Source: a virus
Direction: 5' to 3' (one strand)
DNA length: 64,000 nt
IMG/VR virus record: IMGVR_UViG_3300036766_000439
Location: 1 to 64,000 of that record
Below are positions 1 to 64,000 of this stretch, piece by piece (position 1 is the first letter of the stretch; every line of letters starts with the position of its first letter). The notes beneath the pieces are model-generated. The model was not told the DNA's origin. It made no database searches and worked only from the letters and a program-made list of their open reading frames with translations. The position numbers and the translations under genes are program-made.

Positions 1-2759
1 ACGGTCCCCGCCGGCGGGGACGTGGGATCGCTGGCACCAAAGGCGGTAAGCGCCCGGTAGGTGGTGACTGTTACGCCATAGGTGACCCCTTGGTCGATGG
101 ACTGCTCATAGCGAATGTCCGTGGAGATCGTGCCGATGCCCTTGGCCCAGCGCGTAGTCCAGATACGGTAGCCGTCGCCCTCGTTGAGATCCGTGCCGAT
201 GAGCACGCTGCCGCTCAATGTGGTGGGATTCACCGTGTCTGCCGGGCCGTTCAGATAGCGAATGGTGGTGCGGGTGACGCCAACGGTGCCAGGGTCCGAG
301 GTTTGGCTGTATTCCACGTCGCGGCTGATCTCGCCCTTGCCCTCCGCCCACTTGTAGTCGTAAACAATCACGCCGTCCTCGCCGCGGGGACTGATGCGCG
401 TGGAAGTCGAAATCAAAACCACCGTGCCGCCGATGGTCGCGGCCGGTGTATCGGGCGGATCGGTCAGCGACGTGATGCTGTAGATGACGAGCTTGTTGTT
501 GTTCTTCCATTCGATGCTCGAATCAATCGTGCCGGTGCCCTTGGCGTAGCTGGCGGTCCAGATGCGATACCCGTCGGCCAGCGTGAAATCCTCGTTGACG
601 AGAATTGTCCCAGAGGGCGGCGTGATGGGATTGCTCGTGGTCGAAAGCGCACTGAGATACTTGATCGTGTAAAACGTAATGCCCGTTGTGCCTTGGTCGA
701 TGCTGCGGCGATAGTCGATTGACTCAGAGACAAGGCCGTTGCCCTCCGCCCAAGTGCTGCGATATACATAACAACCGTTGGAGAACTCCAAGGTTTGCGA
801 GATCAGGGTGACGGCACCACCAATGGTCGATGCTGGCGCGGTGGGTGTGTGGGACTCGTGATTGAGTTCCGTCTGATTGTAAATTTTCAGCTTCCCGCCC
901 TCCTTGGTCTCGACCGTGTTGACCACGATGCCGGTGCCGAGCGCGTATTTGGCAGTCCAATGATAGTGCCCGTCCTCGAAGCGGTAAACTTCGCTGATTT
1001 TGATGCAGTTCGGCAGGATGAGCGCCGCCGCCCCATCGACGGGATTGAGCGGAGGATCAATGATGGTCGCAGGTTGAGCGAGTGCCGTGATCGTCATTAT
1101 CGTCAGGCCGACGGTCGCACCTTCGTCAACCGATTGCTGATACTCGAAATCGATGGAAATGATATTCGGGCTCGCCGTGCCGACCTTGGCGTAGGTCGTG
1201 GTCCAGACCGTATAGCCGTCTTGCTGGGCATAGGTTGAGCCGAGCCAAGCGTAGTTTACGACGCCCCACAGTGGCGATGCAATCAACCCTTTCAGCGGAT
1301 CGGTGGCGCCGTTCTCGGTGAACATCCGTTTGGTCGCCCGAATATAGCCGAGGGTGGGCTGGGTGACGGAATTGAGGGAATTGAAAGAGTTGATGAACTC
1401 CCACCCCTCGGAGTCCATGCCGCGGCCAACCCCCCACGACTGGTCGTAGATGACGTAGCCGTCTCCGCGCTCGGTCTTGTCGGAGAAACTGGCCGGCGGA
1501 CCACCGGGCGGCGCAATCGCTCCCGCACCCGAGCCGTCGCCACCGGTCAACGCCACCGATGGAGCCCGATAGTAGCCCGAGCCGAAATTCGTCATCGTGA
1601 TCGACTCGACGTAGGTGGTCGCAAGGACTGCCGTGCCTGATGCGCTAGACCCGCCGCCGCCGCTCAAGCCGACCGACGGCGCCGAGGTGTAGCCGGTGCC
1701 GGCGTTGGTGACGACAATCTCCGTGACCGCGCCGCCGCTAATGATGGCACGCGCCCGTGCCCCGGTGCCACTCCCGCCGCTCAACGTCACCGTTGGCTCC
1801 GTGGTGTAGCCACTGCCGCTGGAACCTAGCGTGATGTGATCGACGCCACGCGACGCGAGCACAGCAGTAGCCGCCGCCCCAGCACCCCCGCTGAACGGCG
1901 CGATATCGGCCGCGTTCAGAGTAATCACAACCGTAGGTGGAGTGGAATATCCGCTGCCTCCGCTGTTCAGGACAATAGCGATGATCCCGCCCGCACTGAC
2001 GCCAGTGATGGCTGGCGGTGGCGTGCCAAACGAGGTGCGCCGCAGTTTGCCGGTGTTGGCATTTGTGACGGTCAGTTCCTCGGAAATCATCCCGTAGCCG
2101 AGTGCGTAGGTGTAAGTATATACCGCGAGGCCGTTGACGTGATCGACCTTTTTGTCGATGCAAGTGAACCCCGATGGCAACGGCGGTTCCACTCCGATAT
2201 ATACCAGCGTGCGCAACGTGAGATTGCCTTGGTTCTTCACCGTGTCGGTCTGCGAGATTAGGCCGCGGGAAATGTAATTGCGCTTGATCCGCTGCAATGT
2301 CCCGTCATCCGTGCGGATTTCCTCTTTGAGCACGCATTGCGTCCACGGCGCCGGCGCACGGTCCACGCCGGGAACTCCATAGATGGCGGTGCCGGCGGAA
2401 AATTGCAGGTAGCTTTGCGATACCTCGATCAAGTCGTCCTGATCTATCGTCACGTCTGCGTTGCCCACCGGCGTTTCCCCGGTGGCGGAAATTTCCTCGT
2501 AAACCTGCGTGAGTTGAGGGGGCGATTTCTCCGGGTTTTCAATCGGCCCGTCAAGCTGGCCGCTGATGTCCTGCTTGATGAGCCGGCAGGAAGTGAACTG
2601 ATCGTCTGCGGTGCCCCATGTCAGCCACACCTCCGCGAGCAGTTGCGCCGGAGTCTTCACCACGAAATTCAGCACGTCAGAGACGTAGGTGACACGGAGG
2701 CGCGTGTCGGGGAGACGTTCGACCTTGGGCGCGCGATTTCTGCGATCAACGTAAGCCAT
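1..2759 (-). CDS. Repeat-rich tail/fibre-like structural protein, C-terminus beyond the left edge
   Basis: The reading frame is open from an ATG at 2759 to the window edge (about 919 codons) with no stop, so the C-terminus lies outside. The first ~250 residues look like a unique N-terminal region. Then come four Gly-rich units of the type GSGYxxxPxVxxxGGxGxGAxA, a motif common in phage tail and fibre proteins. The rest is built of degenerate ~90-100 residue repeats containing GYRIWTxxYAKGTGT and SIDQGxTxG. It is divergent from the capsid operon across 2760-2896. A virion surface role is inferred from composition and context; receptor binding is possible but not shown. Confidence 0.75.
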
Positions 2760-2819
2760 GTTCACCCATCACTGCACCCATTTTCACAAAAAGTCACGCC
2801 GCAACTCTGGCACTTGCGC

Positions 2820-2838
2820 ATTCTCGTCTTACGAGAAT
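2820..2838. promoter_or_regulatory. Perfect 8-bp inverted repeat in divergent intergenic region
   Basis: ATTCTCGT-CTT-ACGAGAAT is a perfect dyad with a 3-nt loop, lying midway between the divergent starts at 2759 and 2897. It has no following T-run in either direction, so an operator for the two late operons is more likely than a terminator. This is inference from position only. Confidence 0.4.
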
Positions 2839-2896
2839 ACCAGAACGCCAGCAACTTAGGATTGACTCCCACTCATAAATAACTCAAGCATCCGGC

Positions 2897-4099
2897 ATGG
2901 CAGACCCAATTGCTCGCGGGACACCCGAGCCGACAGCGACGATAGTTACACCGGTGGTAGCGGTGCCCGTGGCCGCGCCAGCCAGTTCTTTGCAGCAACA
3001 GCAGAAGGAATTCGCAGACAAGGTGCAGGCAGCGAAATCGCCCGCCGAGCTTCGTGCGTTACTCGCGCAAGCGAAACCGGCGATGGAGCAAACGCTCAAG
3101 ACCAAGCCGAATGATTTCGACGGAAAGCAGGCCGATCCGGGGCAACCCGCCGAGCCGAATCCCGATGAACCTCCGGCAGAGCCCGCGGCCGACGCCGCGC
3201 CGGTTCAAGGCGATGAGCCGGCCGCAGACGAGACCCCGGCGGAGGAAACTCCCGCCGATCCAGAGGCGAATGAGTTGGAAGCGGAACCCGGCGACGATGA
3301 TGGCGGCGAAGGCCCCATTGAACCGCTGACCGGCAAACGCACCCACCTCAGACTAGCCCAGAACGACAAAGTAGGACGCCTAGCGGCGGCTTTTATGCGT
3401 CGTAACAGGGATCTCTCAATGGAGGGGGCCTTAGACCGTGCCAGGGACCAGTTGGGAATCAAAGCCCCCGGAACCCCTGACGAGCCTGCCGGACCTGAAT
3501 CCAATCTCCCCAAGACCGTCGATGAAGCTACGGCTGAAATCGCCAAGTTGCGGGCCGAGCGGAAGAAGGCGAACACCGATCTGCGATTCGAGGAAGTATC
3601 GGACCTGAGTGACAAGCTGGAGGACTTAATCCAACATCGGTTTACTCTGGAACGACTTGAGGAAAAAAAGCAGGTTGAGGCGGCTTCCGCCTATGACCAG
3701 CAGTTTGCGGCGAGCGAGCAACGCGCCGTCGATCTTTTCGACTTTGCGGGGAAACCCGATAGTCCAGGGGGTCAGCGCATGCTGGAAATCGAGCAAAGCC
3801 TCAAGGACACCGAAGACCCGCGCTATTACAGCCCGAACAAGCCCCTGATTGTTGCACAACTGGCAGCCGCAGAGCTAAAAATCGCCCCGCGACGCAAAGG
3901 AGCCCCGCCCGTGCCGGCCAAGGCCGCAGCACCCGCGAATGGTGTTCCCCCAGCGAAAAAGAATGTCCTCCCCAGCGGAGGCAGTCGCACCACGCCAATT
4001 CCACAAAATCAACCCCCCGCGATCATTGCAGAAACCCAAAAAATTCAGTCTGCCGCCGAATGGCGAGCCTTCAAAAAGAAGGCCGGACTGCGTTTCTAA
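2897..4099 (+). CDS. Putative capsid scaffolding/assembly protein
   Basis: The 400-aa protein is acidic and Pro/Glu/Ala-rich in residues ~75-150. It then has charged, helix-prone sequence with likely coiled coil around residues 210-265 and a basic C-terminus. Immediate position upstream of the major capsid gene (62-bp gap), high charge and predicted helical content are the usual signature of phage scaffold proteins. No protease motif is visible. The start lacks a Shine-Dalgarno sequence, as do its neighbours. Scaffold function rests on context and composition, not on a recognised domain. Confidence 0.6.
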   Translation: MADPIARGTPEPTATIVTPVVAVPVAAPASSLQQQQKEFADKVQAAKSPAELRALLAQAKPAMEQTLKTKPNDFDGKQADPGQPAEPNPDEPPAEPAADAAPVQGDEPAADETPAEETPADPEANELEAEPGDDDGGEGPIEPLTGKRTHLRLAQNDKVGRLAAAFMRRNRDLSMEGALDRARDQLGIKAPGTPDEPAGPESNLPKTVDEATAEIAKLRAERKKANTDLRFEEVSDLSDKLEDLIQHRFTLERLEEKKQVEAASAYDQQFAASEQRAVDLFDFAGKPDSPGGQRMLEIEQSLKDTEDPRYYSPNKPLIVAQLAAAELKIAPRRKGAPPVPAKAAAPANGVPPAKKNVLPSGGSRTTPIPQNQPPAIIAETQKIQSAAEWRAFKKKAGLRF

Positions 4100-4161
4100 G
4101 GGTTTTTTCGGTGCTCGCCGTCGCAAGCGCGTAGCTTGCTATCAGTAAACCATTTAATTCT

Positions 4162-5670
4162 ATGTCCTGGGAAATCGGCACACCGAACACCGCAACCGCT
4201 CTGGCCGCAATGTCGCCTGAGTCGGTGCGCGTCATCTGGCAGAAAGAAGTCGATATGGGCGAACAGTCCGAAGACTTCTTTGCACAATTCGAGGGCGCGT
4301 CGAAAGACAGCCCCGTCATGGTCATCAACGACACCTCCGTCGAGAAGGGTCTCCAATTCCGCATCACCTCCCGCGCCGGCTACTACAATCGCGGCAAGTC
4401 GGGTGAGGGCCTGTTCACGACCTCCGCGGACTTCGCGGTTGATGTCATCAACAACAACACGTTGCAGGCCGACTACCTGCGCAACGCCACCTCCGCCACG
4501 CAGCGCACCGACGAATACATGGGCATGCAGGGTGAACTGGTGGACGGCCAAGCGGCCGAACTCGGCAAGTGGATGGGTCGCGAAAAGAGCGCCCGCGCTG
4601 GCATGACGTTCGTGCTCAAGGGCGGCGCCCAAAACCTGCTCTACTCCAACGGCAAGACTGAGGATACCCTCAAGACCGCCGATGGCCTCACCTACGACGA
4701 CATCCTCTACATGGGCCAGGCGCTCAAGCCGATGGGTGGTCGTCCCTGCGAGATCGGCACGATCAACGGCAACCCCGTTTACAAGTATTGTGTCATCGGC
4801 ACCACGCCCGGTCTGTTCTCGCTCAAGCAGGATTCGGACTACAAGCAAGTCCTGCGCGATGCCGCTCCCCGTGAGAAGATGGACGCAAATCCGCTCTTTA
4901 CGGGTGGTTACGTCGATCTCGACGGGCACCGGATCACCGAATACAACCCCATCGACGCCGATGGTTACTCGTGGGTCGGCAGCTTCTTCAATCCCAAGGC
5001 TTACTTGGGCGAGGCGATCACGGCGGGCACCGCCGCCTTCGCCATCAAGGGCGGCGGCTCGACCGCTGCGGCTGCGCTCACCAACATCGACTACTTCCGG
5101 TTCTTCCCGAACTATGCGTTCGAGTTCCTGCCCAGCGACATTTATGTCCCTGGCACGACCGAGAAGTATCTCCTGATCGTCAACCCCAAGGGTTCGGTCA
5201 CGGTGGACAATCCCCAGCCCGGCGGCGTCGGCATGTATGCCTACACCACCGGCAACATCGGCTACCAAATCACAATCACCAAGCGCCTTGCGTCCGTGCA
5301 GAACGGCCCGGTGGCGCTCAATCAGGTGGGTCAGGTGGTCTGGGGCGCCGGTGTCTGGGCAACCAGCAACTTCCCGGCCGGCAACTCGATGGTTCACCCC
5401 ATCGGTTCGACCATCATCGCCTGCAACGCCTACGGCACCCCGATTGGCGACACTGTTATGGTGGGCGCGATGGCGCTGCTCCGCGGCTATGGTCGTTACC
5501 GCAACTCACGCACCCAATGGGACGTGGATGGCGGTTTCGAGACCCGGAAATACATCAAGACGGTCTTCGGGCAAGCCCTGCGGAAGAACGTCAACGGTGT
5601 CTATCCTGGTTACGTCCGCATCCGTCATGCGATCAGCTACCCGGAACTCGGCCTGCCGACGATCACCTAA
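4162..5670 (+). CDS. Major capsid protein (DUF4043/N4-gp56-like)
   Basis: This 502-aa protein carries the pattern of the DUF4043/N4-gp56 class of phage capsid proteins. The N-terminal region contains 'GLQFRITSRAG' (~residues 64-74), followed by a tract of aromatic, Gly-rich segments and the ending 'RIRHAISYPELGLPT'. It lies directly after the scaffold-like gene and before the adaptor genes, the standard head-gene order. Length fits the family. I am fairly sure of the capsid role and less sure of the precise family name. It forms the icosahedral shell. Confidence 0.72.
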   Translation: MSWEIGTPNTATALAAMSPESVRVIWQKEVDMGEQSEDFFAQFEGASKDSPVMVINDTSVEKGLQFRITSRAGYYNRGKSGEGLFTTSADFAVDVINNNTLQADYLRNATSATQRTDEYMGMQGELVDGQAAELGKWMGREKSARAGMTFVLKGGAQNLLYSNGKTEDTLKTADGLTYDDILYMGQALKPMGGRPCEIGTINGNPVYKYCVIGTTPGLFSLKQDSDYKQVLRDAAPREKMDANPLFTGGYVDLDGHRITEYNPIDADGYSWVGSFFNPKAYLGEAITAGTAAFAIKGGGSTAAAALTNIDYFRFFPNYAFEFLPSDIYVPGTTEKYLLIVNPKGSVTVDNPQPGGVGMYAYTTGNIGYQITITKRLASVQNGPVALNQVGQVVWGAGVWATSNFPAGNSMVHPIGSTIIACNAYGTPIGDTVMVGAMALLRGYGRYRNSRTQWDVDGGFETRKYIKTVFGQALRKNVNGVYPGYVRIRHAISYPELGLPTIT

Positions 5671-5732
5671 GTAGCCAGTCGGTTAGTTTCAAGGGTGCCG
5701 GGCGGGACCAACGCCCGGCTCCCCTTCCCTTT

Positions 5733-6083
5733 ATGTCCACGAAACTAATCATCTACCTCACCGGCAAGCCCAGCTTGCGCGGTTTCAAGATTCGCGAATT
5801 TGTCTGGAGCGCCCCGCACGGCTGTTACATTTACGAGGGCAAGGAGATCGAGCCCGCGGCGTTCAACGAGAAATACGAGAAGGCCACGCGCAACAACTCC
5901 GACCTGTTGGTCCGGGTGAAGGTAACGCAGAACGGGGATGCCGTGCCGACGCCGGCCCCACAACCCGTTGCACTGCGGGAATTGACCGTCGAGGATGCGG
6001 AGGCGATTTTGCAACGCCACGCTCCCGAGCGGTTGAAGAAAAAGACCGGCCCGAAACCGCGCGAAGTGATGGAAGTATCGTAA
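5733..6083 (+). CDS. Small head-module protein of unknown function
   Basis: A 116-aa protein beginning MSTKLIIYLTGK and ending in a basic tail (KKKTGPKPREVMEV). No domain is recognised. It sits between the major capsid gene and the adaptor genes, a place where phages often encode head decoration or head-completion proteins. The start at 5733 is the first ATG after the capsid stop. The C-terminal Lys/Arg-rich segment could contact DNA, but that is speculation. Confidence 0.6.
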   Translation: MSTKLIIYLTGKPSLRGFKIREFVWSAPHGCYIYEGKEIEPAAFNEKYEKATRNNSDLLVRVKVTQNGDAVPTPAPQPVALRELTVEDAEAILQRHAPERLKKKTGPKPREVMEVS

Positions 6084-6087
6084 TCCC

Positions 6088-6813
6088 ATGCCACTGACAG
6101 TCAAACAGGCGGCCAACGACCTATTAAGCAAGTTGGGAATAGAGGGTAGCGACCCCTCTCTAGCCTCGGCATTGGCGCAACAGGACGTTGTGATTGCCCT
6201 GAACGGAGCGATGCAAATGCTCCAGACTGCCGGCCAGGACTTCTTTACGCGGGCACAGGTCACGCTAACGCTGTCCGTCGGCACCTCAATTTACTGGATT
6301 CCGGCCACGATCCAAGCCGTGCTTGGCCCGGTGCTCTGGAATGCTTCCAAACCCCTGCGGGCTCTGACGAGCTTGGGGGAGTTCGACCAGTTCGCCCGGA
6401 TATTCCAAGGCGGCTCGGCCTATGGTGCCGGCAGCGGTGAGCCGGTGGCCTATTTCGTGGAATTCCTGCGAAATGGCACGTCTGGGGACATTTGTCAGCC
6501 GGTGATGAAGGTCGCCCCGGCGCCAACCAGCCCCGCGGGCACCTTGGCGTTTGACGTGGTGAATGACGCCGTGAGCTACGCCGTGGCCGATCTGACGAGC
6601 ACAAACACCCTTCCAGTGGCCCAGAGCTACACGGAAAGCGTCTTCTTGCCGATTGCGCGCATGCTGGTGACGCGCAGTTCCCAGTTCAGCCGGCCGGACC
6701 TTCTGGCGCAGCTTACGAGCGATTACCAGCTCGCCATGACGAAACTTAGCACCGTGGGCGGCTTCCCGAACGCCGAGCAACCCACCCCAACCCCGCGAGC
6801 AACTGAGGCATGA
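6088..6813 (+). CDS. Putative head-tail adaptor/connector protein 1
   Basis: A 241-aa protein starting 4 bp after the preceding stop and overlapping the next gene by 4 bp (ATGA). The helical N-terminus (AANDLLSKLGI...ALNGAMQMLQ) followed by beta-rich sequence and a C-terminal helical segment resembles podoviral adaptor/tail-tubular proteins. Together with the next gene it forms a pair of similar architecture. Assignment is by architecture and position between capsid and lysis genes; no family signature is certain. Confidence 0.5.
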   Translation: MPLTVKQAANDLLSKLGIEGSDPSLASALAQQDVVIALNGAMQMLQTAGQDFFTRAQVTLTLSVGTSIYWIPATIQAVLGPVLWNASKPLRALTSLGEFDQFARIFQGGSAYGAGSGEPVAYFVEFLRNGTSGDICQPVMKVAPAPTSPAGTLAFDVVNDAVSYAVADLTSTNTLPVAQSYTESVFLPIARMLVTRSSQFSRPDLLAQLTSDYQLAMTKLSTVGGFPNAEQPTPTPRATEA

Positions 6814-7718
6814 GCGCAACATCCGGCATTACCACCGTCGAACTGTTCCACCGCATAGGGCGCAGAGCCCGCGGCGGCGACTTTACGAAGCTCTCGATGA
6901 CGGAGCAGACCGATCTGGCGGAGGCGGCAAACGCGGCCCTCCAAAGGCTCTACAACGCGCTCCCGGTGTATTTCAAGGAGCAGACCCAGGGATTTGTGCT
7001 CCCAGCGCCCGCTACGGTGGCGAACGTCGGCGTCACGCAATTCGGCAAGACCGTGACCGGGATCAGCTTCACCGCGGCGGAATTCGGTCAGACCATCCTG
7101 CTCGATGGTGACGCCGCGTGGAACCAAATCATCGGCACCACCGACTTGCTAACCCCTTACATGGGACCGACCGGCACCGTCGGAGGCACGATCTACGGCA
7201 GCGCGATCTACTCGGACACCTATCCGATGGACCGGGTAATCGGTAATCCCCGCTTTGCTAACATGGCGCAGGCACCGATTGCCTACCAGCGGGATATTGT
7301 GTCGGGCAACGTCTCCGACGCCGGCGCATGGCTGTTGACGCAGACTGTCGGCATGCCCCGCATGTGTTGGACGCAGGTTTTCGGTGGATCTCAGGGCAAG
7401 TCCCCGCTCATGGTGCTGAAATTCGCCCCGGTGGCGGACCAAGCCTATGCGATCAACGTCCGCCTGTCTTTCTGGCCCAAGCGCATCACCCTGGCGGACT
7501 ATGACAGCGCGACGTTCCTGCCGATCCCGGACCAGTTCATCGAACCAAGTTTAATCCCGATGGCGTTGCAGTCCTTCATGTCGTCTCCCGCCTGGCTCAC
7601 CAAGGGCGACGAGGCCGCGGTCGAGCAGCGCGGCGCCGCCGGCGAACTCTACGCCCGCAACCAGCCCGGCCAAATCGGCTCGCCAAATAACAGAATTTTC
7701 ACTCCAATAGGTTTCTAA
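6810..7718 (+). CDS. Putative head-tail adaptor/connector protein 2
   Basis: A 302-aa protein translationally coupled to the previous gene by an ATGA overlap. Its N-terminal helix (EAANAALQRLYNALP) resembles that of the upstream protein. The middle is beta-rich, and the C-terminal region describes positions and dimensions typical of tubular adaptors (FLPIPDQFIEPSLIPMALQS). It is probably part of the portal-proximal neck or tail tube. No enzyme motif is seen. Confidence 0.5.
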   Translation: MSATSGITTVELFHRIGRRARGGDFTKLSMTEQTDLAEAANAALQRLYNALPVYFKEQTQGFVLPAPATVANVGVTQFGKTVTGISFTAAEFGQTILLDGDAAWNQIIGTTDLLTPYMGPTGTVGGTIYGSAIYSDTYPMDRVIGNPRFANMAQAPIAYQRDIVSGNVSDAGAWLLTQTVGMPRMCWTQVFGGSQGKSPLMVLKFAPVADQAYAINVRLSFWPKRITLADYDSATFLPIPDQFIEPSLIPMALQSFMSSPAWLTKGDEAAVEQRGAAGELYARNQPGQIGSPNNRIFTPIGF

Positions 7719-7730
7719 CCCACTAATCCA

Positions 7731-8015
7731 ATGGCTGCTCCCAACAAATTCGGTTCAAATCTTAGCAAGGCCCAGGTCGTCTATCCCGTGGGTGACTACG
7801 GGGAGGCTGGCGGCATCTTCATCACCGACACGAACGGCCATGACGGTCAGTTCCGCGGGTTCGAGGGGATTACCGCGGGCACCGCAACCTTCGTGACGCC
7901 GAATCTCACCGGACCGGCGCTTACCAACGTCCCGTTTGCGCAGGGCCAAGAGTTGAAATTTGGCTTTACGCGCGTTACGCTGCTCTCCGGTTCCGGCATC
8001 GCCAAAAACGCTTAA
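7731..8015 (+). CDS. Small structural phage protein
   Basis: A 94-aa protein, Gly/Thr-rich with alternating hydrophobic residues suggesting beta structure. It has no membrane segment or catalytic motif. It follows the adaptor pair and precedes the lysis-like genes by 4 bp. Probably a minor virion protein; the function is unknown. Confidence 0.6.
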   Translation: MAAPNKFGSNLSKAQVVYPVGDYGEAGGIFITDTNGHDGQFRGFEGITAGTATFVTPNLTGPALTNVPFAQGQELKFGFTRVTLLSGSGIAKNA

Positions 8016-8019
8016 CCCC

Positions 8020-8283
8020 ATGAACTCGAAATTCGCCAGCCTCGCCAAGCACTACCTCCTGGGACTGCTCGCCTCGTCGTGGAACGGCGGGATCGGTGCC
8101 GTTTCGGGCATCCTGGGCATCGATGCGGTTGCCATGACCGGCGCAACCACTGAGGCGCGAATCCTCAACTGGCACGAAATGCTCGCGGCCTTTGGCGGTG
8201 CCTTCGTGCTTCATGCCTTTATGTGGCTGAAAAAGAATCCCCTGCCCGAAACCTACAACGATACCAACCCGCCAACCCCGTGA
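8020..8283 (+). CDS. Putative holin-like membrane protein
   Basis: An 87-aa protein with two hydrophobic stretches, around residues 10-38 (LLGLLASSWNGGIGAVSG) and 50-70 (MLAAFGGAFVLHAFMWL), and a charged, Pro-rich C-terminus. Size, two membrane segments and position just before a lipoprotein gene fit a class II holin. The gene overlaps the GTG of the next gene. A signature family match is not claimed. Confidence 0.45.
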   Translation: MNSKFASLAKHYLLGLLASSWNGGIGAVSGILGIDAVAMTGATTEARILNWHEMLAAFGGAFVLHAFMWLKKNPLPETYNDTNPPTP

Positions 8284-8642
8284 AACGCCTCCTGATTACC
8301 ATAGTCTTTCTGCTTTGCTTCGCCGTTATGCCGCCGGCGGTCCTTACCTCCTGCACCACGACGCCGAATCAGCGGGTTGTCGAGGTTCAGACCCTCAAGG
8401 CGATTGGGCACACCGCCGAATCTGCCGTCCAGCTTTCGGCGCAGCTTTACAAGGACGGGCGGATCACGGCGCTGGAGGCGCGCAACGTCATCGACTTTTA
8501 CGACACGAAATTCCAGTCGGTGTTTCGCGTCGCCGTGAATGCGGCCCAGGCCAACCTCGATACCATCGCATCGCCGGAGGTGATTAGTCTCGCCGCGCAA
8601 CTTTCCGCCCTTGTCCTGCAACTCCAACACCCGACGCCATGA
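8280..8642 (+). CDS. Phage lipoprotein, candidate outer-membrane spanin subunit
   Basis: A 120-aa protein starting at GTG 8280, overlapping the previous stop. It has a signal peptide with lipobox VLTS-C (Cys25), so it should be a lipid-anchored envelope protein. The mature part is helical, with many Ala and Gln. Next to a holin-like gene and a membrane-plus-coiled-coil protein, an o-spanin-type role is plausible. No endolysin is obvious in this cluster. Confidence 0.5.
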   Translation: MKRLLITIVFLLCFAVMPPAVLTSCTTTPNQRVVEVQTLKAIGHTAESAVQLSAQLYKDGRITALEARNVIDFYDTKFQSVFRVAVNAAQANLDTIASPEVISLAAQLSALVLQLQHPTP

Positions 8643-8848
8643 ATCCCCTCCTGCTCGCCCAACTCATCAACACGCTTGGCACGGTTGGCCTTCCGATCAT
8701 CACAAAGCTGATGGGTGACATCAGCGCCGGCCGCACCCAGACCACCGTGACCGCGGAGGATCTGGCGGAACTGTCCCGGTTGTCCTCGCTGACCGGTGAA
8801 AAGATATTCGAAAGCATGGGCGCCGTGCCGCCGTCAAAACCCGTCTAA
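8639..8848 (+). CDS. Small hydrophobic protein of the lysis cluster
   Basis: A 69-aa protein with one hydrophobic N-terminal segment (LLLAQLINTLGTVGLPIIT) and a polar helical C-terminus. The start overlaps the preceding stop (ATGA). It could be a second holin/antiholin or an accessory membrane protein. No family recognised. Confidence 0.5.
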   Translation: MNPLLLAQLINTLGTVGLPIITKLMGDISAGRTQTTVTAEDLAELSRLSSLTGEKIFESMGAVPPSKPV

Positions 8849-8886
8849 CCCGCCCGCTTGTGACGATCACAGACTCACCCCTCTCT

Positions 8887-9192
8887 ATGACCGCCAACGA
8901 AATCATCGAACGCAGCAGTTCCCTCCTGGAACTGGCAAACCGGCTCCTGAAAGTCATCGCCTTCCTCGTCTCGATGTTCATCGGCGTGACGATCTGGGTT
9001 TACGCCACGAACACGAACGTCGCGAATCTCAGGCATGAGTTTGACGCCTCGACCACGCAGCGCGAGGAACGCTGGGCGCAGATTACAAAGTTCGAGGGCG
9101 AGACGAACATTACTTTAAGCCGCCTGACGACCGTGCTGGAGAACCAGCAGCGGTTACTCGAACGTCAACAGCAACAGCTTGACCGGAAATGA
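8887..9192 (+). CDS. Membrane protein with C-terminal coiled coil, candidate inner-membrane spanin
   Basis: A 101-aa protein from ATG 8887; GTG 8860 would add nine residues. One strong transmembrane helix (LLKVIAFLVSMFIGVTIWVY) is followed by a long charged coiled coil ending in a Gln-rich stretch (QQRLLERQQQQLDR). This is the layout of Rz-type i-spanins, and it lies two genes after the candidate o-spanin lipoprotein. Function is inferred from topology. Confidence 0.5.
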   Translation: MTANEIIERSSSLLELANRLLKVIAFLVSMFIGVTIWVYATNTNVANLRHEFDASTTQREERWAQITKFEGETNITLSRLTTVLENQQRLLERQQQQLDRK

Positions 9193-9362
9193 ACTGCGCG
9201 CAGGAGTTGTTTCTCCGCGCGCACTACCTAGCGTGCTATCAGAACGCGCTCGCCGCGGGCTTCAACGGACTCGCGCAGGCCATCTACGAGTTCTATTGCG
9301 AAAAATGGCCCAATGAACTGCTCAACTGGCCGCTGACCCTTGGCGGGCCAGCAGTCAAATAA
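9189..9362 (+). CDS. Small Cys/aromatic-containing protein, 57 aa
   Basis: Starts in an ATGA overlap with the preceding gene, and its 3' end overlaps the convergent small gene at 9355. The sequence is rich in aromatic residues and Cys (HYLACYQNALAAGFNGL, YEFYCEKW) with no membrane segment. It is the last gene of the rightward late operon. Unknown function. Confidence 0.45.
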   Translation: MNCAQELFLRAHYLACYQNALAAGFNGLAQAIYEFYCEKWPNELLNWPLTLGGPAVK

Positions 9363-9471
9363 GATGGAAGGCGTCGGTCTCACCCCGGAGCCAGTAGCCA
9401 ATCGCGAGGCCCAAAAGCACGCCCCCGACAAAAAGGCAAAACCCGGCAATGATGTAGTGCTCGATCTGCAT
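9355..9471 (-). CDS. Tiny single-pass membrane protein, 38 aa
   Basis: The open frame from ATG 9471 encodes one clear membrane helix (IIAGFCLFVGGVLLGLAIGY) followed by a short polar tail. It lies 2 bp downstream of the preceding minus-strand gene's stop and is convergent with the lysis cluster. Very short, so the call rests on the membrane helix and tight spacing. Confidence 0.4.
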   Translation of the reverse strand: MQIEHYIIAGFCLFVGGVLLGLAIGYWLRGETDAFHLI

Positions 9472-9473
9472 AA

Positions 9474-9659
9474 TCAGTTCCAAGGCAGTTCGAGGTGACG
9501 CTCTTGAAAAATGCGCCGATGGGCCTCGGCCACCATCTTCTTAAACTTAGAATCCGTAATGCAAGCATTGCGGATATGGCGGTTATGGCATGGCATATGC
9601 GACCGGCCGACCACTTGATTTTGCGCGGCACAACTGCCGGCTTTGGGGGGGATTTTCAT
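9474..9659 (-). CDS. Small basic His/Cys-containing protein, 61 aa
   Basis: Starts at ATG 9659. The N-terminus is Cys/His-containing (CAAQNQ, HMPCHNRHIRNAC) and the C-terminus is helical and charged (KFKKMVAEAHRRIFQ). It may be a small nucleic-acid-binding protein, but no family is recognised. It follows the cassette-type gene at 9685-10194, separated by the broken attC near 9685-9725, and may be the terminal cassette or resident phage DNA. Confidence 0.4.
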   Translation of the reverse strand: MKIPPKAGSCAAQNQVVGRSHMPCHNRHIRNACITDSKFKKMVAEAHRRIFQERHLELPWN

Positions 9660-9684
9660 GGGCGATAATTGGCGATGATGGCGG

Positions 9685-10194
9685 TTAGACGCGCCCCGCG
9701 CGCGGCTCATGCACGATGTTGGGCAAAGTCGCGCGGATGCGTTTCGCAGCCCGCTCAAGGGTTTTCGCGAGCCTCACCTTTGCGGCGTCATCGAGTTCTT
9801 TTTCGTAGATTTCCCACATTTCATGCCGGAAGAATCTTTCCACGGATACGGTGGCCTCTATCCACGGATCATCGGCACCGACCGGGGTCACCGCGTGCTC
9901 GATTAGCGGGACACCGCGCCGAACCCGGAGAGCCCACGATGGCGATTCCGTGAATGCACCGCGGATAATTTCACGCGCATTTTCTTCGGCGACTTCCGGG
10001 CACTCGCTTTCGACTATGCCGAGAAGTTCTCTTGCTGTTTTTGATGTGTAGCCCAAACAAGTCCCCAGCGCCAACGCGCGGGGTTTCCGCGGCGATTTCG
10101 TAGTAAGTTTTCGAGTGTTTTTCTTGAGCATAAAATCAGTCCTTTCTTTCCGCGCGGGGCACTCTGGCTTTTTGATTTTGGCGTCAGCGGTCAT
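9685..10194 (-). CDS. Cassette-type protein, duplicate of the gene at 55292
   Basis: A 169-aa protein from ATG 10194, which overlaps the upstream stop. From residue ~53 (KTARELLGIVES) to near the end it is the same protein as that at 55292-55666, with one visible substitution (Gly to Glu). The N-terminal ~50 residues differ and are basic (a different 5' end). The shared DNA stops exactly at the R'' element CCCAACA (9717), after which the two attC regions diverge. No domain is recognised; the core is acidic and helical. Confidence 0.65.
   Translation of the reverse strand: MTADAKIKKPECPARKERTDFMLKKNTRKLTTKSPRKPRALALGTCLGYTSKTARELLGIVESECPEVAEENAREIIRGAFTESPSWALRVRRGVPLIEHAVTPVGADDPWIEATVSVERFFRHEMWEIYEKELDDAAKVRLAKTLERAAKRIRATLPNIVHEPRAGRV
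9717..10042 (-). repeat. 326-bp duplicated cassette segment (inverted relative to 55300-55625)
   Basis: Reverse-complementing this stretch gives the same sequence as 55300-55625, with very few differences seen by eye. The shared block ends at the attC R'' element on one side and at AAAAACAGCAAG on the other. It is the strongest direct link between the two cassette arrays. Confidence 0.9.
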
Positions 10195-10508
10195 GGTGAG
10201 TCTGGTTGCTTCGTCCGTCCGGCGTGCCGGACCTTCTCCATCGCCGGCGTTGCGTCGCCGTGCGTGCAGTCGGCCAGCCAGTAGTCGTGCCACTTGAGGT
10301 CACTGAGGTTGCGCCAGCACCACGCCGTCTTGTGCCAGAAGGGGTGATCCCACCGCGCCAGGAATGGGCAGTCCGGCGAGCAGTGGTAGCCGTCTTCGCC
10401 CAGCACCCGCGCCATGCTCCTGCGTTCCTTGGCGGCGCGCATGGCGGCGAATTTCTTCATCCGTTTTAGGTTCGTGCTGCGCCAAAGCGATTTGCGTCTT
10501 ATGGTCAT
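10191..10508 (-). CDS. Cassette-type protein with Cys/His/Trp-rich centre, 105 aa
   Basis: Basic N-terminus (MTIRRKSLWRSTNLKRMKKF) followed by a Cys/His/Trp-rich region (CSPDCPFLARWDHPFWHKTAWCW, read as separate motifs CSPDC and WHKTAWCW). This suggests metal binding. ATGA overlap with the gene at 9685-10194. It follows the gene at 10527, whose end contains an R''-like GCCGAAC; the right half of that attC is not evident. Unknown function. Confidence 0.55.
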   Translation of the reverse strand: MTIRRKSLWRSTNLKRMKKFAAMRAAKERRSMARVLGEDGYHCSPDCPFLARWDHPFWHKTAWCWRNLSDLKWHDYWLADCTHGDATPAMEKVRHAGRTKQPDSP

Positions 10509-10526
10509 TTTTCGGTGCGGCCTATT

Positions 10527-10763
10527 CTATTGTTCGGCATACACGATTCCGCGTGCGACGTTCCACTTGCCACAGTGCGGGCAGTTCGCGGCGATCCCCT
10601 CATCCGGTTCTCCGCGATTGAATGGCCGGTGGTCGCGCGTCGCGAACGGGCGTTTGCAGTTTCCGCATACGATGCTCGCCTTCGGTTGCCCCCAAAGGCA
10701 GATGCTCCACGCCTCGAATGAGGCCGCGTCGCAGATTTGGTCTTGTGTGAGTTGGATTGCCAT
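10527..10763 (-). CDS. Zinc-ribbon cassette protein, 78 aa
   Basis: Two CxxC knuckles, CGNC (~residue 33) and CPHC (~residue 62), flank an Arg/His-rich segment, the layout of a treble-clef or rubredoxin-like zinc ribbon. It begins 9 bp after the degenerate R' of the attC at 10772-10833. Similar short zinc ribbons occur in the main array (53201, 53658, 54942). Confidence 0.65.
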   Translation of the reverse strand: MAIQLTQDQICDAASFEAWSICLWGQPKASIVCGNCKRPFATRDHRPFNRGEPDEGIAANCPHCGKWNVARGIVYAEQ

Positions 10764-10771
10764 AAAAAGAA

Positions 10772-10833
10772 GCCTACCAATGTGCTACAGAGAACGGCCC
10801 CCGAGCGGGCCGTCTCTGACCACGGCGTTCGGC
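10772..10833 (-). other. attC site (62 bp), minus strand, near-copy of 55618-55679
   Basis: On the minus strand R'' is GCCGAAC. The arms AGAGACGGCC and GGCCGTTCTCT pair with one extra T in the right arm, and R' is degenerate (TGGTAGGC). The same hairpin occurs at 55618-55679, where R' is intact (GTTGGGC). Confidence 0.8.
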
Positions 10834-11102
10834 CAGTGAGCGTTTAGGAGTTCCGCGAGGTGATCCCCGATCTGGTCTTGGATCGCAGCGGCCTTATCGG
10901 CTGGCAGGCCATGCGCGCCCGTGCCCGTTAGGTGGCCCCAGCCTCGGATGTCGAGCATACGCTCAGCGCCTTCGCCACTACCCCAGATTATACCATCCTC
11001 ATGCCGAAACGGCGGAGTGAAGTATTTCGCAGCAAGGCCGAACCAGGCGCTAGAGCCAACGCTCGCAGCCTGTCCTTTTTCGGGTGATTGTTCTCCGCTC
11101 AT
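10785..11102 (-). CDS. Cassette-encoded protein with attC-derived N- and C-termini, 105 aa
   Basis: Starts at the ATGAGC of the left arm of attC 11037-11110 and reads through that site (VGSSAWFG). The central part contains YFTPPFRHEDGIIWGSGEG and DIRGWGHLTGTGAH, then a helical C-terminus. The last ~14 residues (VVRDGPLGGRSL) are translation of the next attC, showing that this frame lacks a stop before its own attC. No family recognised. Confidence 0.55.
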   Translation of the reverse strand: MSGEQSPEKGQAASVGSSAWFGLAAKYFTPPFRHEDGIIWGSGEGAERMLDIRGWGHLTGTGAHGLPADKAAAIQDQIGDHLAELLNAHWPNAVVRDGPLGGRSL

Positions 11103-11110
11103 AGTTATAG
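11037..11110 (-). other. attC-like site (74 bp), minus strand, partly degenerate
   Basis: Reading the minus strand: R''-like CTATAAC, ATGAGC in the left arm, right arm GCGAGCGTTGGCTC and R' GTTCGGC. The left arm pairs only partly. The stop codon of the upstream cassette gene lies inside R''. Called from the conserved right half and its position between two cassette genes. Confidence 0.6.
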
Positions 11111-11335
11111 GGTTTTCGGCGAGATGCGAAAAGTGACGCGCACCACTTTGCATTTTCCAATGTGCGGCTTGAGTGCCTTGGCCATTTCTGCCGCGCGGTA
11201 TCGGTGGCAGTAGAGCTGCGGAGTTGATTCGGAGCCTAGAGTTATTCGTCCGCTGTGATGCTGCACGGCCCACGCTGAACCACCCGTAGAGCCAACGCGG
11301 GCGCGGCTCCGTCCTTTTGCTTTAGAGGTCTTCAT
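11105..11335 (-). CDS. Cassette protein translated from inside attC, 76 aa
   Basis: ATG 11335 lies in the loop of attC 11274-11379. The frame crosses R' as GG-Ser-Ala (VGSTGGSAW), the same preferred frame as in the main array. The rest is basic (YCHRYRAAEMAKALKPHIGKC) and may be a small nucleic-acid-binding domain. The stop lies in the R'' of the next attC. Confidence 0.55.
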   Translation of the reverse strand: MKTSKAKGRSRARVGSTGGSAWAVQHHSGRITLGSESTPQLYCHRYRAAEMAKALKPHIGKCKVVRVTFRISPKTL

Positions 11336-11379
11336 GTTTTCGATTGGCTAGAGCCGCGTGGCTCACTTTGACGTTCGCT
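11274..11379 (-). other. attC site (106 bp), minus strand, first of the second array
   Basis: Minus-strand R'' AGCGAAC, left arm GAGCCACGCGG, right arm CCGCGTTGGCTC with one extra T, R' GTTCAGC. It begins 37 bp after the stop of the SF2 helicase gene, so the cassettes are fused directly to the end of the recombination operon. Confidence 0.8.
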
Positions 11380-11415
11380 GTAAATTTCAGATCACAATCA
11401 AATGCCGATTTTATT

Positions 11416-13128
11416 CTATGCGTCAATACGTTTCTTCGCCTTGATTGTCTTGTCGATCACCGCGGACGCCTCGTTCACGGTCAGCGTGGCACAGGTCTGC
11501 TCATCGAGTCCTAGCTGCGCCATCAGCGATAGCTGCCGCGGCGTTGCCAAGTGGTGTTTCAAGCGCGAGATCACGCGGGCAATGACTTTCGACGCGAGCC
11601 CCTTGCATTTGATGTTGCTCACGTCGATCCCCTGCTTTTGCAGAAAACTCAACTGCCCGTCCGTCGGCGGCAGGCTGTCCCATGAAGTCTCCGGTTCATA
11701 GCTGGCCAAGGACGCATCCCCCAAAGACACGGAGAGCGCAATGGGGTCAATCGTCCGGGCCTGCTTGCGCGCGTGCTTCTTGGCCGCGTCCTGCAACGCC
11801 TTGAGCATGTCCCGCTCCGCCACAGACTCAGCCGCCACCAAATCCACCTCCCCGGACTCCAGCATGGCTTTCCGTATCGCCGGTTTCGAGGCGACAAGAT
11901 CCACCGGCTGAATCAGGTCGATGCGGTCGGTCAGCCATAGGAAATCGAGGATCACGAAATGTGGCTTGGCGGAGGCTGCGATTGCCGCCAGTCGGGCCTC
12001 GCGGTCGTCCAAGTGGTCGATCAATCCCGGCAGCGTGCGGGTTCCGCGGACACTGGCCTGCACGAAAAAACTCCAAATCTTGGTCGGCCGCAGGATGCAG
12101 ACTCCTGTAATGTCGGGCACGTCAAAGCCCTCGACCACCAAAAGGGCGTTGCAAAGCACGGTGCCCGGTCCCGCGGCGCGAAAGGCGACAATCTTCTCGT
12201 CCCGGTCATCGCAGGCGCCGGACACGAAACTCCCGTTCATCCCCTCATCGCACAGGGCTAAAGACAGCAACCGGGCGGTTTCTATGGACGGCGTAAACAC
12301 CACTGTCTTTAGAGTCTTGGCGTGAAGGGCGATCTGCTTGGCGACTTCCCGCAGGATCGGTGCGATGCGGGCCGTCACCTCGCCCAAGTCGAAATCCGCC
12401 CCCTGTCCGCCGGCACGGGATAGTTTGACTCCGCGCATGTCAATCTTGAGCGGGATGTTCTTCACCAGCGGGCGCACGAGATACCCGTCGCGCACCGCTT
12501 CGAGCAGTCCGTATTCATAGGCGATCTTTTGATAAAGCTCCCCAAGGTCGCGCTTGTCGCCGCGGCTGGCCGTCGCCGTCACACCCAAGATGCGGGCCTT
12601 GTGCTGGTATTCGGCTCCGATCTCCGGCGCGGACCATCCTTCATTGAGAGAGTCCCGCCCGTAGTGGAAATAAAAGATAATCTTGAGGTAAGACTTGGCG
12701 AGGCTCCGATGGCATTCGTCCACGATGACGAGGCTGAAATGATCGTCCGCAAACCCCGTCAGCCGGTTGTCCCGCGTCAACGTCTGCACCGACGCAATGA
12801 CGACGGAGGCAAACGGGCTCGCATGATCGTCCGCCTTCTCCTTGTCGGCCACGAGTCCGGTGGACTTGCGCAGCTTGTCTATCGCCTGCTCTAGCAACTC
12901 ATCGGTATGCGCGAGAATCAGCACCTTGCCGCCTTTGGCGACTTCATCGCGGGCGATGTTGGCGAAAACTACGGTCTTGCCACAGCCGCCACTCATCACC
13001 ACGAGTTGCCGCGTAGCCTCCGCCCAGCCAGCCTCGACCGACTCGATGCACTCAGTCTGATAAGGGCGCAGGCGAAGCAGCGGCGCGGGCGCGTCGTCAG
13101 CCCAATCAATTTCTAGGATTTGGCTCAC
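11416..13128 (-). CDS. SF2 DEAD/DEAH-type helicase
   Basis: A 570-aa protein with Walker A SGGCGKT (residues 46-52), a DECH box (137-140), motif III-like TATAS (VTATASRG) and a C-terminal helicase half with motif VI-like QASVRGTR (~358-365). This is the RecG/UvsW/Rad25-like arrangement typical of phage DNA helicases. It overlaps the VRR-NUC gene by ATGA, and a nuclease-helicase pair suggests recombination or fork repair. The extra ~150 residues at the C-terminus are helical and not identified. Confidence 0.9.
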   Translation of the reverse strand: MSQILEIDWADDAPAPLLRLRPYQTECIESVEAGWAEATRQLVVMSGGCGKTVVFANIARDEVAKGGKVLILAHTDELLEQAIDKLRKSTGLVADKEKADDHASPFASVVIASVQTLTRDNRLTGFADDHFSLVIVDECHRSLAKSYLKIIFYFHYGRDSLNEGWSAPEIGAEYQHKARILGVTATASRGDKRDLGELYQKIAYEYGLLEAVRDGYLVRPLVKNIPLKIDMRGVKLSRAGGQGADFDLGEVTARIAPILREVAKQIALHAKTLKTVVFTPSIETARLLSLALCDEGMNGSFVSGACDDRDEKIVAFRAAGPGTVLCNALLVVEGFDVPDITGVCILRPTKIWSFFVQASVRGTRTLPGLIDHLDDREARLAAIAASAKPHFVILDFLWLTDRIDLIQPVDLVASKPAIRKAMLESGEVDLVAAESVAERDMLKALQDAAKKHARKQARTIDPIALSVSLGDASLASYEPETSWDSLPPTDGQLSFLQKQGIDVSNIKCKGLASKVIARVISRLKHHLATPRQLSLMAQLGLDEQTCATLTVNEASAVIDKTIKAKKRIDA

Positions 13129-13580
13129 GCCAGATATTCCTCAATCGCCCGTTTGGCTTCCTCCGTGCTCCGGCAGACAGTGACGGTGTAACGCTGACAT
13201 TCAAGCGTCCATAGCATCAGTTTTTGCACGGGCGAGACGCGACCTATCGGGGTTTTAAGTTCGAGGAAAAGTCCATGCTTCCATCGGCTGGCAACGCAAA
13301 GCATTAAATCAGGAGTTCCTGCCCTTGCCCCTTCCGCCTTCATTCTCGCCCCGTTGCGCGGGCTGCGAGCTGCCTGTAGTGGAATCGCAAATAATAGGTT
13401 CTCGGAAAGGCTGAAACCCGCGCAGGCATGGTGCCACCACCGGATTAAATCCTGCTGCATCTGAGACTCCGACGGCCCGCTCGACGGCGTGCGGTTCTTG
13501 CGGAACTTGAAATCGACCGGCAAGCCCTGCTTGGTCAGGAGGGCGGCAAGATCAGCGTCCGTATAGCGTTTCGAGGACAT
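13125..13580 (-). CDS. VRR-NUC domain nuclease
   Basis: A 151-aa protein with the PD-(D/E)XK core of VRR-NUC (PF08774): E/Q near residue 40, GTPDLM (~87-92) and LELKTPIGRVSPVQ (~104-117), where Asp, Glu and Lys would bind metal. These nucleases cleave branched DNA. It stands between a small basic protein and the SF2 helicase in one operon. Confidence 0.9.
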   Translation of the reverse strand: MSSKRYTDADLAALLTKQGLPVDFKFRKNRTPSSGPSESQMQQDLIRWWHHACAGFSLSENLLFAIPLQAARSPRNGARMKAEGARAGTPDLMLCVASRWKHGLFLELKTPIGRVSPVQKLMLWTLECQRYTVTVCRSTEEAKRAIEEYLA

Positions 13581-13713
13581 CGACGTAGGTGAGATTAACC
13601 GGAATCCCGTAGTGCCGCCGCATGCTGCGGTTCGCCTTGTTCAGTTGGGCCAGTCGTCCCCGGCTCCGGGTGGTCTTGGCGTGTTCGGATCGCGGGCGCT
13701 GTTTGATCTTCAT
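13552..13713 (-). CDS. Small basic protein, 53 aa
   Basis: Frame from ATG 13713, overlapping the start of the VRR-NUC gene by 29 bp. Very basic (KIKQRPRSEHAKTTRSRGR, NRSMRRHYG). It lies exactly in the gap between two operon genes that otherwise overlap. Possibly a small nucleic-acid-binding protein; no family known. Confidence 0.5.
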   Translation of the reverse strand: MKIKQRPRSEHAKTTRSRGRLAQLNKANRSMRRHYGIPVNLTYVDVLETLYGR

Positions 13714-13750
13714 TTCTTCATTCCTCTTGGGAACGTTCGGGTTAGTGCAA

Positions 13751-14893
13751 TTACGAAAATTGTAAAATCCGTTTTTCGCCTTGGGTTACAAACGGCTTGA
13801 ATCTGCCGTCAACTACACTCTGCGCGGTCACGCTTGCCTTCCCGCCTTTAGGGATGTCCATGACTGTTGCCACCTCATCCACGAGGCGCGTCATCGACGG
13901 TTTATATGCCGCTGCCATGTGCTCATCGGTGACAAGGATTTCTTTTGCGGCCTTGAAGAACTCCACCGGCTTATCAATCGTGTAGCTCCCTTTCTGAATT
14001 TTCCGCGTGATTGTGATGCCGCAACCGGCGGCAATCGAGTCCTGTTTGTCGAGGCGTTCATGGAGCATGGCGGTCGCGTCCTCAGTGGGGCGGTTGAGCG
14101 TGCGGGCAGCGATCACCCAGTCAGCCAACTGGGCGTCATTGGGCTCGCGTTTGACGCGGGCGAGGGATTCAGGAGTCAGGGTTGCTTTCATGTGTTCGAG
14201 TTCAAGTTGCAGGGCGGGGCATTGTATCGACGCTGGGCACCAGCGGCATTGCGCCATGCCGGAGTTCACTTCCATCGCGTTATCGAGGGCCGCGTTGATC
14301 CGGGCCTCCAGACCGGCCGTGGCCTTGTCGATGTCCTCAATCATGGCCTCGCTCACGCGGGGAAAGCCTTCATCCTCGTCGTTGCGCGGTTGGATGATGC
14401 GGACCTTGCCGCGGCGCAGCGTCGGATAGGCGCGTTTCAACAGGCAGGCATAAACGAGCAGTTGCCAGTTCTGCTCGGCAATATCGACGGGGATGTAGCC
14501 CGTTTTGAAGTCATCGACACGGAACTCGGTCACGTCCGGGTTGAGCGCCACCACGTCAGGATGCCCGGAGAGGTTGAACCGATCCCAAGAATACGCCAGC
14601 GCCGCCTCACATTCCAGCGACCAGTCCGCCGGCGTTTCCTCGATCACTGTCCGAAAGAGGAAATTAATCATCCAGTCATTCAGGTGATTGCCGGGCGCAT
14701 AGTTGAACCCATTGGGGAAGCCATTGCCGTAGGCTCCGGCCTCCGTGACGAGCCGCCAGGCGGTCTTGAGGTGTATGTCCGTGCCCTCGTCGCCCTCTGT
14801 GCCGGCGCGCGGGGCCACGAGGCGCGTGAGCGTCAGCGACCCGTTGCAGGACAGCACCCGATCAATCTCGCTCGCGCGGAGGGTCGGTTTCAA
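13751..14893 (-). CDS. PD-(D/E)XK nuclease (DUF2800/RecB-Cas4-like)
   Basis: A 380-aa protein. Core motifs are GHPDVVAL (~114-121), FRVDDFKTGY (~129-138, catalytic D and K) and QNWQLLVYA, followed by a Cys cluster (CRWC...CPA, ~215-230). This is the arrangement of RecB/Cas4-family exonucleases of the DUF2800 group that accompany phage RecT. ATGA overlap with the DUF1351-like gene. Predicted 5'-3' resection enzyme supplying ssDNA for RecT. Confidence 0.85.
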   Translation of the reverse strand: MKPTLRASEIDRVLSCNGSLTLTRLVAPRAGTEGDEGTDIHLKTAWRLVTEAGAYGNGFPNGFNYAPGNHLNDWMINFLFRTVIEETPADWSLECEAALAYSWDRFNLSGHPDVVALNPDVTEFRVDDFKTGYIPVDIAEQNWQLLVYACLLKRAYPTLRRGKVRIIQPRNDEDEGFPRVSEAMIEDIDKATAGLEARINAALDNAMEVNSGMAQCRWCPASIQCPALQLELEHMKATLTPESLARVKREPNDAQLADWVIAARTLNRPTEDATAMLHERLDKQDSIAAGCGITITRKIQKGSYTIDKPVEFFKAAKEILVTDEHMAAAYKPSMTRLVDEVATVMDIPKGGKASVTAQSVVDGRFKPFVTQGEKRILQFS

Positions 14894-15711
14894 AACACGC
14901 TCCTTCCTGTGCTGACTGATTGTTTGTCGATCTCGAAGCGCACCCCGGCGCAGACCGGGAGCGGTTCGCCTTCCTTGTAGCCGTCACAAAAGACGGCGCG
15001 GATCGCCTTGTCATTGGGCGTGCGGACGACGAATGACTCTGGAAGCAACGCGACATTTTCAACCCGGTGAATCAACCGCACCTTGAACGCAACGCCAGTC
15101 GGCTTTGCCATCACCGGAGCCGGGGCGAACTTGACCGCCTCGATTGCCTTCTCCGTTTCGGTTTTGGGCGGCGGCGGGGTGGGCGGCAGGTCGTCCAAGT
15201 CGAGTTCCATCACCGGCGTCTTGTTCTTGGCCGCGGCTTCAGCGGCAGCTTTCGCCGCTTCCTCCGCAATGCGCTGCACCTCCGCCTGCCGGCGTTGCTC
15301 GGCCTGAATCTCTGCCTGCCGGATCTTCTCCAACCGCTCCAACTCCTTGCGCCGGGCATCCTCCGCCGCCTGGGCCTTGCGCTGCTGATCGTCGTCATAG
15401 GCCGTCAGCGCGAACTTGAGCACGGTCTTGGCCTTTTCGATGCGCGCCATCGGCTCGCGCGCCGTCTCGTCAATCTTGGCATTGATGTCGATGAATGGGC
15501 GTTTCAGCGCAAGGCGCGTGGCGTCGAGTTTCTTGCCCGCGCCCGTCAGGCGTTGCTGCAAGTCGGCCGCTTGCTGGGCCGATTGCGCGTCGGTGATCTT
15601 GAGCGCCGACACCTGTTCCTCGACCTTCGCCAGCGTGGCGAGGAATGCATTGTCCGCCAGAATCAGCGGGAATGCCGGTGCGGTCGCGGCAACTTCGATG
15701 TGCTCGCTCAA
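14890..15711 (-). CDS. DUF1351-like recombination accessory protein
   Basis: 273 aa from a TTG start whose TTGA overlaps the RecT stop. No better ATG exists nearby, and the frame upstream belongs to a shadow. A long helical/coiled-coil segment (~residues 20-170) with LKRPFIDINAKIDE and an Ala/Glu/Lys-rich stretch resembles DUF1351 proteins encoded next to phage annealing proteins. The C-terminal ~100 residues form a compact domain. A role with RecT/exonuclease is inferred from gene order. Confidence 0.6.
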   Translation of the reverse strand: MSEHIEVAATAPAFPLILADNAFLATLAKVEEQVSALKITDAQSAQQAADLQQRLTGAGKKLDATRLALKRPFIDINAKIDETAREPMARIEKAKTVLKFALTAYDDDQQRKAQAAEDARRKELERLEKIRQAEIQAEQRRQAEVQRIAEEAAKAAAEAAAKNKTPVMELDLDDLPPTPPPPKTETEKAIEAVKFAPAPVMAKPTGVAFKVRLIHRVENVALLPESFVVRTPNDKAIRAVFCDGYKEGEPLPVCAGVRFEIDKQSVSTGRSVF

Positions 15712-16766
15712 TCCACCTCCGGCGCCGTATCGGGCGTCGCCTCTTTCACGGCCTGCACGATGATAATCATGCTCTTGGCCTTGGTGAGTTTGCCGAGCAG
15801 TTCCACCTCCAGAAGTTTGCCCTTCGCCCAAATCGGATTCGGGATCAGGTTGTCCTCATCGCGGGTGGCACCGCCGATGTGAATGACGGTGCCGGTGAAC
15901 TCGCCTTCGAGTTCCACGCTGACCGAGGGCGTCAGCACGCCACCGCTTTTGACCTCCATCGTGGTCACAGCGATCATCGTGCAAAGTGCGGTCAGTTTCT
16001 CGCCGTCGTTGAGCGCCGTGCGGGCGGCGGGTTTCGTGTCGGGCTTGGCCGGCGGTTCCGCGGCGGGCGGAAGAATCTCCGCCTCCAGCACCGTTGTCGT
16101 CGCCTTGGTGTTCTCCGTCACTGTGGCGGCACCCTTGGCCTCGCGTTTCGGCGGGGCGGTGCGTTTCGGCGGGTCAATCACCTTCTCGGCACCCGACGGA
16201 GCCGGCGTGACGTTGATTTCCTCCATGATAAACCGGTCATCGGCATCGTAGGGAATGCCGTGGATCACCTGGCGGGCGCAGTGCTTGAGGGCGCGCAGCG
16301 AAAGCATGTGGCGCGGCCGGGATGCCCAGTTGGGATTTTGTCCGACTTTCCACTCAGACAAAAGCGCAGTATATACTAGAGGGCGCTCCACCCCCTTGCG
16401 CCAGATGCGCGCAATCGCATGGGTTGGCGGAACGGAAACGTCTTCGGGATAGCAGACCGATTCCCAGCTATCGACGGCGGGATGCTCGGAGAGCTTCTTA
16501 TAAACTCCCGCCGGTCCCATGATGGGGATGATGCTGCCCCCCTGCCCAGGAAACGCATACAGCATGTCCGGCAGGAACGGGTTGACCCCCATGTCGGCGG
16601 CAATCGAGACGAAGGCCGCAAGCTGGCTGTCGGTGATGTTGGCCGCATTGCCTTTGAAGCATTGGGCCTTGATTGCCTCTATCATGGCTCCAGGCTCCAT
16701 GCCAATCAATGCGGCAAGTTGCTGGGAGGCTTTCGGGCGGACGGCGAGTTGGGTGTTTTCAGACAT
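15708..16766 (-). CDS. recT: RecT-family single-strand annealing protein
   Basis: A 352-aa protein. Residues ~30-190 follow the RecT/Bet pattern: SIAADMGVNPFLPDMLYAFP, the conserved 'R...C..H.IPYDADD' region and basic residues for ssDNA binding. The C-terminal part after residue ~200 is Pro/Lys-rich and variable. It anneals resected DNA strands. The operon contains the matching nuclease genes. Such proteins could also act on the single-stranded substrates of integron recombination, but that is speculation. Confidence 0.85.
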   Translation of the reverse strand: MSENTQLAVRPKASQQLAALIGMEPGAMIEAIKAQCFKGNAANITDSQLAAFVSIAADMGVNPFLPDMLYAFPGQGGSIIPIMGPAGVYKKLSEHPAVDSWESVCYPEDVSVPPTHAIARIWRKGVERPLVYTALLSEWKVGQNPNWASRPRHMLSLRALKHCARQVIHGIPYDADDRFIMEEINVTPAPSGAEKVIDPPKRTAPPKREAKGAATVTENTKATTTVLEAEILPPAAEPPAKPDTKPAARTALNDGEKLTALCTMIAVTTMEVKSGGVLTPSVSVELEGEFTGTVIHIGGATRDEDNLIPNPIWAKGKLLEVELLGKLTKAKSMIIIVQAVKEATPDTAPEVD

Positions 16767-16893
16767 GGGATTCCTGTTTGACGGGTTGAGTTTGGTTGAT
16801 GGCCTCAGTGACGATTTTCCACTGCGGCAGGGCGCGCTTTTTGGCCCGCCGTTTGATCTCTTTGACTACGAGGAGGGGGAGTTCAATGAACAT
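16759..16893 (-). CDS. Small basic protein leading the recombination operon, 44 aa
   Basis: Frame from ATG 16893, overlapping the recT start by 8 bp. Sequence FIELPLLVVKEIKRRAKKRA shows a short hydrophobic patch and a basic helix. First gene after the operator-like palindrome, so probably translated as the operon leader. Unknown function. Confidence 0.45.
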   Translation of the reverse strand: MFIELPLLVVKEIKRRAKKRALPQWKIVTEAINQTQPVKQESHV

Positions 16894-16909
16894 CCCCTTG
16901 CGGACTATT

Positions 16910-16926
16910 GATGGCATAGTGCCATC
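16910..16926. promoter_or_regulatory. Perfect 7-bp palindrome upstream of the recombination operon
   Basis: GATGGCA-TAG-TGCCATC sits 17 bp upstream of ATG 16893 and ~45 bp from the portal stop. AT-rich ATATAT and AATATG lie just upstream in the direction of the operon, so this is a good candidate operator. The cognate regulator is unknown; the XRE protein at 41938 is one candidate. Confidence 0.5.
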
Positions 16927-16969
16927 GGTCTATGCGCAATATATGTCTCGTCAAGCAAGAATATGCTTT

Positions 16970-19300
16970 TTAGGCGGATTTTTGCGTCAACTGCGAGGCG
17001 AAGGGTGTGCTGCCACCGGGACCGGCCTTGCCGAGCTTGCTGCCGGCAGTGGCGGGCTTGGGTGCCTTTGCGGCCTGCGCCGGCGTTTCCTGCACGCCAA
17101 GTTTTGAGATAACCTGGGCGCGTTCCTCCGGGGTGAGCAGTTCCAGCTTGGCCGTGACCCCCACGCTTGTCTTCGTCGGTTCCTCGGCGGGCTGCGGCTG
17201 TTCGGGCTGAATGGCGGTGTCCGCATCGCACTTGGGATCTAGCACGCGAAGCTGTTGCCGATAGAACGGCGCCGTCTTTTCCTGCACCGTCGGCGGAAGC
17301 AGGTAGAATTTTTCCACCAGTGCCGCGGCCTGCGCCGACATTTGCAGGGCGGTGTTGTCCTTAAGCGTGGTCAGTTCGATTACGCATTTGAATTTAAGGC
17401 CGCGCACGTCATCTGGGGTCAGTTTTGAAATACCCAAATCATCACCTTCCAAATATGAAAAAACCTCCTCCGGGTTGAGGTTCGCCAAGGTGACATCAAT
17501 CTCGCGGTTGACGACGCGCTCCAGCGGGCCTTTCAAGTCCTGAATGATGGGGCGGAACAGTTCGTCACCCGACTGCGCCACTTGAATGACTCCCGTTGCC
17601 AGCTTGGCCGACTGCATGCCGGCGGCTTGGTCGTCGTTGGCATTGCTGACGCCGCTCTCGTTCATCGCCAGTTGCATGAAAAACTGGATCATCAGATGAA
17701 TCTGCTCGAACTTCGTGTCGGTCAGATAGACGGTTTCCAGCACGTCCTCGCGCTTCATGCCCGGTTTCTTGGTGTAAGTGCCGCCCCAGTTCATCTTGAG
17801 GTTCGGGTCGCGGTCGCCTTCGAGGGTGTTGGTCGGCGTCCAGAGATCGACGCGGCCGGCGCGGCTCTGGCTGTAATTCCAGCGGTTGACAAGCAGGTCT
17901 GTGATCGTGCCGTAGCTCTCAAACAGTTCCATGATGCCGAGCCCATACCACCGGCCCTCGACCGGATTGATGCGGACCACCTCCAGCGGGCGCAGGCCGT
18001 CCGTGGTGATGTTGGCAACGTGATCGTAGAAAATCGGCATCTGCGACTTCCGATCCGCAATCAGGCAGATATTCTCCGCCACGCCATCCCCGTTGGCGTC
18101 ATACCACATCCAGAACTCCGCGAACTCCGCCACCGGCCCCCCCTCGTTCGGCTCCTGAATCTGGAAATTGTCGTTCGGGCGGTTTTGCTGGCCCTCCGCA
18201 GCCTTCGGTGCCGGGCTGTTGGACGCCATCTGTTTGATGAGGGCGACCATCTTCTGCGCGGCACCAAGGCGTTCATCGGTGTCATCCCCGACCAAGCCCC
18301 GCTTGACCACGAGATCCACGAACTCCATGACCGGCTTGTCATAGAGGTGAATGCAGCAATCGGCGGACTGGAGATCGGTTGCGCTGCTCGGGCACAGGAA
18401 GTCTTTGAAAAATATCACCTCCGACCGCGCACCCTCGAACAGCACTTGGCGGCGGTTCAGCGGGACGTTCTGATAGATCGGGGCCAATGGCTCCGGCGTC
18501 ACCCCATCCCGCGCCAGAACGCGCGTGCCGGCACCATCCTCGGCGTCAACGAACTCGTCGTCCTCCGTGATATGGTTGCCGTCTTGGGCGCGCACCGGCT
18601 CGCCCTGCACGTCGGTCAGCACGCGGGCCTCGACGTTGAAAAGCTGGTCCCGGACGACATAGGAGGTCTTGACCACCGCTTCCCCCAGGATGAGGGCGCG
18701 CGAGATCGCCCGCTCCTTGTCCACTTGGGAATCCGACTCGCGCAGCTTGTATTGGCAGAACCGCTGGATGCGCAAGGCCCGTCCGGCGTCATCCACGGGG
18801 TCAAACTCCGGCACCGGGGCAGGATTGACCGAGAACCACGGCACAGCCCCAAAAAAGGCGTTCTTGGCCCGCGCAATCATCTGCCGGCAGATACGGCGCA
18901 CCAGCGGCACGGAAATGTTTGAGGACAGGAAAATGTTGTCCGGTCCCATCGTGTAGGGGCGCCATGTCACGTCGTTCAGGAACGTCGCATCGTAGCGGGC
19001 GCGCTTGCCCATGAACGTGTCACCGGCGGTCAGCAACCCCTGCGCGGCCAAAGCCACGTTCTGCCGGCTGCCGGAGTTCAGCCACCATGTCGGCGTCATG
19101 GTTTGGTCCCGGCCCGACTCGTTGTTCATGTGCCGGTAGCGCGCAAACGCATGGTCGATCATCTTCTTTTCCTGCTCGGCAGTCAGCTTGAGCGCGGTCT
19201 GGAATGGCACCTTCGGCTGGTTGTAGTCGGGGGCGGGGGCACCGGGCGGATTCACTACCTGCTGGGCTTTGTCGATGAAGGATGAAACTTGGTCGCTCAT
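16970..19300 (-). CDS. Portal protein (P22/N4-like)
   Basis: A 776-aa protein with the usual long portal layout: N-terminal wing helices, a segment with FWMWYDANGDGVAENICL (~residues 395-412), PLEVVRINPVEGRWYGLGI and a membrane-free helical stem containing QLAMNESGVSNANDDQAAG (~575-595). Length and these features match large podoviral portals. It is followed by the ~2000-aa virion protein. It forms the dodecameric DNA gate at one capsid vertex. Confidence 0.78.
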   Translation of the reverse strand: MSDQVSSFIDKAQQVVNPPGAPAPDYNQPKVPFQTALKLTAEQEKKMIDHAFARYRHMNNESGRDQTMTPTWWLNSGSRQNVALAAQGLLTAGDTFMGKRARYDATFLNDVTWRPYTMGPDNIFLSSNISVPLVRRICRQMIARAKNAFFGAVPWFSVNPAPVPEFDPVDDAGRALRIQRFCQYKLRESDSQVDKERAISRALILGEAVVKTSYVVRDQLFNVEARVLTDVQGEPVRAQDGNHITEDDEFVDAEDGAGTRVLARDGVTPEPLAPIYQNVPLNRRQVLFEGARSEVIFFKDFLCPSSATDLQSADCCIHLYDKPVMEFVDLVVKRGLVGDDTDERLGAAQKMVALIKQMASNSPAPKAAEGQQNRPNDNFQIQEPNEGGPVAEFAEFWMWYDANGDGVAENICLIADRKSQMPIFYDHVANITTDGLRPLEVVRINPVEGRWYGLGIMELFESYGTITDLLVNRWNYSQSRAGRVDLWTPTNTLEGDRDPNLKMNWGGTYTKKPGMKREDVLETVYLTDTKFEQIHLMIQFFMQLAMNESGVSNANDDQAAGMQSAKLATGVIQVAQSGDELFRPIIQDLKGPLERVVNREIDVTLANLNPEEVFSYLEGDDLGISKLTPDDVRGLKFKCVIELTTLKDNTALQMSAQAAALVEKFYLLPPTVQEKTAPFYRQQLRVLDPKCDADTAIQPEQPQPAEEPTKTSVGVTAKLELLTPEERAQVISKLGVQETPAQAAKAPKPATAGSKLGKAGPGGSTPFASQLTQKSA

Positions 19301-19316
19301 GGCTGGAGTGGGTTGG

Positions 19317-22300
19317 TTACTTTAGAGTTTCCATCAGAGCGTCATGCGCCTTGTGCTCTTTGGGTTTGAGATTAAACAGTTTGGCGAACTTGTTGGCATC
19401 GTCCTCCCGGTCCTGCTCCGCCTTGCGCAGAATCGCCCGGTCCGCCGGTTTGAGGGACTTCGCAAACGCCTGATCCATTTCGGCGTTCTTCGTCCACGAA
19501 CGGAACAGGCTGTCGTTGAGCCCGGATTGAAGTTTTTGGAGCGCAACGTCCCGGTCGAACTGCGAGGCATAACCGCTGTGAACCTGCACCGTCGCAAGCA
19601 TCTTCTCCGCCTCCGCCTTGGCGCGCTTCATGTCGCCATCCTGCAAGGCATAGTGGAGTTGCTGGTATTTGCCGACGGGATAGGTGCCGGTGTCATCCTT
19701 TTCACCGGCGGACTTCTTGTAGTCGTTCGCGAGTTTGTATGCCTGCGTCGCCGCCGTGTGCCGGGAAACTTGGAACCCTTGCGAACTAGCAAACTCCTCG
19801 AAGCGGCTGACCGTGCGGGCACCTCCCGTCGTGGTCATGTCGATTAACTCCCTGATACCGGGGAGCCACCGAGCAGAGATTGGGATGCCCTTGAGTAGAA
19901 AATCCGCAAGGGTGTCCATCGCACCGACATTCTCTCCGCGCCAGTTCTTCCCAGTCCCTAATTGAATCAAACTGCCAAAGGCCGGGCTCAAGCGTCCCAT
20001 GAAATACTGCCTCGGGTTGTGAATCATGCGCCAGACGTCCTCTGCCGGGTTGCGCATCGTCCAGAGTCGGTTTTTGTGTTCAAATCCAAACGGTTCGTCA
20101 AAATGGTATTGGTCATCGAACAGCTTGTTCATTATCTGCGCAATCGCCGCGACGGCGAGCGCCGTGAAGGCCAGAGCATACATGGGTTGCCTCCCGGTCT
20201 TGGAGCCGAGAAATCCTTTTGCCCCAATCGCGTAACTGCGGATATTCGACTCCCAGAAATCCGGGGCCAGTGTGAACCAGCCAAGGACATGCTGGAAAGT
20301 GGGATTGCGGTTGAGGTCCGCCAAATTCTGATGCCCGAAACGCTCGTTAATCTGATACGCGCTCAGGTAGCCGATGTCATCGCGGGTGACTTTGCCGCTC
20401 TTGATGTCGGAATCGAAAATCTTCATGTTGCGCTCAAACACGGCATCCATCGTGTGGAACTTGAGGTTCGGAATCAGCCGATGAAACGTATATTCCGAAA
20501 ATGCCCGGCTTACGATGCCCACCGCCGGAATCTTGTCCACGAGGCTCTTGCTGCCCAAGCCTTCCGAGAAATGATTCTCCGCGTCATGGTCCCCGCCCAG
20601 CATCAATCCCCAGCGGACAAACTCCTGCGTGCGCGGGTCTTTCCAGTCGATGGGCTGCTTGAGGATAACGGGGTTAATCACCACCCGGTAGCCGGCCGCC
20701 AGTTTGATTTCATGGATGGCGTGGAATGAAGCTATGCCGCCCAGCATCGTGCCTTTCATGGTGCTGAGGGACTGATCGAACGCCTTGACCCCTACCTTGG
20801 CGAGATTGGCCGCAGGCGAGCCGGGCGAGTCAATCCATGCGCGGATTTTTGAGCGTTCGATGGCGTTCATCAGTTGCGCATAGTGATCGGGATGGATGCC
20901 GATTTCACCCTGCATGATGATTGGCTTTCCGTCTGGACCTGTTCCCGTGTAATCCCAGCCACGAAACGCAGCGTTCGGGATGGGTTTATAGACGACACCG
21001 CCCTCCTGTGCCGCAGGCGGGTCGCTGATGTAGTTCGCCTTGTTTGTCTCGCCCTCCTTAAACTGCCCCAGAATCAGTTTGCCGATGGGCAGTCCTTCGG
21101 GGGGCTTCTGGGTGAGCAACGCTTTAGCCAGCTTGCGCGTCTCGATGGCCTTCGTCAGTTGCGTGCCGTAGATCGCCATGATCTGGGCCAAGTCTTTCGT
21201 CTTCATCTTGAATCCCGCCTGTTCCAGATCGAAGAAATTCGGGAAAGTGCGCTCCTTTGAGTGCTTGAACTTCGCGATAATCTTGCCGCCAAAGGCCGCG
21301 CCGCCACCGGCCACGAACGGCAGTTTTACCATATGGGGAACGTAGTCCTCCACAAAGCCGCCGGATTTGACGACTCCATCCTCCACTACGTTTTCATGCA
21401 GCACGCCATACTTCACGCCGAGCGCGTGCATGTCATCGAACCATCTCTGCGCCTTGGCGACTGTGGAAAGTTGTTCGGGAGTAAGTTTTAGCGCCGCCTC
21501 ATAAATGGCTTTGTCGCGGCCCTTGGATTTGGAGGCCCAGTCGGTCAGCTTGGTTGCATTGCCACCGGCGTCCATGTAGACGGATGCGGCCTCGCGCACG
21601 CGCTCACTGGGGATTTCCTTGGCGACCTTGAGTGCCGCCGTTTCGGTGTGGCCGATTCCGATTTGATTGTTCCCCACCCAAGTATTGAGCACCTTGTTAA
21701 ACCCCTCGTATTTCTTGACGGCATATATGTCCTTGCCAAACGCCTTCACAGTTCTGCCCGTCTCTTGCAGATGCTCCTTCATGTCCGCGAGCGAGGATTT
21801 GACCTTATCGAGATAATCCTTGGCGGACTCCGCCGGCGTGCCGAGCGGCGCGTCAGGCTCGCCCTGCGGACCAAGCCGTTCCTCAATCTTTTTTAACAGA
21901 GCCTCGATGTGCGCCGTCGGCTGGCCCGCCGCCTGGATCTTGGCGAGTTGCGCGCGGGCGGTGTCGGCCAGCTTGGCGAGGCGCTGTTGCTCGGGGCTCG
22001 GCGCCGTTTCCGATGGCGAAGCGTCTTCTTCTGGGGCGGGGTGGTCGCGTGCGCGCTCCGCCAGTTTTGATTCAATAAAATCAAGCCCCTTCGCTACGGA
22101 ACTCGGATTCCAGTCTTTGGGAACTTCGTAAGATATATTAGCTCGTCCCATCGGGCCGTTTCCGGCTTCATGGTCACGCACGCTGAGTTTCCATGTCGCC
22201 CCGTCGGCCAAGGTGATGTCATTGTAGTAACTGCCCCATTTCGTGCGAAACCACCCGCTCTGAGTGACACCCTCTGGCACATCGAAATGATCAAAGATGT

Positions 22301-25300
22301 CTTGCACTGCATGCGATGCATCTAGGTCTATGCCAAAACTTCCCTTATTTTCTTTGGTTTCGTCAGCAATCTCCTTTTTGGCGACATCGATGGCTGCTTC
22401 CTTTGTGGCATATTGTCCGACTCCGCTCCCATCGGATTCAACCGCCCATTTATTGCCGGATTTCATCACCGACCAAGTGCGCTCTGCGTTTGGGGACCAA
22501 ACACGATACAATTCTCCTTCTCCGAATCGGGTTCCATCAAGGTCATCACCGGTGACAGCTTCAACCGTGATCTTGGCGGCGCGTGATTCTTTTTCTTCCT
22601 GAATGTTGCGTTCGACTAGCTTGACCGCTTCCGCCCTTTTAGTCGAAGCACTTCTAGGGCTCGGCTCGGCGGGCGTGCCGGTGATAAGTTTGTCGGACGG
22701 CTTCCCGCCAGCCTTCAAGCGCACTAGTTCATCAGCCGCTTCTTTCGTCAAGACCACGCCCCTTCCTGTGCGGACATACTCCTTGTCGAGTCCGAGTTTT
22801 TGCAGCGTCGCGTTGTCCATCATGTCGATGAAACCGCGCTTCATCGCTTCGTCGGTTGCCCTTTTGTATCCCGAAATAGCACTCGCCTGATTCGGCCTCC
22901 TGTCTGATGGCGTTGGGTCCGTCGGCTTGCCAACGCGCGCCTGCGATTCGACGCTCTTGCGCAGGCGTTCAAGCGCCTCGGTATTGTTGAATACCTGAAA
23001 CGTGGAGTTTCCGCTTTTGATTGTCACCTTGCCAAACTTTTCGGCGGCGAGTTTGCGCTGAATGTCGGCAATGAACTTCTGTTGTTCATCTGGTTTCCTC
23101 GGGTAGTCCTTGGACTTCACCGCTTCGTTGATGGCCTGCTCTCTAAAGTCTTCGAGTTTCGCCGCCTTTGGCATCGCTTTGTCAATGGCTGAAAGCAGTT
23201 CGGCTTTCGTGTCCTTGAAGTCTTTGGTAGGAGCAAGCTGTTCACGTGCCGCAGTCTTCGCCGCGCGCTGCGCCTGAATTGCCTTCAACTTCTCATAAGT
23301 GTTTAGCGGTTTTGGCGGAGTGCGCTTCTCGATGCCACGCAAGGCGCGCATATCCGCACGGGTCGCGTCGGTTAAAGTCGTCGCCTCGCCAGCCGCAGTC
23401 GAGGGCTTGGCGGGTTTCGCCTCCGGTGCCGCCACAGCCGCCGCCGGCTTCGCTTCTGGCGGGGTATTCTCCCTTTTGGGTGTCTCGGTAGCCACCGGCT
23501 CCGCAGCCTTGTCCAACCCCTTGTAAATCTCCGCGAAGCTCCCGCCTTCCTCCATGTCCGTGAACCCGCTCAACACCCGGAACAGCGACTCCGAGTAGGG
23601 CTTGGCATTCGGGGCTTTCTCCGTGATGAACTCCGCCAGGGCTTGCCGGTTGCGGATATGCGGGAGGTCTTGCACCAGCAACCCGACGAAGCGGTTCAGT
23701 TTCTCCCGCATCGCCACGTCGATCTTCTTGTCGAACTTCTCAACCTTCTCGCCCTCGGAAGGTGCCCCAAACAGGTCTTTCGCCAAGTCCTCCATTTCCT
23801 TCGACATTTTGTTCTTTTCGAGGTCCGGGTAGGTCTTGAAATGCCCCATCTGCCGGGCCTGCGCCTGCGTCATGGTCCCGGTTTTCAGCGCGTTCTCGAC
23901 TAGCGCCTGATGCTTGTCCTGATCGAGCGCATCGAGCACCCGGTTGCTGCCGGTCTTTTTGATCGCCTCGCGCGACATATAATCATGCTGCGACATTTGA
24001 TGGCCCGGCACCTCGTCCGCCGGCAGGTAGGCGGCGAGCTTGGTTTTCACTGCATCGAAGTCATAGGGGAACGTGCCGCGGTCCTCTTTGGCTTTGGTGA
24101 ACACCTGTCCGTTCGTGGTGCGCTCCATCGCGTTCCCGCCCGCGTGGCTGATGGCATACTCCGGCGTCTCCGCCGTGAACTGCCCTTCGCCCTGATGCTT
24201 CCCCGCCACGTCATGGATCGTCGGAATCCCCAGCCGCGTGTCACCCACGAGGATTTTCTCGCCCTTGTTCACCCGGTCTAGGAGTTCCTGCACGTCCTTC
24301 GGCTTCCAGCCCTCAGGCAGCGTGCCAGGGCTCGGATTCGGCTCGGGCGGCGGTGCGTCGGCTTTGTTGCCGGGCCATTCCTTGTCGTAGCCGAGCATTT
24401 CAATGATCTTCTTGTCGAGGGCTTCGGTGGTGTGCGCGATGTCGCCCCGCCACTTCTTGACCACCGACCGGATCATTTCATGCAGCTTCCTGAATGCGTC
24501 GATTAGGCGCTGGCTCATGCCCTTGGTGTCGCCGCGATAGACGCGCGCACCCTGCATCGCAAACCACTCCGAACGGGCGCGCTTGTCGTTCTTCAACTTC
24601 GCCCCGGTCTTCGTGCTCTTGGCATCGTATGCCTTGGCCGCACCCTCGCGCTGTCCGTCCTGCAACTTCTCCCATTCGCCCTGCACGAAGTTTTCCCCCA
24701 CGATTATCTCCGCGAAGTGGAACCCCTCATGCACGATGGCACTGGCAAGGTTTTCCGGGTTCAGCTTGTCCCGGTTGAGATAGAGGGTGTTGCTGTGCTG
24801 ATCGTAAGCCGCCGCGCTGTCCGGCGTGTTGGCCGCAAGGGCTTTGTCCGCCTTCCACTCGGCGTCGCCCATCGCATGAACCTCCATGTTCTCGAACGCC
24901 TCCGGGGCCGCGGCGTGCAGGCGTTGCGCGAAGTCGTTGATAATCTCCCCTGTCTTCGCTTTCTCGGTTGGGGTGCCTTTGGCGTTATCGTGCGCCACGC
25001 GCGTCAACCGCTCCGGCGTGTTGCCGCCCCGGTGGATGGCCGGCAGCCGCGGCAGCGTCAGCGAGTCGGGCCGCTTCACGCCGGCCTGATCGTAAACACT
25101 CCCCAAATGCTCATAATGCTCGCGAATGAAATGATCCAGCGCCATGCGCTCCGCCACCTTGCGGTCTTTATAGCCCTCATCACCGTATTGAGCCGCCTTT
25201 TTAAGTATGGCCTTGCCGTCGTCCACGGTCAGCATGGGCTGCCCGGTGTCCTTCCCGTTTTCATCAACGTGCCGGAGGGATTTATATCGCTCAATGCAAT

Positions 25301-25316
25301 CGCTAAGGGTGGGCAT
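19317..25316 (-). CDS. Giant polyvalent internal virion protein with metalloprotease-like motif
   Basis: A 1999-aa single frame. Near the N-terminus, VHEGFHFAE (HExxH at residues ~196-200) preceded by a predicted helix fits a zinc metallopeptidase-like domain. The middle contains Pro/Ala-rich linkers and several small alpha/beta blocks. The C-terminal ~600 residues have amphipathic and hydrophobic stretches (ALAFTALAVAAIAQIMNKL) typical of large polyvalent proteins ejected with DNA. It sits directly after the portal gene. Probably cleaved or ejected into the host; the protease assignment is by motif only. Confidence 0.7.
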   Translation of the reverse strand: MPTLSDCIERYKSLRHVDENGKDTGQPMLTVDDGKAILKKAAQYGDEGYKDRKVAERMALDHFIREHYEHLGSVYDQAGVKRPDSLTLPRLPAIHRGGNTPERLTRVAHDNAKGTPTEKAKTGEIINDFAQRLHAAAPEAFENMEVHAMGDAEWKADKALAANTPDSAAAYDQHSNTLYLNRDKLNPENLASAIVHEGFHFAEIIVGENFVQGEWEKLQDGQREGAAKAYDAKSTKTGAKLKNDKRARSEWFAMQGARVYRGDTKGMSQRLIDAFRKLHEMIRSVVKKWRGDIAHTTEALDKKIIEMLGYDKEWPGNKADAPPPEPNPSPGTLPEGWKPKDVQELLDRVNKGEKILVGDTRLGIPTIHDVAGKHQGEGQFTAETPEYAISHAGGNAMERTTNGQVFTKAKEDRGTFPYDFDAVKTKLAAYLPADEVPGHQMSQHDYMSREAIKKTGSNRVLDALDQDKHQALVENALKTGTMTQAQARQMGHFKTYPDLEKNKMSKEMEDLAKDLFGAPSEGEKVEKFDKKIDVAMREKLNRFVGLLVQDLPHIRNRQALAEFITEKAPNAKPYSESLFRVLSGFTDMEEGGSFAEIYKGLDKAAEPVATETPKRENTPPEAKPAAAVAAPEAKPAKPSTAAGEATTLTDATRADMRALRGIEKRTPPKPLNTYEKLKAIQAQRAAKTAAREQLAPTKDFKDTKAELLSAIDKAMPKAAKLEDFREQAINEAVKSKDYPRKPDEQQKFIADIQRKLAAEKFGKVTIKSGNSTFQVFNNTEALERLRKSVESQARVGKPTDPTPSDRRPNQASAISGYKRATDEAMKRGFIDMMDNATLQKLGLDKEYVRTGRGVVLTKEAADELVRLKAGGKPSDKLITGTPAEPSPRSASTKRAEAVKLVERNIQEEKESRAAKITVEAVTGDDLDGTRFGEGELYRVWSPNAERTWSVMKSGNKWAVESDGSGVGQYATKEAAIDVAKKEIADETKENKGSFGIDLDASHAVQDIFDHFDVPEGVTQSGWFRTKWGSYYNDITLADGATWKLSVRDHEAGNGPMGRANISYEVPKDWNPSSVAKGLDFIESKLAERARDHPAPEEDASPSETAPSPEQQRLAKLADTARAQLAKIQAAGQPTAHIEALLKKIEERLGPQGEPDAPLGTPAESAKDYLDKVKSSLADMKEHLQETGRTVKAFGKDIYAVKKYEGFNKVLNTWVGNNQIGIGHTETAALKVAKEIPSERVREAASVYMDAGGNATKLTDWASKSKGRDKAIYEAALKLTPEQLSTVAKAQRWFDDMHALGVKYGVLHENVVEDGVVKSGGFVEDYVPHMVKLPFVAGGGAAFGGKIIAKFKHSKERTFPNFFDLEQAGFKMKTKDLAQIMAIYGTQLTKAIETRKLAKALLTQKPPEGLPIGKLILGQFKEGETNKANYISDPPAAQEGGVVYKPIPNAAFRGWDYTGTGPDGKPIIMQGEIGIHPDHYAQLMNAIERSKIRAWIDSPGSPAANLAKVGVKAFDQSLSTMKGTMLGGIASFHAIHEIKLAAGYRVVINPVILKQPIDWKDPRTQEFVRWGLMLGGDHDAENHFSEGLGSKSLVDKIPAVGIVSRAFSEYTFHRLIPNLKFHTMDAVFERNMKIFDSDIKSGKVTRDDIGYLSAYQINERFGHQNLADLNRNPTFQHVLGWFTLAPDFWESNIRSYAIGAKGFLGSKTGRQPMYALAFTALAVAAIAQIMNKLFDDQYHFDEPFGFEHKNRLWTMRNPAEDVWRMIHNPRQYFMGRLSPAFGSLIQLGTGKNWRGENVGAMDTLADFLLKGIPISARWLPGIRELIDMTTTGGARTVSRFEEFASSQGFQVSRHTAATQAYKLANDYKKSAGEKDDTGTYPVGKYQQLHYALQDGDMKRAKAEAEKMLATVQVHSGYASQFDRDVALQKLQSGLNDSLFRSWTKNAEMDQAFAKSLKPADRAILRKAEQDREDDANKFAKLFNLKPKEHKAHDALMETLK

Positions 25317-25325
25317 GATGGGTGG

Positions 25326-25577
25326 TTAGCTTAGACTCCGCCACATGGCGAGAATGGTTTGAAGGTCTTCGGAGTCGCGTTCCTCCATTTGGCGTTCCTC
25401 CGCCTGCTGGTATTTCCAGAGCCGGTTTTCATAGTGGCGTTCCTCTCCGGTGCCACTGCTGTTCCCCCGATCCCGGCGCCCCGGCGTGGGTGGGACAGGC
25501 GGCACCGGCGGCACCACATGGATAATCGTCAGGGGAGTCGCAAAGGGAAGCTGCGCGAAGTAGTAGCATCCGAACAT
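25326..25577 (-). CDS. Small Pro-rich, charged protein, 83 aa
   Basis: Hydrophobic N-terminus (FAQLPFATPLTIIHVV), a Pro repeat (PPVPPVPPTP) and an acidic helical C-terminus. It fits exactly between two co-directional genes, with 3-bp and 9-bp gaps. Unknown; the dense packing supports reality. Confidence 0.5.
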   Translation of the reverse strand: MFGCYYFAQLPFATPLTIIHVVPPVPPVPPTPGRRDRGNSSGTGEERHYENRLWKYQQAEERQMEERDSEDLQTILAMWRSLS

Positions 25578-25580
25578 GGG

Positions 25581-25997
25581 TTATGGGTGAAAATAGAAGA
25601 TGGCTGCCACGCGCCATTTGACCGCATCGGGAGAAATCCAGCCCTCATTCCAAGTGTTGTTGATGCCGCCAAACAAGATTCCATCGGGACGGACTTCGAT
25701 GACTTGATGGACGACTAAACCGGCGCTCGTCTGATAAACAGCCGCATCGCCGGGGTGAAGGTCCGAGGCGCTAACCGGCTCTATCCCCAGCCAGCAAGTG
25801 CGACCCAGCCAAGGCCGCATCGAGCCGGTATCGTTGACCTCTTGGATGTTTCTTCCTAGTTTTCTTGCCGCCCAGTGCGCCGCCTCTAGCATGGCCTCCG
25901 CCTTGGTTGCCGATGAGGTTGGCGTAGGCGGCATGGCATGGCGCGTGGCGCACGCGCTCAGGGCAACTAGCAATAAAAGTGCGCAGGCTGTTCTCAT
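25581..25997 (-). CDS. Lipoprotein with ER-type signal-peptidase-like fold
   Basis: 138 aa with a signal peptide and lipobox LSA-C16. The mature part carries TGSMRPWL (Ser59), LHPGDAAVY and VVHQVIEV (His97), then GINN. This order and the Ser-His pair resemble S26B (archaeal/ER-type, SipW-like) signal peptidases rather than the bacterial Ser-Lys type. An envelope-anchored protease in a virion operon is unusual; it could process neighbouring secreted fibre proteins. Activity is inferred from motifs. Confidence 0.6.
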   Translation of the reverse strand: MRTACALLLLVALSACATRHAMPPTPTSSATKAEAMLEAAHWAARKLGRNIQEVNDTGSMRPWLGRTCWLGIEPVSASDLHPGDAAVYQTSAGLVVHQVIEVRPDGILFGGINNTWNEGWISPDAVKWRVAAIFYFHP

Positions 25998-25998
25998 T

Positions 25999-27651
25999 TC
26001 AGTGCGTCAGCCCGGCGGCGATCTGCGCGCCGGTGGCATCGACGGTCGCGGCATTCTTGGCCCGTGCGCCGATGGAGCCGCTGGTGGTCAGCCCAGAGGT
26101 GGGGGTTTCCCATGCCTTGTTGGCAGCGGCTTGCGTGATGTCAGCGCGGCCACTCGAATCGGCTGCAAGGGTAACGCCGCCGGTGGCCCCGGTCGCCACA
26201 TCGGGCAACCTCGCACCGATGGCGACGGTCTTGCCGGTCGGCACGGTGGCTTGCACGGCGTCGGCGATGTTCTGCGCGGAGAGCGTCGCGGTGCCGGTGG
26301 TGGCGTCCACGTTGACACCGTAGGCGACGCTCGCGGCGGCGGGAATGTAGGCGGTGCCGGTGAGCGAGCCGCTGGCGTAGACGGTGTTTTTGCGCACGTC
26401 GGCAATCGCGGCTTGGCCGAGGGAGTTGTCGGCGGTGAAGAAATCGCTGTAGGTAGTGGTGCCGTTGAGGGCCTGTCGGATTTTAGCGTTGGTTGGAGTT
26501 GGGCTGATGCGATATTTGAGACTATATACCGCGACCGTGCCGTTTGATGCCCCAATTAAGCTGCCAGAAATTACAACCGTCGCGGTGCTAGAAGAACATG
26601 CCACCGCCGGGGCATTTCCCCCGGCGGTCAGCGTCCCGACGATTGTCACCGACCCGTTTGTGATGTTGACAACCCCGCCGGTGGATGTGCCCGAGCCGCC
26701 AGTGATGTTGCCGGTAATGGAAACAACCGCTGAAGCTCCGGTGGTCTGGAAACATCCGCCGCCGTTGCCGGTTGTGCCGGTCATATTCCCAATGATGACG
26801 ACGGTGCAGTTTCCACTCAAATTGACCATCCACTGGCCATTCAGCGAGCAGCTAATGTTGCCGGTGATATTAATAAAACCTGCCGTCGTGCAGGTCAACG
26901 CCACGGCGGCAGAGGTGGTGGTGGTTCCAGAAATATCGCCGACAATAGTGATGGTGCCCGTTGAGGTGTTAGTGATAGCCGGGCCTCCGTTGTTGCAGAT
27001 GACGTTTCCGTTTATGGTTACAAGTCCGGTTCCGGTGTTGTTGACGCAATAAATGCTGGCGGTGCTAGATGGGGTTAAGTTACCCGTGATGGTCACAGTT
27101 CCGCTGGATGAATTTGTAACTCCGTGCGCCCCAGCCGCTGAACCCGAAACTACTGCACCTCCAATAATGAGTGTCCCTGTTCCGGTCATCGTGACACAGG
27201 AAGCGCCTCCCGCCTGCGGAGTTATTGCTCCGGTTATCGTGGCCGAGTTGGCCCCGTTGCCCGCGTAGGTCACGCAAGTGACAGCGGTGTTCGAGCCGAA
27301 CACGGCGGCGGTCAGGGTCACGCCATCGGCGAGGGTGAAGGTGCCGCCCGTCGTTGCACCGCTGCCGTTGACATCGTTGCGGACGGAAGTGGCGGCCGAG
27401 TTCACATTGCCGGCGACGGCAAAGCCGTTGGCGTAGGCCACATCGCCATTGACGGGATACGAGGCCCCGCCCGCCCCACCGGCCGTCGTGGACCAGATCG
27501 CGGTGTCGTTGTAATTCCCTGCGGCGATGGCGAAGCGGTTGGCGGCGCGCAGCGCCGCGGGAGAAAGGAGCAGACCCAGGAGCAGGGAGAAAGAGAGAAG
27601 CCAGGAAGGAAGGAAGCGGAGGAACATGGGGAAATGATTTTTGGTTTTCAT
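25999..27651 (-). CDS. Secreted beta-helix-like protein, candidate fibre
   Basis: 550 aa with an N-terminal signal peptide (hydrophobic residues ~12-36, AANRFA cleavage region). It then has many short Thr/Gly/Asn repeats of type TITGNI/TIVGxI, as in right-handed beta-helices. The last 150 residues contain DVRKNTVYASG and GVNVDATTGTA, motifs seen in phage tail-fibre-like proteins. A signal peptide on a virion-type repeat protein is odd. It starts 2 bp from the upstream gene's stop. Confidence 0.6.
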   Translation of the reverse strand: MKTKNHFPMFLRFLPSWLLSFSLLLGLLLSPAALRAANRFAIAAGNYNDTAIWSTTAGGAGGASYPVNGDVAYANGFAVAGNVNSAATSVRNDVNGSGATTGGTFTLADGVTLTAAVFGSNTAVTCVTYAGNGANSATITGAITPQAGGASCVTMTGTGTLIIGGAVVSGSAAGAHGVTNSSSGTVTITGNLTPSSTASIYCVNNTGTGLVTINGNVICNNGGPAITNTSTGTITIVGDISGTTTTSAAVALTCTTAGFINITGNISCSLNGQWMVNLSGNCTVVIIGNMTGTTGNGGGCFQTTGASAVVSITGNITGGSGTSTGGVVNITNGSVTIVGTLTAGGNAPAVACSSSTATVVISGSLIGASNGTVAVYSLKYRISPTPTNAKIRQALNGTTTYSDFFTADNSLGQAAIADVRKNTVYASGSLTGTAYIPAAASVAYGVNVDATTGTATLSAQNIADAVQATVPTGKTVAIGARLPDVATGATGGVTLAADSSGRADITQAAANKAWETPTSGLTTSGSIGARAKNAATVDATGAQIAAGLTH

Positions 27652-27652
27652 G

Positions 27653-28030
27653 TTAGGAGTAGGTCGCGGTCAGGTAATCGGTCCACTTTACGTTATAGGC
27701 GTGCGCGGTGGTCACGCTGCCGTCGCTGGCGACGATGTTGCGCGTGATCGTCCAGACGGAGGCGGAGGTTGAACTGCCGGTCGGCGCGTTGCCGATGTAG
27801 TCGGTCGTGGCGCTCGCGTCCCATGCGTGCTGCACCGTCAGGGTTACGATGGCCGCGCTCGTCGGGTTCAACGAAACATCAAACGAATAGAACTGCCCGG
27901 CGACGGGCACAAACGTCTTCTGCACGTTTCCTGTGTTGGCCGCATTGCGCTGCGTGGTGTAGATTTCGTTGGCGGTCGGACTGGCGTGCAGTCCCGCGAA
28001 TAACAATAGGGATAGGAGCAGTTTTTTCAT
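27653..28030 (-). CDS. Small secreted beta-sandwich-like protein
   Basis: 125 aa from ATG 28030, which overlaps the preceding stop. A clear signal peptide (KKLLLSLLLFAGLHASP) is followed by Thr/Ser-rich beta sequence with AIVTLTVQHAWDASA. It may be a small virion surface or fibre-associated protein. The start at 28030 is chosen for the signal peptide. Confidence 0.6.
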   Translation of the reverse strand: MKKLLLSLLLFAGLHASPTANEIYTTQRNAANTGNVQKTFVPVAGQFYSFDVSLNPTSAAIVTLTVQHAWDASATTDYIGNAPTGSSTSASVWTITRNIVASDGSVTTAHAYNVKWTDYLTATYS

Positions 28031-28500
28031 TTGGCAAAGAGGGTTATCCAGCGCCATTCACTGATGCTGGCGATGTAGAACGCAAGTTCATCGCCGTTCA
28101 CGGCGTAGTCTCCGGCCGCGCCGGGGTCGCCTGATGCGCTCGGCATCGTCACAAGGTTGCGGCACAGGCTCGCAGTTCCGGCGGCGGCTTCCACGTCCGT
28201 CAGCGTCTTCGCCGTGATCGTCGCCGCAATTTGGTCGCCAACCAGAATCGCCCGCGCCGACGATCCCTCTTGCGCCCGCGTAATCGTCAGCACGTCTCCA
28301 ACAACCGCCGTGACGCGCACAATTTCCGCATTGGTCGAAAGCGGATTCGTGTCTGCCGGCCAAACGGTGCAGTTGAACGGCGCCGCGGGGAACAGCGCAC
28401 CTTTGCCGGTCGCAACGGTCAGCGACGTGCCGCTCGTTGCCGGGCTCGGTGCCGTGGCAACCGCTGTAATTACAAAATTGGCGTGCGCGTCGAAGGACAT
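28027..28500 (-). CDS. Phage tail-associated protein
   Basis: 157 aa. It contains the common phage fibre-associated pattern LSTNAEIVRVTAVVGDVLTI followed by TRAQEGSSAR, with a C-terminal DELAFYIASISEWRW element. Such modules sit near tail fibres in many phages. ATGA overlap with the gene downstream. No enzymatic role expected. Confidence 0.65.
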   Translation of the reverse strand: MSFDAHANFVITAVATAPSPATSGTSLTVATGKGALFPAAPFNCTVWPADTNPLSTNAEIVRVTAVVGDVLTITRAQEGSSARAILVGDQIAATITAKTLTDVEAAAGTASLCRNLVTMPSASGDPGAAGDYAVNGDELAFYIASISEWRWITLFAK

Positions 28501-28808
28501 CAGGAAGCGGCCTCAATCGTCATGGATTTGATGCGACCCTGCCCATCCCGCTCGGAAACCTCCACTTTCCACTTCTGCGGGGTGGCAACGGTGAACTGCG
28601 GGCTGACCGAGACTTTGGGTGCCGGGATGTTGACGGACGGCGTGGGCCGCTCATTGGCGGCAACGATGGCCTTGGACAGTTCCCGGATGCTGCCGACGAT
28701 CTGGGACAGGCTGGTGGGCTTCGGCGCGGCCTGGGGCTTGGCCGGCGGCGCGTTGAACTTGGCCCCGCTTTTCTGAAGTTCTAGGAGTTGTTCGTCGGTG
28801 AGATTCAT
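28500..28808 (-). CDS. Small conserved phage protein, 102 aa
   Basis: Helical N-terminus (LTDEQLLELQKSGAKF), a Pro/Lys-rich linker and a C-terminal beta segment (KWKVEVSERDGQGRIKSMTI). This is the usual layout of a small protein found in phage structural modules. It overlaps neither neighbour. Function unknown. Confidence 0.6.
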   Translation of the reverse strand: MNLTDEQLLELQKSGAKFNAPPAKPQAAPKPTSLSQIVGSIRELSKAIVAANERPTPSVNIPAPKVSVSPQFTVATPQKWKVEVSERDGQGRIKSMTIEAAS

Positions 28809-28811
28809 GGG

Positions 28812-31800
28812 TTAGACAAAGACGAGTTGGCCGTCGATGCACTTGAGCACCTTGTTCAGTGTCTCGATATGCTGTTTGATGTGTTTCTCCGCAAGCCTTG
28901 CCGGAAGATCGACCGTGCCCTCCTGGCCGGTGGATTCACGGCGGACCTTCATCTTGACGGGCTGGTCGCCAAGGGCGGACTCGGGCGCGGCGACTTCGGT
29001 GCCGGTGGTCGGAGTTTCGGTTTTGACCGCCGGGGCTTCGGCGGCGGGTTTGGCTGGCAGCGTGGCCTTGTATTGCTGCATCGCTTCCTGCGTGCCCTTG
29101 ACGGTCGGTGGCAGCTTTACGCCGGTGAGTGCCGTAAAGACTGCGCGGGAATGCTTGTTGTCCGGGTGGAGTATGTCTCCGTAGGCGCCCGTCTGGATTG
29201 CGTTCTGGATATGCCCGGCAGTCTTGCCGACGGCACCTTTGGGAATGCCAACGGCTTCCAACTTGCTCGTAATCGTGGCAATGTCTGCGCCTACCGCTTC
29301 TCGAACAGGTGCCGCACCCGCTTGGCCGGCTTCAACTGCTTTTCCTCCTGCCGCTCGAATGCCGGGCTCTCCATCGCTTCGTGCTGCGGGCTTTCCTCCG
29401 CCCCCGGCGGTTGCTTGAACAGACGTTTGACCTTGGGTTTCATTGGGTGGGTTCTCCGTTGTGGGTTGCTGTGCGCTTAAAGCCTGCTTGATCTGCTCGT
29501 CGCCTAGCCCGATGTTTTTCAACATCTCCGTCGCCTTTTCCGCAGTCACTTTTCCGGCGGTCACGTTTGCGACAATCTTGGCCGTGATGTTCTTTTGCCG
29601 TGCCAAGTGCTCGTCAACCTGGCGCTTCTGCTTGGCATTGATCGCGGTCTCCTTCGGCATCTCAACCCCCGTGCCGGTGGAAACCGTTTCATCGCGCGGG
29701 CCGATGTCCACCTTTGATTCTGGCGCCGGAGAGACGCCTGCCGATGTCTCACCGGGTCCGCTGTCGGTGGCACCCGTCGTCGCGCTCTCCGGCGTAGAGG
29801 GTTCTTCGCTGCGCTCTCCAATGAGCTTCTGCGGCCCTGCGGTGGCCTCGGTCTCTCTCGCAACCGCCGCTTTCGCCACAGGCTTTGCCCCGGCCTTCGC
29901 CTCCGCCTTGCGGAATTGCAGTCCCTCGGGTTTATCGGGGCGGATTTTCTCCGGGATTAAAGGCGTCAGCGCCCGCGGTTCCCACTTTGCGGACTCTGCG
30001 ATTACACGGCCTCGGGCGATGTCTCCTATTTTGACGCCAGCGTTTTTCGCAGCACTCTCGACCTTCGCCACCATTTCCCGCGCGGCATCATAGGATTTCT
30101 TCTGTTCTGGCGTGTATTTTGCCTGCGCCGCCGTCTCGGTGTTCGCGCCGGAAACAAGTTTGCGCGCATTGCGGTAGTCCTGCTCCTCAATGCCGGCTTT
30201 CTTCCAAAAAATTTGCGGGAAATTGGACTTCTCCATCGCCGCATGCATCGCTCCCAGTATCCCCATCGTCGCGATATTCTCCGTCGCACCCTCCATGATG
30301 CCGCGTTTCTCGTCATAGGCCACATTGCCAAATCCACCCCGTGCGGTAAGATTGGCTGCCACGGTTTGCCCAAATCCAACCAAACCGCCGCCAACTCCCC
30401 GCTCGGCCACACTGCGCAGCAATCCTTGCGCTTCATTGCCGGCAATCCACTTCATGGCCGAGGCTTCACCCTGCTTGCCAAACACGGAAAGGAGTTTGTC
30501 CACCACGATCCGGCCGGCGGGAGTCTTTGCCATCAACCGGGCGAATTGGCTGAACGGCACCAACATGCCTGCGCCAACGATGGTGCCCAGTGCTTCGGCT
30601 TGGTCGCGACCTTTTTCAAACTGTTCTGGCGTGATCTGCTTCGCGTCGAGCTTGGTTTGCAATCCTTGGGTAGCCTCATCCCGGAAAGCCTGTCCAAAGC
30701 CAAATGAGCCCGCGGCACCCGCGGCTGCCGCTTCCACTCCCGCCCCCAGTCCGGCCAGCCTGGCCGGGGCACCAGCGACCATGTAGGGCATCACCCCACC
30801 AACCATCCCGCTAACCTGTGCCGTCCAGTGCTGCTGCGCCTTGGCTTCGGCTGGATTGCTGGGGGCATGGGCGGCGGCAATGGCTTCTTTTTCCCACTTT
30901 GCATATTCGTCAATCTTCTTGGCGGCTGGATTATCCATGCCGCCCAGCACCAAAGCCGCCCCACCCGGCTGCGCCAACGCCGCTGTCCGGGCCAATGTCC
31001 GCGTTGTCGCTTGGATAATATCCGTCGTCGTCGTGCCTGAATTCGCCGCAAAATTGCTGATATTTGCCTTGGCTATTTCCCAGTTCGTCGGTGCCCGCGT
31101 CGCATCAATCGCTTGCTTCTGCTGATCGGGTGCCAGTCGCGCCAACCGCTGTTTCGCGAGGTCTTCGACGTAGGCTTTCTCCTTCGTCAGCGAATCGCGG
31201 AGAACAGGACTGATGTTGGTTTTGCTATCCGGTAAAAGCATTCCCGGTGCGCCTTCCGGTGCCGCCAGCATGTCATCGATCTCTTTCGCCCGGCGGTCGA
31301 GGGCTATGACGTGCGCGGGTGTGATCTTCCCCTCGCCTTCACCAAACCGCTTTGAGTTGTAATCCGTGACGAGTTTGCCGCCCTCCTTGCCTAGTGCCGT
31401 ATGCTGCGCGAGCAGATCGTTGTGCTGCTTCACCAGCGCATTGTATTGGTCTGGCGGCAGGGTGCCTTTCCCGGCGTCGAGCTGGGCCTTGAGGGGATCG
31501 AGTTGCTTCTCGATGGCGGTCTGCCCGGTCTTGATTTCATCCAGCCGGGTTGCCCTCGCCGCCTGGCCTTTCTTGTCCACGTCGCCCAAACCGGTGCCGT
31601 AACGCCGGGCAAATTCTTCCATCCCCACACCACCGACCGCCTTCTCCCCACGCTGAATCGCAACCCCCGGTTCGGACTGCATCAGCGGGTTGGTGATTTT
31701 CTGGCCGGCTTGCGTCGCGGGCGTGCCATTCGGCGCCGCCGCCGGCATTGTCCCGCCAGCCGCCGCCAGTTCCGCCTGCGCCTGCATCAGATGGTCGTTG

Positions 31801-33125
31801 TTTTCCGCCGCTTGGACGGAGATAGCCTGATGCGTGGGATCGGTGTCCAGCACCCCGCCGGCATGCTTTACCAACATCGCCCGCTCCGCCAGCTTGGCCG
31901 CGTAGGCCTCCTGCCGTGCCTGCGCGGCTTGCACCTTGAACTGCGCGGCAGTAATCTTGGCCTTGACTGCCAGTGGGCCTGTGCCGGGCTGAATTTGTTT
32001 TTCTATATCGCGCTGCCTTGTGTCTAGCTGACTGAGCGCCGCCTTTGCCGCATCCTTATCCACGCCTTCCGCGGCACTGTCGGCCGCGGCTTTCAGTTTT
32101 TCGCGTTGCGCGTTTAGTTCGCCCAGATCGGCATTGGCCTGCGTCAGTGCCGCGAACGCCTCGTTTACTGGTTTCCGAGCCTCATATAAAAACGCATTAT
32201 GTTTTGCCTCGATTTGCGCGGTGTTGGCCTTATGCGCCGCCGCTTGCCTGCGGGGATTCGAGCTGTTGAGGTTGTCCTCAATCGTGCCGGCCGACGTATC
32301 GACAAAGCTCCCGTCCCTTTGCTGCGTCTGATGGTAACTGCCATCGGGCATCTGGTATTTCAGGGATTGATCCTTTGGGTCCACTACGACTTTCAGCGGA
32401 TTGAATTGCCGCTGCCCCAGTTCGTCCTGAATGACATGGGCCGGCTCCCCGGTCTTGGGGTGGAGTTGTATTCCCAGACTCCGCCGCTTATAAAGTTGCT
32501 GACCTTTTTCATTGACCACCGGCAGGTCATTTCCGTAGGGGTCTTTGCGGAACCGCTTTCCGTGGGGAACAGCATCGCTCTCGAATTCAGCATTGCGGGC
32601 CTTGCGCTGGTCGATCTCCGCCTGCCGCTGCTGGCGTTGCTGCTGAACTTCATCGTAGCGCGCCTGCCTGTCCTGTTCCGCCCGCGTGCCACGAGAATCA
32701 AGCACGGAGCCGGACAATAGCGCGCCCAAACTGCGGTCTGGTGCTATCACCGGGTGTGTTGCTTCCAACTGCTGCCGGGTGGTCAGCCGTTGAACTTCCC
32801 TCGTGTTGGGTCTCATCCCCATCTGCACTTTCAATGCCGCCACGCGCGTCTCTTGGTCTGGATCAATCAATCCTTCGCGACCGCTCGCATCGTCCACCCC
32901 TCCGCCGGATTCAAGCCGCTGGCGCTCCGCTATCCTTCCAAGTTCCTGTTGATTCGGCGCGATACCCAGTCGAATCTTGGTCGCAACTATGCGCGTCTGC
33001 AAATCTGGCTCATCCATTTCTCCGCCCGTTTCATTCGCATCGGCCCCGGTTCTTGGCGGGGTGCGCGTCAGTCGCGTGGTGACGGGCTGTTCGTCAACTT
33101 CGGTGTCATCAGGCGCGCTTGGCAT
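28812..33125 (-). CDS. Large internal virion protein / ejection protein
   Basis: A 1437-aa single frame. Residues 1-450 are charged and helical with long coiled-coil stretches (QQQRQQRQAEIDQRK). The central part (~740-960) has repeated Gly/Ala-rich hydrophobic segments (GGVMPYMVAGAPARLAGLGA, ALGTIVGAGMLVPFSQF) like channel-forming ejection proteins. The C-terminal third is Pro/Thr/Ala-rich. No catalytic motif found. It belongs to the virion operon and probably enters the host with DNA, with the 1999-aa protein. Confidence 0.65.
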   Translation of the reverse strand: MPSAPDDTEVDEQPVTTRLTRTPPRTGADANETGGEMDEPDLQTRIVATKIRLGIAPNQQELGRIAERQRLESGGGVDDASGREGLIDPDQETRVAALKVQMGMRPNTREVQRLTTRQQLEATHPVIAPDRSLGALLSGSVLDSRGTRAEQDRQARYDEVQQQRQQRQAEIDQRKARNAEFESDAVPHGKRFRKDPYGNDLPVVNEKGQQLYKRRSLGIQLHPKTGEPAHVIQDELGQRQFNPLKVVVDPKDQSLKYQMPDGSYHQTQQRDGSFVDTSAGTIEDNLNSSNPRRQAAAHKANTAQIEAKHNAFLYEARKPVNEAFAALTQANADLGELNAQREKLKAAADSAAEGVDKDAAKAALSQLDTRQRDIEKQIQPGTGPLAVKAKITAAQFKVQAAQARQEAYAAKLAERAMLVKHAGGVLDTDPTHQAISVQAAENNDHLMQAQAELAAAGGTMPAAAPNGTPATQAGQKITNPLMQSEPGVAIQRGEKAVGGVGMEEFARRYGTGLGDVDKKGQAARATRLDEIKTGQTAIEKQLDPLKAQLDAGKGTLPPDQYNALVKQHNDLLAQHTALGKEGGKLVTDYNSKRFGEGEGKITPAHVIALDRRAKEIDDMLAAPEGAPGMLLPDSKTNISPVLRDSLTKEKAYVEDLAKQRLARLAPDQQKQAIDATRAPTNWEIAKANISNFAANSGTTTTDIIQATTRTLARTAALAQPGGAALVLGGMDNPAAKKIDEYAKWEKEAIAAAHAPSNPAEAKAQQHWTAQVSGMVGGVMPYMVAGAPARLAGLGAGVEAAAAGAAGSFGFGQAFRDEATQGLQTKLDAKQITPEQFEKGRDQAEALGTIVGAGMLVPFSQFARLMAKTPAGRIVVDKLLSVFGKQGEASAMKWIAGNEAQGLLRSVAERGVGGGLVGFGQTVAANLTARGGFGNVAYDEKRGIMEGATENIATMGILGAMHAAMEKSNFPQIFWKKAGIEEQDYRNARKLVSGANTETAAQAKYTPEQKKSYDAAREMVAKVESAAKNAGVKIGDIARGRVIAESAKWEPRALTPLIPEKIRPDKPEGLQFRKAEAKAGAKPVAKAAVARETEATAGPQKLIGERSEEPSTPESATTGATDSGPGETSAGVSPAPESKVDIGPRDETVSTGTGVEMPKETAINAKQKRQVDEHLARQKNITAKIVANVTAGKVTAEKATEMLKNIGLGDEQIKQALSAQQPTTENPPNETQGQTSVQATAGGGGKPAARSDGEPGIRAAGGKAVEAGQAGAAPVREAVGADIATITSKLEAVGIPKGAVGKTAGHIQNAIQTGAYGDILHPDNKHSRAVFTALTGVKLPPTVKGTQEAMQQYKATLPAKPAAEAPAVKTETPTTGTEVAAPESALGDQPVKMKVRRESTGQEGTVDLPARLAEKHIKQHIETLNKVLKCIDGQLVFV

Positions 33126-33184
33126 TGGGATGGAATGCGCTTACGCGAAATTCAGCCACCCGTCAAATTGCTAATTTAGCCAAA

Positions 33185-33472
33185 CTATTTACGCCGATTA
33201 AGGGTTTTCGCCGTGACGCGCCACACGCGGCATCCTCTTAGGTGGGGATATTTCCGCACGCTAAAAGCGCGGTCGCGATGCCGCTGACTGTAACTGTGGG
33301 CTGCGCTTGTCACCATAGCGGGAGACGCCATAGAATCAGACACAAAGAAACTTTCCCCCACTTGCATTTCTCCGAACGGATAATGGTTGTTACTGCTAGT
33401 TCGTTTTGGCGGCAGAGGAATATATTTGTCCACTACGAATCTTATGGGGTTCACGAAGCTTCTGGGTTTCAT
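33185..33472 (-). CDS. Small conserved phage protein, DUF7303-like
   Basis: 95 aa. The pattern YPFGEMQVGESFFV near the middle followed by RKYPH and a C-terminal CRVWRV matches a small phage protein type found across tailed phages, possibly DNA- or RNA-binding. It stands alone between the ejection-protein gene and a small membrane gene. Confidence 0.6.
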   Translation of the reverse strand: MKPRSFVNPIRFVVDKYIPLPPKRTSSNNHYPFGEMQVGESFFVSDSMASPAMVTSAAHSYSQRHRDRAFSVRKYPHLRGCRVWRVTAKTLNRRK

Positions 33473-33490
33473 ATCTCATACTACGAGGCA

Positions 33491-33682
33491 CTAATCGGAA
33501 TCCTTGTCAACTGATTTTCGGTTAATCAACCACTGAATAGGTATAAGGAGTGCAATTCCGATTAGACACTTCAAGGAAAGGTCTGCAATTCCCATAATCA
33601 GTCCGTGCTTTTGCATCTCAAAGCCTCCGATAATCAAAAACATCGCTATCAGAGCCAGTGTTATAGGGGTTTTGAATTTCAT
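33491..33682 (-). CDS. Small two-helix membrane protein, 63 aa
   Basis: Two hydrophobic helices (ITLALIAMFLIIGG and LKCLIGIALLIPIQWL) with polar ends. It lies 3 bp downstream of the terminase gene. Possible holin or superinfection-exclusion protein; not assignable. Confidence 0.55.
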   Translation of the reverse strand: MKFKTPITLALIAMFLIIGGFEMQKHGLIMGIADLSLKCLIGIALLIPIQWLINRKSVDKDSD

Positions 33683-33685
33683 GTT

Positions 33686-35512
33686 CTAAGAGTAAGCCCC
33701 CGCCACGGCGGTTCCCCGCGGTGTGCCGTCGTCGCTCGGCGGCCCAAACACGTTCCGCTCCGGCACATAGACGCTCGCGTGGTCGATCAACTCGAACGCC
33801 AGAGCGATTGCAAACGTATCGTCGTCATGGAAGCCCGGTCCCGCTTCGCTGCGCCCGTCCTTGTCGATGAAGTTCTCGCACTGTTCCAAGGCCCGTTCAT
33901 CCCAGATGTCGATGCCATGCCCCGGCGTGTCGTATTCGCGAATCGCCGCCGCAAGGGTGGTGATGAGGATTTCGCGGGTCTTGATGTTCGTCTGATAGCC
34001 ATAGGCGTTGCTCGTCTTGTGCTCCCGCTGGTTGAACACCTCGCGCATGTAGAGGTTGGCCCCTTTCAGCTTGAGCAGTTCCGTGAGTCCCCGGTCCATG
34101 TTCATTTCTATGGCGATCATGCACCCGCTGGCGCTGCCGTAGTATCGGGCCATGCGCCAGGCGTTCTCCGCCAGCACGTCTATTTCCCACCGGCAGGCAA
34201 TGATGCGTGCCGCCGTCGCCGGCCTGATCCAGACTCCGGCATTGTTCCAAAACCCGGCCCGGAGCACGAACGCCCCGTGATAGTCGGGATCTTCCCCGGT
34301 GGTCTGGCTCGCGCCGGTCATCGGGTCGATGGCTAGGATATACTTGGCCCCCGGAACCGGCTTCTCGTAAAGAATGACCTTGGCCTCGTTTTTGTCGGTG
34401 TTGCGAAACGCTACGCGCCGGTCCTTTTCCTCGATAATCCCCGGCATGGCGGGATGTCCCTCCATCCGTTTCTTCATGGTCTTGATGCCAGAGGCGTTGA
34501 ACCGCATGGCCCCGGACTTGAGAAACGCATCCTGCCACGAGTGCGGATAATCCCGGTCGAAGATTTCAATCCGACGGTCGCAGATTTCCCGGATGGCGTA
34601 GCGGCGCCAGGCAAGGGCCTCCCACGCATCGAACTCCGGCACGGAACTCCCCAGATGCAGGACGCCTTGGTCGTCACGGACGGCGTAGTCATCGATCAAC
34701 CGTTGCTCGCCCAGGTATTCCGGATCGGCGTCAATGGTGTTCTCGATGTGGCGTTTCTGTTCTGGCGTCAGGCGGAAAGCCGATTCGACAAACTCGAACC
34801 ACGGCGCAAAGACCCGGCAATAGGAACCAAACTCAATCTCCTTCTTGCCGGAAAGAAAATCCTCCGCATCGACCGCGCGCAGCCACCGGCCATAGTAGTC
34901 GCCGCCCGCCTTTTCGGCCGAGCTTTCGAGAAAGATGCTCGTGCCCGGCAGGAGCGGGATCGCCTTGAGGATGTTGTTCATCACCTCCGCGGCGTTGGCG
35001 ACGCCATACTCTGCCCATCGGGCCGCTTCCGTAGCATGCAATAGCTGGTAGGTATCACCGATGCCGGCCTGCACGTCTTTCGCGGTTTCCTTCTTGGCCC
35101 GGCTGCCGTTGCTGAACGTGGCACCCTTGGCGTTCACCTCACCGGAGTTTCCCCACTCGAATTCATCGTTCTCCTTGTAGGTCTTCATCATGTTCCACAG
35201 GCCGACGGTTTGGTCGGACTGACCGCCGATGAAGACCGCAGACGTGGACTGCCGCCGCATTTCCGTATAGCCCAGGGCCGTGAAGAACGTGGTCGAGCCG
35301 CGGTTGCGGGGCTTTAGGCCAATGATGCGCCGCGGCATTTTCAGGTCATCGAACTTGTTCACGACCTGTTGAATCTTGCGCTGGAGGTAATTCAGCTTCG
35401 GTTTGAGCAGACCGTCTTTGCGGTCCATGCCCCAGATGCGCCCGTAGGTTGCGAACCATGCGCCGCAGTTTGCCCGGATCGCGTTGTTTAGAATTTTCTC
35501 TTTTTCAGTCAT
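33686..35512 (-). CDS. Terminase large subunit
   Basis: 608 aa. ATPase half: Walker A-like GLKPRNRGSTT (~65-75) and LLHATEAARW (~157-166), with a coupling motif FLESSAE (~194-200). Nuclease half: YILAIDPMTGA with Asp ~396, and HDDDTFAIALAF near residue 565 as the third metal-binding region. This is the motor that packages DNA through the portal. It overlaps the acetyltransferase gene by 8 bp. Confidence 0.9.
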   Translation of the reverse strand: MTEKEKILNNAIRANCGAWFATYGRIWGMDRKDGLLKPKLNYLQRKIQQVVNKFDDLKMPRRIIGLKPRNRGSTTFFTALGYTEMRRQSTSAVFIGGQSDQTVGLWNMMKTYKENDEFEWGNSGEVNAKGATFSNGSRAKKETAKDVQAGIGDTYQLLHATEAARWAEYGVANAAEVMNNILKAIPLLPGTSIFLESSAEKAGGDYYGRWLRAVDAEDFLSGKKEIEFGSYCRVFAPWFEFVESAFRLTPEQKRHIENTIDADPEYLGEQRLIDDYAVRDDQGVLHLGSSVPEFDAWEALAWRRYAIREICDRRIEIFDRDYPHSWQDAFLKSGAMRFNASGIKTMKKRMEGHPAMPGIIEEKDRRVAFRNTDKNEAKVILYEKPVPGAKYILAIDPMTGASQTTGEDPDYHGAFVLRAGFWNNAGVWIRPATAARIIACRWEIDVLAENAWRMARYYGSASGCMIAIEMNMDRGLTELLKLKGANLYMREVFNQREHKTSNAYGYQTNIKTREILITTLAAAIREYDTPGHGIDIWDERALEQCENFIDKDGRSEAGPGFHDDDTFAIALAFELIDHASVYVPERNVFGPPSDDGTPRGTAVAGAYS

Positions 35513-35906
35513 GGGGATTCCGCTTCATCACATCACGGCCCGCAAAGGCAAAGCCGTGCGGCCGATAGAACTCCGTGGCGTCCCGGCTGGCAAGGATGCA
35601 GATGGTCGGCATGACCCACGGATGCGCCAGCGCGGCTTTCAACAGGGCGGTCCCCACGCCATGCCGTTGCCATTTAGCCGCCACGATCATGTCGGTGATG
35701 GAACTGAATGTCGCCTTGTCGGTGACGACGCGGCAGAATCCAACCGGCTCGTTCTCCAGCCATGCCATGAAACAAAGGCTGTTGTCGATGGCGCGCAGGA
35801 TTTGCACCGGGGACTGCGAGTGGCCCCAGTAAGAGGCGCGGACTTCGCGGATCACCCACGCCGCGTCAAGCTTGGTCGCGTCCGACGATATGAGCAGGTC
35901 TTTCAT
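35505..35906 (-). CDS. GNAT-family acetyltransferase
   Basis: 133 aa with the GNAT core: a beta strand (PVGFCRVVTDKATFSSI), the acetyl-CoA loop WQRHGVGTALLKAAL (Q/RxxGxG/A) and ILASRDATEFYRPHGF. The substrate is unknown. It overlaps both the terminase and the glycosyltransferase-like gene, so it belongs to this operon. It may modify a sugar or protein made by the neighbouring genes. Confidence 0.85.
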   Translation of the reverse strand: MKDLLISSDATKLDAAWVIREVRASYWGHSQSPVQILRAIDNSLCFMAWLENEPVGFCRVVTDKATFSSITDMIVAAKWQRHGVGTALLKAALAHPWVMPTICILASRDATEFYRPHGFAFAGRDVMKRNPHD

Positions 35907-36597
35907 GCTCGATCAACTTGGCGACGATCTCGGCGCGCTTGAATTGGAGGTGCAGGGTCGGATTGGTTGCTCGGTCCCCGCCTTCTATCCCCTCGGACAT
36001 GGGATGTCTTAGCCCTTTCCAACCGACGTGATCCACATAGCTCGTGCGCGAGATTGCGCAGCGGTTGCCCAGAATGCTCGGAATCTGCCAGTCGAATGCG
36101 GTCAGCGTGTGCAGATGCGGCATAATCTTCGCCACCATCGCGCGGGTCAAAAGGTAGCTCACGCCTGGAGCATAACGGCGCCAGATAATGTCCTTGGTTG
36201 GATCGTCCTCGATTGTGTTCCCTGGCAGGCGGGAATGCGCCTCCGTGTTATAGAGGCACACCAGCGCGCCATATTCGTCCTGCAATCGCCGCGCCTCGTG
36301 CATAAAACCCGGATCGTGGATGCAATCATGGTCCGTGAAATAGAGCCGGTCATAGTCCGAGGCCCAAAAGTCGCGCAAGTGCTCCCGGCGCTGCCACTCA
36401 ATTCCTTTTGCGGGATCGTTGCCAATCGCTTTATCTGCCAACTGTCGCAGCCAATGCGTGCCGTATTCCGTCGAGCCATCGTTGTAGCAGACGAGCAAGT
36501 CATCGGTGTAAATCGCCCATTTGAGCGTCGGCAGGCAGAGTTCCGCCGTGCGCTTCCGCTCGTGGCAGGCGACACAAATCATCGTGCGGTCCTTCAT
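35866..36597 (-). CDS. GT-A-type glycosyltransferase-like protein
   Basis: 243 aa from ATG 36597, in an ATGA overlap like its neighbours (upstream ATGs 36603 and 36612 are possible). N-terminal TMICVACHERKR and the acidic YFTDHDCIHD motif (~residues 90-99) resemble the nucleotide-sugar/metal site of GT-A enzymes. A His/Arg-rich C-terminus follows. One of several related genes in this cluster. Substrate unknown. Confidence 0.6.
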   Translation of the reverse strand: MKDRTMICVACHERKRTAELCLPTLKWAIYTDDLLVCYNDGSTEYGTHWLRQLADKAIGNDPAKGIEWQRREHLRDFWASDYDRLYFTDHDCIHDPGFMHEARRLQDEYGALVCLYNTEAHSRLPGNTIEDDPTKDIIWRRYAPGVSYLLTRAMVAKIMPHLHTLTAFDWQIPSILGNRCAISRTSYVDHVGWKGLRHPMSEGIEGGDRATNPTLHLQFKRAEIVAKLIEHERPAHIVGRDQA

Positions 36598-37301
36598 ATC
36601 CATGTCCTCCATTTTAACATTGCTCCAAGGTTACGGGAAATGAGTAGGCGCTGTCCGACCTCATACGCCTTTGGACTGTTTTGCCGGCGATAACCCTCAT
36701 CCTGCGGGCCTCCGGTATGGTAAGGATGCTCGTGTTTGAATACGATTTCCCGCGCCTTGATTAACTTGCAGCGCCCGGAATCGGCATCGGCGTAGGCGCG
36801 CAGGCTAAAATCATCGTCTGAAAAAACAGAGATATACCCCGGAAACATAAAATGCCCCTCCTGCTCATATCGCTTCCGATTACAGATGGCGGTGCAAAGC
36901 AAATCATCCTTGCGATACCCATCGCTGACTGCGATTACAAAGGGAGTCTTATCGCGGTCCAGTGCCCACCATTCCCTTTTGATTGCTTCTTCTAAAAGCG
37001 AATCCCATCCCTCCGGAGGGAATACATCGTCTTGCGCCTGAATCAGAATTTCCGCCAGCGACGCCTTGGCCGCGTAGTCCCATGCCGGAGCCGAGCCGGT
37101 GCCGTTGAACTCGACGCTGCGAAAGTTTCCAAACCCCGTCCCAATGCCGAGCCCAAGCTTGGTTTCATCGTCGGCATCGTGGCACAGGATATACTGCACG
37201 GCATGCGGCGCAATGGCCCGCTGGCTCCACAGCTTCATCGTGGCGTTCGCCTTTTCGGGGCGACCGCGCGTAGCGTGTAAAACCGAAAACAGGAGTTTCA
37301 T
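36594..37301 (-). CDS. GT2-like glycosyltransferase
   Basis: 235 aa from ATG 37301, which overlaps the next gene's stop. KLLFSVLHATRGRPEKANAT is a typical GT-A N-terminus, LIQAQDDVFPPEGW (~88-101) supplies the acidic metal site and FVIAVSDGYRKDDLLC follows. A longer frame exists upstream but lacks similarity and overlaps the next gene. Likely transfers sugars to DNA, virion or host surface; the target is not evident. Confidence 0.7.
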   Translation of the reverse strand: MKLLFSVLHATRGRPEKANATMKLWSQRAIAPHAVQYILCHDADDETKLGLGIGTGFGNFRSVEFNGTGSAPAWDYAAKASLAEILIQAQDDVFPPEGWDSLLEEAIKREWWALDRDKTPFVIAVSDGYRKDDLLCTAICNRKRYEQEGHFMFPGYISVFSDDDFSLRAYADADSGRCKLIKAREIVFKHEHPYHTGGPQDEGYRRQNSPKAYEVGQRLLISRNLGAMLKWRTWI

Positions 37302-38014
37302 GCGTATGCCTTCTGCACGATCTCGAATAGCGACCCGTCTTTGCACTGATGGAACAGGGCCGTCTCGCGCCGGATATGGTTCAGCCACTCGGTCTTGATG
37401 GGCAGTTGCGGACGCCAGATTTGCTGAATGGTCTTGGCGTCGGCCGCTTGCGGGAGGGTCTGAGGTGTGGCATAGGTGTCGAACGCCTGTCCGCGGTTCA
37501 CGCCCCAAAAAATGTCCGGTGCGTTCAGCGTGTCCGCCAGAAGCGGAGCCTTGGCCCGCCAGTCAGGCGGATAGACCGACACGCCGGAAAGGTGGTCGAA
37601 CCCATGCCCGCGCACGATGACGCCCATAAACGGCTTTCCACAGCCCGCATACTCGGCGGCGATTTCATCATGCCAGCCGGGCCGCATCGCCACCGTGTCC
37701 GCCTCCACCCACAAAACAGGCTCGCCGGGGAATGCCCCCTCGCAGTGCGCCATCGTGCGCAGGAATAGATGCGAGGCACTTTTGGGATAGCCGTCCTCGT
37801 TTTCGTCCGGGCACTCCACCCACTGGACCGGAAAGCGGATTGGCTCGATCCGCTCCCGCCAGAGCGCAACCATGTTGGGATGCACGCGCTTGGTCCGCAT
37901 CACCACCAGCGGCCGGGGCGCGGAGGTTTCCTTGCGCGACAGCATCGCCACATGCCGCAGCCACTTTTCGGCCTGCGGTAGATCGACGTGGGAGATTCCG
38001 AGGGCGAGGATCAC
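37298..38014 (-). CDS. GT-A-fold glycosyltransferase-like protein
   Basis: 238 aa. PLVVMRTKRVHPN and a metal-binding-like VLWVEADTVAMRPGW (~residues 100-114) indicate a GT-A fold. VIVRGHGFDHLSGVSVYPPDW follows. ATGA overlaps at both ends. Paralogous in style to the neighbours. Confidence 0.65.
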   Translation of the reverse strand: MILALGISHVDLPQAEKWLRHVAMLSRKETSAPRPLVVMRTKRVHPNMVALWRERIEPIRFPVQWVECPDENEDGYPKSASHLFLRTMAHCEGAFPGEPVLWVEADTVAMRPGWHDEIAAEYAGCGKPFMGVIVRGHGFDHLSGVSVYPPDWRAKAPLLADTLNAPDIFWGVNRGQAFDTYATPQTLPQAADAKTIQQIWRPQLPIKTEWLNHIRRETALFHQCKDGSLFEIVQKAYA

Positions 38015-38475
38015 GGCTTCAAACTTAAAATGTCGCGCGGTTTCAGGTCTAAAATGGCATGAAACGCTTCATGGATTTCTTTGCCTCTTTTTGTAACCCA
38101 GCCGTGAGTTTCAGCCATTACACCCAACTCTTTTATTTCTGCCCATAACAAATCGTTAAGTTTATCATAAGCCTTATTAAGCGCAATTACCTTCGCTCTC
38201 TCTACCAATGCTCGCTGCGTTACTATCTCACTGGTTGACGACCGATCTATTGCTGCCCTTGCTGTTAATGAAGCAGCGCGAAAGTTTCTTTTTGAGAGCA
38301 TGAATTCGCCGGACAACCGGATATTTTGTTCCTTCGCGAATTGAAGTCGGCGTTCTGTTTGCTTCACCTTGCTTTCTGCCTTAGTTATTTTTCGACATAA
38401 TTCCAGCGTGTGCGCCTCTCGGCGTTTCAGACTCGCCTTGGCTGACTTTAACTGTTCTTCGATTGTTGGTTTCAT
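38011..38475 (-). CDS. Coiled-coil protein within the glycosyltransferase cluster
   Basis: 154 aa from ATG 38475. Long basic/charged coiled coil (residues ~1-120), many Lys/Arg/Glu, lower GC than its neighbours. Ends with a helical tail. No enzyme motif. It interrupts a run of sugar-modification genes and overlaps both neighbours by ATGA, so it is co-translated. Unknown. Confidence 0.6.
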   Translation of the reverse strand: MKPTIEEQLKSAKASLKRREAHTLELCRKITKAESKVKQTERRLQFAKEQNIRLSGEFMLSKRNFRAASLTARAAIDRSSTSEIVTQRALVERAKVIALNKAYDKLNDLLWAEIKELGVMAETHGWVTKRGKEIHEAFHAILDLKPRDILSLKP

Positions 38476-39041
38476 GGTTTTGAAATGAACCAGCTTGTGT
38501 CTTCGGTGAGCACCACATGCAACCGGCGCTCGCGGGCGAACTCGATCACGCGGGTCTTCACCCCGCACTCTTGGTAGGCATCATGCCGGTTGTAAAAATC
38601 ATGCCCGCAGAGCACCCCGCCATGATGCACCTTCGGCCACCAGAGGTCTATGTCTTCGCGTATATACTTATACGCGTGGTTGCCATCGAGGAACGCAAAA
38701 TCGAGCGATTCATCGGGGATGGCCTGCGCCGCTTGCAGCGAATACATCCGGAGCAACTTCGCCCGGTCCCCGAACGGCGCCACCGCGGCTTTCGTCTTCT
38801 CGTAGGCGCTGGACATGACGACGCTGTTCGTCCCATCAAGATATTCGGATGGGTCTTGGTTGATCCACGGATCAACGAGAAACATCATGCCCGGCCAGTT
38901 GCGGAGGATGTATTCCGAATACTCGCCAAAGAGAACGCCAATCTCCGCCCCCCTGCTCGTGAGCAGATGCGTGTTAAGGTAGCGGATCAAATCCAACCGG
39001 GATTTAACGCTGAACAGGGAGGAGGGCGGAAAGGCTATCAT
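38472..39041 (-). CDS. Class I SAM-dependent methyltransferase (Methyltransf_24-like)
   Basis: 189 aa. RGAEIGVLFGEYSEYIL (~30-46) is motif I, LDFAFLDGNHAYKYI (~113-127) the post-motif with acidic residue, and VLCGHDFYN follows. These features match small-molecule/sugar methyltransferases acting with glycosyltransferases. ATGA overlap with the coiled-coil gene. Substrate probably a glycan. Confidence 0.8.
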   Translation of the reverse strand: MIAFPPSSLFSVKSRLDLIRYLNTHLLTSRGAEIGVLFGEYSEYILRNWPGMMFLVDPWINQDPSEYLDGTNSVVMSSAYEKTKAAVAPFGDRAKLLRMYSLQAAQAIPDESLDFAFLDGNHAYKYIREDIDLWWPKVHHGGVLCGHDFYNRHDAYQECGVKTRVIEFARERRLHVVLTEDTSWFISKP

Positions 39042-39117
39042 AGTCGTTTATGCCGCAACTTTCGAGCTAGACATTTTGAGGTAGCTCGTGCCGCTTGAAG
39101 TATTTGCTTCCTTGTTT

Positions 39118-39891
39118 TCATACCGGAATCAATCTCCGAAGTGTGCCATAGTCGTTCGATGGATGGAACCAAATTTCTTCCCAAATTTGGTCGTTAAACT
39201 CAAGCCACTTAGCCTCGTCGATTAGAGAATTAAAAACGTGCGACTGCCGGGAGTGTAGCAACGCAGGAAGTTTGAAGTTGAAACAGTGATGGCGCCGAGC
39301 CGCTTCCTTGCACCATAGCCAGGACATGAACACGTCGTCCATGCGCGAGACGGGCAGGAAGGAACACCAAGGCCACCACTCGGCCGGGCGAAACCCAATA
39401 TGCATCCCGCACAGCATGACCGGGCGACCATAGACGATCTTCTTCGTAAACTCCATCGGGGCTGTTACGCCCTCAACCAGTTGGCGCGCGGCGTCTCTGT
39501 CGGGCATTCCTTTCCACCAGCCCACAGAGGCGGCAACGGGGATTATCGAGGTCTTGTTGAAATACGGGTTCCCCCGTGCCGGCGGATTCGTGAGGATTTC
39601 AAGCAGTGGAAATTCCTGCGGCTTCAACGCCTCGGTGTGAATCTCAATCAACTGTTCCAGCGTCTTGCACTCGTCCGAGGGAAAGACATCATCGTCCAAG
39701 ATCACGACGATCTCGTAACCCAAATCCATCGCACGCCGGATGCCTTTGTTTTTCGTGGCCCCGCACCCGCTCTTGTCCGCGTCCTGCTGATAAATCAACC
39801 AGTCCGGCGGAGTATAAATGACGTTCCATGCCTTCGCGAACTTCGCGCACTGGGCGGGGTTATGCCAGGGAACGACGACGGCGGCTTTCAT
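39118..39891 (-). CDS. Glycosyltransferase (DDD motif)
   Basis: 257 aa. KAAVVVPWHNPAQ then VVILDDDVFPSDE (~residues 62-74) place three aspartates at the metal site. The Trp-rich middle (WWPWCSFLPVSRMDDVFMSW) forms the acceptor side. The layout recalls reversibly glycosylated-polypeptide-type enzymes. It overlaps the downstream gene by ATGA. Confidence 0.7.
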   Translation of the reverse strand: MKAAVVVPWHNPAQCAKFAKAWNVIYTPPDWLIYQQDADKSGCGATKNKGIRRAMDLGYEIVVILDDDVFPSDECKTLEQLIEIHTEALKPQEFPLLEILTNPPARGNPYFNKTSIIPVAASVGWWKGMPDRDAARQLVEGVTAPMEFTKKIVYGRPVMLCGMHIGFRPAEWWPWCSFLPVSRMDDVFMSWLWCKEAARRHHCFNFKLPALLHSRQSHVFNSLIDEAKWLEFNDQIWEEIWFHPSNDYGTLRRLIPV

Positions 39892-40529
39892 TTGCCAAAC
39901 CCAAGTTCGCGGATGGTCCGGCTGCGGGGATAGGGGGTCGTCGCATTCGGGAAATGCATCATCGGCGCCCCGTGCCAGTCGATGTCCCCGTTATAGTTGC
40001 GGCATGGCCGGTCCGGATGGATGATCGACCATGACTTGGGCGCGACGGAAAGCGCGTATTGGTCGCAGGAGTCTTTCAGCAAATCCTCGGGTTTGAACTC
40101 CGGGGTGTGCGGCACCATTTCCAGCGCCGCAGCGATCATCTTCCAGCCGCGCCCGTCGGCAAACACCGCGCAGGGACAGGTGCAGCCGGCGAAGAACGTG
40201 GGCGGATAGCCAATCTTCGGCGCGTGCTCGGGGCGAAAGCCATTGGAGAGAACGTCCCAATCAACGTGCATGCACGGTTCGTCAATCGCCGTCATGGCGA
40301 TCCAGCGCACCATTGCGGCCCAGGTATAGCCCTTCGGATTCGTCGGGCAGGAAAGCAGAAGCGGCGAGTATTGAAACCGGCTGAACATGGCCGAGTCGGC
40401 GTTGATGGCATCCGTCTCCTTGAGGATGATCGGCTCCCAACCGTTCTTAGCCCAGGAGTGTTGCCAGAGTTCGAGCAAGTCCGGATCGGTCAGGCCCGCT
40501 ACGTCGTTGAAAAATGTGTAACATTTCAT
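39888..40529 (-). CDS. Glycosyltransferase-like protein (DxD)
   Basis: 213 aa. Metal-site-like CMHVDWDVLSNGF (~residues 87-99), an upstream SPLLLSCPTNPKGYTWAAMVRW segment and a Cys-containing loop suggest a GT32/capsular-type transferase. One of the series of GT-A genes in this cluster. Confidence 0.6.
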   Translation of the reverse strand: MKCYTFFNDVAGLTDPDLLELWQHSWAKNGWEPIILKETDAINADSAMFSRFQYSPLLLSCPTNPKGYTWAAMVRWIAMTAIDEPCMHVDWDVLSNGFRPEHAPKIGYPPTFFAGCTCPCAVFADGRGWKMIAAALEMVPHTPEFKPEDLLKDSCDQYALSVAPKSWSIIHPDRPCRNYNGDIDWHGAPMMHFPNATTPYPRSRTIRELGFGK

Positions 40530-40538
40530 AGTAAAGGG

Positions 40539-41666
40539 TCAGGCTTTCGCGGGCTCGAACGGCACCACGCCGTTAAGCAGGGGCGACACCTTGCGCATAA
40601 TTTTTTCCGCCTGGCGGACGATGCGTTTGGGCTCGATGTCGGCCAGAACTTCACAGACGCCCTTGTCCTTCGACGGGCAGTTGGCCGGGAAGTGGTTCCG
40701 CATGGTGGCGGAGGCGTGATGGAAGCACGGGCACGCCTTGCTGTTCACGCTGCCGGTCAGGGCCACGGTGGTCGGGCAATGCTTTGTCCGCAGCTTCCAC
40801 GGGAACGGGCCATAGAGGCCGACGGCCGGCACCCTCAGGGCACCGGCGACGTGGATCAGCGCGGAATCCGAGCCGATCACACAGTCCGCGGTGTTGATGA
40901 GGGCGCACGACTGGCGAAAGGTCAGGCCGGAGCGGGTCAGGTCATGCAGCGTTGGCGGAAGCTGAACCCGTTGGTCCCATTTGATCTCGCCCGGCGTGCC
41001 AAGCAGGAACACCTCCCAGCCCCGCTGAATCATGTCCTCGCAGCCATTGATAATGAGTTGCTGGGGATAGACCCGGCACTTGGCGGAGGCACCAACCTGC
41101 ACGCAGACGCGCGGCATGCTGTTCCGCGGGTAAGCCTCGTTGCACCAAATCGCCTCCGTCGGCTTGACGGCATAGGCCGGATGCAGGTCTGCGATGTCGG
41201 TGATGCCGACAATCTCCGCGAACAGTTCCGTCATGTGCAGTTCCTTCGCGCGGGAATTTTTTTCGATGGCGTTTTCCAGAAACACCCACGCATCGAACGT
41301 CTCCGCCACGGCCAGCGGCACGGGGAACTGCACGATCTCATCCACGAACGGCAGATTCGCCAGGGCCACGCCGTAATGTCCCATGGTGGAAACGGCCAGA
41401 TGCACCGACGGCCAGCGGCGTTTGATCTCGCGGAGCACGGGGGTCAGGAGAATGAGATCGCCGAATCCGCCGGCCCGCTGGATCAGTATGTTTCTCGGGG
41501 GTGCTCCAGTGACGAACCTCCGCACCTCGCGCAGCGGCACCATGCTCCCGCCGTCCGCCATAAGCAGCATTTGCGCGGCCACGATGTCCGTGGACAGATA
41601 TTCGCCCGGAGGATAAATGTCCTGTGGGCCAAGTTCGAGGCGGACGGGCAAGTTAAGGATATGCAT
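40539..41666 (-). CDS. GT9 (heptosyltransferase-type) glycosyltransferase
   Basis: 375 aa from ATG 41666, chosen because the family core starts soon after and the next gene ends at 41669. ILIQRAGGFGDLILLTPVLR (~65-85) and GSDSALIHVAGALRVPAVG (~265-283) are the N- and C-terminal signatures of GT9 enzymes. These normally transfer heptose to LPS core, but in phages they may modify virion or host sugars. First of the leftward sugar genes. Confidence 0.8.
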   Translation of the reverse strand: MHILNLPVRLELGPQDIYPPGEYLSTDIVAAQMLLMADGGSMVPLREVRRFVTGAPPRNILIQRAGGFGDLILLTPVLREIKRRWPSVHLAVSTMGHYGVALANLPFVDEIVQFPVPLAVAETFDAWVFLENAIEKNSRAKELHMTELFAEIVGITDIADLHPAYAVKPTEAIWCNEAYPRNSMPRVCVQVGASAKCRVYPQQLIINGCEDMIQRGWEVFLLGTPGEIKWDQRVQLPPTLHDLTRSGLTFRQSCALINTADCVIGSDSALIHVAGALRVPAVGLYGPFPWKLRTKHCPTTVALTGSVNSKACPCFHHASATMRNHFPANCPSKDKGVCEVLADIEPKRIVRQAEKIMRKVSPLLNGVVPFEPAKA

Positions 41667-41668
41667 GA

Positions 41669-41938
41669 TTAGTTTTGGCGGGAGAGAAAAGCCTGGATAT
41701 TGGTTTCGTCGGTCGCGAGCATCCTTTCGAGTTCTTCGTAAATCAGAAAGGCTTGCCGTCTCAGTTCGCGTTCCTCGAATCCGATGGGTTTGTATTTCAA
41801 ATCCTTCTCGGCCTCGGTGCGCTTCTGCACGATCCGCCGCTGATAGTATTCCTGAAACGCCTCGCTGTTCTGGAGGGTCTTGATGTGGGCGAGATCCCGG
41901 ACGGCCCGCTCCTTGGCAACCTGTTGGGCTTCGTCCAT
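41669..41938 (-). CDS. Small charged helical protein, 89 aa
   Basis: Start ATG 41938 overlaps the stop of the XRE gene (TGATG). Helical, rich in Arg/Glu/Gln (EYYQRRIVQKRTEAEKDLKY). No family known. Its translational coupling to the regulator suggests a shared role. Confidence 0.55.
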   Translation of the reverse strand: MDEAQQVAKERAVRDLAHIKTLQNSEAFQEYYQRRIVQKRTEAEKDLKYKPIGFEERELRRQAFLIYEELERMLATDETNIQAFLSRQN

Positions 41939-42183
41939 CAGTCGAGCAGCGGAATTTTCTTGATGCCCAGGGCGCGGCAGAGCGCGGCATAAACCTCGAT
42001 GCTCGGGCGGCTCACCGCGTTTTCGAGATTGAAATAATGCTTGTAGGAAAGGCCCGCCTTGGCCGCGAGGGCCTGTTTGGTGAATCCGCCGGCGGTGCGC
42101 AGGCGGCGCAATTCGGCGCTGAACCGTCCGAGGGTCTTGGGGCAGGTGGTGTTTCTCATGTCGCAAGCAACGGCATGAGTCAT
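41938..42183 (-). CDS. XRE-family HTH regulator
   Basis: 81 aa. Residues ~18-75 match a Cro/CI HTH: LRRLRTAGGFTKQALAAKAG, then YKHYFNLENAVSRPS, with a conserved recognition-helix region. ATG 42159 is an alternative start. It heads the leftward operon and faces a rightward one across 42184-42384, which holds a 7-bp dyad. Likely local repressor. Confidence 0.75.
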   Translation of the reverse strand: MTHAVACDMRNTTCPKTLGRFSAELRRLRTAGGFTKQALAAKAGLSYKHYFNLENAVSRPSIEVYAALCRALGIKKIPLLD

Positions 42184-42192
42184 TTTCTTCTC

Positions 42193-42218
42193 TCGTCAAA
42201 CAAGATTTTGATTGACGA
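42193..42218. promoter_or_regulatory. Inverted repeat between divergent operons
   Basis: TCGTCAA and TTGACGA are perfect 7-bp arms separated by 12 bp, adjacent to the XRE gene and upstream of the rightward replication genes. A candidate operator for that XRE protein; not tested. Confidence 0.45.
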
Positions 42219-42384
42219 AGCAAATGCTTGGTTTACCCCATGGGTCCAGCCGTTCGCTCCGGCTCCCTCGACTCTTTACCTTTTCCCCATCTTCCCTCAC
42301 CGGGAGCGCCTTGTCCGACCTGTCATGGGCCATGCTCTTGCATGGACGGCGAATGACCGGGGCGGGGCAAGGCGATATTTTCCC

Positions 42385-42516
42385 ATGAATCCGATCCGCT
42401 TCTATCAAATCCTTGTGCTCATCCTGACGCTCACCGTCTGCGGCGCGGTGATCCTGCTGATTCTGCGGGCCGGTCCTCCGTCGCTGAACTTCCCCATCAT
42501 ATCGAAGAAGCCATGA
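42385..42516 (+). CDS. Small single-pass membrane protein, 43 aa
   Basis: ATG 42385 to stop 42514-42516. One strong membrane helix (LVLILTLTVCGAVILLILRA) with polar ends. It is the first gene of the rightward operon and overlaps the next by ATGA. Unknown role. Confidence 0.5.
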   Translation: MNPIRFYQILVLILTLTVCGAVILLILRAGPPSLNFPIISKKP

Positions 42517-42647
42517 ACCTCGCCCGCTCCGCTTCCGCCACGCTCACGCTGTCCTTTGAGCAGGCTTTGGCCTTTCTGCTTTTGGCGATGATCGCCGGCT
42601 TTGTGCTGGGCTTTCTGCTGGGCCACGACTTCCGCTCCGACCGATGA
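42513..42647 (+). CDS. Small single-pass membrane protein, 44 aa
   Basis: Starts in an ATGA overlap with the preceding gene and ends in one with the helicase gene. Contains one membrane helix (LAFLLLAMIAGFVLGFLLGH). Tight packing makes translation likely despite the size. Confidence 0.5.
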   Translation: MNLARSASATLTLSFEQALAFLLLAMIAGFVLGFLLGHDFRSDR

Positions 42648-44401
42648 AAAAAAAGACCCCCGTATTGGATATGGATGAGGACATACCGGCTCCCGTGGCG
42701 CCGCCCGTCGAGGAACCGCACTGGCCGGAGGACGCGCAGCCGGTGAACGGCGTCGAACTGCCTGCGCCGGCACCCGCGTGGCGGTCGAGGGGAGCAAACC
42801 CAACCCGTTGGCTTCCCCCTCCTGCTGTCGGCCGCACGCTGCCGCATTCCATTGAGGCGGAGGAACACCTTCTATCCTGCCTGTTCCTTGACGGAGCGGA
42901 CATACTGGCGAAGTGCCAGGCGGCGGGGCTGACGGCGGAGAGTTTCTATGACTCCAAGCATGGGCTGATTTACGGACTGTTGTGCGGTCTCCAAAAGGCG
43001 GGGAAACCGCTGGAGGTATCGGTCGTAGCGGAGGAACTGAAATCCGCCCGCAAGCTGGACCAGGTGGGCGGATATTCGTTTTTGGTGCAGGTTTCCTCGC
43101 GCATTCCGACGACGGCGCAGGCGGGCTTTTTCATTGAGAAGGTGCGCGAGCAAAGCCTGTTGCGCGAGGTGATCCGCTCGGCCACCACGACAGTTGAAGA
43201 CTGCTACAGTTTCTCCGGCGGGATCGATGAGTTTTTGGCGGAGCAGGCGGGGAAGTTTGTTCGTGTGACAACAGGTGGAAGCCTTGAACCGGAGCAACCG
43301 GTGCCGCTGACCGCCTTTCAGGTGCCGCCGGAGGGGGACGCCTCGATTTTGCTGGGGAACCGGTTTTTGTGCCGCGGAGACGGGGCGGTTTTGGTGGGCA
43401 CGTCGGGCATGGGCAAGTCTTCCATGTCGATCCAGATGGCGACAGGCTGGGCCTTGGGGCAGGCAGTCTTTGGCATCAAACCCGCCGGGCCGTTGCGGAG
43501 CCTGATTATCCAGTCGGAGGATTCGGATGGGGACGTGGCGGAAATGTGGGCCTCGATGCAGCACGCGCTGAAACTCACGGCCGCCGAGATTGCTGCGGTG
43601 ACAGAGCGCGTCCTGGTGCGGACAGAGCGCGTCCTGCGCGGGGACCGTTTCATGGCATCGCTGCGCCGCTTGATAACGAAACATAAACCGGATCTCGTGT
43701 GGCTGAATCCCTTACAGGCTTTCATCGACGGGGACGTGACGGACTCGCAGGACTTGGGTAGGTTTCTGCGCGAGGGGCTGAACAGCGCCAATCCCGGTCT
43801 CTTTGGGTATGTCATCGTCCATCACACGACGAAACCCGCGACCGGCAAGGACCGCTCGGACCGGCTGTGGCATGAGGTGATGTATGACATGGCGGGTGGC
43901 GCCGAGATCATCAACTGGGCGCGGGCGATCATGTCCTTGCGGGCGGCGACCGAGGAAGGTCAGTTCAATCTCGTCCTGGCGAAACGCGGCCGCCGGGCCG
44001 GGGTGACAAAATCCGTGGCGCAGGGCGCGGGGTTCCGGGATGAGCCGGTCACGACGCTGCCCTTGGCGCACGCCAAGGGTTTCATCAAGGGCAACCTCCT
44101 GGGCCTCAAAAAAGACCTCCCGTTGATTCACTGGGAGACGCGCGAACCGGACGCGGGTTCTCCGGAAAGCACCGCGAAAGGCGGACGACCGGAGAAATAC
44201 AGCTTTGACGACTACCGCAATTTGTTTCCAGCGCACAGTGAACCCGGTTTGGAAATTGCTCCGCTGCACAAGCGATTGGAGACGAATGCCCCGATTACCA
44301 AGGCATCCCTGCATAATTGCCTGAAACGCTGGGCCGAAGATGGCTTGATCGAGGTGATTAAGCCCGCCGGACACCCCATGCGCTACCGCCTGCTGGTTTG
44401 A
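42644..44401 (+). CDS. DnaB N-domain / RepA-like RecA-fold ATPase, putative replicative helicase
   Basis: 585 aa. Residues ~66-185 match the DnaB N-terminal domain (LPHSIEAEEHLLSCLF). The following RecA core has Walker A GTSGMGKSS (~252-260), SEDSDGD and DLVWLNPLQ as Walker B, and ends with a winged-helix-like segment. The combination of a DnaB N-domain with a RepA/AAA_25-type ATPase is a common phage helicase variant. A phage replication protein; loader not seen. Confidence 0.8.
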   Translation: MKKKTPVLDMDEDIPAPVAPPVEEPHWPEDAQPVNGVELPAPAPAWRSRGANPTRWLPPPAVGRTLPHSIEAEEHLLSCLFLDGADILAKCQAAGLTAESFYDSKHGLIYGLLCGLQKAGKPLEVSVVAEELKSARKLDQVGGYSFLVQVSSRIPTTAQAGFFIEKVREQSLLREVIRSATTTVEDCYSFSGGIDEFLAEQAGKFVRVTTGGSLEPEQPVPLTAFQVPPEGDASILLGNRFLCRGDGAVLVGTSGMGKSSMSIQMATGWALGQAVFGIKPAGPLRSLIIQSEDSDGDVAEMWASMQHALKLTAAEIAAVTERVLVRTERVLRGDRFMASLRRLITKHKPDLVWLNPLQAFIDGDVTDSQDLGRFLREGLNSANPGLFGYVIVHHTTKPATGKDRSDRLWHEVMYDMAGGAEIINWARAIMSLRAATEEGQFNLVLAKRGRRAGVTKSVAQGAGFRDEPVTTLPLAHAKGFIKGNLLGLKKDLPLIHWETREPDAGSPESTAKGGRPEKYSFDDYRNLFPAHSEPGLEIAPLHKRLETNAPITKASLHNCLKRWAEDGLIEVIKPAGHPMRYRLLV

Positions 44402-44402
44402 C

Positions 44403-44795
44403 CTACTCGACTTCCAGCGGGGCACTCAAGACATACAGCGTGCCGTCCCGCTGGAGTTTGCCGTCAGCGACCAATCTCTCTGCTTTCGCCCGCACGGTGT
44501 TCTTGTGCATTGGAATCTTGGCCTGCACTACTCGGGCAAGCTGGTGTTGCGGCAGCGGTCCCGCTTTCAGCGCCTCAAGGATTTCATCTTCCCCGCCCAC
44601 GTCCGGCCTGCCTCCCAATTTCCCGCTGCCCGTATTCTTTAGATAAAGCCGCCTAAACTTCCCGCACCAGTTGTCGGCCTCTACACTCGGGAAACCTTCT
44701 CCCGTCGGAGGATTGTAATGGCATGTTCCAACCTTGTCGAAATAGCGGCACGCTCCGCACCCGTTTAACTCACCTTCTTTTTGTAGTGGATTCAT
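44403..44795 (-). CDS. Cys-cluster plus winged-helix protein
   Basis: 130 aa. The N-terminal CGACRYF, CHYNPP and WCGKF form a likely metal-binding knuckle. The second half (~70-125; LKAGPLPQHQLARVVQ, KNTVRAKAERLVADGKLQ) is winged-helix-like. It is convergent with the helicase gene, 1 bp apart. Probably a DNA-binding regulator facing the non-coding region at 44796. Confidence 0.55.
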   Translation of the reverse strand: MNPLQKEGELNGCGACRYFDKVGTCHYNPPTGEGFPSVEADNWCGKFRRLYLKNTGSGKLGGRPDVGGEDEILEALKAGPLPQHQLARVVQAKIPMHKNTVRAKAERLVADGKLQRDGTLYVLSAPLEVE

Positions 44796-44881
44796 GCCTT
44801 ATTGTATTTCACATATTTACCGTAAATGCAACGCATATTTCATCCTCTGTTTTAATAAAGTTTAATTTCCTCACTTTCTCT

Positions 44882-44938
44882 GTGCGCGTTTTAACTCAGA
44901 TTTGGCCATGGGGCCAATCTGATTAGTTAAAACGTGCG
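44882..44938. promoter_or_regulatory. Long imperfect inverted repeat (57 bp)
   Basis: Left arm GCGTTTTAACTCAGATTTGGCC and right arm GGCCAATCTG...AGTTAAAACG pair over most of their length around a 4-nt ATGG centre. No T-run follows, so an operator or origin element is more likely than a simple terminator. The AT-rich flank and the neighbouring helicase and regulator genes fit an origin/regulatory site. Confidence 0.55.
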
Positions 44939-45510
44939 AAAGTGTGATTTTAATTTTTACCCCTTTTCCCCATCCCTGTTTAATTCTCCATCTTCCCGCC
45001 CTCTACCTCCCTTTTTGCAACGCCATACCCACCCCTTCTTTTTCGGGCATACCACCCCCAAGCTTTTTCAAAACGAAGGAAAGCCTGAGTAGGTAAGATG
45101 ATTTTCACACCCGTAGCGCCGCCTAGAATGGGCATACTGGGGGTCGGGATCTCGGGAAGGGCCGCGCGGAGGGTCGCAGCGCGCCAAGCCCAGCCGGCCG
45201 GCGCTCGTCGCACCCCGAACCCCAAAAGGCCGATGTGCTCGGTGCCTGCAAGGTGCCCAGTCCGCCCGCTCCCTGGCAAACGCGGGCAAACAGCCAAATG
45301 GTGAGGGTCAGGACACTGGGGGGGTGACAGAACGCGCCAAATCGCAAGGAAACGCCACTGTTGCAAGTAACGCAATATCAGAAGGTTATGAATATGCATA
45401 TTGACAGTCAATCACTTACGAATTTGCTTAACATAATGACGATTGTGCGAAGAACTGTGCGTAACTCATTGCCTGGCGCGTGTCTTATGCGAAAAGAACG
45501 CCCGTTCGCT

Positions 45511-45530
45511 CCGGTCGCTATTGCGACTGG
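45511..45530. terminator. Stem-loop after the minus-strand gene at 45531
   Basis: CCGGTCGC-TATT-GCGACTGG forms a short stem right after the stop of the leftward gene. A TTCTTTTC tract follows ~15 bp further on the minus strand. A weak terminator candidate. Confidence 0.35.
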
Positions 45531-45998
45531 TCACTCGACCTCGACCACTTTTGCCGCCGGTTTAACCCGCTTGGCCGCGGCCAGGCCGGCGCCGATCCGC
45601 GGAACCTGCTTGGCTTTGAGCGCGTCGAGTTCGCGCTGCATCGCCTCAATCACGTCGGGGCTGTTGCCGGCCTCCTCGATGTTCACGCCAGACCTTTTGA
45701 TTTCGTGCATGATGCGTTTGAGGGGTTCGCCCTCGAAGTGGCTGAAAATGCCAAAGACCGCCTTCAACTGGTTCGTGGTGTCGGGCTCGAACACCCAATC
45801 GCCTTGCGTGCCGTTCGCGGCAATGGCAGACTTATCCCAGACCCGCCGGCCCGCGGTCAACCCACGCTCCAAGCTGTCCGCAATCTTCTTCACAATCTCG
45901 GGGCGGGACAGAAGCTCGCTAGCGACGAACTTGCCAATGCCTGTGCCGGCGTTCGGGGCGAGGGATTCGATTTCTTCGGAGGTGTTTCGTTTGGTCAT
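45531..45998 (-). CDS. Hypothetical protein, candidate terminase small subunit
   Basis: 155 aa. EEIESLAPNAGTGIGKF, ADSLERGL and the segment GDWVFEPDTTNQLKAVFGIFSHFEGEPLK recall small proteins with a helical DNA-binding half encoded near phage packaging genes (the pattern 'PD...RLxAxxxxxxxxEGxP'). Basic Lys/Ala-rich C-terminus. No terminase small subunit is evident elsewhere in this window. The assignment is tentative. Confidence 0.4.
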   Translation of the reverse strand: MTKRNTSEEIESLAPNAGTGIGKFVASELLSRPEIVKKIADSLERGLTAGRRVWDKSAIAANGTQGDWVFEPDTTNQLKAVFGIFSHFEGEPLKRIMHEIKRSGVNIEEAGNSPDVIEAMQRELDALKAKQVPRIGAGLAAAKRVKPAAKVVEVE

Positions 45999-46336
45999 GC
46001 TTGACGCTGCGTATGGGTAGGCGCGAGAGAACTAACATATTTATATATCCGCATGTCAAGATAGGTGCAGGAAATTATGGGTAGGCGTAAGAAAATGAAC
46101 ATGGTGGAAGGGTAGGCCGAAAGGAGTAGGATGTAAGAAATGGGAGGGTGGGACAAAGCAATGTCCCAGGGTGAGAGCATATACCAATAAAAGTTGTAGT
46201 GATGAGGAAGGGGCAAGGGTTTACGAAATGTAAAAAAGATAAATCTCGCAAAACGAGAGAGGGAGGTGGATATATACCGACGAAAGAAACAACGACAGGA
46301 AACAAAGTCGGATCAGACTCAAAACGAAAAAACAAC
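45999..46336 (+). promoter_or_regulatory. Purine-skewed leader/promoter region of the small-gene operon
   Basis: 338 bp without a gene. It has TATGGGTAGGCG twice (around 46011 and 46078), long A/G-rich stretches on the + strand, TATTTATATATC near 46040 and a small stem TCTCG-CAAAA-CGAGA at 46244-46258. It separates the leftward gene from the rightward array of small genes, so it should hold their promoter. Confidence 0.5.
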
Positions 46337-46837
46337 ATGAGCACACAAAAAGCGAAGTTTGAACTATATCGCCGGCTGCAAGAGCTGGGCTTTGGCTATG
46401 AGGAGGCGACGAGCCTCCGCCGGATCGAGATGGCGCTGAAACGCTGGGCGGAGCGCGAGTGCGGCGACGGCTCCAACTGGGCTGTAGAACGGGACGAAAA
46501 AACGGGCAAGCCGTTTAACGTCTATCATGGACCCGGTGCGGCTCGCAGCTACCCCATTGTAGACAGGGAGGCCGGGGCCCTGCGGAGGCTGAAGAAAATA
46601 GTCTGGGCGCGCAATGACCGGGAGGCGGCCCATGCGACCGGCCGGGAGGTGCTGGCCTACCATCAGGGTGATCCGCGGGGGTGCATGCTGTATCTGGTGC
46701 GGTCGGGTGATTTGCCCGAGGTGAGTGACGAAAGCATGGTCAAGTGCTCCGGGCCGGCGGTGATTAAGGACGGGGCAAGCCGGCTGCGCTGGCTGCTGTC
46801 CTGCTTTTACACGCGGGGGCTGGCAATCTGCTGCTGA
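46337..46837 (+). CDS. Conserved small phage protein, 166 aa
   Basis: ATG 46337, preceded by an A-rich tract. Contains RIEMALKRWAERECGDGSN, AVERDEKTGKPF and GALRRLKKI, with a C-terminal DPRGCMLYLVRSGD. This arrangement recurs in small phage/plasmid proteins of unknown function. It is the first of the array of small rightward genes. No catalytic residues identified. Confidence 0.65.
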   Translation: MSTQKAKFELYRRLQELGFGYEEATSLRRIEMALKRWAERECGDGSNWAVERDEKTGKPFNVYHGPGAARSYPIVDREAGALRRLKKIVWARNDREAAHATGREVLAYHQGDPRGCMLYLVRSGDLPEVSDESMVKCSGPAVIKDGASRLRWLLSCFYTRGLAICC

Positions 46838-46859
46838 GAAACCTCTAACCAACGAAAAA

Positions 46860-47147
46860 ATGAAAAACGAAATCATCCACGACGGCCTCAATCCGCACGA
46901 CATAAAAACCGGCAGAAACCGGGTGGAATACGGCACGATCAAAACGTCAGACGGCATACTGATCGACCTCGTGCAGCTGGCCTACCTCCAGCAGGGCGGC
47001 ACGCCGACCCAAACCTGGTATGAGGCGGCCGGCGAGGATCGCGCGACGGGCGACGACTACAAAATTTACTGGGAAATAACGCAAAGCGATACTGAGGACG
47101 AGTCCGAGGCATGCGACTGGGACGAGTTCGAAGTTAACAAACTATGA
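46860..47147 (+). CDS. Small acidic phage protein, 95 aa
   Basis: Starts at an ATG after the A-rich leader AACCAACGAAAAA. Acidic (EDESEACDWDEFE). DNA-mimic-like charge is noted but no family is known; could be an inhibitor of host factors. Confidence 0.55.
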   Translation: MKNEIIHDGLNPHDIKTGRNRVEYGTIKTSDGILIDLVQLAYLQQGGTPTQTWYEAAGEDRATGDDYKIYWEITQSDTEDESEACDWDEFEVNKL

Positions 47148-47183
47148 GCCGAACGAACCGCAAACAAAACCAAAAAGCCAACG

Positions 47184-47471
47184 ATGAAAACCGAAATAAA
47201 CCTCTCCCTCACGGGACTCCCCACGACTCCGGCGGCACCGCTCAAAGGCCGTGATTTCCGCCGCTGCGACTGGCCTTTCCGAAACGTCGGCCTCGCCGCC
47301 GCCGTGATTGCCGCCCTGCCAGCAGCTCACAAAACTACGGTCGCGGTGCGGCGCACCGGCGGATATTTCGGCTGGCACACGGCGATCTCGCCAGAGGCGG
47401 CGCAGGCGCTCAAAGAAATCATCGCGCTGCTCAACTCGAAAAACCGGCTGCTCTTGCCGCCAAAAGACTGA
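47184..47471 (+). CDS. Small protein, 95 aa
   Basis: A-rich leader, ATG 47184. Mixed hydrophobic and basic with GRDFRRCDWPFRN and TGGYFGWHTAIS. No family recognised. Part of the closely spaced small-gene series. Confidence 0.5.
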   Translation: MKTEINLSLTGLPTTPAAPLKGRDFRRCDWPFRNVGLAAAVIAALPAAHKTTVAVRRTGGYFGWHTAISPEAAQALKEIIALLNSKNRLLLPPKD

Positions 47472-47570
47472 GCACTCCTTGAGAGTCCAAGATCTTCCGT
47501 CGTTGGACCGCGCCGAAAGGCTGGCCAGCCCGCGGGCCGCGACGAAAACAAAACCAAAAAACCAACGAAA

Positions 47571-47810
47571 ATGAACTCCTCGAAATACGCACTACTCAGC
47601 ACCCCGGAAGGCAAGCGCTACGGCACGATCATATCCACTCACCGCAGCGCCGAGTCGGCGCAGGCCGCCTACGACCGCGTTGCCGCTCGGGTCTCACGGC
47701 GCAACCCCGATGCGCTCATCGATCTCATGTATGAGGTGAGCGCCCTCCCGACCCCCGCCGGCCGCACCGGCACCAAGGGCCAGCGCATCGCCATCGACCT
47801 CACCCGATGA
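47571..47810 (+). CDS. Small protein, 79 aa
   Basis: ATG 47571 with leader AAAAACCAACGAAA. Basic helical start (KYALLSTPEGKRYGTII, AYDRVAARVSRRN). Unknown. Translation start context matches that of its neighbours. Confidence 0.5.
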   Translation: MNSSKYALLSTPEGKRYGTIISTHRSAESAQAAYDRVAARVSRRNPDALIDLMYEVSALPTPAGRTGTKGQRIAIDLTR

Positions 47811-47858
47811 GCCGCGGCAACCCCGGCCACCTCATCCGCTAAAAAAAAAACTCCACCC

Positions 47859-48179
47859 ATGAAAACCCTAGTCAAACCCATCGCGTTCGCGTGGAGGGTG
47901 GCTTATATGAAAAACCAACGCCGGAAACTATTAAAACCAAGCACCATGAAAACACATATCGAAACGACGGCGGACCGCACGATGGAAGCCCGCAGCAAGT
48001 TGGATGAATGCCAACAGAGCGAAGCGAAAGCGCGAGGCGATTATGAGTCAGCGCAAGCGGCCAAGAGCCGCGCGACACTCCGTTACTACCTTGCACAGCG
48101 GGCGACGGAGTGCGCCGCAAGTGAACTGCAAGCGGCGCAGGAAGCGCACCAAGCGGCGAGGGCGAGAAGCCCCGGCTGA
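47859..48179 (+). CDS. Small helical protein, up to 106 aa
   Basis: Two possible starts: 47859 (as given) and 47946, which removes 29 hydrophobic/basic residues. The remainder is a charged helix (RTMEARSKLDECQQSE, ATECAASELQAAQEAHQAAR), likely coiled coil. The second start also has an A-rich leader. Unknown. Confidence 0.5.
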   Translation: MKTLVKPIAFAWRVAYMKNQRRKLLKPSTMKTHIETTADRTMEARSKLDECQQSEAKARGDYESAQAAKSRATLRYYLAQRATECAASELQAAQEAHQAARARSPG

Positions 48180-48196
48180 CCCGACGAAGAACCCCC

Positions 48197-48316
48197 ATGC
48201 CCTACAAATCAAAGGCGAAACAGAAACGTTACCTTAATCGGTGGCGGCGGAGGCATCCGGACTACATGCGAGAGTGGAACCGGGCGAATCCGGGCTATCA
48301 CAAGGCACTGCCATGA
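48197..48316 (+). CDS. Tiny basic protein, 39 aa
   Basis: MPYKSKAKQKRYLNRWRRRH and NPGYHK; Lys/Arg/Tyr-rich, like the N-terminal tail of many small phage HNH or DNA-binding proteins. It ends in an ATGA overlap with the next gene, supporting translation. Confidence 0.5.
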   Translation: MPYKSKAKQKRYLNRWRRRHPDYMREWNRANPGYHKALP

Positions 48317-48495
48317 ACAACGACCCCAGCCCCGACCAAACGGAATACGAGCGGGTGCAGCGCGAGCGGGATCTGGACGCGCAGGAGGCGCGGGCTGTGA
48401 GACTGGAGCGGTTTGGCTGGGGGCTGGAGGGGATGCAGACCGAGACGGCGCCGCCACTTTTGCCTGAAACTGAAACCACAAAGGAAACCCCATGA
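48313..48495 (+). CDS. Small acidic protein, 60 aa
   Basis: Overlaps both neighbours by ATGA. Charged helix (QTEYERVQRERDLDAQEARA) and a Thr/Pro/Glu tail. Unknown function. Confidence 0.5.
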   Translation: MNNDPSPDQTEYERVQRERDLDAQEARAVRLERFGWGLEGMQTETAPPLLPETETTKETP

Positions 48496-48629
48496 AAGCC
48501 CTGCGCCTCGCGTTCTACTGCTTTAACACCGCCTGGATGTTCCTGGTGTTCCTGCTGGTGTTGATCGTGCTCTGGCCGATGCTGAACTGGGAAGAACGAA
48601 AGGAAAAAAGTGAGACCGCTAACTATTGA
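48492..48629 (+). CDS. Small single-pass membrane protein, 45 aa
   Basis: ATG 48492 in an ATGA overlap. One clear membrane helix (FNTAWMFLVFLLVLIVLW) then a charged tail. Probably inner-membrane; role unknown. Confidence 0.5.
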   Translation: MKALRLAFYCFNTAWMFLVFLLVLIVLWPMLNWEERKEKSETANY

Positions 48630-48786
48630 CCAAAAGGCCGCGCGCCTGCACGCCGCGAAGCCCTGGCTGTCGCATGCCGCCGTGATGTCTGAGCTTGCCT
48701 CTCGCCCAAGGAGAGGCAAGAAAGTGCCCGTAATGAAAACCAGCGAACGGCGCCACCCGTGGCAGGAACGCGCGGACTGTGGCTAA
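48610..48786 (+). CDS. Small basic protein, 58 aa
   Basis: GTG 48610, overlapping the previous gene by 20 bp. LTIDQKAARLHAAKPWLSHA then Arg/Lys-rich sequence. It ends 8 bp before the core site GTTAGAC that opens the integron array, so it is the last resident gene before the cassettes. Confidence 0.4.
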   Translation: MRPLTIDQKAARLHAAKPWLSHAAVMSELASRPRRGKKVPVMKTSERRHPWQERADCG

Positions 48787-48793
48787 ACGGTCG

Positions 48794-48800
48794 GTTAGAC
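48794..48800 (+). other. Isolated integron core site, possible attI or first cassette boundary
   Basis: GTTAGAC matches the GTTRRRY core. I find no clear paired left half upstream, unlike the attC sites downstream. It marks the left edge of the array and is followed by TCCGATTTTATGACC, a leader shared exactly with the last cassette at 59185. Either an attI remnant or a degenerate attC; not decided. Confidence 0.55.
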
Positions 48801-48810
48801 TTCCGATTTT

Positions 48811-49101
48811 ATGACCATCACGATCCAGATAGGTAATACCGACGACAAACTCACGCAGGCCGAATGGTCTGACTTCGTGGCTCTCGTCCACGACTATATC
48901 GAGCGATACGTCGAAGATCGCGCCGCAAGTGTGCATTTCTTCGGCGTGTCGGCCGACTACGAGCGGTGGCAAAATGCGGTGTGGGTCGTCTTGCTAATGG
49001 ACGAACAGGAGCCGTCACTGCGCGCTGACATCAGCACCGCACGCCGGAAGTTCCGGCAGGACTCCGCCGCCTGGACAACCGGAGAAACCTCTTTCGTCTA
49101 A
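48811..49101 (+). CDS. Cassette protein, 96 aa, unknown
   Basis: First cassette gene; ATG 48811 in the leader TCCGATTTTATGACC. Acidic, aromatic-rich (TQAEWSDFVALVHDYIERY, ADYERWQNAVWVV). Its stop TAA lies within R'' GTCTAAC. No family known. Confidence 0.65.
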   Translation: MTITIQIGNTDDKLTQAEWSDFVALVHDYIERYVEDRAASVHFFGVSADYERWQNAVWVVLLMDEQEPSLRADISTARRKFRQDSAAWTTGETSFV

Positions 49102-49130
49102 CTCCAAATATGAGCCAGATGGCCACTCCA
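49096..49130 (+). other. attC left half with matching right half displaced
   Basis: R'' GTCTAAC and left arm GAGCCAGATGGCCAC. The exact partner right arm (GTGGCCATCTTGGCTC, with the extra T) is absent here but occurs at 54241-54257. The shared loop segment CCACCTGATATGAAAACTAC appears at both places, indicating a split attC. Confidence 0.6.
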
Positions 49131-49136
49131 CCTGAT

Positions 49137-49586
49137 ATGAAAACTACAAAAAAACGTGCGCGGAGATCATCTTTCTTTGCCGAACTATTTTCAACTATGC
49201 CAATCCCAAAAACACTCAGTCCCCGTCCCGCTCGTTGGCTCTTGCGTCTGTGGGCTAAGGCGTGGCTGGACGGTGAGCCAGCGCCGCTCGCCTACCAACC
49301 GCAGCACCTCTGGAGCGATGGCACATTCGAGATGTGGGCCAACCTCGGCGAACCGACGAGCTCGAAGCGAGTCACGCGCGAGCGGCTCGCGATATATCTC
49401 GCACTCCACCCCGGCGAAAAAGTGCGCGTGCTGAAAATCGTGAGCGCCACCGAGGTGGTCGATGTCACGGATTTTCTGCCGAACGGCGAGGATGACGCAC
49501 GGCCGCTCGGGGCCGTTGCGTCTGGCGCGTGGTTGGGAAAGCCCTCTGAAAATCTCACGAAAACAACGAACACCAAAGATGCATGA
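49137..49586 (+). CDS. Cassette protein overlapping the C5 methyltransferase gene, 149 aa
   Basis: ATG 49137; ATG 49110 (attC left arm) and ATG 49197 are alternatives. The N-terminus reads through attC-like sequence (RPARWLLRLWAKAW). The body has YQPQHLWSDGTFEMWANLGE and RERLAIYLALHPGEKVRVLK, compact alpha/beta. The stop overlaps the ATG of the next gene, so it is probably co-translated with it. Function unknown. Confidence 0.5.
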   Translation: MKTTKKRARRSSFFAELFSTMPIPKTLSPRPARWLLRLWAKAWLDGEPAPLAYQPQHLWSDGTFEMWANLGEPTSSKRVTRERLAIYLALHPGEKVRVLKIVSATEVVDVTDFLPNGEDDARPLGAVASGAWLGKPSENLTKTTNTKDA

Positions 49587-50388
49587 GCTGGCACTATTCG
49601 CAGGCGCTGGCGGCGGCATACTCGGGGGCAAACTCCTCGGGTGGACTACCGTCTGCGCCGTCGAATGGAATGAATACGCCCGTCGCGTGCTCCTCGCCCG
49701 ACAAGACGACGGGAGCCTGCCCGCCTTCCCTATCTGGGACGACGTGCAAACCTTCGACGGACGACCGTGGCGCGGTCTGGTGGATGTCGTGTCTGGCGGC
49801 TTCCCGTGCCAAGACATCAGCGTGGCCGGAACCGGCAAAGGGCTCGACGGAGAAAAAAGCGGGCTGTGGTCGGAAATGGCCCGAATCATTGGCGAGGTGG
49901 GACCGCGGCACGTGCTCGTGGAGAACTCGCCAGCTCTCACTTTTCGGGGGGGCACCCGAGTGCTTGGAGACCTTGCCTCGATGGGGTATGATGCGCGATG
50001 GGGAATTGTGGGAGCAACCCACACCGGCGCTCCACACGAAAGGGAGCGCATGTGGATCGTGGCCGACTCTATCCGCGAACGAAGCGCGGAACGGCTGGCA
50101 GGACCGAAGCGGTGCGAAGAAAGGGAAGCAAGAGTCGCTGACGACGGTGCTACAGCGCCAGATGGGGCGGAAAACCGGCGAGCCGTGGCATGGTGGGCAT
50201 CTGAACCCAGCGTGGGCCGAATGGTTCATGGGCTGGCCAATCGGATGGACCGACTGCGCTGCACCGGCAATGGACAGTCTCCGCCAGTGGTGCGACTCGC
50301 TTGGCGGCTTCTTTCAACGTCCGAAAACCAAGGAGGCCGCGTAGGGCTTCCCAACGCAGAGCTATCCGATGGCACGGCGAACATCTAA
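49579..50388 (+). CDS. dcm: C5-cytosine DNA methyltransferase
   Basis: 269 aa from ATG 49579. ALFAGAGGG (motif I), GGFPCQDISVAG (motif IV with catalytic Cys77), VLVENSPAL (motif VI), RWGIVGATHTGAPHERERMW (motif VIII) and TGNGQSPPVV (motif X) are all present; the short target-recognition region is typical of phage enzymes. It methylates cytosine in DNA, likely protecting phage DNA from host restriction. Encoded in a cassette; another frame is also open over the same DNA. Confidence 0.88.
   Translation: MHELALFAGAGGGILGGKLLGWTTVCAVEWNEYARRVLLARQDDGSLPAFPIWDDVQTFDGRPWRGLVDVVSGGFPCQDISVAGTGKGLDGEKSGLWSEMARIIGEVGPRHVLVENSPALTFRGGTRVLGDLASMGYDARWGIVGATHTGAPHERERMWIVADSIRERSAERLAGPKRCEEREARVADDGATAPDGAENRRAVAWWASEPSVGRMVHGLANRMDRLRCTGNGQSPPVVRLAWRLLSTSENQGGRVGLPNAELSDGTANI
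49583..50344 (+). CDS. Overlapping frame related to phage methyltransferase-associated proteins
   Basis: A +1 frame inside the dcm gene, starting 4 bp later. It encodes WRTRQLSLFGG, LPRWGMMRDGELWE, SWPTLSANEARN and LNPAWAEWFMGWPIGWTD, sequences that resemble a known group of phage proteins. Its stop lies just before the CCCAAC near 50350, that is, before the likely cassette end, whereas the Dcm frame runs on. Either a real dual-coded protein or a family partly created by frame confusion. Confidence 0.4.
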   Translation: MSWHYSQALAAAYSGANSSGGLPSAPSNGMNTPVACSSPDKTTGACPPSLSGTTCKPSTDDRGAVWWMSCLAASRAKTSAWPEPAKGSTEKKAGCGRKWPESLARWDRGTCSWRTRQLSLFGGAPECLETLPRWGMMRDGELWEQPTPALHTKGSACGSWPTLSANEARNGWQDRSGAKKGKQESLTTVLQRQMGRKTGEPWHGGHLNPAWAEWFMGWPIGWTDCAAPAMDSLRQWCDSLGGFFQRPKTKEAA

Positions 50389-50392
50389 GACT

Positions 50393-50788
50393 ATGAGCAA
50401 GCCAAAAACTAAACGCAAACCCGCAACAGTCGCAACTGCCGAGGCCAAGTGCCATTCGGATCGGCGATTGGTTGGGTGCGTCGTTACGAAACAGGGCGGC
50501 CCAATCCTCAACGAAGGATATGTGTGCGCCGCCGGTGACAATATCGCCGCCATCGAAATAGACATGAAATCAAAGCGGTGTGAGGTCATGGCCGAATCAT
50601 CGACGGAAGATGGGGCGCCGGTGATATGGTTAGATGGAACAAACGCGCTGCATCTGAAAAAAGGCCACGAAAAAGAAGAAACAGAAGTAGCGTTTCCAGA
50701 CTACAGGGGCTGGCGAATCTTCTCAGCCAATGTCTGCCGATACACCTTCCGCCTATGCTTCGTGCGGGATGAATCGCCTTACAAATAA
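50393..50788 (+). CDS. Cassette protein, 131 aa, unknown
   Basis: ATG 50393 after GACT. Basic N-terminus (KPKTKRKPATVATAEAKC), then beta-rich sequence (NEGYVCAAGDNIAAIEIDM, GWRIFSANVCRYTF). Stop TAA lies inside attC 50776-50872. No family recognised. Confidence 0.55.
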   Translation: MSKPKTKRKPATVATAEAKCHSDRRLVGCVVTKQGGPILNEGYVCAAGDNIAAIEIDMKSKRCEVMAESSTEDGAPVIWLDGTNALHLKKGHEKEETEVAFPDYRGWRIFSANVCRYTFRLCFVRDESPYK

Positions 50789-50872
50789 GATGAGCCACGA
50801 CCCCGCCACCCTCGACGTGAGCATGTTCCCAACGGCCCCAGCGGGGTCGTTGGCTCTGGCGGCTGGTTCGCC
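50776..50872 (+). other. attC site (97 bp)
   Basis: R''-like GCCTTAC, left arm GAGCCACGACCCCGC, right arm GCGGGGTCGTTGGCTC (one extra T), R' GTTCGCC. The ATG at 50790 is in the left arm. Confidence 0.85.
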
Positions 50873-51152
50873 TCCGTTTCGCGTGCAGCTATCACGCCGG
50901 CGTGGTTGGCGAAAGCCGCCAAACTGCGTTGTGGTCGCGCGCCCGTCCCGATGGGGCAACCCGTGGCGCGTCGGAGAATACGGCTCCGCTGTCGAATGCG
51001 TGGCTCGATACGAGCGTGCGATCCGTGACGGACGATTTACAAACGAGGTGGACGACCTGCGCCAACTGCGTGGGAAAAACCTCGCGTGCTGGTGTTCTCT
51101 TGGGGAGCCGTGTCATGCGGACGTGCTTCTTTCTTTGGCGAACCGGGGATGA
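50790..51152 (+). CDS. DUF4326-domain protein translated through attC
   Basis: 120 aa from ATGAGC in the attC left arm. The first ~30 residues are attC translation, ending AAGSP at R'. Then the DUF4326 pattern follows: CVVVARPSRWGNPW, ERAIRDGRF and LRGKNLACWCSLGEPCHADVLL. DUF4326 proteins are small and common in phages and integron cassettes; function unknown. ATGA overlap with the next gene. Confidence 0.8.
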   Translation: MSHDPATLDVSMFPTAPAGSLALAAGSPPFRVQLSRRRGWRKPPNCVVVARPSRWGNPWRVGEYGSAVECVARYERAIRDGRFTNEVDDLRQLRGKNLACWCSLGEPCHADVLLSLANRG

Positions 51153-51262
51153 GCTACACGGCCCGAAAACCAAATGACTCTATGACCACTGAAAATATCC
51201 AACCACCCAATACGCTAGCCGAAGCCCCCGATGGCCGTGTTAGCTCTGGCCCCTCGTTAGGC
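51137..51262 (+). other. attC site (126 bp)
   Basis: R'' GGCGAAC, left arm GAGCTACACGGCC, right arm GGCCGTGTTAGCTC (extra T), R' GTTAGGC. Well-formed ends; its loop carries ATG 51182. Confidence 0.88.
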
Positions 51263-51640
51263 TCTTTGATCGAATCGCTCGCCTTTGAGTCCAAGCAGCC
51301 GGACAGAGGCTACACGGTCCGCGCAAGCTACCTCAATGAGCCCCGCAAGCAGGACGCGCTAATCGAAATCTTCAAAGACTCTAAACCGCTGCGGGCCTTC
51401 TTCTTTCCGGCCTACAAGGTATGGAACATCGCCGCACACTTCCGCGACATCGTGGACGGTGAAATCGCCGGTGATAGCAGCGGCTACGAAATGGCCGCGT
51501 GGGACGGAATCACCAACAGCATAATCCTGCTCCCGCGTGAGCAAGCCCAACGCCTCGGCCAGAGCCACGGCCGCTCGGGGCCGTTGGCTCTGGCCGAATG
51601 TTCGAAATGCCGGCCTCCGACTCTGGAAAATGCCTCCTGA
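51149..51640 (+). CDS. Cassette protein, 163 aa, runs through two attC sites
   Basis: ATG 51149 in attC 51137-51262 (ATG 51182 is the alternative). The core (RGYTVRASYLNEPRKQD, FFPAYKVWNIAAHFRDIVDG) is unidentified; the last ~30 residues are translation of the next attC. Its R' crossing (TCG TTA GGC) is in a different frame from most others. No domain known. Confidence 0.5.
   Translation: MSYTARKPNDSMTTENIQPPNTLAEAPDGRVSSGPSLGSLIESLAFESKQPDRGYTVRASYLNEPRKQDALIEIFKDSKPLRAFFFPAYKVWNIAAHFRDIVDGEIAGDSSGYEMAAWDGITNSIILLPREQAQRLGQSHGRSGPLALAECSKCRPPTLENAS
51545..51606 (+). other. attC site (62 bp)
   Basis: R'' GCCCAAC, left arm GCCAGAGCCACGGCC, right arm GGCCGTTGGCTCTGGC (extra T), R' GTTCGAA. 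A minimal, compact hairpin. Confidence 0.88.
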
Positions 51641-51642
51641 AA

Positions 51643-51693
51643 TATAATGCACAATGTGCAAGAAAAAGCTTGCAATCGTCTGCACAACGTGCA
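51643..51693 (+). promoter_or_regulatory. Promoter with two tandem operators inside a cassette
   Basis: A perfect TATAAT (51643-51648) is followed at once by TGCACAATGTGCA (51648-51660) and, 33 bp on, TGCACAACGTGCA (51681-51693). Both are dyads TGCAC-N3-GTGCA spaced by about three helical turns, so a repressor bound there would block the promoter. It lies upstream of a gene pair ending in an XRE regulator, the likely binder. Confidence 0.6.
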
Positions 51694-51742
51694 TAGTCCT
51701 AAGTCATGGAGGCAATCAAGCCTCCCCGAAAAAAAATCAAAA

Positions 51743-52000
51743 ATGAACGCTCTGAAATCCACCTACCGCGCCATGAATGCCGTGATGCCCTCCGAATGCT
51801 TTCTTGCCGACAATATGCCGGTCCCGACGCCCGCCGATAACCTGAAAAAGCACCTCGCGGGTGTAGCCGCTGAGACGCTCGACGAGATCATTGAGGCCAC
51901 GGGCTACGCTGCAAACGGGGTCGCGGTCGGATACGATGCCCAGCGCGATGCGGACATCAACTCCGCCGCTCGCCGCGAACTCGCCCGCCGCCTCGCATGA
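51743..52000 (+). CDS. Cassette protein of a regulated gene pair, 85 aa
   Basis: ATG 51743, after an A-rich tract. Sequence DNLKKHLAGVAAETLDEIIE with Ala/Arg-rich C-terminus (RRELARRLA). No toxin family is recognised. The ATGA overlap with the XRE gene and the upstream operators suggest a two-gene autoregulated module, possibly toxin-antitoxin-like. Confidence 0.55.
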   Translation: MNALKSTYRAMNAVMPSECFLADNMPVPTPADNLKKHLAGVAAETLDEIIEATGYAANGVAVGYDAQRDADINSAARRELARRLA

Positions 52001-52242
52001 GCTTCGCGGACCAACTCAAAAAGGCCCGCGAAAAAGCGGGCCTCTCCATCGCGGACGCCGCCAAAGGGCGCGGCGTTTCGCCGCGCACCTGGGCGTATTG
52101 GGAAGCCGGCTTGCGGCTCCCGCCAGCCGAGCGGGACGCGATCACGCGGGAGCGTCTTCTTTCGTCGCTCACCAAAGAGCGTTCGCCCGGTCCGTCGAAC
52201 ACCAGAGATAATCCAGCTGACCGAGCCCCGCGCGATGAATAG
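51997..52242 (+). CDS. XRE-family HTH regulator of the cassette gene pair
   Basis: 81 aa. FADQLKKAREKAGLSIADAA and SPRTWAYWEAGLRLPP form a Cro/CI-type HTH. The downstream part is disordered and the stop is inside the attC. Likely binds the dyads at 51648-51693. Confidence 0.75.
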   Translation: MSFADQLKKAREKAGLSIADAAKGRGVSPRTWAYWEAGLRLPPAERDAITRERLLSSLTKERSPGPSNTRDNPADRAPRDE

Positions 52243-52290
52243 CACGCAAAACGAACAATCGGTCAGCTTGGCTTTGGCGACTCGTTAGGC
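52194..52290 (+). other. attC site (97 bp)
   Basis: R'' GTCGAAC, left arm CCAGCTGACCG, right arm CGGTCAGCTTGG (extra T), R' GTTAGGC. Followed by a gene with its own ATG at 52320. Confidence 0.85.
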
Positions 52291-52319
52291 GTCCGAAAAA
52301 ATCTCAACCAACACTCAAA

Positions 52320-52895
52320 ATGAACGCATCACTCGAAGGAATAACAGCCGCGAAGCAGATCGCTTCTTCTTATCCGCAAGCAAACATCAACGCCGAAGCC
52401 GTCGCGCAACTTATCGACGCGAACTTTGCGCGCGTCCGCGACGCTTTCAACTTCGCGAGAACGCGCGAGGAACTAACCGCGACCTACGGCAAGCCGACGC
52501 GCACAAGCGCAATCCTCCGAATCGAAATCCGTATCTTGCCGCTGGTGGAAGACCGGCCGGTGCGGAGCACAAAACCTGAAACCTCACGATCAGCCGGACA
52601 GGGTCTAGCGTCTGGTTCGCCTTTTCGGACGGCACCGGACAGGCAAAAAAAACAAATGCACGGCGCGACCGGAATCTTCCTGCGCGCCATCGGGCAAGAT
52701 GGCCGCTGGGGCTCATACGACATGGCCGAACTCGATGCGGACAGCCTGACGGCATGGCTCAAGCTGGACGGCGGCGACAACCCGCTTGCCGAGAACTGCG
52801 TTCGCATCCTCCTCGGACACCCGCAGATTCAGGCGAACGACGCGCTATGCCAGCCCGCACCTGCGGCGCGGCATTCCACGGGCGTTACCGATTAA
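52320..52895 (+). CDS. Two cassette genes fused through an attC-like segment, 191 aa
   Basis: ATG 52320. Residues 1-~75 are one short helical domain (AKQIASSYPQANINAEAVA). Residues ~76-100 are translation of the 80-bp repeat (PLVEDRPVRS...ASGS). The rest (from Met 52656) is a second domain (MAELDADSLTAWLKLDGGDN). The frame probably joins two earlier cassettes after loss of the first stop. Two separate products are also possible. Confidence 0.5.
   Translation: MNASLEGITAAKQIASSYPQANINAEAVAQLIDANFARVRDAFNFARTREELTATYGKPTRTSAILRIEIRILPLVEDRPVRSTKPETSRSAGQGLASGSPFRTAPDRQKKQMHGATGIFLRAIGQDGRWGSYDMAELDADSLTAWLKLDGGDNPLAENCVRILLGHPQIQANDALCQPAPAARHSTGVTD
52539..52618 (+). repeat. 80-bp repeat ending in R' GTTC, copy 1
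   Basis: Seventy-eight of 80 positions match 53685-53764; both end at GTCTGGTTC and diverge there. Likely a degenerate attC: the right end is attC-like but the left end lacks R''. In both copies the same frame is translated. Confidence 0.75.
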
Positions 52896-52938
52896 ACGGA
52901 CGCGGCCAATAGGGATTGGCATCAGCAACTTGTTAAGC
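52832..52938 (+). other. attC site (107 bp)
   Basis: R'' GGCGAAC, left arm GCTATGCCA, right arm TTGGCATCAGC (one unpaired base), R' GTTAAGC. Next gene has its own ATG. Confidence 0.75.
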
Positions 52939-52966
52939 GGCGAACAACGAAAACCAAAAAGAAAAT

Positions 52967-53158
52967 ATGAACGGAGAAACAAAAACACTGAATCACGAGC
53001 AGTTCCTGCAAACGTATCTGCTCAATCGCGCACTCGCACACGTCGGCGGCCTCGATGCTCCCTACGCGGTGGAAACTGGTGAGGAAGGCTGGCAGAAAAT
53101 CCAGCGCATCATCGCCAAAGACCCGAAGAACCAAAACGACAAATCTGGAACCCCCTAA
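52967..53158 (+). CDS. Cassette protein, 63 aa
   Basis: ATG 52967 after an A-rich leader. Helical (NHEQFLQTYLLNRALAHVGG) with a polar tail. Stop TAA in R'' CCCTAAC. Unknown family. Confidence 0.6.
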   Translation: MNGETKTLNHEQFLQTYLLNRALAHVGGLDAPYAVETGEEGWQKIQRIIAKDPKNQNDKSGTP

Positions 53159-53259
53159 CGTTCAAGATGAGCTGACGCGGCGAGCCGCCCTGAAAAATCC
53201 ATGAACTCGAAAGCCAACCACGAAGCCCTGTCCGCGTCAGATCGGGCGGCGGGTTCGGC
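53153..53259 (+). other. attC site (107 bp), near-copy of 55170-55276
   Basis: R'' CCCTAAC; left arm GAGCTGACGCGG, right arm CCGCGTCAGATC; R' GTTCGGC. The loop carries ATG 53201. Almost identical to the site at 55170-55276, indicating duplication of one cassette end. Confidence 0.88.
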
Positions 53260-53452
53260 GCATAAAACTCCCGAGGGCGTGCTGGTGTGCGCTCGCTGCA
53301 ATGCCGAAATGGAGTGGGAAGACTGCTCTGCCTGCGGCGGCGACGGATTCTTCGCCGGCCACGAGGAAGACCCGAACTGGTATCATCCGGGCGAACTGGT
53401 GGCCTGCCGCCAGTGCGGCGGAACTGGCGGCGCCGGACATGGGAATTTATGA
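53201..53452 (+). CDS. Zinc-binding cassette protein started in attC, 83 aa
   Basis: ATG 53201 lies in the attC loop; the first ~20 residues are attC translation ending RAAGSA. Then CARC, CSACGGDGFF and CRQCGGTGGAG give the DnaJ-type CxxCxGxG zinc-binding pattern. ATGA overlap with the next gene. Probably a small metal-binding protein. Confidence 0.7.
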   Translation: MNSKANHEALSASDRAAGSAHKTPEGVLVCARCNAEMEWEDCSACGGDGFFAGHEEDPNWYHPGELVACRQCGGTGGAGHGNL

Positions 53453-53652
53453 AGCCTGAACTCGAAGCGAATAATACAAATGCGCCAAGCGGCGTTCTGC
53501 TCCGCCCGGTTGTTGGGTCGGCGAAACTGGAGCGTATAGACGATGCAATTCAGCGGCTGAGAAAAGGCATCGCGGAATGCAATGAGCGGATCTATGAAAA
53601 AGCCTTGGCCGACTTTGGAAATGAAACCAAGGACGGGAACGCCGGCCAATAA
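53449..53652 (+). CDS. Small helical cassette protein, 67 aa
   Basis: Starts in an ATGA overlap with the zinc protein. Charged helix (RIDDAIQRLRKGIAECNERI). Second gene of the same cassette. Unknown. Confidence 0.55.
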   Translation: MKPELEANNTNAPSGVLLRPVVGSAKLERIDDAIQRLRKGIAECNERIYEKALADFGNETKDGNAGQ

Positions 53653-53657
53653 ATTTC

Positions 53658-53921
53658 ATGCGCACAAACCAAAAACCCCCCGCCCCGCTGGTGGAAGACT
53701 GGCCGGTGCGGAGCGCAAAACCTGAAACCTCACGATCAGCCGGACAGGGTCTAGCGTCTGGTTCTGGTCTGTCTTTCTCGAAAAATAATCCCGACAAGCG
53801 CACCGGCTACTGGTGCGGAGATTGTGGCCACGCGATGCGCTACAACGTGCCGCGGCTTGGGCCTGCTGGCGGTTTCGTCCACGCCGCCACTTCCAGCCTT
53901 CGGTGTGGAGCGCCAGCATAA
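53658..53921 (+). CDS. Zinc-ribbon cassette protein translated through the 80-bp repeat, 87 aa
   Basis: ATG 53658. Residues ~11-35 are the repeat translation (PLVEDWPVRS...ASGSG). Then WCGDCGHAMRYN, one CxxC, with a later Cys and His. It parallels the other attC-led zinc proteins. Confidence 0.55.
   Translation: MRTNQKPPAPLVEDWPVRSAKPETSRSAGQGLASGSGLSFSKNNPDKRTGYWCGDCGHAMRYNVPRLGPAGGFVHAATSSLRCGAPA
53685..53764 (+). repeat. 80-bp repeat ending in R' GTTC, copy 2
   Basis: See 52539-52618; two differences in 80 bp, after which the sequences part at GTTC|GCC versus GTTC|TGG. This marks the cassette recombination point. Confidence 0.75.
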
Positions 53922-53936
53922 TAACCGAAAAACAAA

Positions 53937-54218
53937 ATGAGCAAAGACCCACTCCATATCTACCTTGCGAAAGAGCGCGCCAATGGCGCATATAGCTTCT
54001 TGCTGCGCGTCCAACCGCCGCGCTACATCGGCGACACCGAAGTGCGCTTCGCGATCCACCCCGAGCTGCAATCGGGCGAGACGAATGACTACTCGGTTAG
54101 CGAAGACCCGGAGCGGCGCGATGCAGACTTCCTCTACAACCTCGCGGCGGCCCCCGATCCGGATATCGAGAAATTTCTCGCGACGCTGCGCGATCTCCGG
54201 CTTCCACACTCCACCTGA
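53937..54218 (+). CDS. Cassette protein, 93 aa
   Basis: ATG 53937, A-rich leader. SFLLRVQPPRYIGDTEVRFA and an acidic C-terminus (DPDIEKFLATLRDL). Unknown family. Ends next to attC-like sequence shared with 49131. Confidence 0.55.
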   Translation: MSKDPLHIYLAKERANGAYSFLLRVQPPRYIGDTEVRFAIHPELQSGETNDYSVSEDPERRDADFLYNLAAAPDPDIEKFLATLRDLRLPHST

Positions 54219-54219
54219 T

Positions 54220-54546
54220 ATGAAAACTACAAAAAACGTGCGCGTGGCCATCTTGGCTCTAGCGCTTTGCGAGGCCTGCTGGGCGTCCGAGAAAATCGTG
54301 ACCGCCGGCGGAACCGATTTCTCGCACGTGCAGAAGATGCTGGACGACGGATGGACCGTGAAGGCATCCCATGCGGTCGTAGCCGAGACCACGGCCTACG
54401 GAAACCACCGGATCGAAAATCTGCTTCACGTCTTCACGCTCGCGTCGCCGCCGGCCGAAACCTTGGCCGCACTGGAACGAAAGCGCGCCGCCGAAGCGAA
54501 GGCCGTTTTTGAACGAAAGCGCGCCGAGTCGCGAGACCGGCGGTGA
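54220..54546 (+). CDS. Cassette protein with signal-like N-terminus, 108 aa
   Basis: ATG 54220 in the loop segment shared with 49137. The N-terminus is hydrophobic (VAILALALCEACWAS) but is itself translation of an attC right arm, so the signal-like look may be accidental. Then a helical, Lys/Glu/Arg-rich remainder. Unknown. Confidence 0.45.
   Translation: MKTTKNVRVAILALALCEACWASEKIVTAGGTDFSHVQKMLDDGWTVKASHAVVAETTAYGNHRIENLLHVFTLASPPAETLAALERKRAAEAKAVFERKRAESRDRR
54241..54265 (+). other. attC right half matching the left half at 49096
   Basis: GTGGCCATCTTGGCTC pairs (with one extra T) with GAGCCAGATGGCCAC near 49112-49126, 5.1 kb away. R' is not intact here. Confidence 0.6.
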
Positions 54547-54629
54547 ATGCGTGCGCGGAGATCATCTTTCTTTGCCGAACGTCGCGTATCAGCCAGTCGG
54601 CGGGGAAGCCTCAACCAAATCGAAATCCA

Positions 54630-54890
54630 ATGAACGAAAATCCTGAATCTTCAAATCGCGTGCCCGTAGCCGGCCTGGCTGGGGCGATTTGTTCGGCTCT
54701 TATCTGTGCCGCACTGACAATCGGCGTGGCGCTTTGCGCTTTCGGAGTGATTCCGTGGCCAAGCGAAGCGTCCTTCAAATGGTGGTGCGCCGCCCATGTG
54801 ATTTCTTTCACGGCTGGACTGCACGCTACACGGTCCTTGCCAAACGACCAAGCTCAAGCACGCCGGACTGGGGGCGTGGATTGCAAGTGA
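54630..54890 (+). CDS. Small membrane cassette protein, 86 aa
   Basis: ATG 54630. Two hydrophobic helices (AGLAGAICSALICAALTIGV and the WWCAAHVISFTAGLH segment) and a polar end. Membrane protein of unknown role; its stop lies in the attC. Confidence 0.55.
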   Translation: MNENPESSNRVPVAGLAGAICSALICAALTIGVALCAFGVIPWPSEASFKWWCAAHVISFTAGLHATRSLPNDQAQARRTGGVDCK

Positions 54891-54927
54891 GACGCTATCC
54901 GGCGTTGCTTGCAGCGCATGGTTAGGC
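54839..54927 (+). other. attC site (89 bp)
   Basis: R'' GCCAAAC, left arm CAAGCACGCCGG, right arm CCGGCGTTGCTTG (extra T), R' GTTAGGC. Confidence 0.85.
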
Positions 54928-54941
54928 CACAACGAAAATCT

Positions 54942-55175
54942 ATGACTGACAAATTCACAGGCAAACCAATTGATAAACTATCTGACCGCTTGCCGCATCC
55001 GAACGGCGGACGCTGCGAAACCTGCGGCACTGAAACAATAGACCACTGCCCGGTGTGCCGTGCGCCTCAATGCTGCCCAAGCTGCTGCGCCGATGCGATG
55101 ACGGAAGGCACGCGCCAAGACAGCGAACAGGCTGCAAGGTCTGGCCTCGCACACACGCACGCCTATGTGGCCTAA
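54942..55175 (+). CDS. Cys-rich cassette protein, 77 aa
   Basis: ATG 54942. CETCGTE, CPVCRAPQCCPSCC: three CxxC-type knuckles, likely two zinc ions. Stop TAA is in R'' GCCTAAC. Small metal-binding protein. Confidence 0.65.
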   Translation: MTDKFTGKPIDKLSDRLPHPNGGRCETCGTETIDHCPVCRAPQCCPSCCADAMTEGTRQDSEQAARSGLAHTHAYVA

Positions 55176-55276
55176 CGAAAAAGATGAGCTGACGCGGCGA
55201 GCCGCCCTGAAAAATCCATGAACTCGAAAGCAAACCACGAAGCCCTGTCCGCGTCAGCTCGGGCGGCAGGTTCGGC
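55170..55276 (+). other. attC site (107 bp), near-copy of 53153-53259
   Basis: R'' GCCTAAC, left arm GAGCTGACGCGG, right arm CCGCGTCAGCTC, R' GTTCGGC. Contains ATG 55218. Arms pair over the full length. Confidence 0.9.
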
Positions 55277-55295
55277 AGGCTTGGAAAAAACATGA
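55218..55295 (+). CDS. attC-encoded leader peptide, 25 aa
   Basis: MNSKANHEALSASARAAGSA then GLEKT; begins in the attC loop, crosses R' as AAGSA and ends in TGA overlapping the ATG of the next gene (55292). Short, so likely a translational coupler. It parallels the zinc-protein start at 53201. Confidence 0.5.
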   Translation: MNSKANHEALSASARAAGSAGLEKT

Positions 55296-55666
55296 ATACA
55301 AAAACAGCAAGAGAACTTCTCGGCATAGTCGAAAGCGAGTGCCCGGAAGTCGCCGAAGGAAATGCGCGTGAAATTATCCGCGGTGCATTCACGGAATCGC
55401 CATCGTGGGCTCTCCGGGTTCGGCGCGGCGTCCCGCTAATCGAGCACGCGGTGACCCCGGTCGGTGCCGATGATCCGTGGATAGAGGCCACCGTATCCGT
55501 GGAAAGATTCTTCCGGCATGAAATGTGGGAAATCTACGAAAAAGAACTCGATGACGCCGCAAAGGTGAGGCTCGCGAAAACCCTTGAGCGGGCTGCGAAA
55601 CGCATCCGCGCGACTTTGCCCAACACCGTGGTCAGAGACGGCCCGCTCGGGGGCCGTTCTCTGTAG
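55292..55666 (+). CDS. Cassette protein duplicated at 9685, 124 aa
   Basis: ATG 55292. The core (ARELLGIVESECPEVAEGNA, then RRGVPLIEHAVTPVG, RFFRHEMWEIYEKELDDAAK) is identical to the gene at 9685-10194 but for one residue. The C-terminal tail (TVVRDGPLGGRSL) is translation of the attC. No domain known. Confidence 0.6.
   Translation: MNTKTARELLGIVESECPEVAEGNAREIIRGAFTESPSWALRVRRGVPLIEHAVTPVGADDPWIEATVSVERFFRHEMWEIYEKELDDAAKVRLAKTLERAAKRIRATLPNTVVRDGPLGGRSL
55300..55625 (+). repeat. 326-bp segment duplicated in reverse at 9717-10042
   Basis: Two copies of the same cassette body in opposite orientation, about 45.3 kb apart. Very few mismatches seen. See the entry at 9717. Confidence 0.9.
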
Positions 55667-55679
55667 CACTTGGTTGGGC
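55618..55679 (+). other. attC site (62 bp), near-copy of 10772-10833
   Basis: R'' GCCCAAC, left arm AGAGACGGCC, right arm GGCCGTTCTCT (extra T), R' GTTGGGC. Confidence 0.88.
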
Positions 55680-55705
55680 CTCCGATTTTCAACTCAAAAA
55701 CCACA

Positions 55706-55969
55706 ATGAAATACCGAAAGAAACCTGCAGTAATCGAAGCCATGCTCTTCACGGCTGAAACGCTGGATGAATGCGTGGCCTTCTGCGGCGGTAACTACGA
55801 ATACCGCAACGCATCGTGCCCCGCTCCGCACGGCGAAGTCATCGAAATCAAAACGCTCGAAGGCGTGATGATGGCAACGCCGGGCGACTGGATCATCAAG
55901 GGCGTGAAGGGCGAGTTCTACCCGTGCAAACCAGACATCTTCGCCGCCACCTACGAGGCCGTTCTTTGA
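55706..55969 (+). CDS. Conserved small phage protein (YRKKP-type), 87 aa
   Basis: ATG 55706. KYRKKPAVIEAMLFTAETLD, then IKTLEGVMMATPGDWIIKGV and GEFYPCKPDIFAATYE: the layout of a widespread small phage protein, here carried in a cassette. It shows that phage genes themselves circulate as cassettes. Confidence 0.75.
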   Translation: MKYRKKPAVIEAMLFTAETLDECVAFCGGNYEYRNASCPAPHGEVIEIKTLEGVMMATPGDWIIKGVKGEFYPCKPDIFAATYEAVL

Positions 55970-55973
55970 ATTG

Positions 55974-56088
55974 TCCCAACGCCAAGGTCAGCGAATCCGC
56001 CACATGAACGTCTCTGCCACATACGCTCTTAACCTGACGCCATCGACCGAGGACGGACGGGCGGATTCGCTGTGCCGCCTGGTTCAGC
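55974..56088 (+). other. attC site (115 bp)
   Basis: R'' TCCCAAC, left arm GCGAATCCGCC, right arm GGCGGATTCGC, R' GTTCAGC. Both arms pair without a bulge in the core. Confidence 0.82.
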
Positions 56089-56098
56089 TTTTCTCAAA

Positions 56099-56341
56099 AT
56101 GCACGCATACCTAAACAACCAGCGCAATCGCGAGCTGGAAAAGCTCACGCCCGCGATGTGGCGGATGCTTTTCGACATCCGCGACCACGACGACCCAGGA
56201 TATTCGCTGCGCGGAATGTCCGCGCACGGTGGCGCGAGTGGCACAAGCGCCGCGCTCCGCAAACGCGGACTGATGATCGGCGACAAACTCACCGCTCTCG
56301 GCTCCGCCGTGACCTACGTCGAATGGCGCGGCGCTTTCTAA
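56099..56341 (+). CDS. Cassette protein, 80 aa, possible HTH
   Basis: ATG 56099, or GTG 56072 in the attC (crossing R' as PPGSA). YLNNQRNRELEKLTPAMWRM, HGGASGTSAALRKRGLMIGD resembles a helix-turn-helix-like small protein. Stop is in the next attC. Confidence 0.5.
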   Translation: MHAYLNNQRNRELEKLTPAMWRMLFDIRDHDDPGYSLRGMSAHGGASGTSAALRKRGLMIGDKLTALGSAVTYVEWRGAF

Positions 56342-56446
56342 ACTGAACGACCAAGCTGAGCGACCGGAATGAGCGCGCTAGAGACATCCAATTGCAACGA
56401 CGACGTGGCCGCGCTCAGTCCGGTTCGCTCCAGCGCGTGGTTAGCA
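56342..56446 (+). other. attC site (105 bp)
   Basis: R'' ACTGAAC, left arm GAGCGACCGGA, right arm TCCGGTTCGCTC (extra T), R' GTTAGCA (off consensus at the last base). Confidence 0.8.
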
Positions 56447-56513
56447 CGTCCGGCCTTTTGCGTCCGAAAAGAAATGCTTGCAATAACCCAACGCTCGGTT
56501 ATTGTGGCGGCGC

Positions 56514-56825
56514 ATGAAAACAACCAAACTCGAAATGGGCCTGATGAAACTTCAGGCGGAAACGCCTGCCGAATCTCAGGCAATCTGCGGCATCATCGAA
56601 ATGAACTCAAAGCTGATGCCTGCCGCAGTGGTCAACAACCACGGCTGTCGGCAGGTCGGGAAAAAATACCTGAACTGGTGTCTCATCCCCGATGGTCACT
56701 TGGATGGAACGTGCCGCAAGAAACACCTGGAAGGCGACGGGTGCGACTGCCTGAAAGACGGCATCAAAGCGGGACTCAAGAAATGGGGCAAGCTGCCGTG
56801 GAACTACGTCTTCAAACGCGCATGA
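56514..56825 (+). CDS. Cys-containing cassette protein, 103 aa
   Basis: ATG 56514. CRQVGKKYLNWCLIPDGHLD, then CRKK and CDC. Possible zinc site; not a recognised family. Its stop overlaps the start of the next gene by ATGA. Confidence 0.55.
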   Translation: MKTTKLEMGLMKLQAETPAESQAICGIIEMNSKLMPAAVVNNHGCRQVGKKYLNWCLIPDGHLDGTCRKKHLEGDGCDCLKDGIKAGLKKWGKLPWNYVFKRA

Positions 56826-56968
56826 AAAAGAAGAACTCAGCGGCGGTCGCACTCGGCAAAATGCGGAGTGCGGCGAAAGCTAAAGCAGCGAGAGAGAACG
56901 GGCAGCTTGGAGGCCGTCCGAAAACCAAGCGCGTGACCCGGCGTGCTAACGCAAAGCTCACGCCATGA
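56822..56968 (+). CDS. Small basic cassette protein, 48 aa
   Basis: ATGA overlap with the gene before. KKNSAAVALGKMRS and ARENGQLGGRPKTK: the AREN/GGRPKT motif appears in many small DNA-associated proteins. Stop is inside attC 56944. Confidence 0.55.
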   Translation: MKKKNSAAVALGKMRSAAKAKAARENGQLGGRPKTKRVTRRANAKLTP

Positions 56969-57044
56969 CTACCGCGCCCACACGCTCCGACCTCGCTAAT
57001 GACTCCCACGCGGTAGTCATTGAGCGTGGAGCGTCTTGTTCGAC
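56944..57044 (+). other. attC site (101 bp)
   Basis: R''-like TGCTAAC, left arm ATGACTACCGCG, right arm CGCGGTAGTCAT, R' GTTCGAC. ATG 56965 is in the left arm. Confidence 0.8.
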
Positions 57045-57297
57045 GTTGGCGCGGCACGAATGGCAAACCTGCGAAATCGAGGACTGCGACGAATGCCAAT
57101 GGCTCGTCGATTGGGGGATGGTGATGGCGTGCGACCACTGCGGTAGCCCCGGAATGGTGGACTGCGACGGCTGGGTAATGCACGAACCGTGGCTGTCTGA
57201 TGGCGCGTGCGTCTGTATCGGTTGCAGCGCCCAAATCGAGGCGGCATTCAATTCGTCGAACGCTAAAGTTCAGACACGAGCGGAGGACAAACTATGA
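56965..57297 (+). CDS. Cys-rich cassette protein started in attC, 110 aa
   Basis: ATG 56965; attC translation crosses R' as SCS. Then CEIEDCDEC, CDHCGSPGMVDC and CVCIGC. Zinc-binding is likely. Stop overlaps the next gene's ATG (ATGA). Confidence 0.65.
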   Translation: MTTAPTRSDLANDSHAVVIERGASCSTLARHEWQTCEIEDCDECQWLVDWGMVMACDHCGSPGMVDCDGWVMHEPWLSDGACVCIGCSAQIEAAFNSSNAKVQTRAEDKL

Positions 57298-57346
57298 AAA
57301 ACAAAAAGAGCGCAGCCCGCTCGTTGTCTGTGGCGGCGGGTTCGGC
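57255..57346 (+). other. attC site (92 bp)
   Basis: R'' GTCGAAC, left arm CAGACACGAGCGG, right arm CCGCTCGTTGTCTG (extra T), R' GTTCGGC. Holds ATG 57294. Confidence 0.88.
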
Positions 57347-57542
57347 ATGGCTCCACTGGGGCTACTCAAAGGAGCTTGGGAAATACTATGCAATAATCCA
57401 AGAAAGGGATCGCGCACACGCGCTAATAATCTCAGACGATAGTATCAATTGGCGACGCGCGAGCCCACGCGAAACGTGGCAGCCGTGTAGGATTGACGCC
57501 GGCAAAATACTTCCTATTCTTCCGCTTTCGCGGGCGATGTGA
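57294..57542 (+). CDS. Cassette protein started in attC, 82 aa
   Basis: ATG 57294 in the attC; crosses R' as AAGSA. Then WLHWGYSKELGKYYAIIQE, a small compact domain with a C-terminal PCRIDAGKILP. Unknown. Confidence 0.55.
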   Translation: MKNKKSAARSLSVAAGSAWLHWGYSKELGKYYAIIQERDRAHALIISDDSINWRRASPRETWQPCRIDAGKILPILPLSRAM

Positions 57543-58141
57543 AAGCCGAACGAAAAGCTCTCGCGCCCTGCCGCCGAATAAAAATGGACTCACTCTTGCA
57601 AATGGACTTTGAACAACCCGCGAGCGCGGCAGGGTTGCGAGCAGCGCCGGGTTCGGCGTCAGTGCTGGACGTGTGCTGCGGGAGTCGGATGTTCTGGTTC
57701 GACCGCAAGAATCCGGCCGCAATCTTCTTGGACAAGCGCCGCGAGAGACACCTGGCCGCTGACTGCTCGGTGAAGAACGGCGAGCGGGAAATCGTGATAG
57801 ACCCCGACATCGTTGCGGACTTCACAGACCTGCCGTTCGACGACAACACCTTCGCGCACGTCATCTTCGACCCGCCGCACATCCAGCGGAATGGTGATAC
57901 GAGCTGGCTGCTCAAAAAGTATGGAGTCCTGCGCGGTGACTGGCGCGCGATGCTGCGCCTCGGCTTCGCTGAATGCTTCCGCGTCCTGAAACCCGAAGGC
58001 ACGCTCATTTTCAAGTGGAACGAAATCGAAGTGCCGCTGCGCGAAATCCTCGCGCTGACTCCGGTGCAGCCGCTCTACGGACACCGCACCGGGAGGCAGG
58101 CGAAAACGCACTGGTGCGCGTTCCTGAAGCCGAACAAATAA
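57539..58141 (+). CDS. Class I SAM methyltransferase, DPPH motif
   Basis: GTG 57539 (ATG 57584 is the alternative); the leader crosses R' as APGSA. VLDVCCGSRMFWF is motif I and FDPPHIQ motif IV (a DPPY variant); FDDNTFAHVIFD and LKPEGTLIFKWNE follow. Probably a nucleic-acid N-methyltransferase-like enzyme. Together with the neighbouring Dam and Dcm genes it forms a methylation group. Confidence 0.75.
   Translation: MKAERKALAPCRRIKMDSLLQMDFEQPASAAGLRAAPGSASVLDVCCGSRMFWFDRKNPAAIFLDKRRERHLAADCSVKNGEREIVIDPDIVADFTDLPFDDNTFAHVIFDPPHIQRNGDTSWLLKKYGVLRGDWRAMLRLGFAECFRVLKPEGTLIFKWNEIEVPLREILALTPVQPLYGHRTGRQAKTHWCAFLKPNK
57545..57657 (+). other. attC site (113 bp)
   Basis: R'' GCCGAAC, arms CCCTGCCGC/GCGGCAGGG continuing with partial pairing, R' GTTCGGC. 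Two ATGs are in the loop. Confidence 0.82.
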
Positions 58142-58225
58142 GATGACACAGATGCCCGCTCTCCCTGATGCTACTACCGCTGGAAACGTCCCAGCGGGCA
58201 TCTTGTGTCTGGCGCCTGGTTCTCC
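58129..58225 (+). other. attC site (97 bp)
   Basis: R'' GCCGAAC, left arm GACACAGATGCCCGC, right arm GCGGGCATCTTGTGTC (extra T), R' GTTCTCC. ATG 58143 is in the left arm. Confidence 0.88.
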
Positions 58226-58691
58226 ATCCGGGACGCACCAGAATCAACTGCCGCCGGCCGCCAACAAATTCCACGTCGGCAACGGATCCGACGGCAAGCA
58301 CTACTGGCTCACGCCGCCGGTGCTGATGGCCGAACTGCAATCCGAATTTGCGTTCGACTTCGACCCATGCCCCTGCCCGAAGCCGGAAGGCTTCGACGGA
58401 CTGACGTGCGAATGGGGGCAATCGAACTACGTGAATCCCCCGTTTGGATCCATCATGCACGAGGGGAAAAAGAAAGGTCCGACTGCGTGGGCAAGGAAGG
58501 CGATCTTGGAGCACCGGAAGGGCAAAAAAGTGGTGCTCGTATATCCCATCGACAAATGGGTGCTGATGCTGCTCGCGGCTGGAGCGAAGGTGCGGAACCT
58601 CGGCGATGTCCGTTGGTGCGCGACCGAAGACGGCTCACAGGGCAAAGGCACCGGTCGGCACATCGCCGCCTTTATCTTGGAGAACGAATAG
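58143..58691 (+). CDS. dam: Dam-type DNA adenine N6-methyltransferase, attC-led
   Basis: 182 aa. Starts in the attC left arm and crosses R' as APGSP. WLTPPVLMAELQSEFAFDFD, CPCPKPEGFDG and NYVNPPF (motif IV, residues ~96-101) are the pattern of the phage N-6-adenine methyltransferase family (PF05869). It methylates adenine, likely shielding phage DNA from restriction. Stop lies in the next attC. Confidence 0.85.
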   Translation: MTQMPALPDATTAGNVPAGILCLAPGSPSGTHQNQLPPAANKFHVGNGSDGKHYWLTPPVLMAELQSEFAFDFDPCPCPKPEGFDGLTCEWGQSNYVNPPFGSIMHEGKKKGPTAWARKAILEHRKGKKVVLVYPIDKWVLMLLAAGAKVRNLGDVRWCATEDGSQGKGTGRHIAAFILENE

Positions 58692-58769
58692 CTCTGATAT
58701 GCCGCCTCAAGAGTCATCCCAAATTACGAGAGACGCGATGGCGGCATTATCAGCAGCGCATGGTTCGAG
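58679..58769 (+). other. attC site (91 bp)
   Basis: R'' GGAGAAC, left arm CTGATATGCCGC, right arm GCGGCATTATCAG (extra T), R' GTTCGAG. ATG 58699 is in the left arm. Confidence 0.88.
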
Positions 58770-59133
58770 GACTTTCATGTATCGCATCGCAGCAAAACAC
58801 TCCACCGTCCTCGGCTACGGAGCAACCTCGCAGATGGGTAAAAAACTGTGGGCCTCGCTGGTGTGGGCTGGCGCGCGAAAGGATGGCGGCGCGCACATGA
58901 TGAATCCAACCGGCGGCGAATACCTGCACGTCCGCGTGAAGCCAGTTGCGGACGGGTGCTGGTATCGCGTCCGATGCTCGCACTACATCGGCAGCCAATG
59001 GCGCGGCGGCGTGGTGCAAAAGATCGCGCTGAAACAAAAAGGAGGCAGGTGGCACTGGCGCGTCACTGTGTCCTCGAACATTGGACATGAGCCGCGTGCG
59101 GGCGAATCACCCTCGATGCCGAGCGCAGAATAA
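58699..59133 (+). CDS. Cassette protein started in attC, 144 aa
   Basis: ATG 58699; crosses R' as AHGSR. Basic, aromatic-rich body (LWASLVWAGARKDGGAHMM, YLHVRVKPVADGCWYRVRC, WHWRVTVSS). No domain recognised. The C-terminal end runs into the next attC. Confidence 0.6.
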   Translation: MPPQESSQITRDAMAALSAAHGSRTFMYRIAAKHSTVLGYGATSQMGKKLWASLVWAGARKDGGAHMMNPTGGEYLHVRVKPVADGCWYRVRCSHYIGSQWRGGVVQKIALKQKGGRWHWRVTVSSNIGHEPRAGESPSMPSAE

Positions 59134-59184
59134 ATAACCGAATCACCCCCAGCCCCGCACGTTGGCTCTGGGGACTGGTTAGGC
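59073..59184 (+). other. attC site (112 bp)
   Basis: R'' CTCGAAC, left arm GAGCCGCGTGCGGG, right arm CCCGCACGTTGGCTC, R' GTTAGGC. The last full site before the integrase. Confidence 0.85.
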
Positions 59185-59193
59185 TCCGATTTT

Positions 59194-59406
59194 ATGACCC
59201 ACGAACCAATCAAAATCCACGAATACGAAATCACGGAAGAGCAGATCGCGAACCTAGCGACGGAGTTCTTCGGCACCGTCGTCTATCCGGCGGGCAACCA
59301 CCAAACGGCTCATCTCTCTTTTACGGGCCAGCCGGACACATCCCGCGAAGAACTGCGGGCTCAATTCATGCGCGCTCTCGCGTGCTACAAACGGGCTTCT
59401 GCCTAA
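59194..59406 (+). CDS. Last cassette protein, 70 aa
   Basis: ATG 59194 in the leader TCCGATTTTATGACC shared with the first cassette. KIHEYEITEEQIANLATEFF and a charged C-terminus. Its stop TAA lies in R'' GCCTAAC. Unknown family. Confidence 0.6.
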   Translation: MTHEPIKIHEYEITEEQIANLATEFFGTVVYPAGNHQTAHLSFTGQPDTSREELRAQFMRALACYKRASA

Positions 59407-59407
59407 C
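59401..59407 (+). other. attC R'' without a right half, at the integrase boundary
   Basis: GCCTAAC followed by AGGTGATTAACTAG and then the intI leader. The rest of an attC is missing, so the integrase lies where the next cassette would. Confidence 0.5.
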
Positions 59408-59440
59408 AGGTGATTAACTAGAACAAAATCTATCTATCAA

Positions 59441-60397
59441 ATGTCCGAAAAAGACGCCATTCAACGCTTTGTCGCTTTCATGCGGCTAAAACACTGGGCA
59501 CTCACCACGGAGCGCAGTTACGTCGCGTGGGCGCACAAATACACGGCGTTCGTCAAGCGCGGGACTTGCGGCAGATCGTCCTCGGAAGAAAAGGTGCGGG
59601 CCTACCTCGAATCTATCGCACCGCATTGCGCGGCCAAGACGCAGAATCAATGCCTAAACGCTCTGGTCGTTTTCTACCGCGAGGGCATCGGCACTCCGCT
59701 AGGCAAGCTCGGTGCGTGGTCCTACGCCAAACGCCCGCAGCGCATCCCGGAATATGTCGATGTGGCGGACGCCAAGCGCATCCTCGCGCTGATTCCCGGC
59801 ACACATGGACTGATGGCTTCACTGCTTTTTGGCAGCGGACTGCGACTCATGGAGTGCGTCAGGCTGCGCGTGAAAGACTGCGACGTGAAAAACCGCGCGC
59901 TGTTCATCCGGGGCGGCAAGGGGAACAAAGACCGCGTGGTGAATCTGCCGGTGTCGCTCGTCGCACCGCTCACCGCCCATCTTGAACGAGTCAAGGCCCT
60001 ATGGACCGGCGATCAAGCCAATGGGCACCCGCCGATTCAACTACCGACAGAAGGGCTTGACCGCAAGTTTCCCAACGGCGGAAAACAGTGGCCGTGGTTC
60101 TGGGTCTTTCCTGGCAAGGGGCTTTCGCGCGACCCACGCAGCGGCATCTATCGCCGTCACCATACCCACGAGAATGGGCTGCAAAAGGCCGTCACCAAGG
60201 CTGCACAGGTGGCAGGTATCGGCAAGCGGGTTTCCTGTCACACGCTTCGCCACGGCTATATCACGGCGCTGGTTCAGGCGGGCGAAGATATTTCCAAAGT
60301 GCAGGCGTTGGCCGGTCACAAGCATATCGCCACCACCCAAATCTACATTCACATCGCCCCGAAGGCCGTCGCCTCGGTCAAAAGCCCGCTGGATTAA
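59441..60397 (+). CDS. intI: Integron integrase (IntI)
   Basis: 318 aa tyrosine recombinase with the catalytic set R135 (GSGLRLME), H267/R270 (HTLRH), H293 (GHKH) and Y302 (TTQIYIH), plus K160. It also has the integron-specific insertion between them (FPNGGKQWPWFWVFPGK, DPRSGIYRRHHTHENG), which separates IntI from XerC/D and phage integrases. It should act on folded attC. It follows the array in the same direction and overlaps the minus-strand gene at 60394. Confidence 0.93.
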   Translation: MSEKDAIQRFVAFMRLKHWALTTERSYVAWAHKYTAFVKRGTCGRSSSEEKVRAYLESIAPHCAAKTQNQCLNALVVFYREGIGTPLGKLGAWSYAKRPQRIPEYVDVADAKRILALIPGTHGLMASLLFGSGLRLMECVRLRVKDCDVKNRALFIRGGKGNKDRVVNLPVSLVAPLTAHLERVKALWTGDQANGHPPIQLPTEGLDRKFPNGGKQWPWFWVFPGKGLSRDPRSGIYRRHHTHENGLQKAVTKAAQVAGIGKRVSCHTLRHGYITALVQAGEDISKVQALAGHKHIATTQIYIHIAPKAVASVKSPLD

Positions 60398-61005
60398 ACG
60401 GGAGCGCCGCGGCCAAACAGCTTCCGTGTGAAATTGCCGTAGCGGTCGGGCTTCTTCGAGGGGAACTTGCCGGCGAACAGTCCTGCCTTGGGCGCACCGG
60501 GAACCGCATCGTCGCCCGATGGCACGCCGGCCCCGCGCTGGGTGACGCCAAGGGATTCGCCGGGATCGAGGTCTTCGGTCTCGCCATCCAGCGGCATTTC
60601 GTCGGCAGAGTTGGTGAGTGGGTTCGCTGCTTCCGTTTGCTGGGGCGGGCGTGGCGTGGGTGCAGTAGGAGCCGGATAAGCATCTGGCAGCGAATCCTCG
60701 GAACCAGGGATGTTCTGCACCGGAGCCGGAGTTGGCGACGTGCGCGACATCGGGGTTTTAGGAAGAGCCTTAGCCGCGTTGTAGCTGCCGGGCTTGGCCC
60801 ACATGCTTCCGGTATAGGCGTTCACGTCGATGCCGCCGGGATTGGCCTTGCGCAATGCCGTGGCGGTGTCCCCGTATTTCGGCTGCGGCGCAGACGGATT
60901 AGAAGACATGGCGGTCGGAATACCGGTAAAATTGCGGCCCCTGATGGGCGTCATCGGGGTTCTGCGTGTTCTGGGCAGAGGGGGCGCTTGAGAGATTGGG
61001 GGCAT
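60394..61005 (-). CDS. Pro-rich structural-region protein, 203 aa
   Basis: Low-complexity Pro/Ala/Thr/Ser-rich (PTPAPVQNIPGSEDSLP) with a basic end (KKPDRYGNFTRKLF). ATG 61005 lies 11 bp after the upstream gene's stop; 60909 is an alternative start. Probably a minor virion protein; no family known. Confidence 0.5.
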   Translation of the reverse strand: MPPISQAPPLPRTRRTPMTPIRGRNFTGIPTAMSSNPSAPQPKYGDTATALRKANPGGIDVNAYTGSMWAKPGSYNAAKALPKTPMSRTSPTPAPVQNIPGSEDSLPDAYPAPTAPTPRPPQQTEAANPLTNSADEMPLDGETEDLDPGESLGVTQRGAGVPSGDDAVPGAPKAGLFAGKFPSKKPDRYGNFTRKLFGRGAPV

Positions 61006-61016
61006 GATGGGAATGG

Positions 61017-62066
61017 TTAGAGTTTAATTGTGAAAACTTCAAGCCAAGGAATTTGCCGCGTGCGGAGGTGGCCGCGATACTCGCCCTCCTGCTCATGGTA
61101 GGCGACATGATGGACGTATTTCTTCTCATCGCCGCCCTTCTTCTTTTCCCAAATGACATGATCGCAGGGGCAGTGCGTGATGACGTTGATCCTGAGACCG
61201 GCCGGATGCCAGCGATGCCAGCAGACGAAAAGGTCTTCGGTGCCGCCGCCGTCATAGCCGTCGAAGGTTGCCAGGGCCAGTGCCTCGCGGTTCAGCAGGG
61301 TGCAGCCGAAACCGCACCAGTCCGAGGGCAGCACCGCCCCGCGGCCGATGCCCGGCGCATAATGGTCGAGCCAGCCGCGCCGCCGCCAGCCGTGTTTGGC
61401 GATCACTTCCCAAATGTTGCCGTCGGGCGGGCACTCCTTGATCTTCTTGTTCGTTTCCTCCCACTTTTTGCGCTGCTCGTCGGTGGGTTGCGCCTTGTCC
61501 TCATTGAGCTTTTTCAACTCCGCCTCGTTGGCGTCGAACTCCGCCTTGAGTTCGGGGGGGAGCTTGCGCTCGCCCGGCAGGAAATCCTCGGCAATCGGGT
61601 GCTGCCGCGTGCCGCAGCCGCCGAGGAAAGCGCCGTTGGGATAAGGGCAGGTGGAGACGGAATAATACCCGCCGTCAAATTCCAGCATCGTCAGGCTACA
61701 GCGGAGCGCATTGGCGGGCGGGAGCACGTCGCTGTCGAGCGACCAGCAGAAATCGGCGTTGAATTTGCGGGCCTGGGCAAAGGCTTCGCTGCGCATGGCG
61801 GCAATCAGGAGCTGCGCCTGCGGCTTGTAGTTTTCGCCGCCCTCGGTGAGCGTGGCGTCGCCAGCCAGGCGCACCACCCAGCCCTCCGGCAGGATGGCCT
61901 CGTAATACTTCGCCACGGCCTTTAACTCGCGCGACGTGTCGCCCACGAGGATGAGGGCGCCGGGCTCGGCGCGCGCCGCGGCGATATTGGCCAGCACCCG
62001 CCGGGCCTGCGCGCTCATCGCGTAGGTGTAGCTCTTGGTGGCGCAGATCGTGATCGCGAGTTTCAT
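61017..62066 (-). CDS. Glycosyltransferase-like protein (DxD), 349 aa
   Basis: KLAITICATKSYTYAM start; DFCWSLDSDVLPPANALRC (~residues 106-124) gives the DSD metal site of GT-A enzymes; Gly/Cys-rich FLGGCGTRQHPIAED and DWCGFGCTLLNREAL follow. Overlaps the upstream tail gene by 4 bp. A second location for sugar-modification genes. Confidence 0.65.
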   Translation of the reverse strand: MKLAITICATKSYTYAMSAQARRVLANIAAARAEPGALILVGDTSRELKAVAKYYEAILPEGWVVRLAGDATLTEGGENYKPQAQLLIAAMRSEAFAQARKFNADFCWSLDSDVLPPANALRCSLTMLEFDGGYYSVSTCPYPNGAFLGGCGTRQHPIAEDFLPGERKLPPELKAEFDANEAELKKLNEDKAQPTDEQRKKWEETNKKIKECPPDGNIWEVIAKHGWRRRGWLDHYAPGIGRGAVLPSDWCGFGCTLLNREALALATFDGYDGGGTEDLFVCWHRWHPAGLRINVITHCPCDHVIWEKKKGGDEKKYVHHVAYHEQEGEYRGHLRTRQIPWLEVFTIKL

Positions 62067-64000
62067 GCGGTGGGATATTTTGAGAACGAGACGATTTGCT
62101 CGGAGCGCCCGGTGTTGATTGCGGCAGAGACTTCGGTGGACGTGGCCAGGGTGTAGGGCTTCGCCAGGGCTGTGGGCGGAATCGCGTGGGCCGCTGTGCT
62201 GTCGGAATGGGTGCCGGGGGCCGTGCGCGTGTAGGTGCTGCTCACGCTGCCGCCCGCCGATACGTCGGTGACGGCAAAAAGGCCCGGCCAGTCGATGATG
62301 CTGTCAGCCCAGGATGCTTGTTCCGGGATGCCGCCATTTCTGGCCGAGGCGTTGCTTGTGGCGTCTGCGTAAAAATTGGTCTGGGTGGAAACCAGGGCAA
62401 AGGTATGGGTATTTGCTCCGGTGCCGGTGGTGGAGGTGCGCGTCGTGGTGTCGGTGTAGGTGCTCGTGCTGGAAAGATAAGTGTAGGTCGTCGTATAGCT
62501 GGACCGCACCGCACTGGTGACGAGCAGGACGCTCGATCCCGTATCCCATTTGCCCGTGTAGGCCGTGGTGCTTCCCCCGCCATAGCTGGCCCAGGTGGTG
62601 TTTCGGACAAACAACTCCGGCGACTGGATAAAATTCGGAAAAACATTCACCAGTCCGCCGAGATACGGATAATAGAGCGATGGCGAGCAACTGAGCTGAA
62701 GGCCGATGGCGTCAGCCGAACCGATGGCGGCCGGGTTTTTCCATCCATAAAACGGAATGTGGCGCACGGCGCTGCGCGAGCCGCCAAACAGCGTCCAAGA
62801 GCAGGACGGCCAGGTGGCTTCGTTGCGGGTCGCCCCGGCGTCGTTCTCGGAATATGAAATCGTGGTTTGGCTTCCGGCGGCGCTGGCTGTCGTTGTGCCA
62901 GAGCCCGACCCGGAGCTTGTCGTCACAAACTCAAGGCCGGAAACCACCGTGTAGGTGTAAAGGTTGGTAAAAGTGAAATGAACCGTGGCCGCCGCTGTCG
63001 CGCTGGCCGCCGTGTTGATCTTCATTTCTGCGGTAACCGCATTCATGTGTCCGGCGAAAGCCGAAACTGAGGTTGTCAGGCCGCTAAATACATTGGAGGT
63101 GGTCCGCGAAGTCCACCGGGACGTTGCAAAACTGCTCGTGGTGTTGGCCGCCATCAGTTGCGTGCCGGTGCCGTGGGGAAACACCGCATAATTGGCTGTG
63201 GCCACCGTCACGGTCAAATTCGTGGTCGTCAGGTTGGTGTAGGTGGTCCCCGTCGTGGTAATGGTGCTGTAGGTGATGGTCTGGACGGTGCGCGAATACA
63301 CATCCAGGATGGTATCGGCACCAAAGAGATCGAGGGTGTCCGTGGTGCGGGTGAAGGACTGGCCGATGTTGGCCGCGAAGTCCGCCGTCGAATCGGTCGC
63401 GGTGATTTTGTAGAGGATTTCCGAGTTCCCTGCATCGACAATGTTCACCAGCGTAACATAACCCGTCGAGGAGGCCGAGGCGTGCGTCACAAAAGAGGTC
63501 GAGGTCGCAGTCACCGTGCGGGTCCAGACATCGCTTGTTTCCTGCGTGGTCGTGTAGGTCGCCGTGCCAATGGTGACGGCAGTATCCCAAATCGTCGTTA
63601 AAAGGCCGAAATCAAGCGTGGTCGTAATTCCCCAAATGTCGTAGGTGCCGCTGCTCGTGCCCGCGGCCAGATATGTCACCGCATAGGTTTCCGTCGTGGA
63701 TACATAGGTTGGATGACCAAAGGTGCCGACCGTGCCGCTGCCGGAGGAGGTGGTTTGACCGGAGCCAGAGTTTGCTGTGTTGGTGGATGAAGACGAAGAT
63801 GTTGCCGTGAAACTAGAGCCCGTGCCATTGCGAATTACCGTGGATGCCTGATAGGAAGTGCTGAAAACAGTTTCACTAAATGTCGTGGTGCTTGTGCTGG
63901 TGCTGGTCGGCGTTTCAGTCGTTGCCGTTGTGGTATAAGTGTATGTTCCGGTGGCTGAGAGCGTGTCACTCAGGCTGTAATTGGTTTCAATTTCAAACGA
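62063..64000 (-). CDS. Thr/Ser-rich tail-like protein, N-terminus beyond the right edge
   Basis: Open frame from the window edge to the stop at 62063 (645 codons visible). Composed almost wholly of Thr/Ser/Ala/Val, with repeated TYT, TTT and aromatic dyads, and Gly-rich stretches. The composition is that of a phage tail fibre or surface protein. The right edge cuts it, so full length is unknown. It does not join in frame with the protein at 1-2759. Confidence 0.7.
   Translation of the reverse strand, partial: SFEIETNYSLSDTLSATGTYTYTTTATTETPTSTSTSTTTFSETVFSTSYQASTVIRNGTGSSFTATSSSSSTNTANSGSGQTTSSGSGTVGTFGHPTYVSTTETYAVTYLAAGTSSGTYDIWGITTTLDFGLLTTIWDTAVTIGTATYTTTQETSDVWTRTVTATSTSFVTHASASSTGYVTLVNIVDAGNSEILYKITATDSTADFAANIGQSFTRTTDTLDLFGADTILDVYSRTVQTITYSTITTTGTTYTNLTTTNLTVTVATANYAVFPHGTGTQLMAANTTSSFATSRWTSRTTSNVFSGLTTSVSAFAGHMNAVTAEMKINTAASATAAATVHFTFTNLYTYTVVSGLEFVTTSSGSGSGTTTASAAGSQTTISYSENDAGATRNEATWPSCSWTLFGGSRSAVRHIPFYGWKNPAAIGSADAIGLQLSCSPSLYYPYLGGLVNVFPNFIQSPELFVRNTTWASYGGGSTTAYTGKWDTGSSVLLVTSAVRSSYTTTYTYLSSTSTYTDTTTRTSTTGTGANTHTFALVSTQTNFYADATSNASARNGGIPEQASWADSIIDWPGLFAVTDVSAGGSVSSTYTRTAPGTHSDSTAAHAIPPTALAKPYTLATSTEVSAAINTGRSEQIVSFSKYPTA

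Follow-up and report, generated by a model that had tools for sequence, protein, structure and literature searches.

The window analysed here is 64.0 kb out of a 66.1-kb IMG/VR contig from an uncultured phage. An intI-bearing integron lies towards one end of it and, about 49 kb from that integron and behind a set of recombination genes, the minus strand at 9.68–11.38 kb carries five small genes and four attC-like elements. How could cassettes have come to a place so far from the integrase gene? A reading of the letters alone, referred to below as the sequence-only reading, had suggested that the integrase acts in trans at this second site. With moderate confidence, we lean towards a similar answer, in which the cluster represents a second integron platform that lacks an integrase of its own and is loaded in trans by the IntI of this phage.

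The main integron spans about 48.7–60.4 kb (Table 1). Its IntI is the sole PF00589 match found in the 66.1-kb contig, in line with the earlier claim that no integrase adjoins the cluster. The locus combines an IntI-clade integrase, a putative attI beside intI and an array of attC sites, most of which have significant arm helices. The putative attI, between array and intI, can be aligned with the intI-adjacent sites of G014, G015 and G021, where similar short sites are found at the same array end and likewise between array and intI; it also resembles attI1. The main array has cassettes for a C5-type DNA methyltransferase (49462–50388) and for a type II/orphan methyltransferase (57587–58141), both perhaps directed against host restriction. 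Near-identical attC pairs are attached to different cassette genes (53154–53259/55171–55276, 94%; 52539–52618/53685–53764, 98%), and a small cassette gene contains a tandem 36-nt repeat at 54454–54525, in two copies (78%). An attC-array scan of a Verrucomicrobia MAG whose IntI is 42% identical gave no match.

The half-site GTTGGCTCTAGCGCCTGGTTCGGC, read on the gene strand, had at first been taken as L'-R', giving an array in the order attI-genes-attC with attI at 48.78 kb. This polarity was reversed on two lines of evidence. In the class 1 control L071 (intI on the plus strand, genes on the minus strand), the phage-trained profile matched the cassette sites on the plus strand only (17.2, 14.3, and 9.8), with no score of at least 7 on the minus strand. 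In the phage, where intI is likewise on the plus strand and the array lies on the same side of it, the matches are again on the plus strand, but so are the genes. The second line is an exact 368-bp repeat in G015 (L041), at 7285–7652 and 9254–9621 in the reverse complement of L041. Both of its ends fall at the AAC/GTT core, the crossover predicted by the adopted polarity, and the second copy sits between array and intI, against the attI-like site. The control and the repeat indicate that attC polarity relative to intI is classical and that the cassette genes are antisense, running towards attI. Reverse-complemented, the conserved half-site (GCCGAAC CAGGCGC TAGAGCCAAC) presumably resembles the R''-L'' half of an ordinary attC. 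The view of the cluster as a truncated array, which had followed from the first polarity, was dropped, since the corrected polarity gives complete ends. The cassette duplication in G015 is in itself a sequence trace that suggests recent integrase activity in a phage.

The longer ORF was on the gene-direction strand, antisense to attC, in 19/22 main-array cassettes and in 4 of 4 in the cluster; with seven other phage arrays added, the total was 66 of 76. The arrays named for this trait are that of the window (48740–59421), L041, L042, L046, and L035. The start codon lies inside attC in 14 of the 22 main-array cassettes, and some stop codons are the core-site TAA.

For the cluster itself, attC sites were sought on both strands of the whole window using a 29-column half-site profile, trained on 21 main-array half-sites only and allowing a one-base spacer shift. 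Four matches were obtained on the minus strand within 1.2 kb, at 11280, 11043, 10778, and 10058 (attC1 to attC4 in Table 1). They form the only dense group outside the main array, and the score at 11043 is the best of the whole window. Markov shuffles gave 0.45 matches scoring at least 14 per 64 kb, both strands included. In the cluster, the top strand of attC is plus, whereas the genes are on the minus strand. Pairing was evaluated by an arm-helix test. Briefly, the stem arm was taken without the single unpaired T, the partner arm was sought upstream, and 400 shuffles set a floor of p=0.002. The helix was significant at this floor for 11280, 10778, and 10058 and absent for 11043; attC2 joins a perfect half-site to a weak partner arm. 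Most main-array sites passed the test and random GTTNNNY positions mostly failed. Free-energy z-scores were weak except for attC3, fold energies with long loops were uninformative, and an Rfam search returned no matches. The minus-strand group described in the sequence-only reading was therefore present, but its attC-like elements number four where that reading had counted three. The R' box of attC2 and the R'' box of attC3 are degenerate, the partner arm of attC2 is poor and attC4 is without GTT, and parts of the cluster may be dead. Degeneracy of the R boxes, seen in attC2, attC3, and attC4, speaks for an old age of some of the cluster.

Table 1. Coordinates, strands and properties of the features of the cluster and of the main integron (for attC sites and the main array, the strand is that of the attC top strand).
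Feature	Position	Strand	Properties
Gene D, 148 aa	9685..10131	-	Body is a near-copy of a main-array stretch
Copied cassette body	9718..10043	+	One edge at the IntI crossover, G9718^T9719TGGGC
attC4, decayed	10052..10178	+	No GTT in R'; score 15.8; helix p=0.002
105-aa gene beside attI2	10191..10508	-	First 35 aa (RRKS...MRAAKERRS) common to other phages
attI-like site (attI2)	10519..10538	+	GGCCTATTCTATTG^TTCGGC; crossover 10532/10533; alignable to the attI-like sites that further phages have
Cassette C gene, 78 aa	10527..10763	-	CxxC pairs, zinc-ribbon-like (below cut-off)
Probable three-cassette array	10533..11373	+	10533-10827 (gene C, attC3), 10828-11112 (gene B, attC2), 11113-11373 (gene A, attC1)
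attC3	10772..10833	+	R' GTTCGGC intact, R'' degenerate (GCCTACC); score 19.2; helix p=0.002; fold z -2.9
Cassette B gene, 105 aa	10785..11102	-	Weak match to PHROG 12467 (unknown function)
attC2	11037..11120	+	R''-L'' half scores 31.6; R' degenerate (GTTTTCGGC); partner arm weak, helix p=0.77
Cassette A gene, 76 aa	11105..11335	-	ORF; start codon inside attC1; no Pfam or PHROG match
attC1	11274..11379	+	R'' GCTGAAC 11274-11280, R' G^TTCGCT 11373-11379; score 21.0; helix with extrahelical base p=0.002
SF2 helicase	11416..13128	-	Pfam ResIII/DEAD; last gene of Bet/RecT-like, exonuclease, VRR-nuclease operon
Main array	48740..59421	-	About 22 attC sites; genes on +
Main-array counterpart of gene D	55299..55630	+	99% identity to 9712-10043
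Main attI-like site (putative)	59401..59421	-	CTAGTTAATCACCTG^TTAGGC; crossover base 59407; between array and intI
IntI, 318 aa	59441..60397	+	TIGR02249 (NCBI model for integron integrases) 312 bits (cut-off 265); 41% identity to class 1 IntI

Along the plus strand, gene D with the decayed attC4 is followed by the 105-aa gene, the attI-like site, cassettes C, B and A, and the helicase, upstream of which Bet-like and exonuclease PHROGs were matched. Judged from its sequence, the stretch at 10533–11373 is probably a series of three captured cassettes next to an attI-like site (10519–10538), the last cassette lying beside the helicase. The attC1 edge at 11379 is 37 nt past the helicase stop codon, which ends at 11416; counted from the cassette end at 11373, the distance is 42 bases. 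The 37-nt spacing, the common direction of genes and helicase and the five small minus-strand genes agree with the sequence-only reading. Genes A, B, and C lie within cassettes, but the 105-aa gene is no cassette; it is a neighbour of attI2 and stands where the main array has intI.

The site attI2 is directly in front of the 105-aa gene. With a DNA pattern made from the start of this gene, three contigs were retrieved: G019, L074 and L075. In these three and in the window, the attI-like site stands at equal spacing from the conserved gene start, with attC matches on the far side. Identity among the four phages is 29–41/46 left of the crossover, where it is partly selected because the pattern that found L074 and L075 covers part of this flank (16 nt of the attI-like core are outside the pattern), and 12–21/46 on the right. 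At the crossover base G^TT the conservation breaks off, and the cassette content beside the site differs in all four phages. Varying cassettes next to a platform conserved to the crossover point to site-specific exchange at some time, whichever integrase was the supplier. The cassettes at a second site, as first proposed, are thus real as a cluster, but their target is not arbitrary; it is an attI-like site conserved in three other contigs. The contigs G019, L074, and L075 gave no match for an integron integrase; all three are fragments, hence the missing integrases are no proof. A search for an empty version of the exact 10519–10538 site found none. A gene family with the start M(K/T/N)(L/V/I)RRKS and a strongly conserved start region adjoins the attI-like sites (L074 4120–4440, and L075); its gene precedes packaging genes in L074 and recombination genes in G019.

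If the cluster is such a platform, IntI made at the main locus would insert and remove cassettes at 10519–10538 in trans, via single-stranded attC hairpins. Being antisense to attC polarity, the cassette genes run away from the helicase, across the array and in the direction of attI, and could use the transcript of the recombination operon. We infer that the cassettes join this operon for transcription, because their genes are co-directional with the helicase and follow it closely, and no terminator-like site was found on the gene strand in the helicase-to-cluster interval. A promoter for the cluster genes was looked for, and none was found. Recombination at the cluster by this IntI, and activity at the present day, are likewise inferred.

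The main rival is phage mosaicism, in which the attI-like site, its neighbour gene and the cassettes arrived together from a G019-like phage, IntI never acted at the cluster, and the body shared with the main array came about by homologous recombination. The platform is common to otherwise largely unrelated phages, and its sites are partly degenerate, as such an import would have it. The shared body points the same way. The near-copies of a main-array gene and attC that the sequence-only reading had noticed were both recovered: the stretch at 9712–10043 is 99% identical to 55299–55630 in inverted orientation (3 mismatches in 332 nt, with the direction of copying left either way), and attC3 (10773–10833) is 93% identical to 55618–55677, within the main-array attC at 55618–55679. 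In both arrays the copied body begins at the crossover G^TT, its other end is short of attC, and the attC sites differ. The 332-nt body therefore does not represent a clean cassette transfer by IntI. Against wholesale import stands the fact that the cassettes differ in all four phages on a platform conserved up to the crossover base, and we consider it unlikely, though deserving of serious attention. A peptide scan of viral contigs showed no close relatives of the helicase, gene D or the 105-aa gene, and there was no nucleotide match to the cluster among the INPHARED phages.

Three contigs with a related terminase also carry the helicase: G006 (61%), G003 (52%), and G005 (44%). In none of them does the cluster follow the helicase, as had been anticipated for related phages. 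Small unrelated genes follow the helicase in G006, a cytosine methyltransferase and then a DnaB-like gene in G005, and in G003 (IMGVR_UViG_3300031244_000002) a convergent homologue of window gene 60394–61005. G003 has its own array at 31.4–36 kb, a different backbone position, with methyltransferase cassettes related to those of the window (47% and 67% identity). A tyrosine recombinase was not found on its 61.7-kb contig; hence, array positions vary among relatives and integrase-less arrays recur. A profile match at 23160 in G006 (score 20.9) was isolated and within a coding frame of the other strand, and it was set aside. Relative to G003, the helicase-portal-terminase block (window 11.4–42 kb) is inverted, with integron parts at both new junctions.

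This gene order allows a second alternative, in which one integron once lay between the helicase and the converging gene now at 60394–61005, and an inversion split off part of it, so that the helicase was left with cassettes and the other gene with intI. The two genes are immediate convergent neighbours in G003, both window junctions carry integron parts, and main array and cluster are in inverted orientation. However, the cluster is no broken half, since it possesses an attI-like site of its own, which other phages conserve, and its distal attC1 is complete. Moreover, helicase and capsid module are convergent in G006 as in the window, hence the order in the window is not necessarily a derived one. 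A split of one array is accordingly improbable.

Insertion by IntI into an unspecialised genomic site of attG type behind the helicase, which the sequence-only reading implies, is very improbable: use of non-classical genomic attG sites has been reported for IntI1 (Loot 2024, cited in PMC12901181), but the insertion point here is attI-like and common to three other phages. That there are no cassettes at all, just chance hairpins among small phage genes, agrees with the unremarkable thermodynamic z-scores of most sites but is hardly credible against the profile statistics, the arm helices with an extrahelical base and the near-identity to main-array parts.

Phage integrons and integrase-less attC clusters are already published. 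Qi et al. 2023 (PMC9892861) described phage integrons and CALINs, that is, attC arrays with or without intI, phage attC sites that recombine with IntI1 and attI1, and orphan methyltransferases as cargo. The window resembles these in having attC arrays in a phage genome and methyltransferase cargo; the accessible text of that paper reports no second platform in an IntI-bearing phage, no conserved attI-like site next to a different gene, and no cassette genes antisense to attC. Like a CALIN, the cluster has at least two attC sites and no nearby integrase; unlike a CALIN, it keeps an attI-like site, at 10519–10538 and abutting the first cassette, and an IntI is encoded at another locus of the genome. 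The cluster shares with attG insertions a position away from intI, but its site is attI-like and conserved. The main array has the geometry of a class 1 integron, with attI next to intI and the same attC polarity relative to intI, except that the phage cassette genes run towards attI and intI, not away. In the reverse integron of Treponema (PMC3607928, PMC4909258), intI is transcribed towards attI. Cassette genes and intI share one direction there, as they do in the phage. In the phage, however, attI (59401–59421) precedes the intI start at 59441, with intI running away from attI and the cassette genes towards it.

In the searchable literature, which has little of the subscription journals, we came across no phage with two platforms, no conserved attI-like platform next to a gene other than an integrase gene, and no account of cassette genes being regularly antisense to attC. 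Judged by this absence, two platforms in one phage and antisense cassette genes may be new. We tentatively suggest, as a possibility that we hold with some reserve, that an integron form has evolved in phages whose cassette genes lie antisense to attC, which lets cassettes enter phage operons already present upstream of intI or of other genes, and that phages keep extra integrase-less attI platforms as separate landing sites, loaded in trans by a single IntI that comes from the phage or from a co-infecting element.

If IntI of this phage does serve the cluster in trans, one phage integrase would run two cassette landing sites, one of them behind recombination genes, and phages would gain a route for swapping small accessory genes during infection. 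The textbook rule is that attI supplies the promoter for the cassette genes. At the main locus, the genes run towards attI; a reversed coding direction of cassettes would break that rule.
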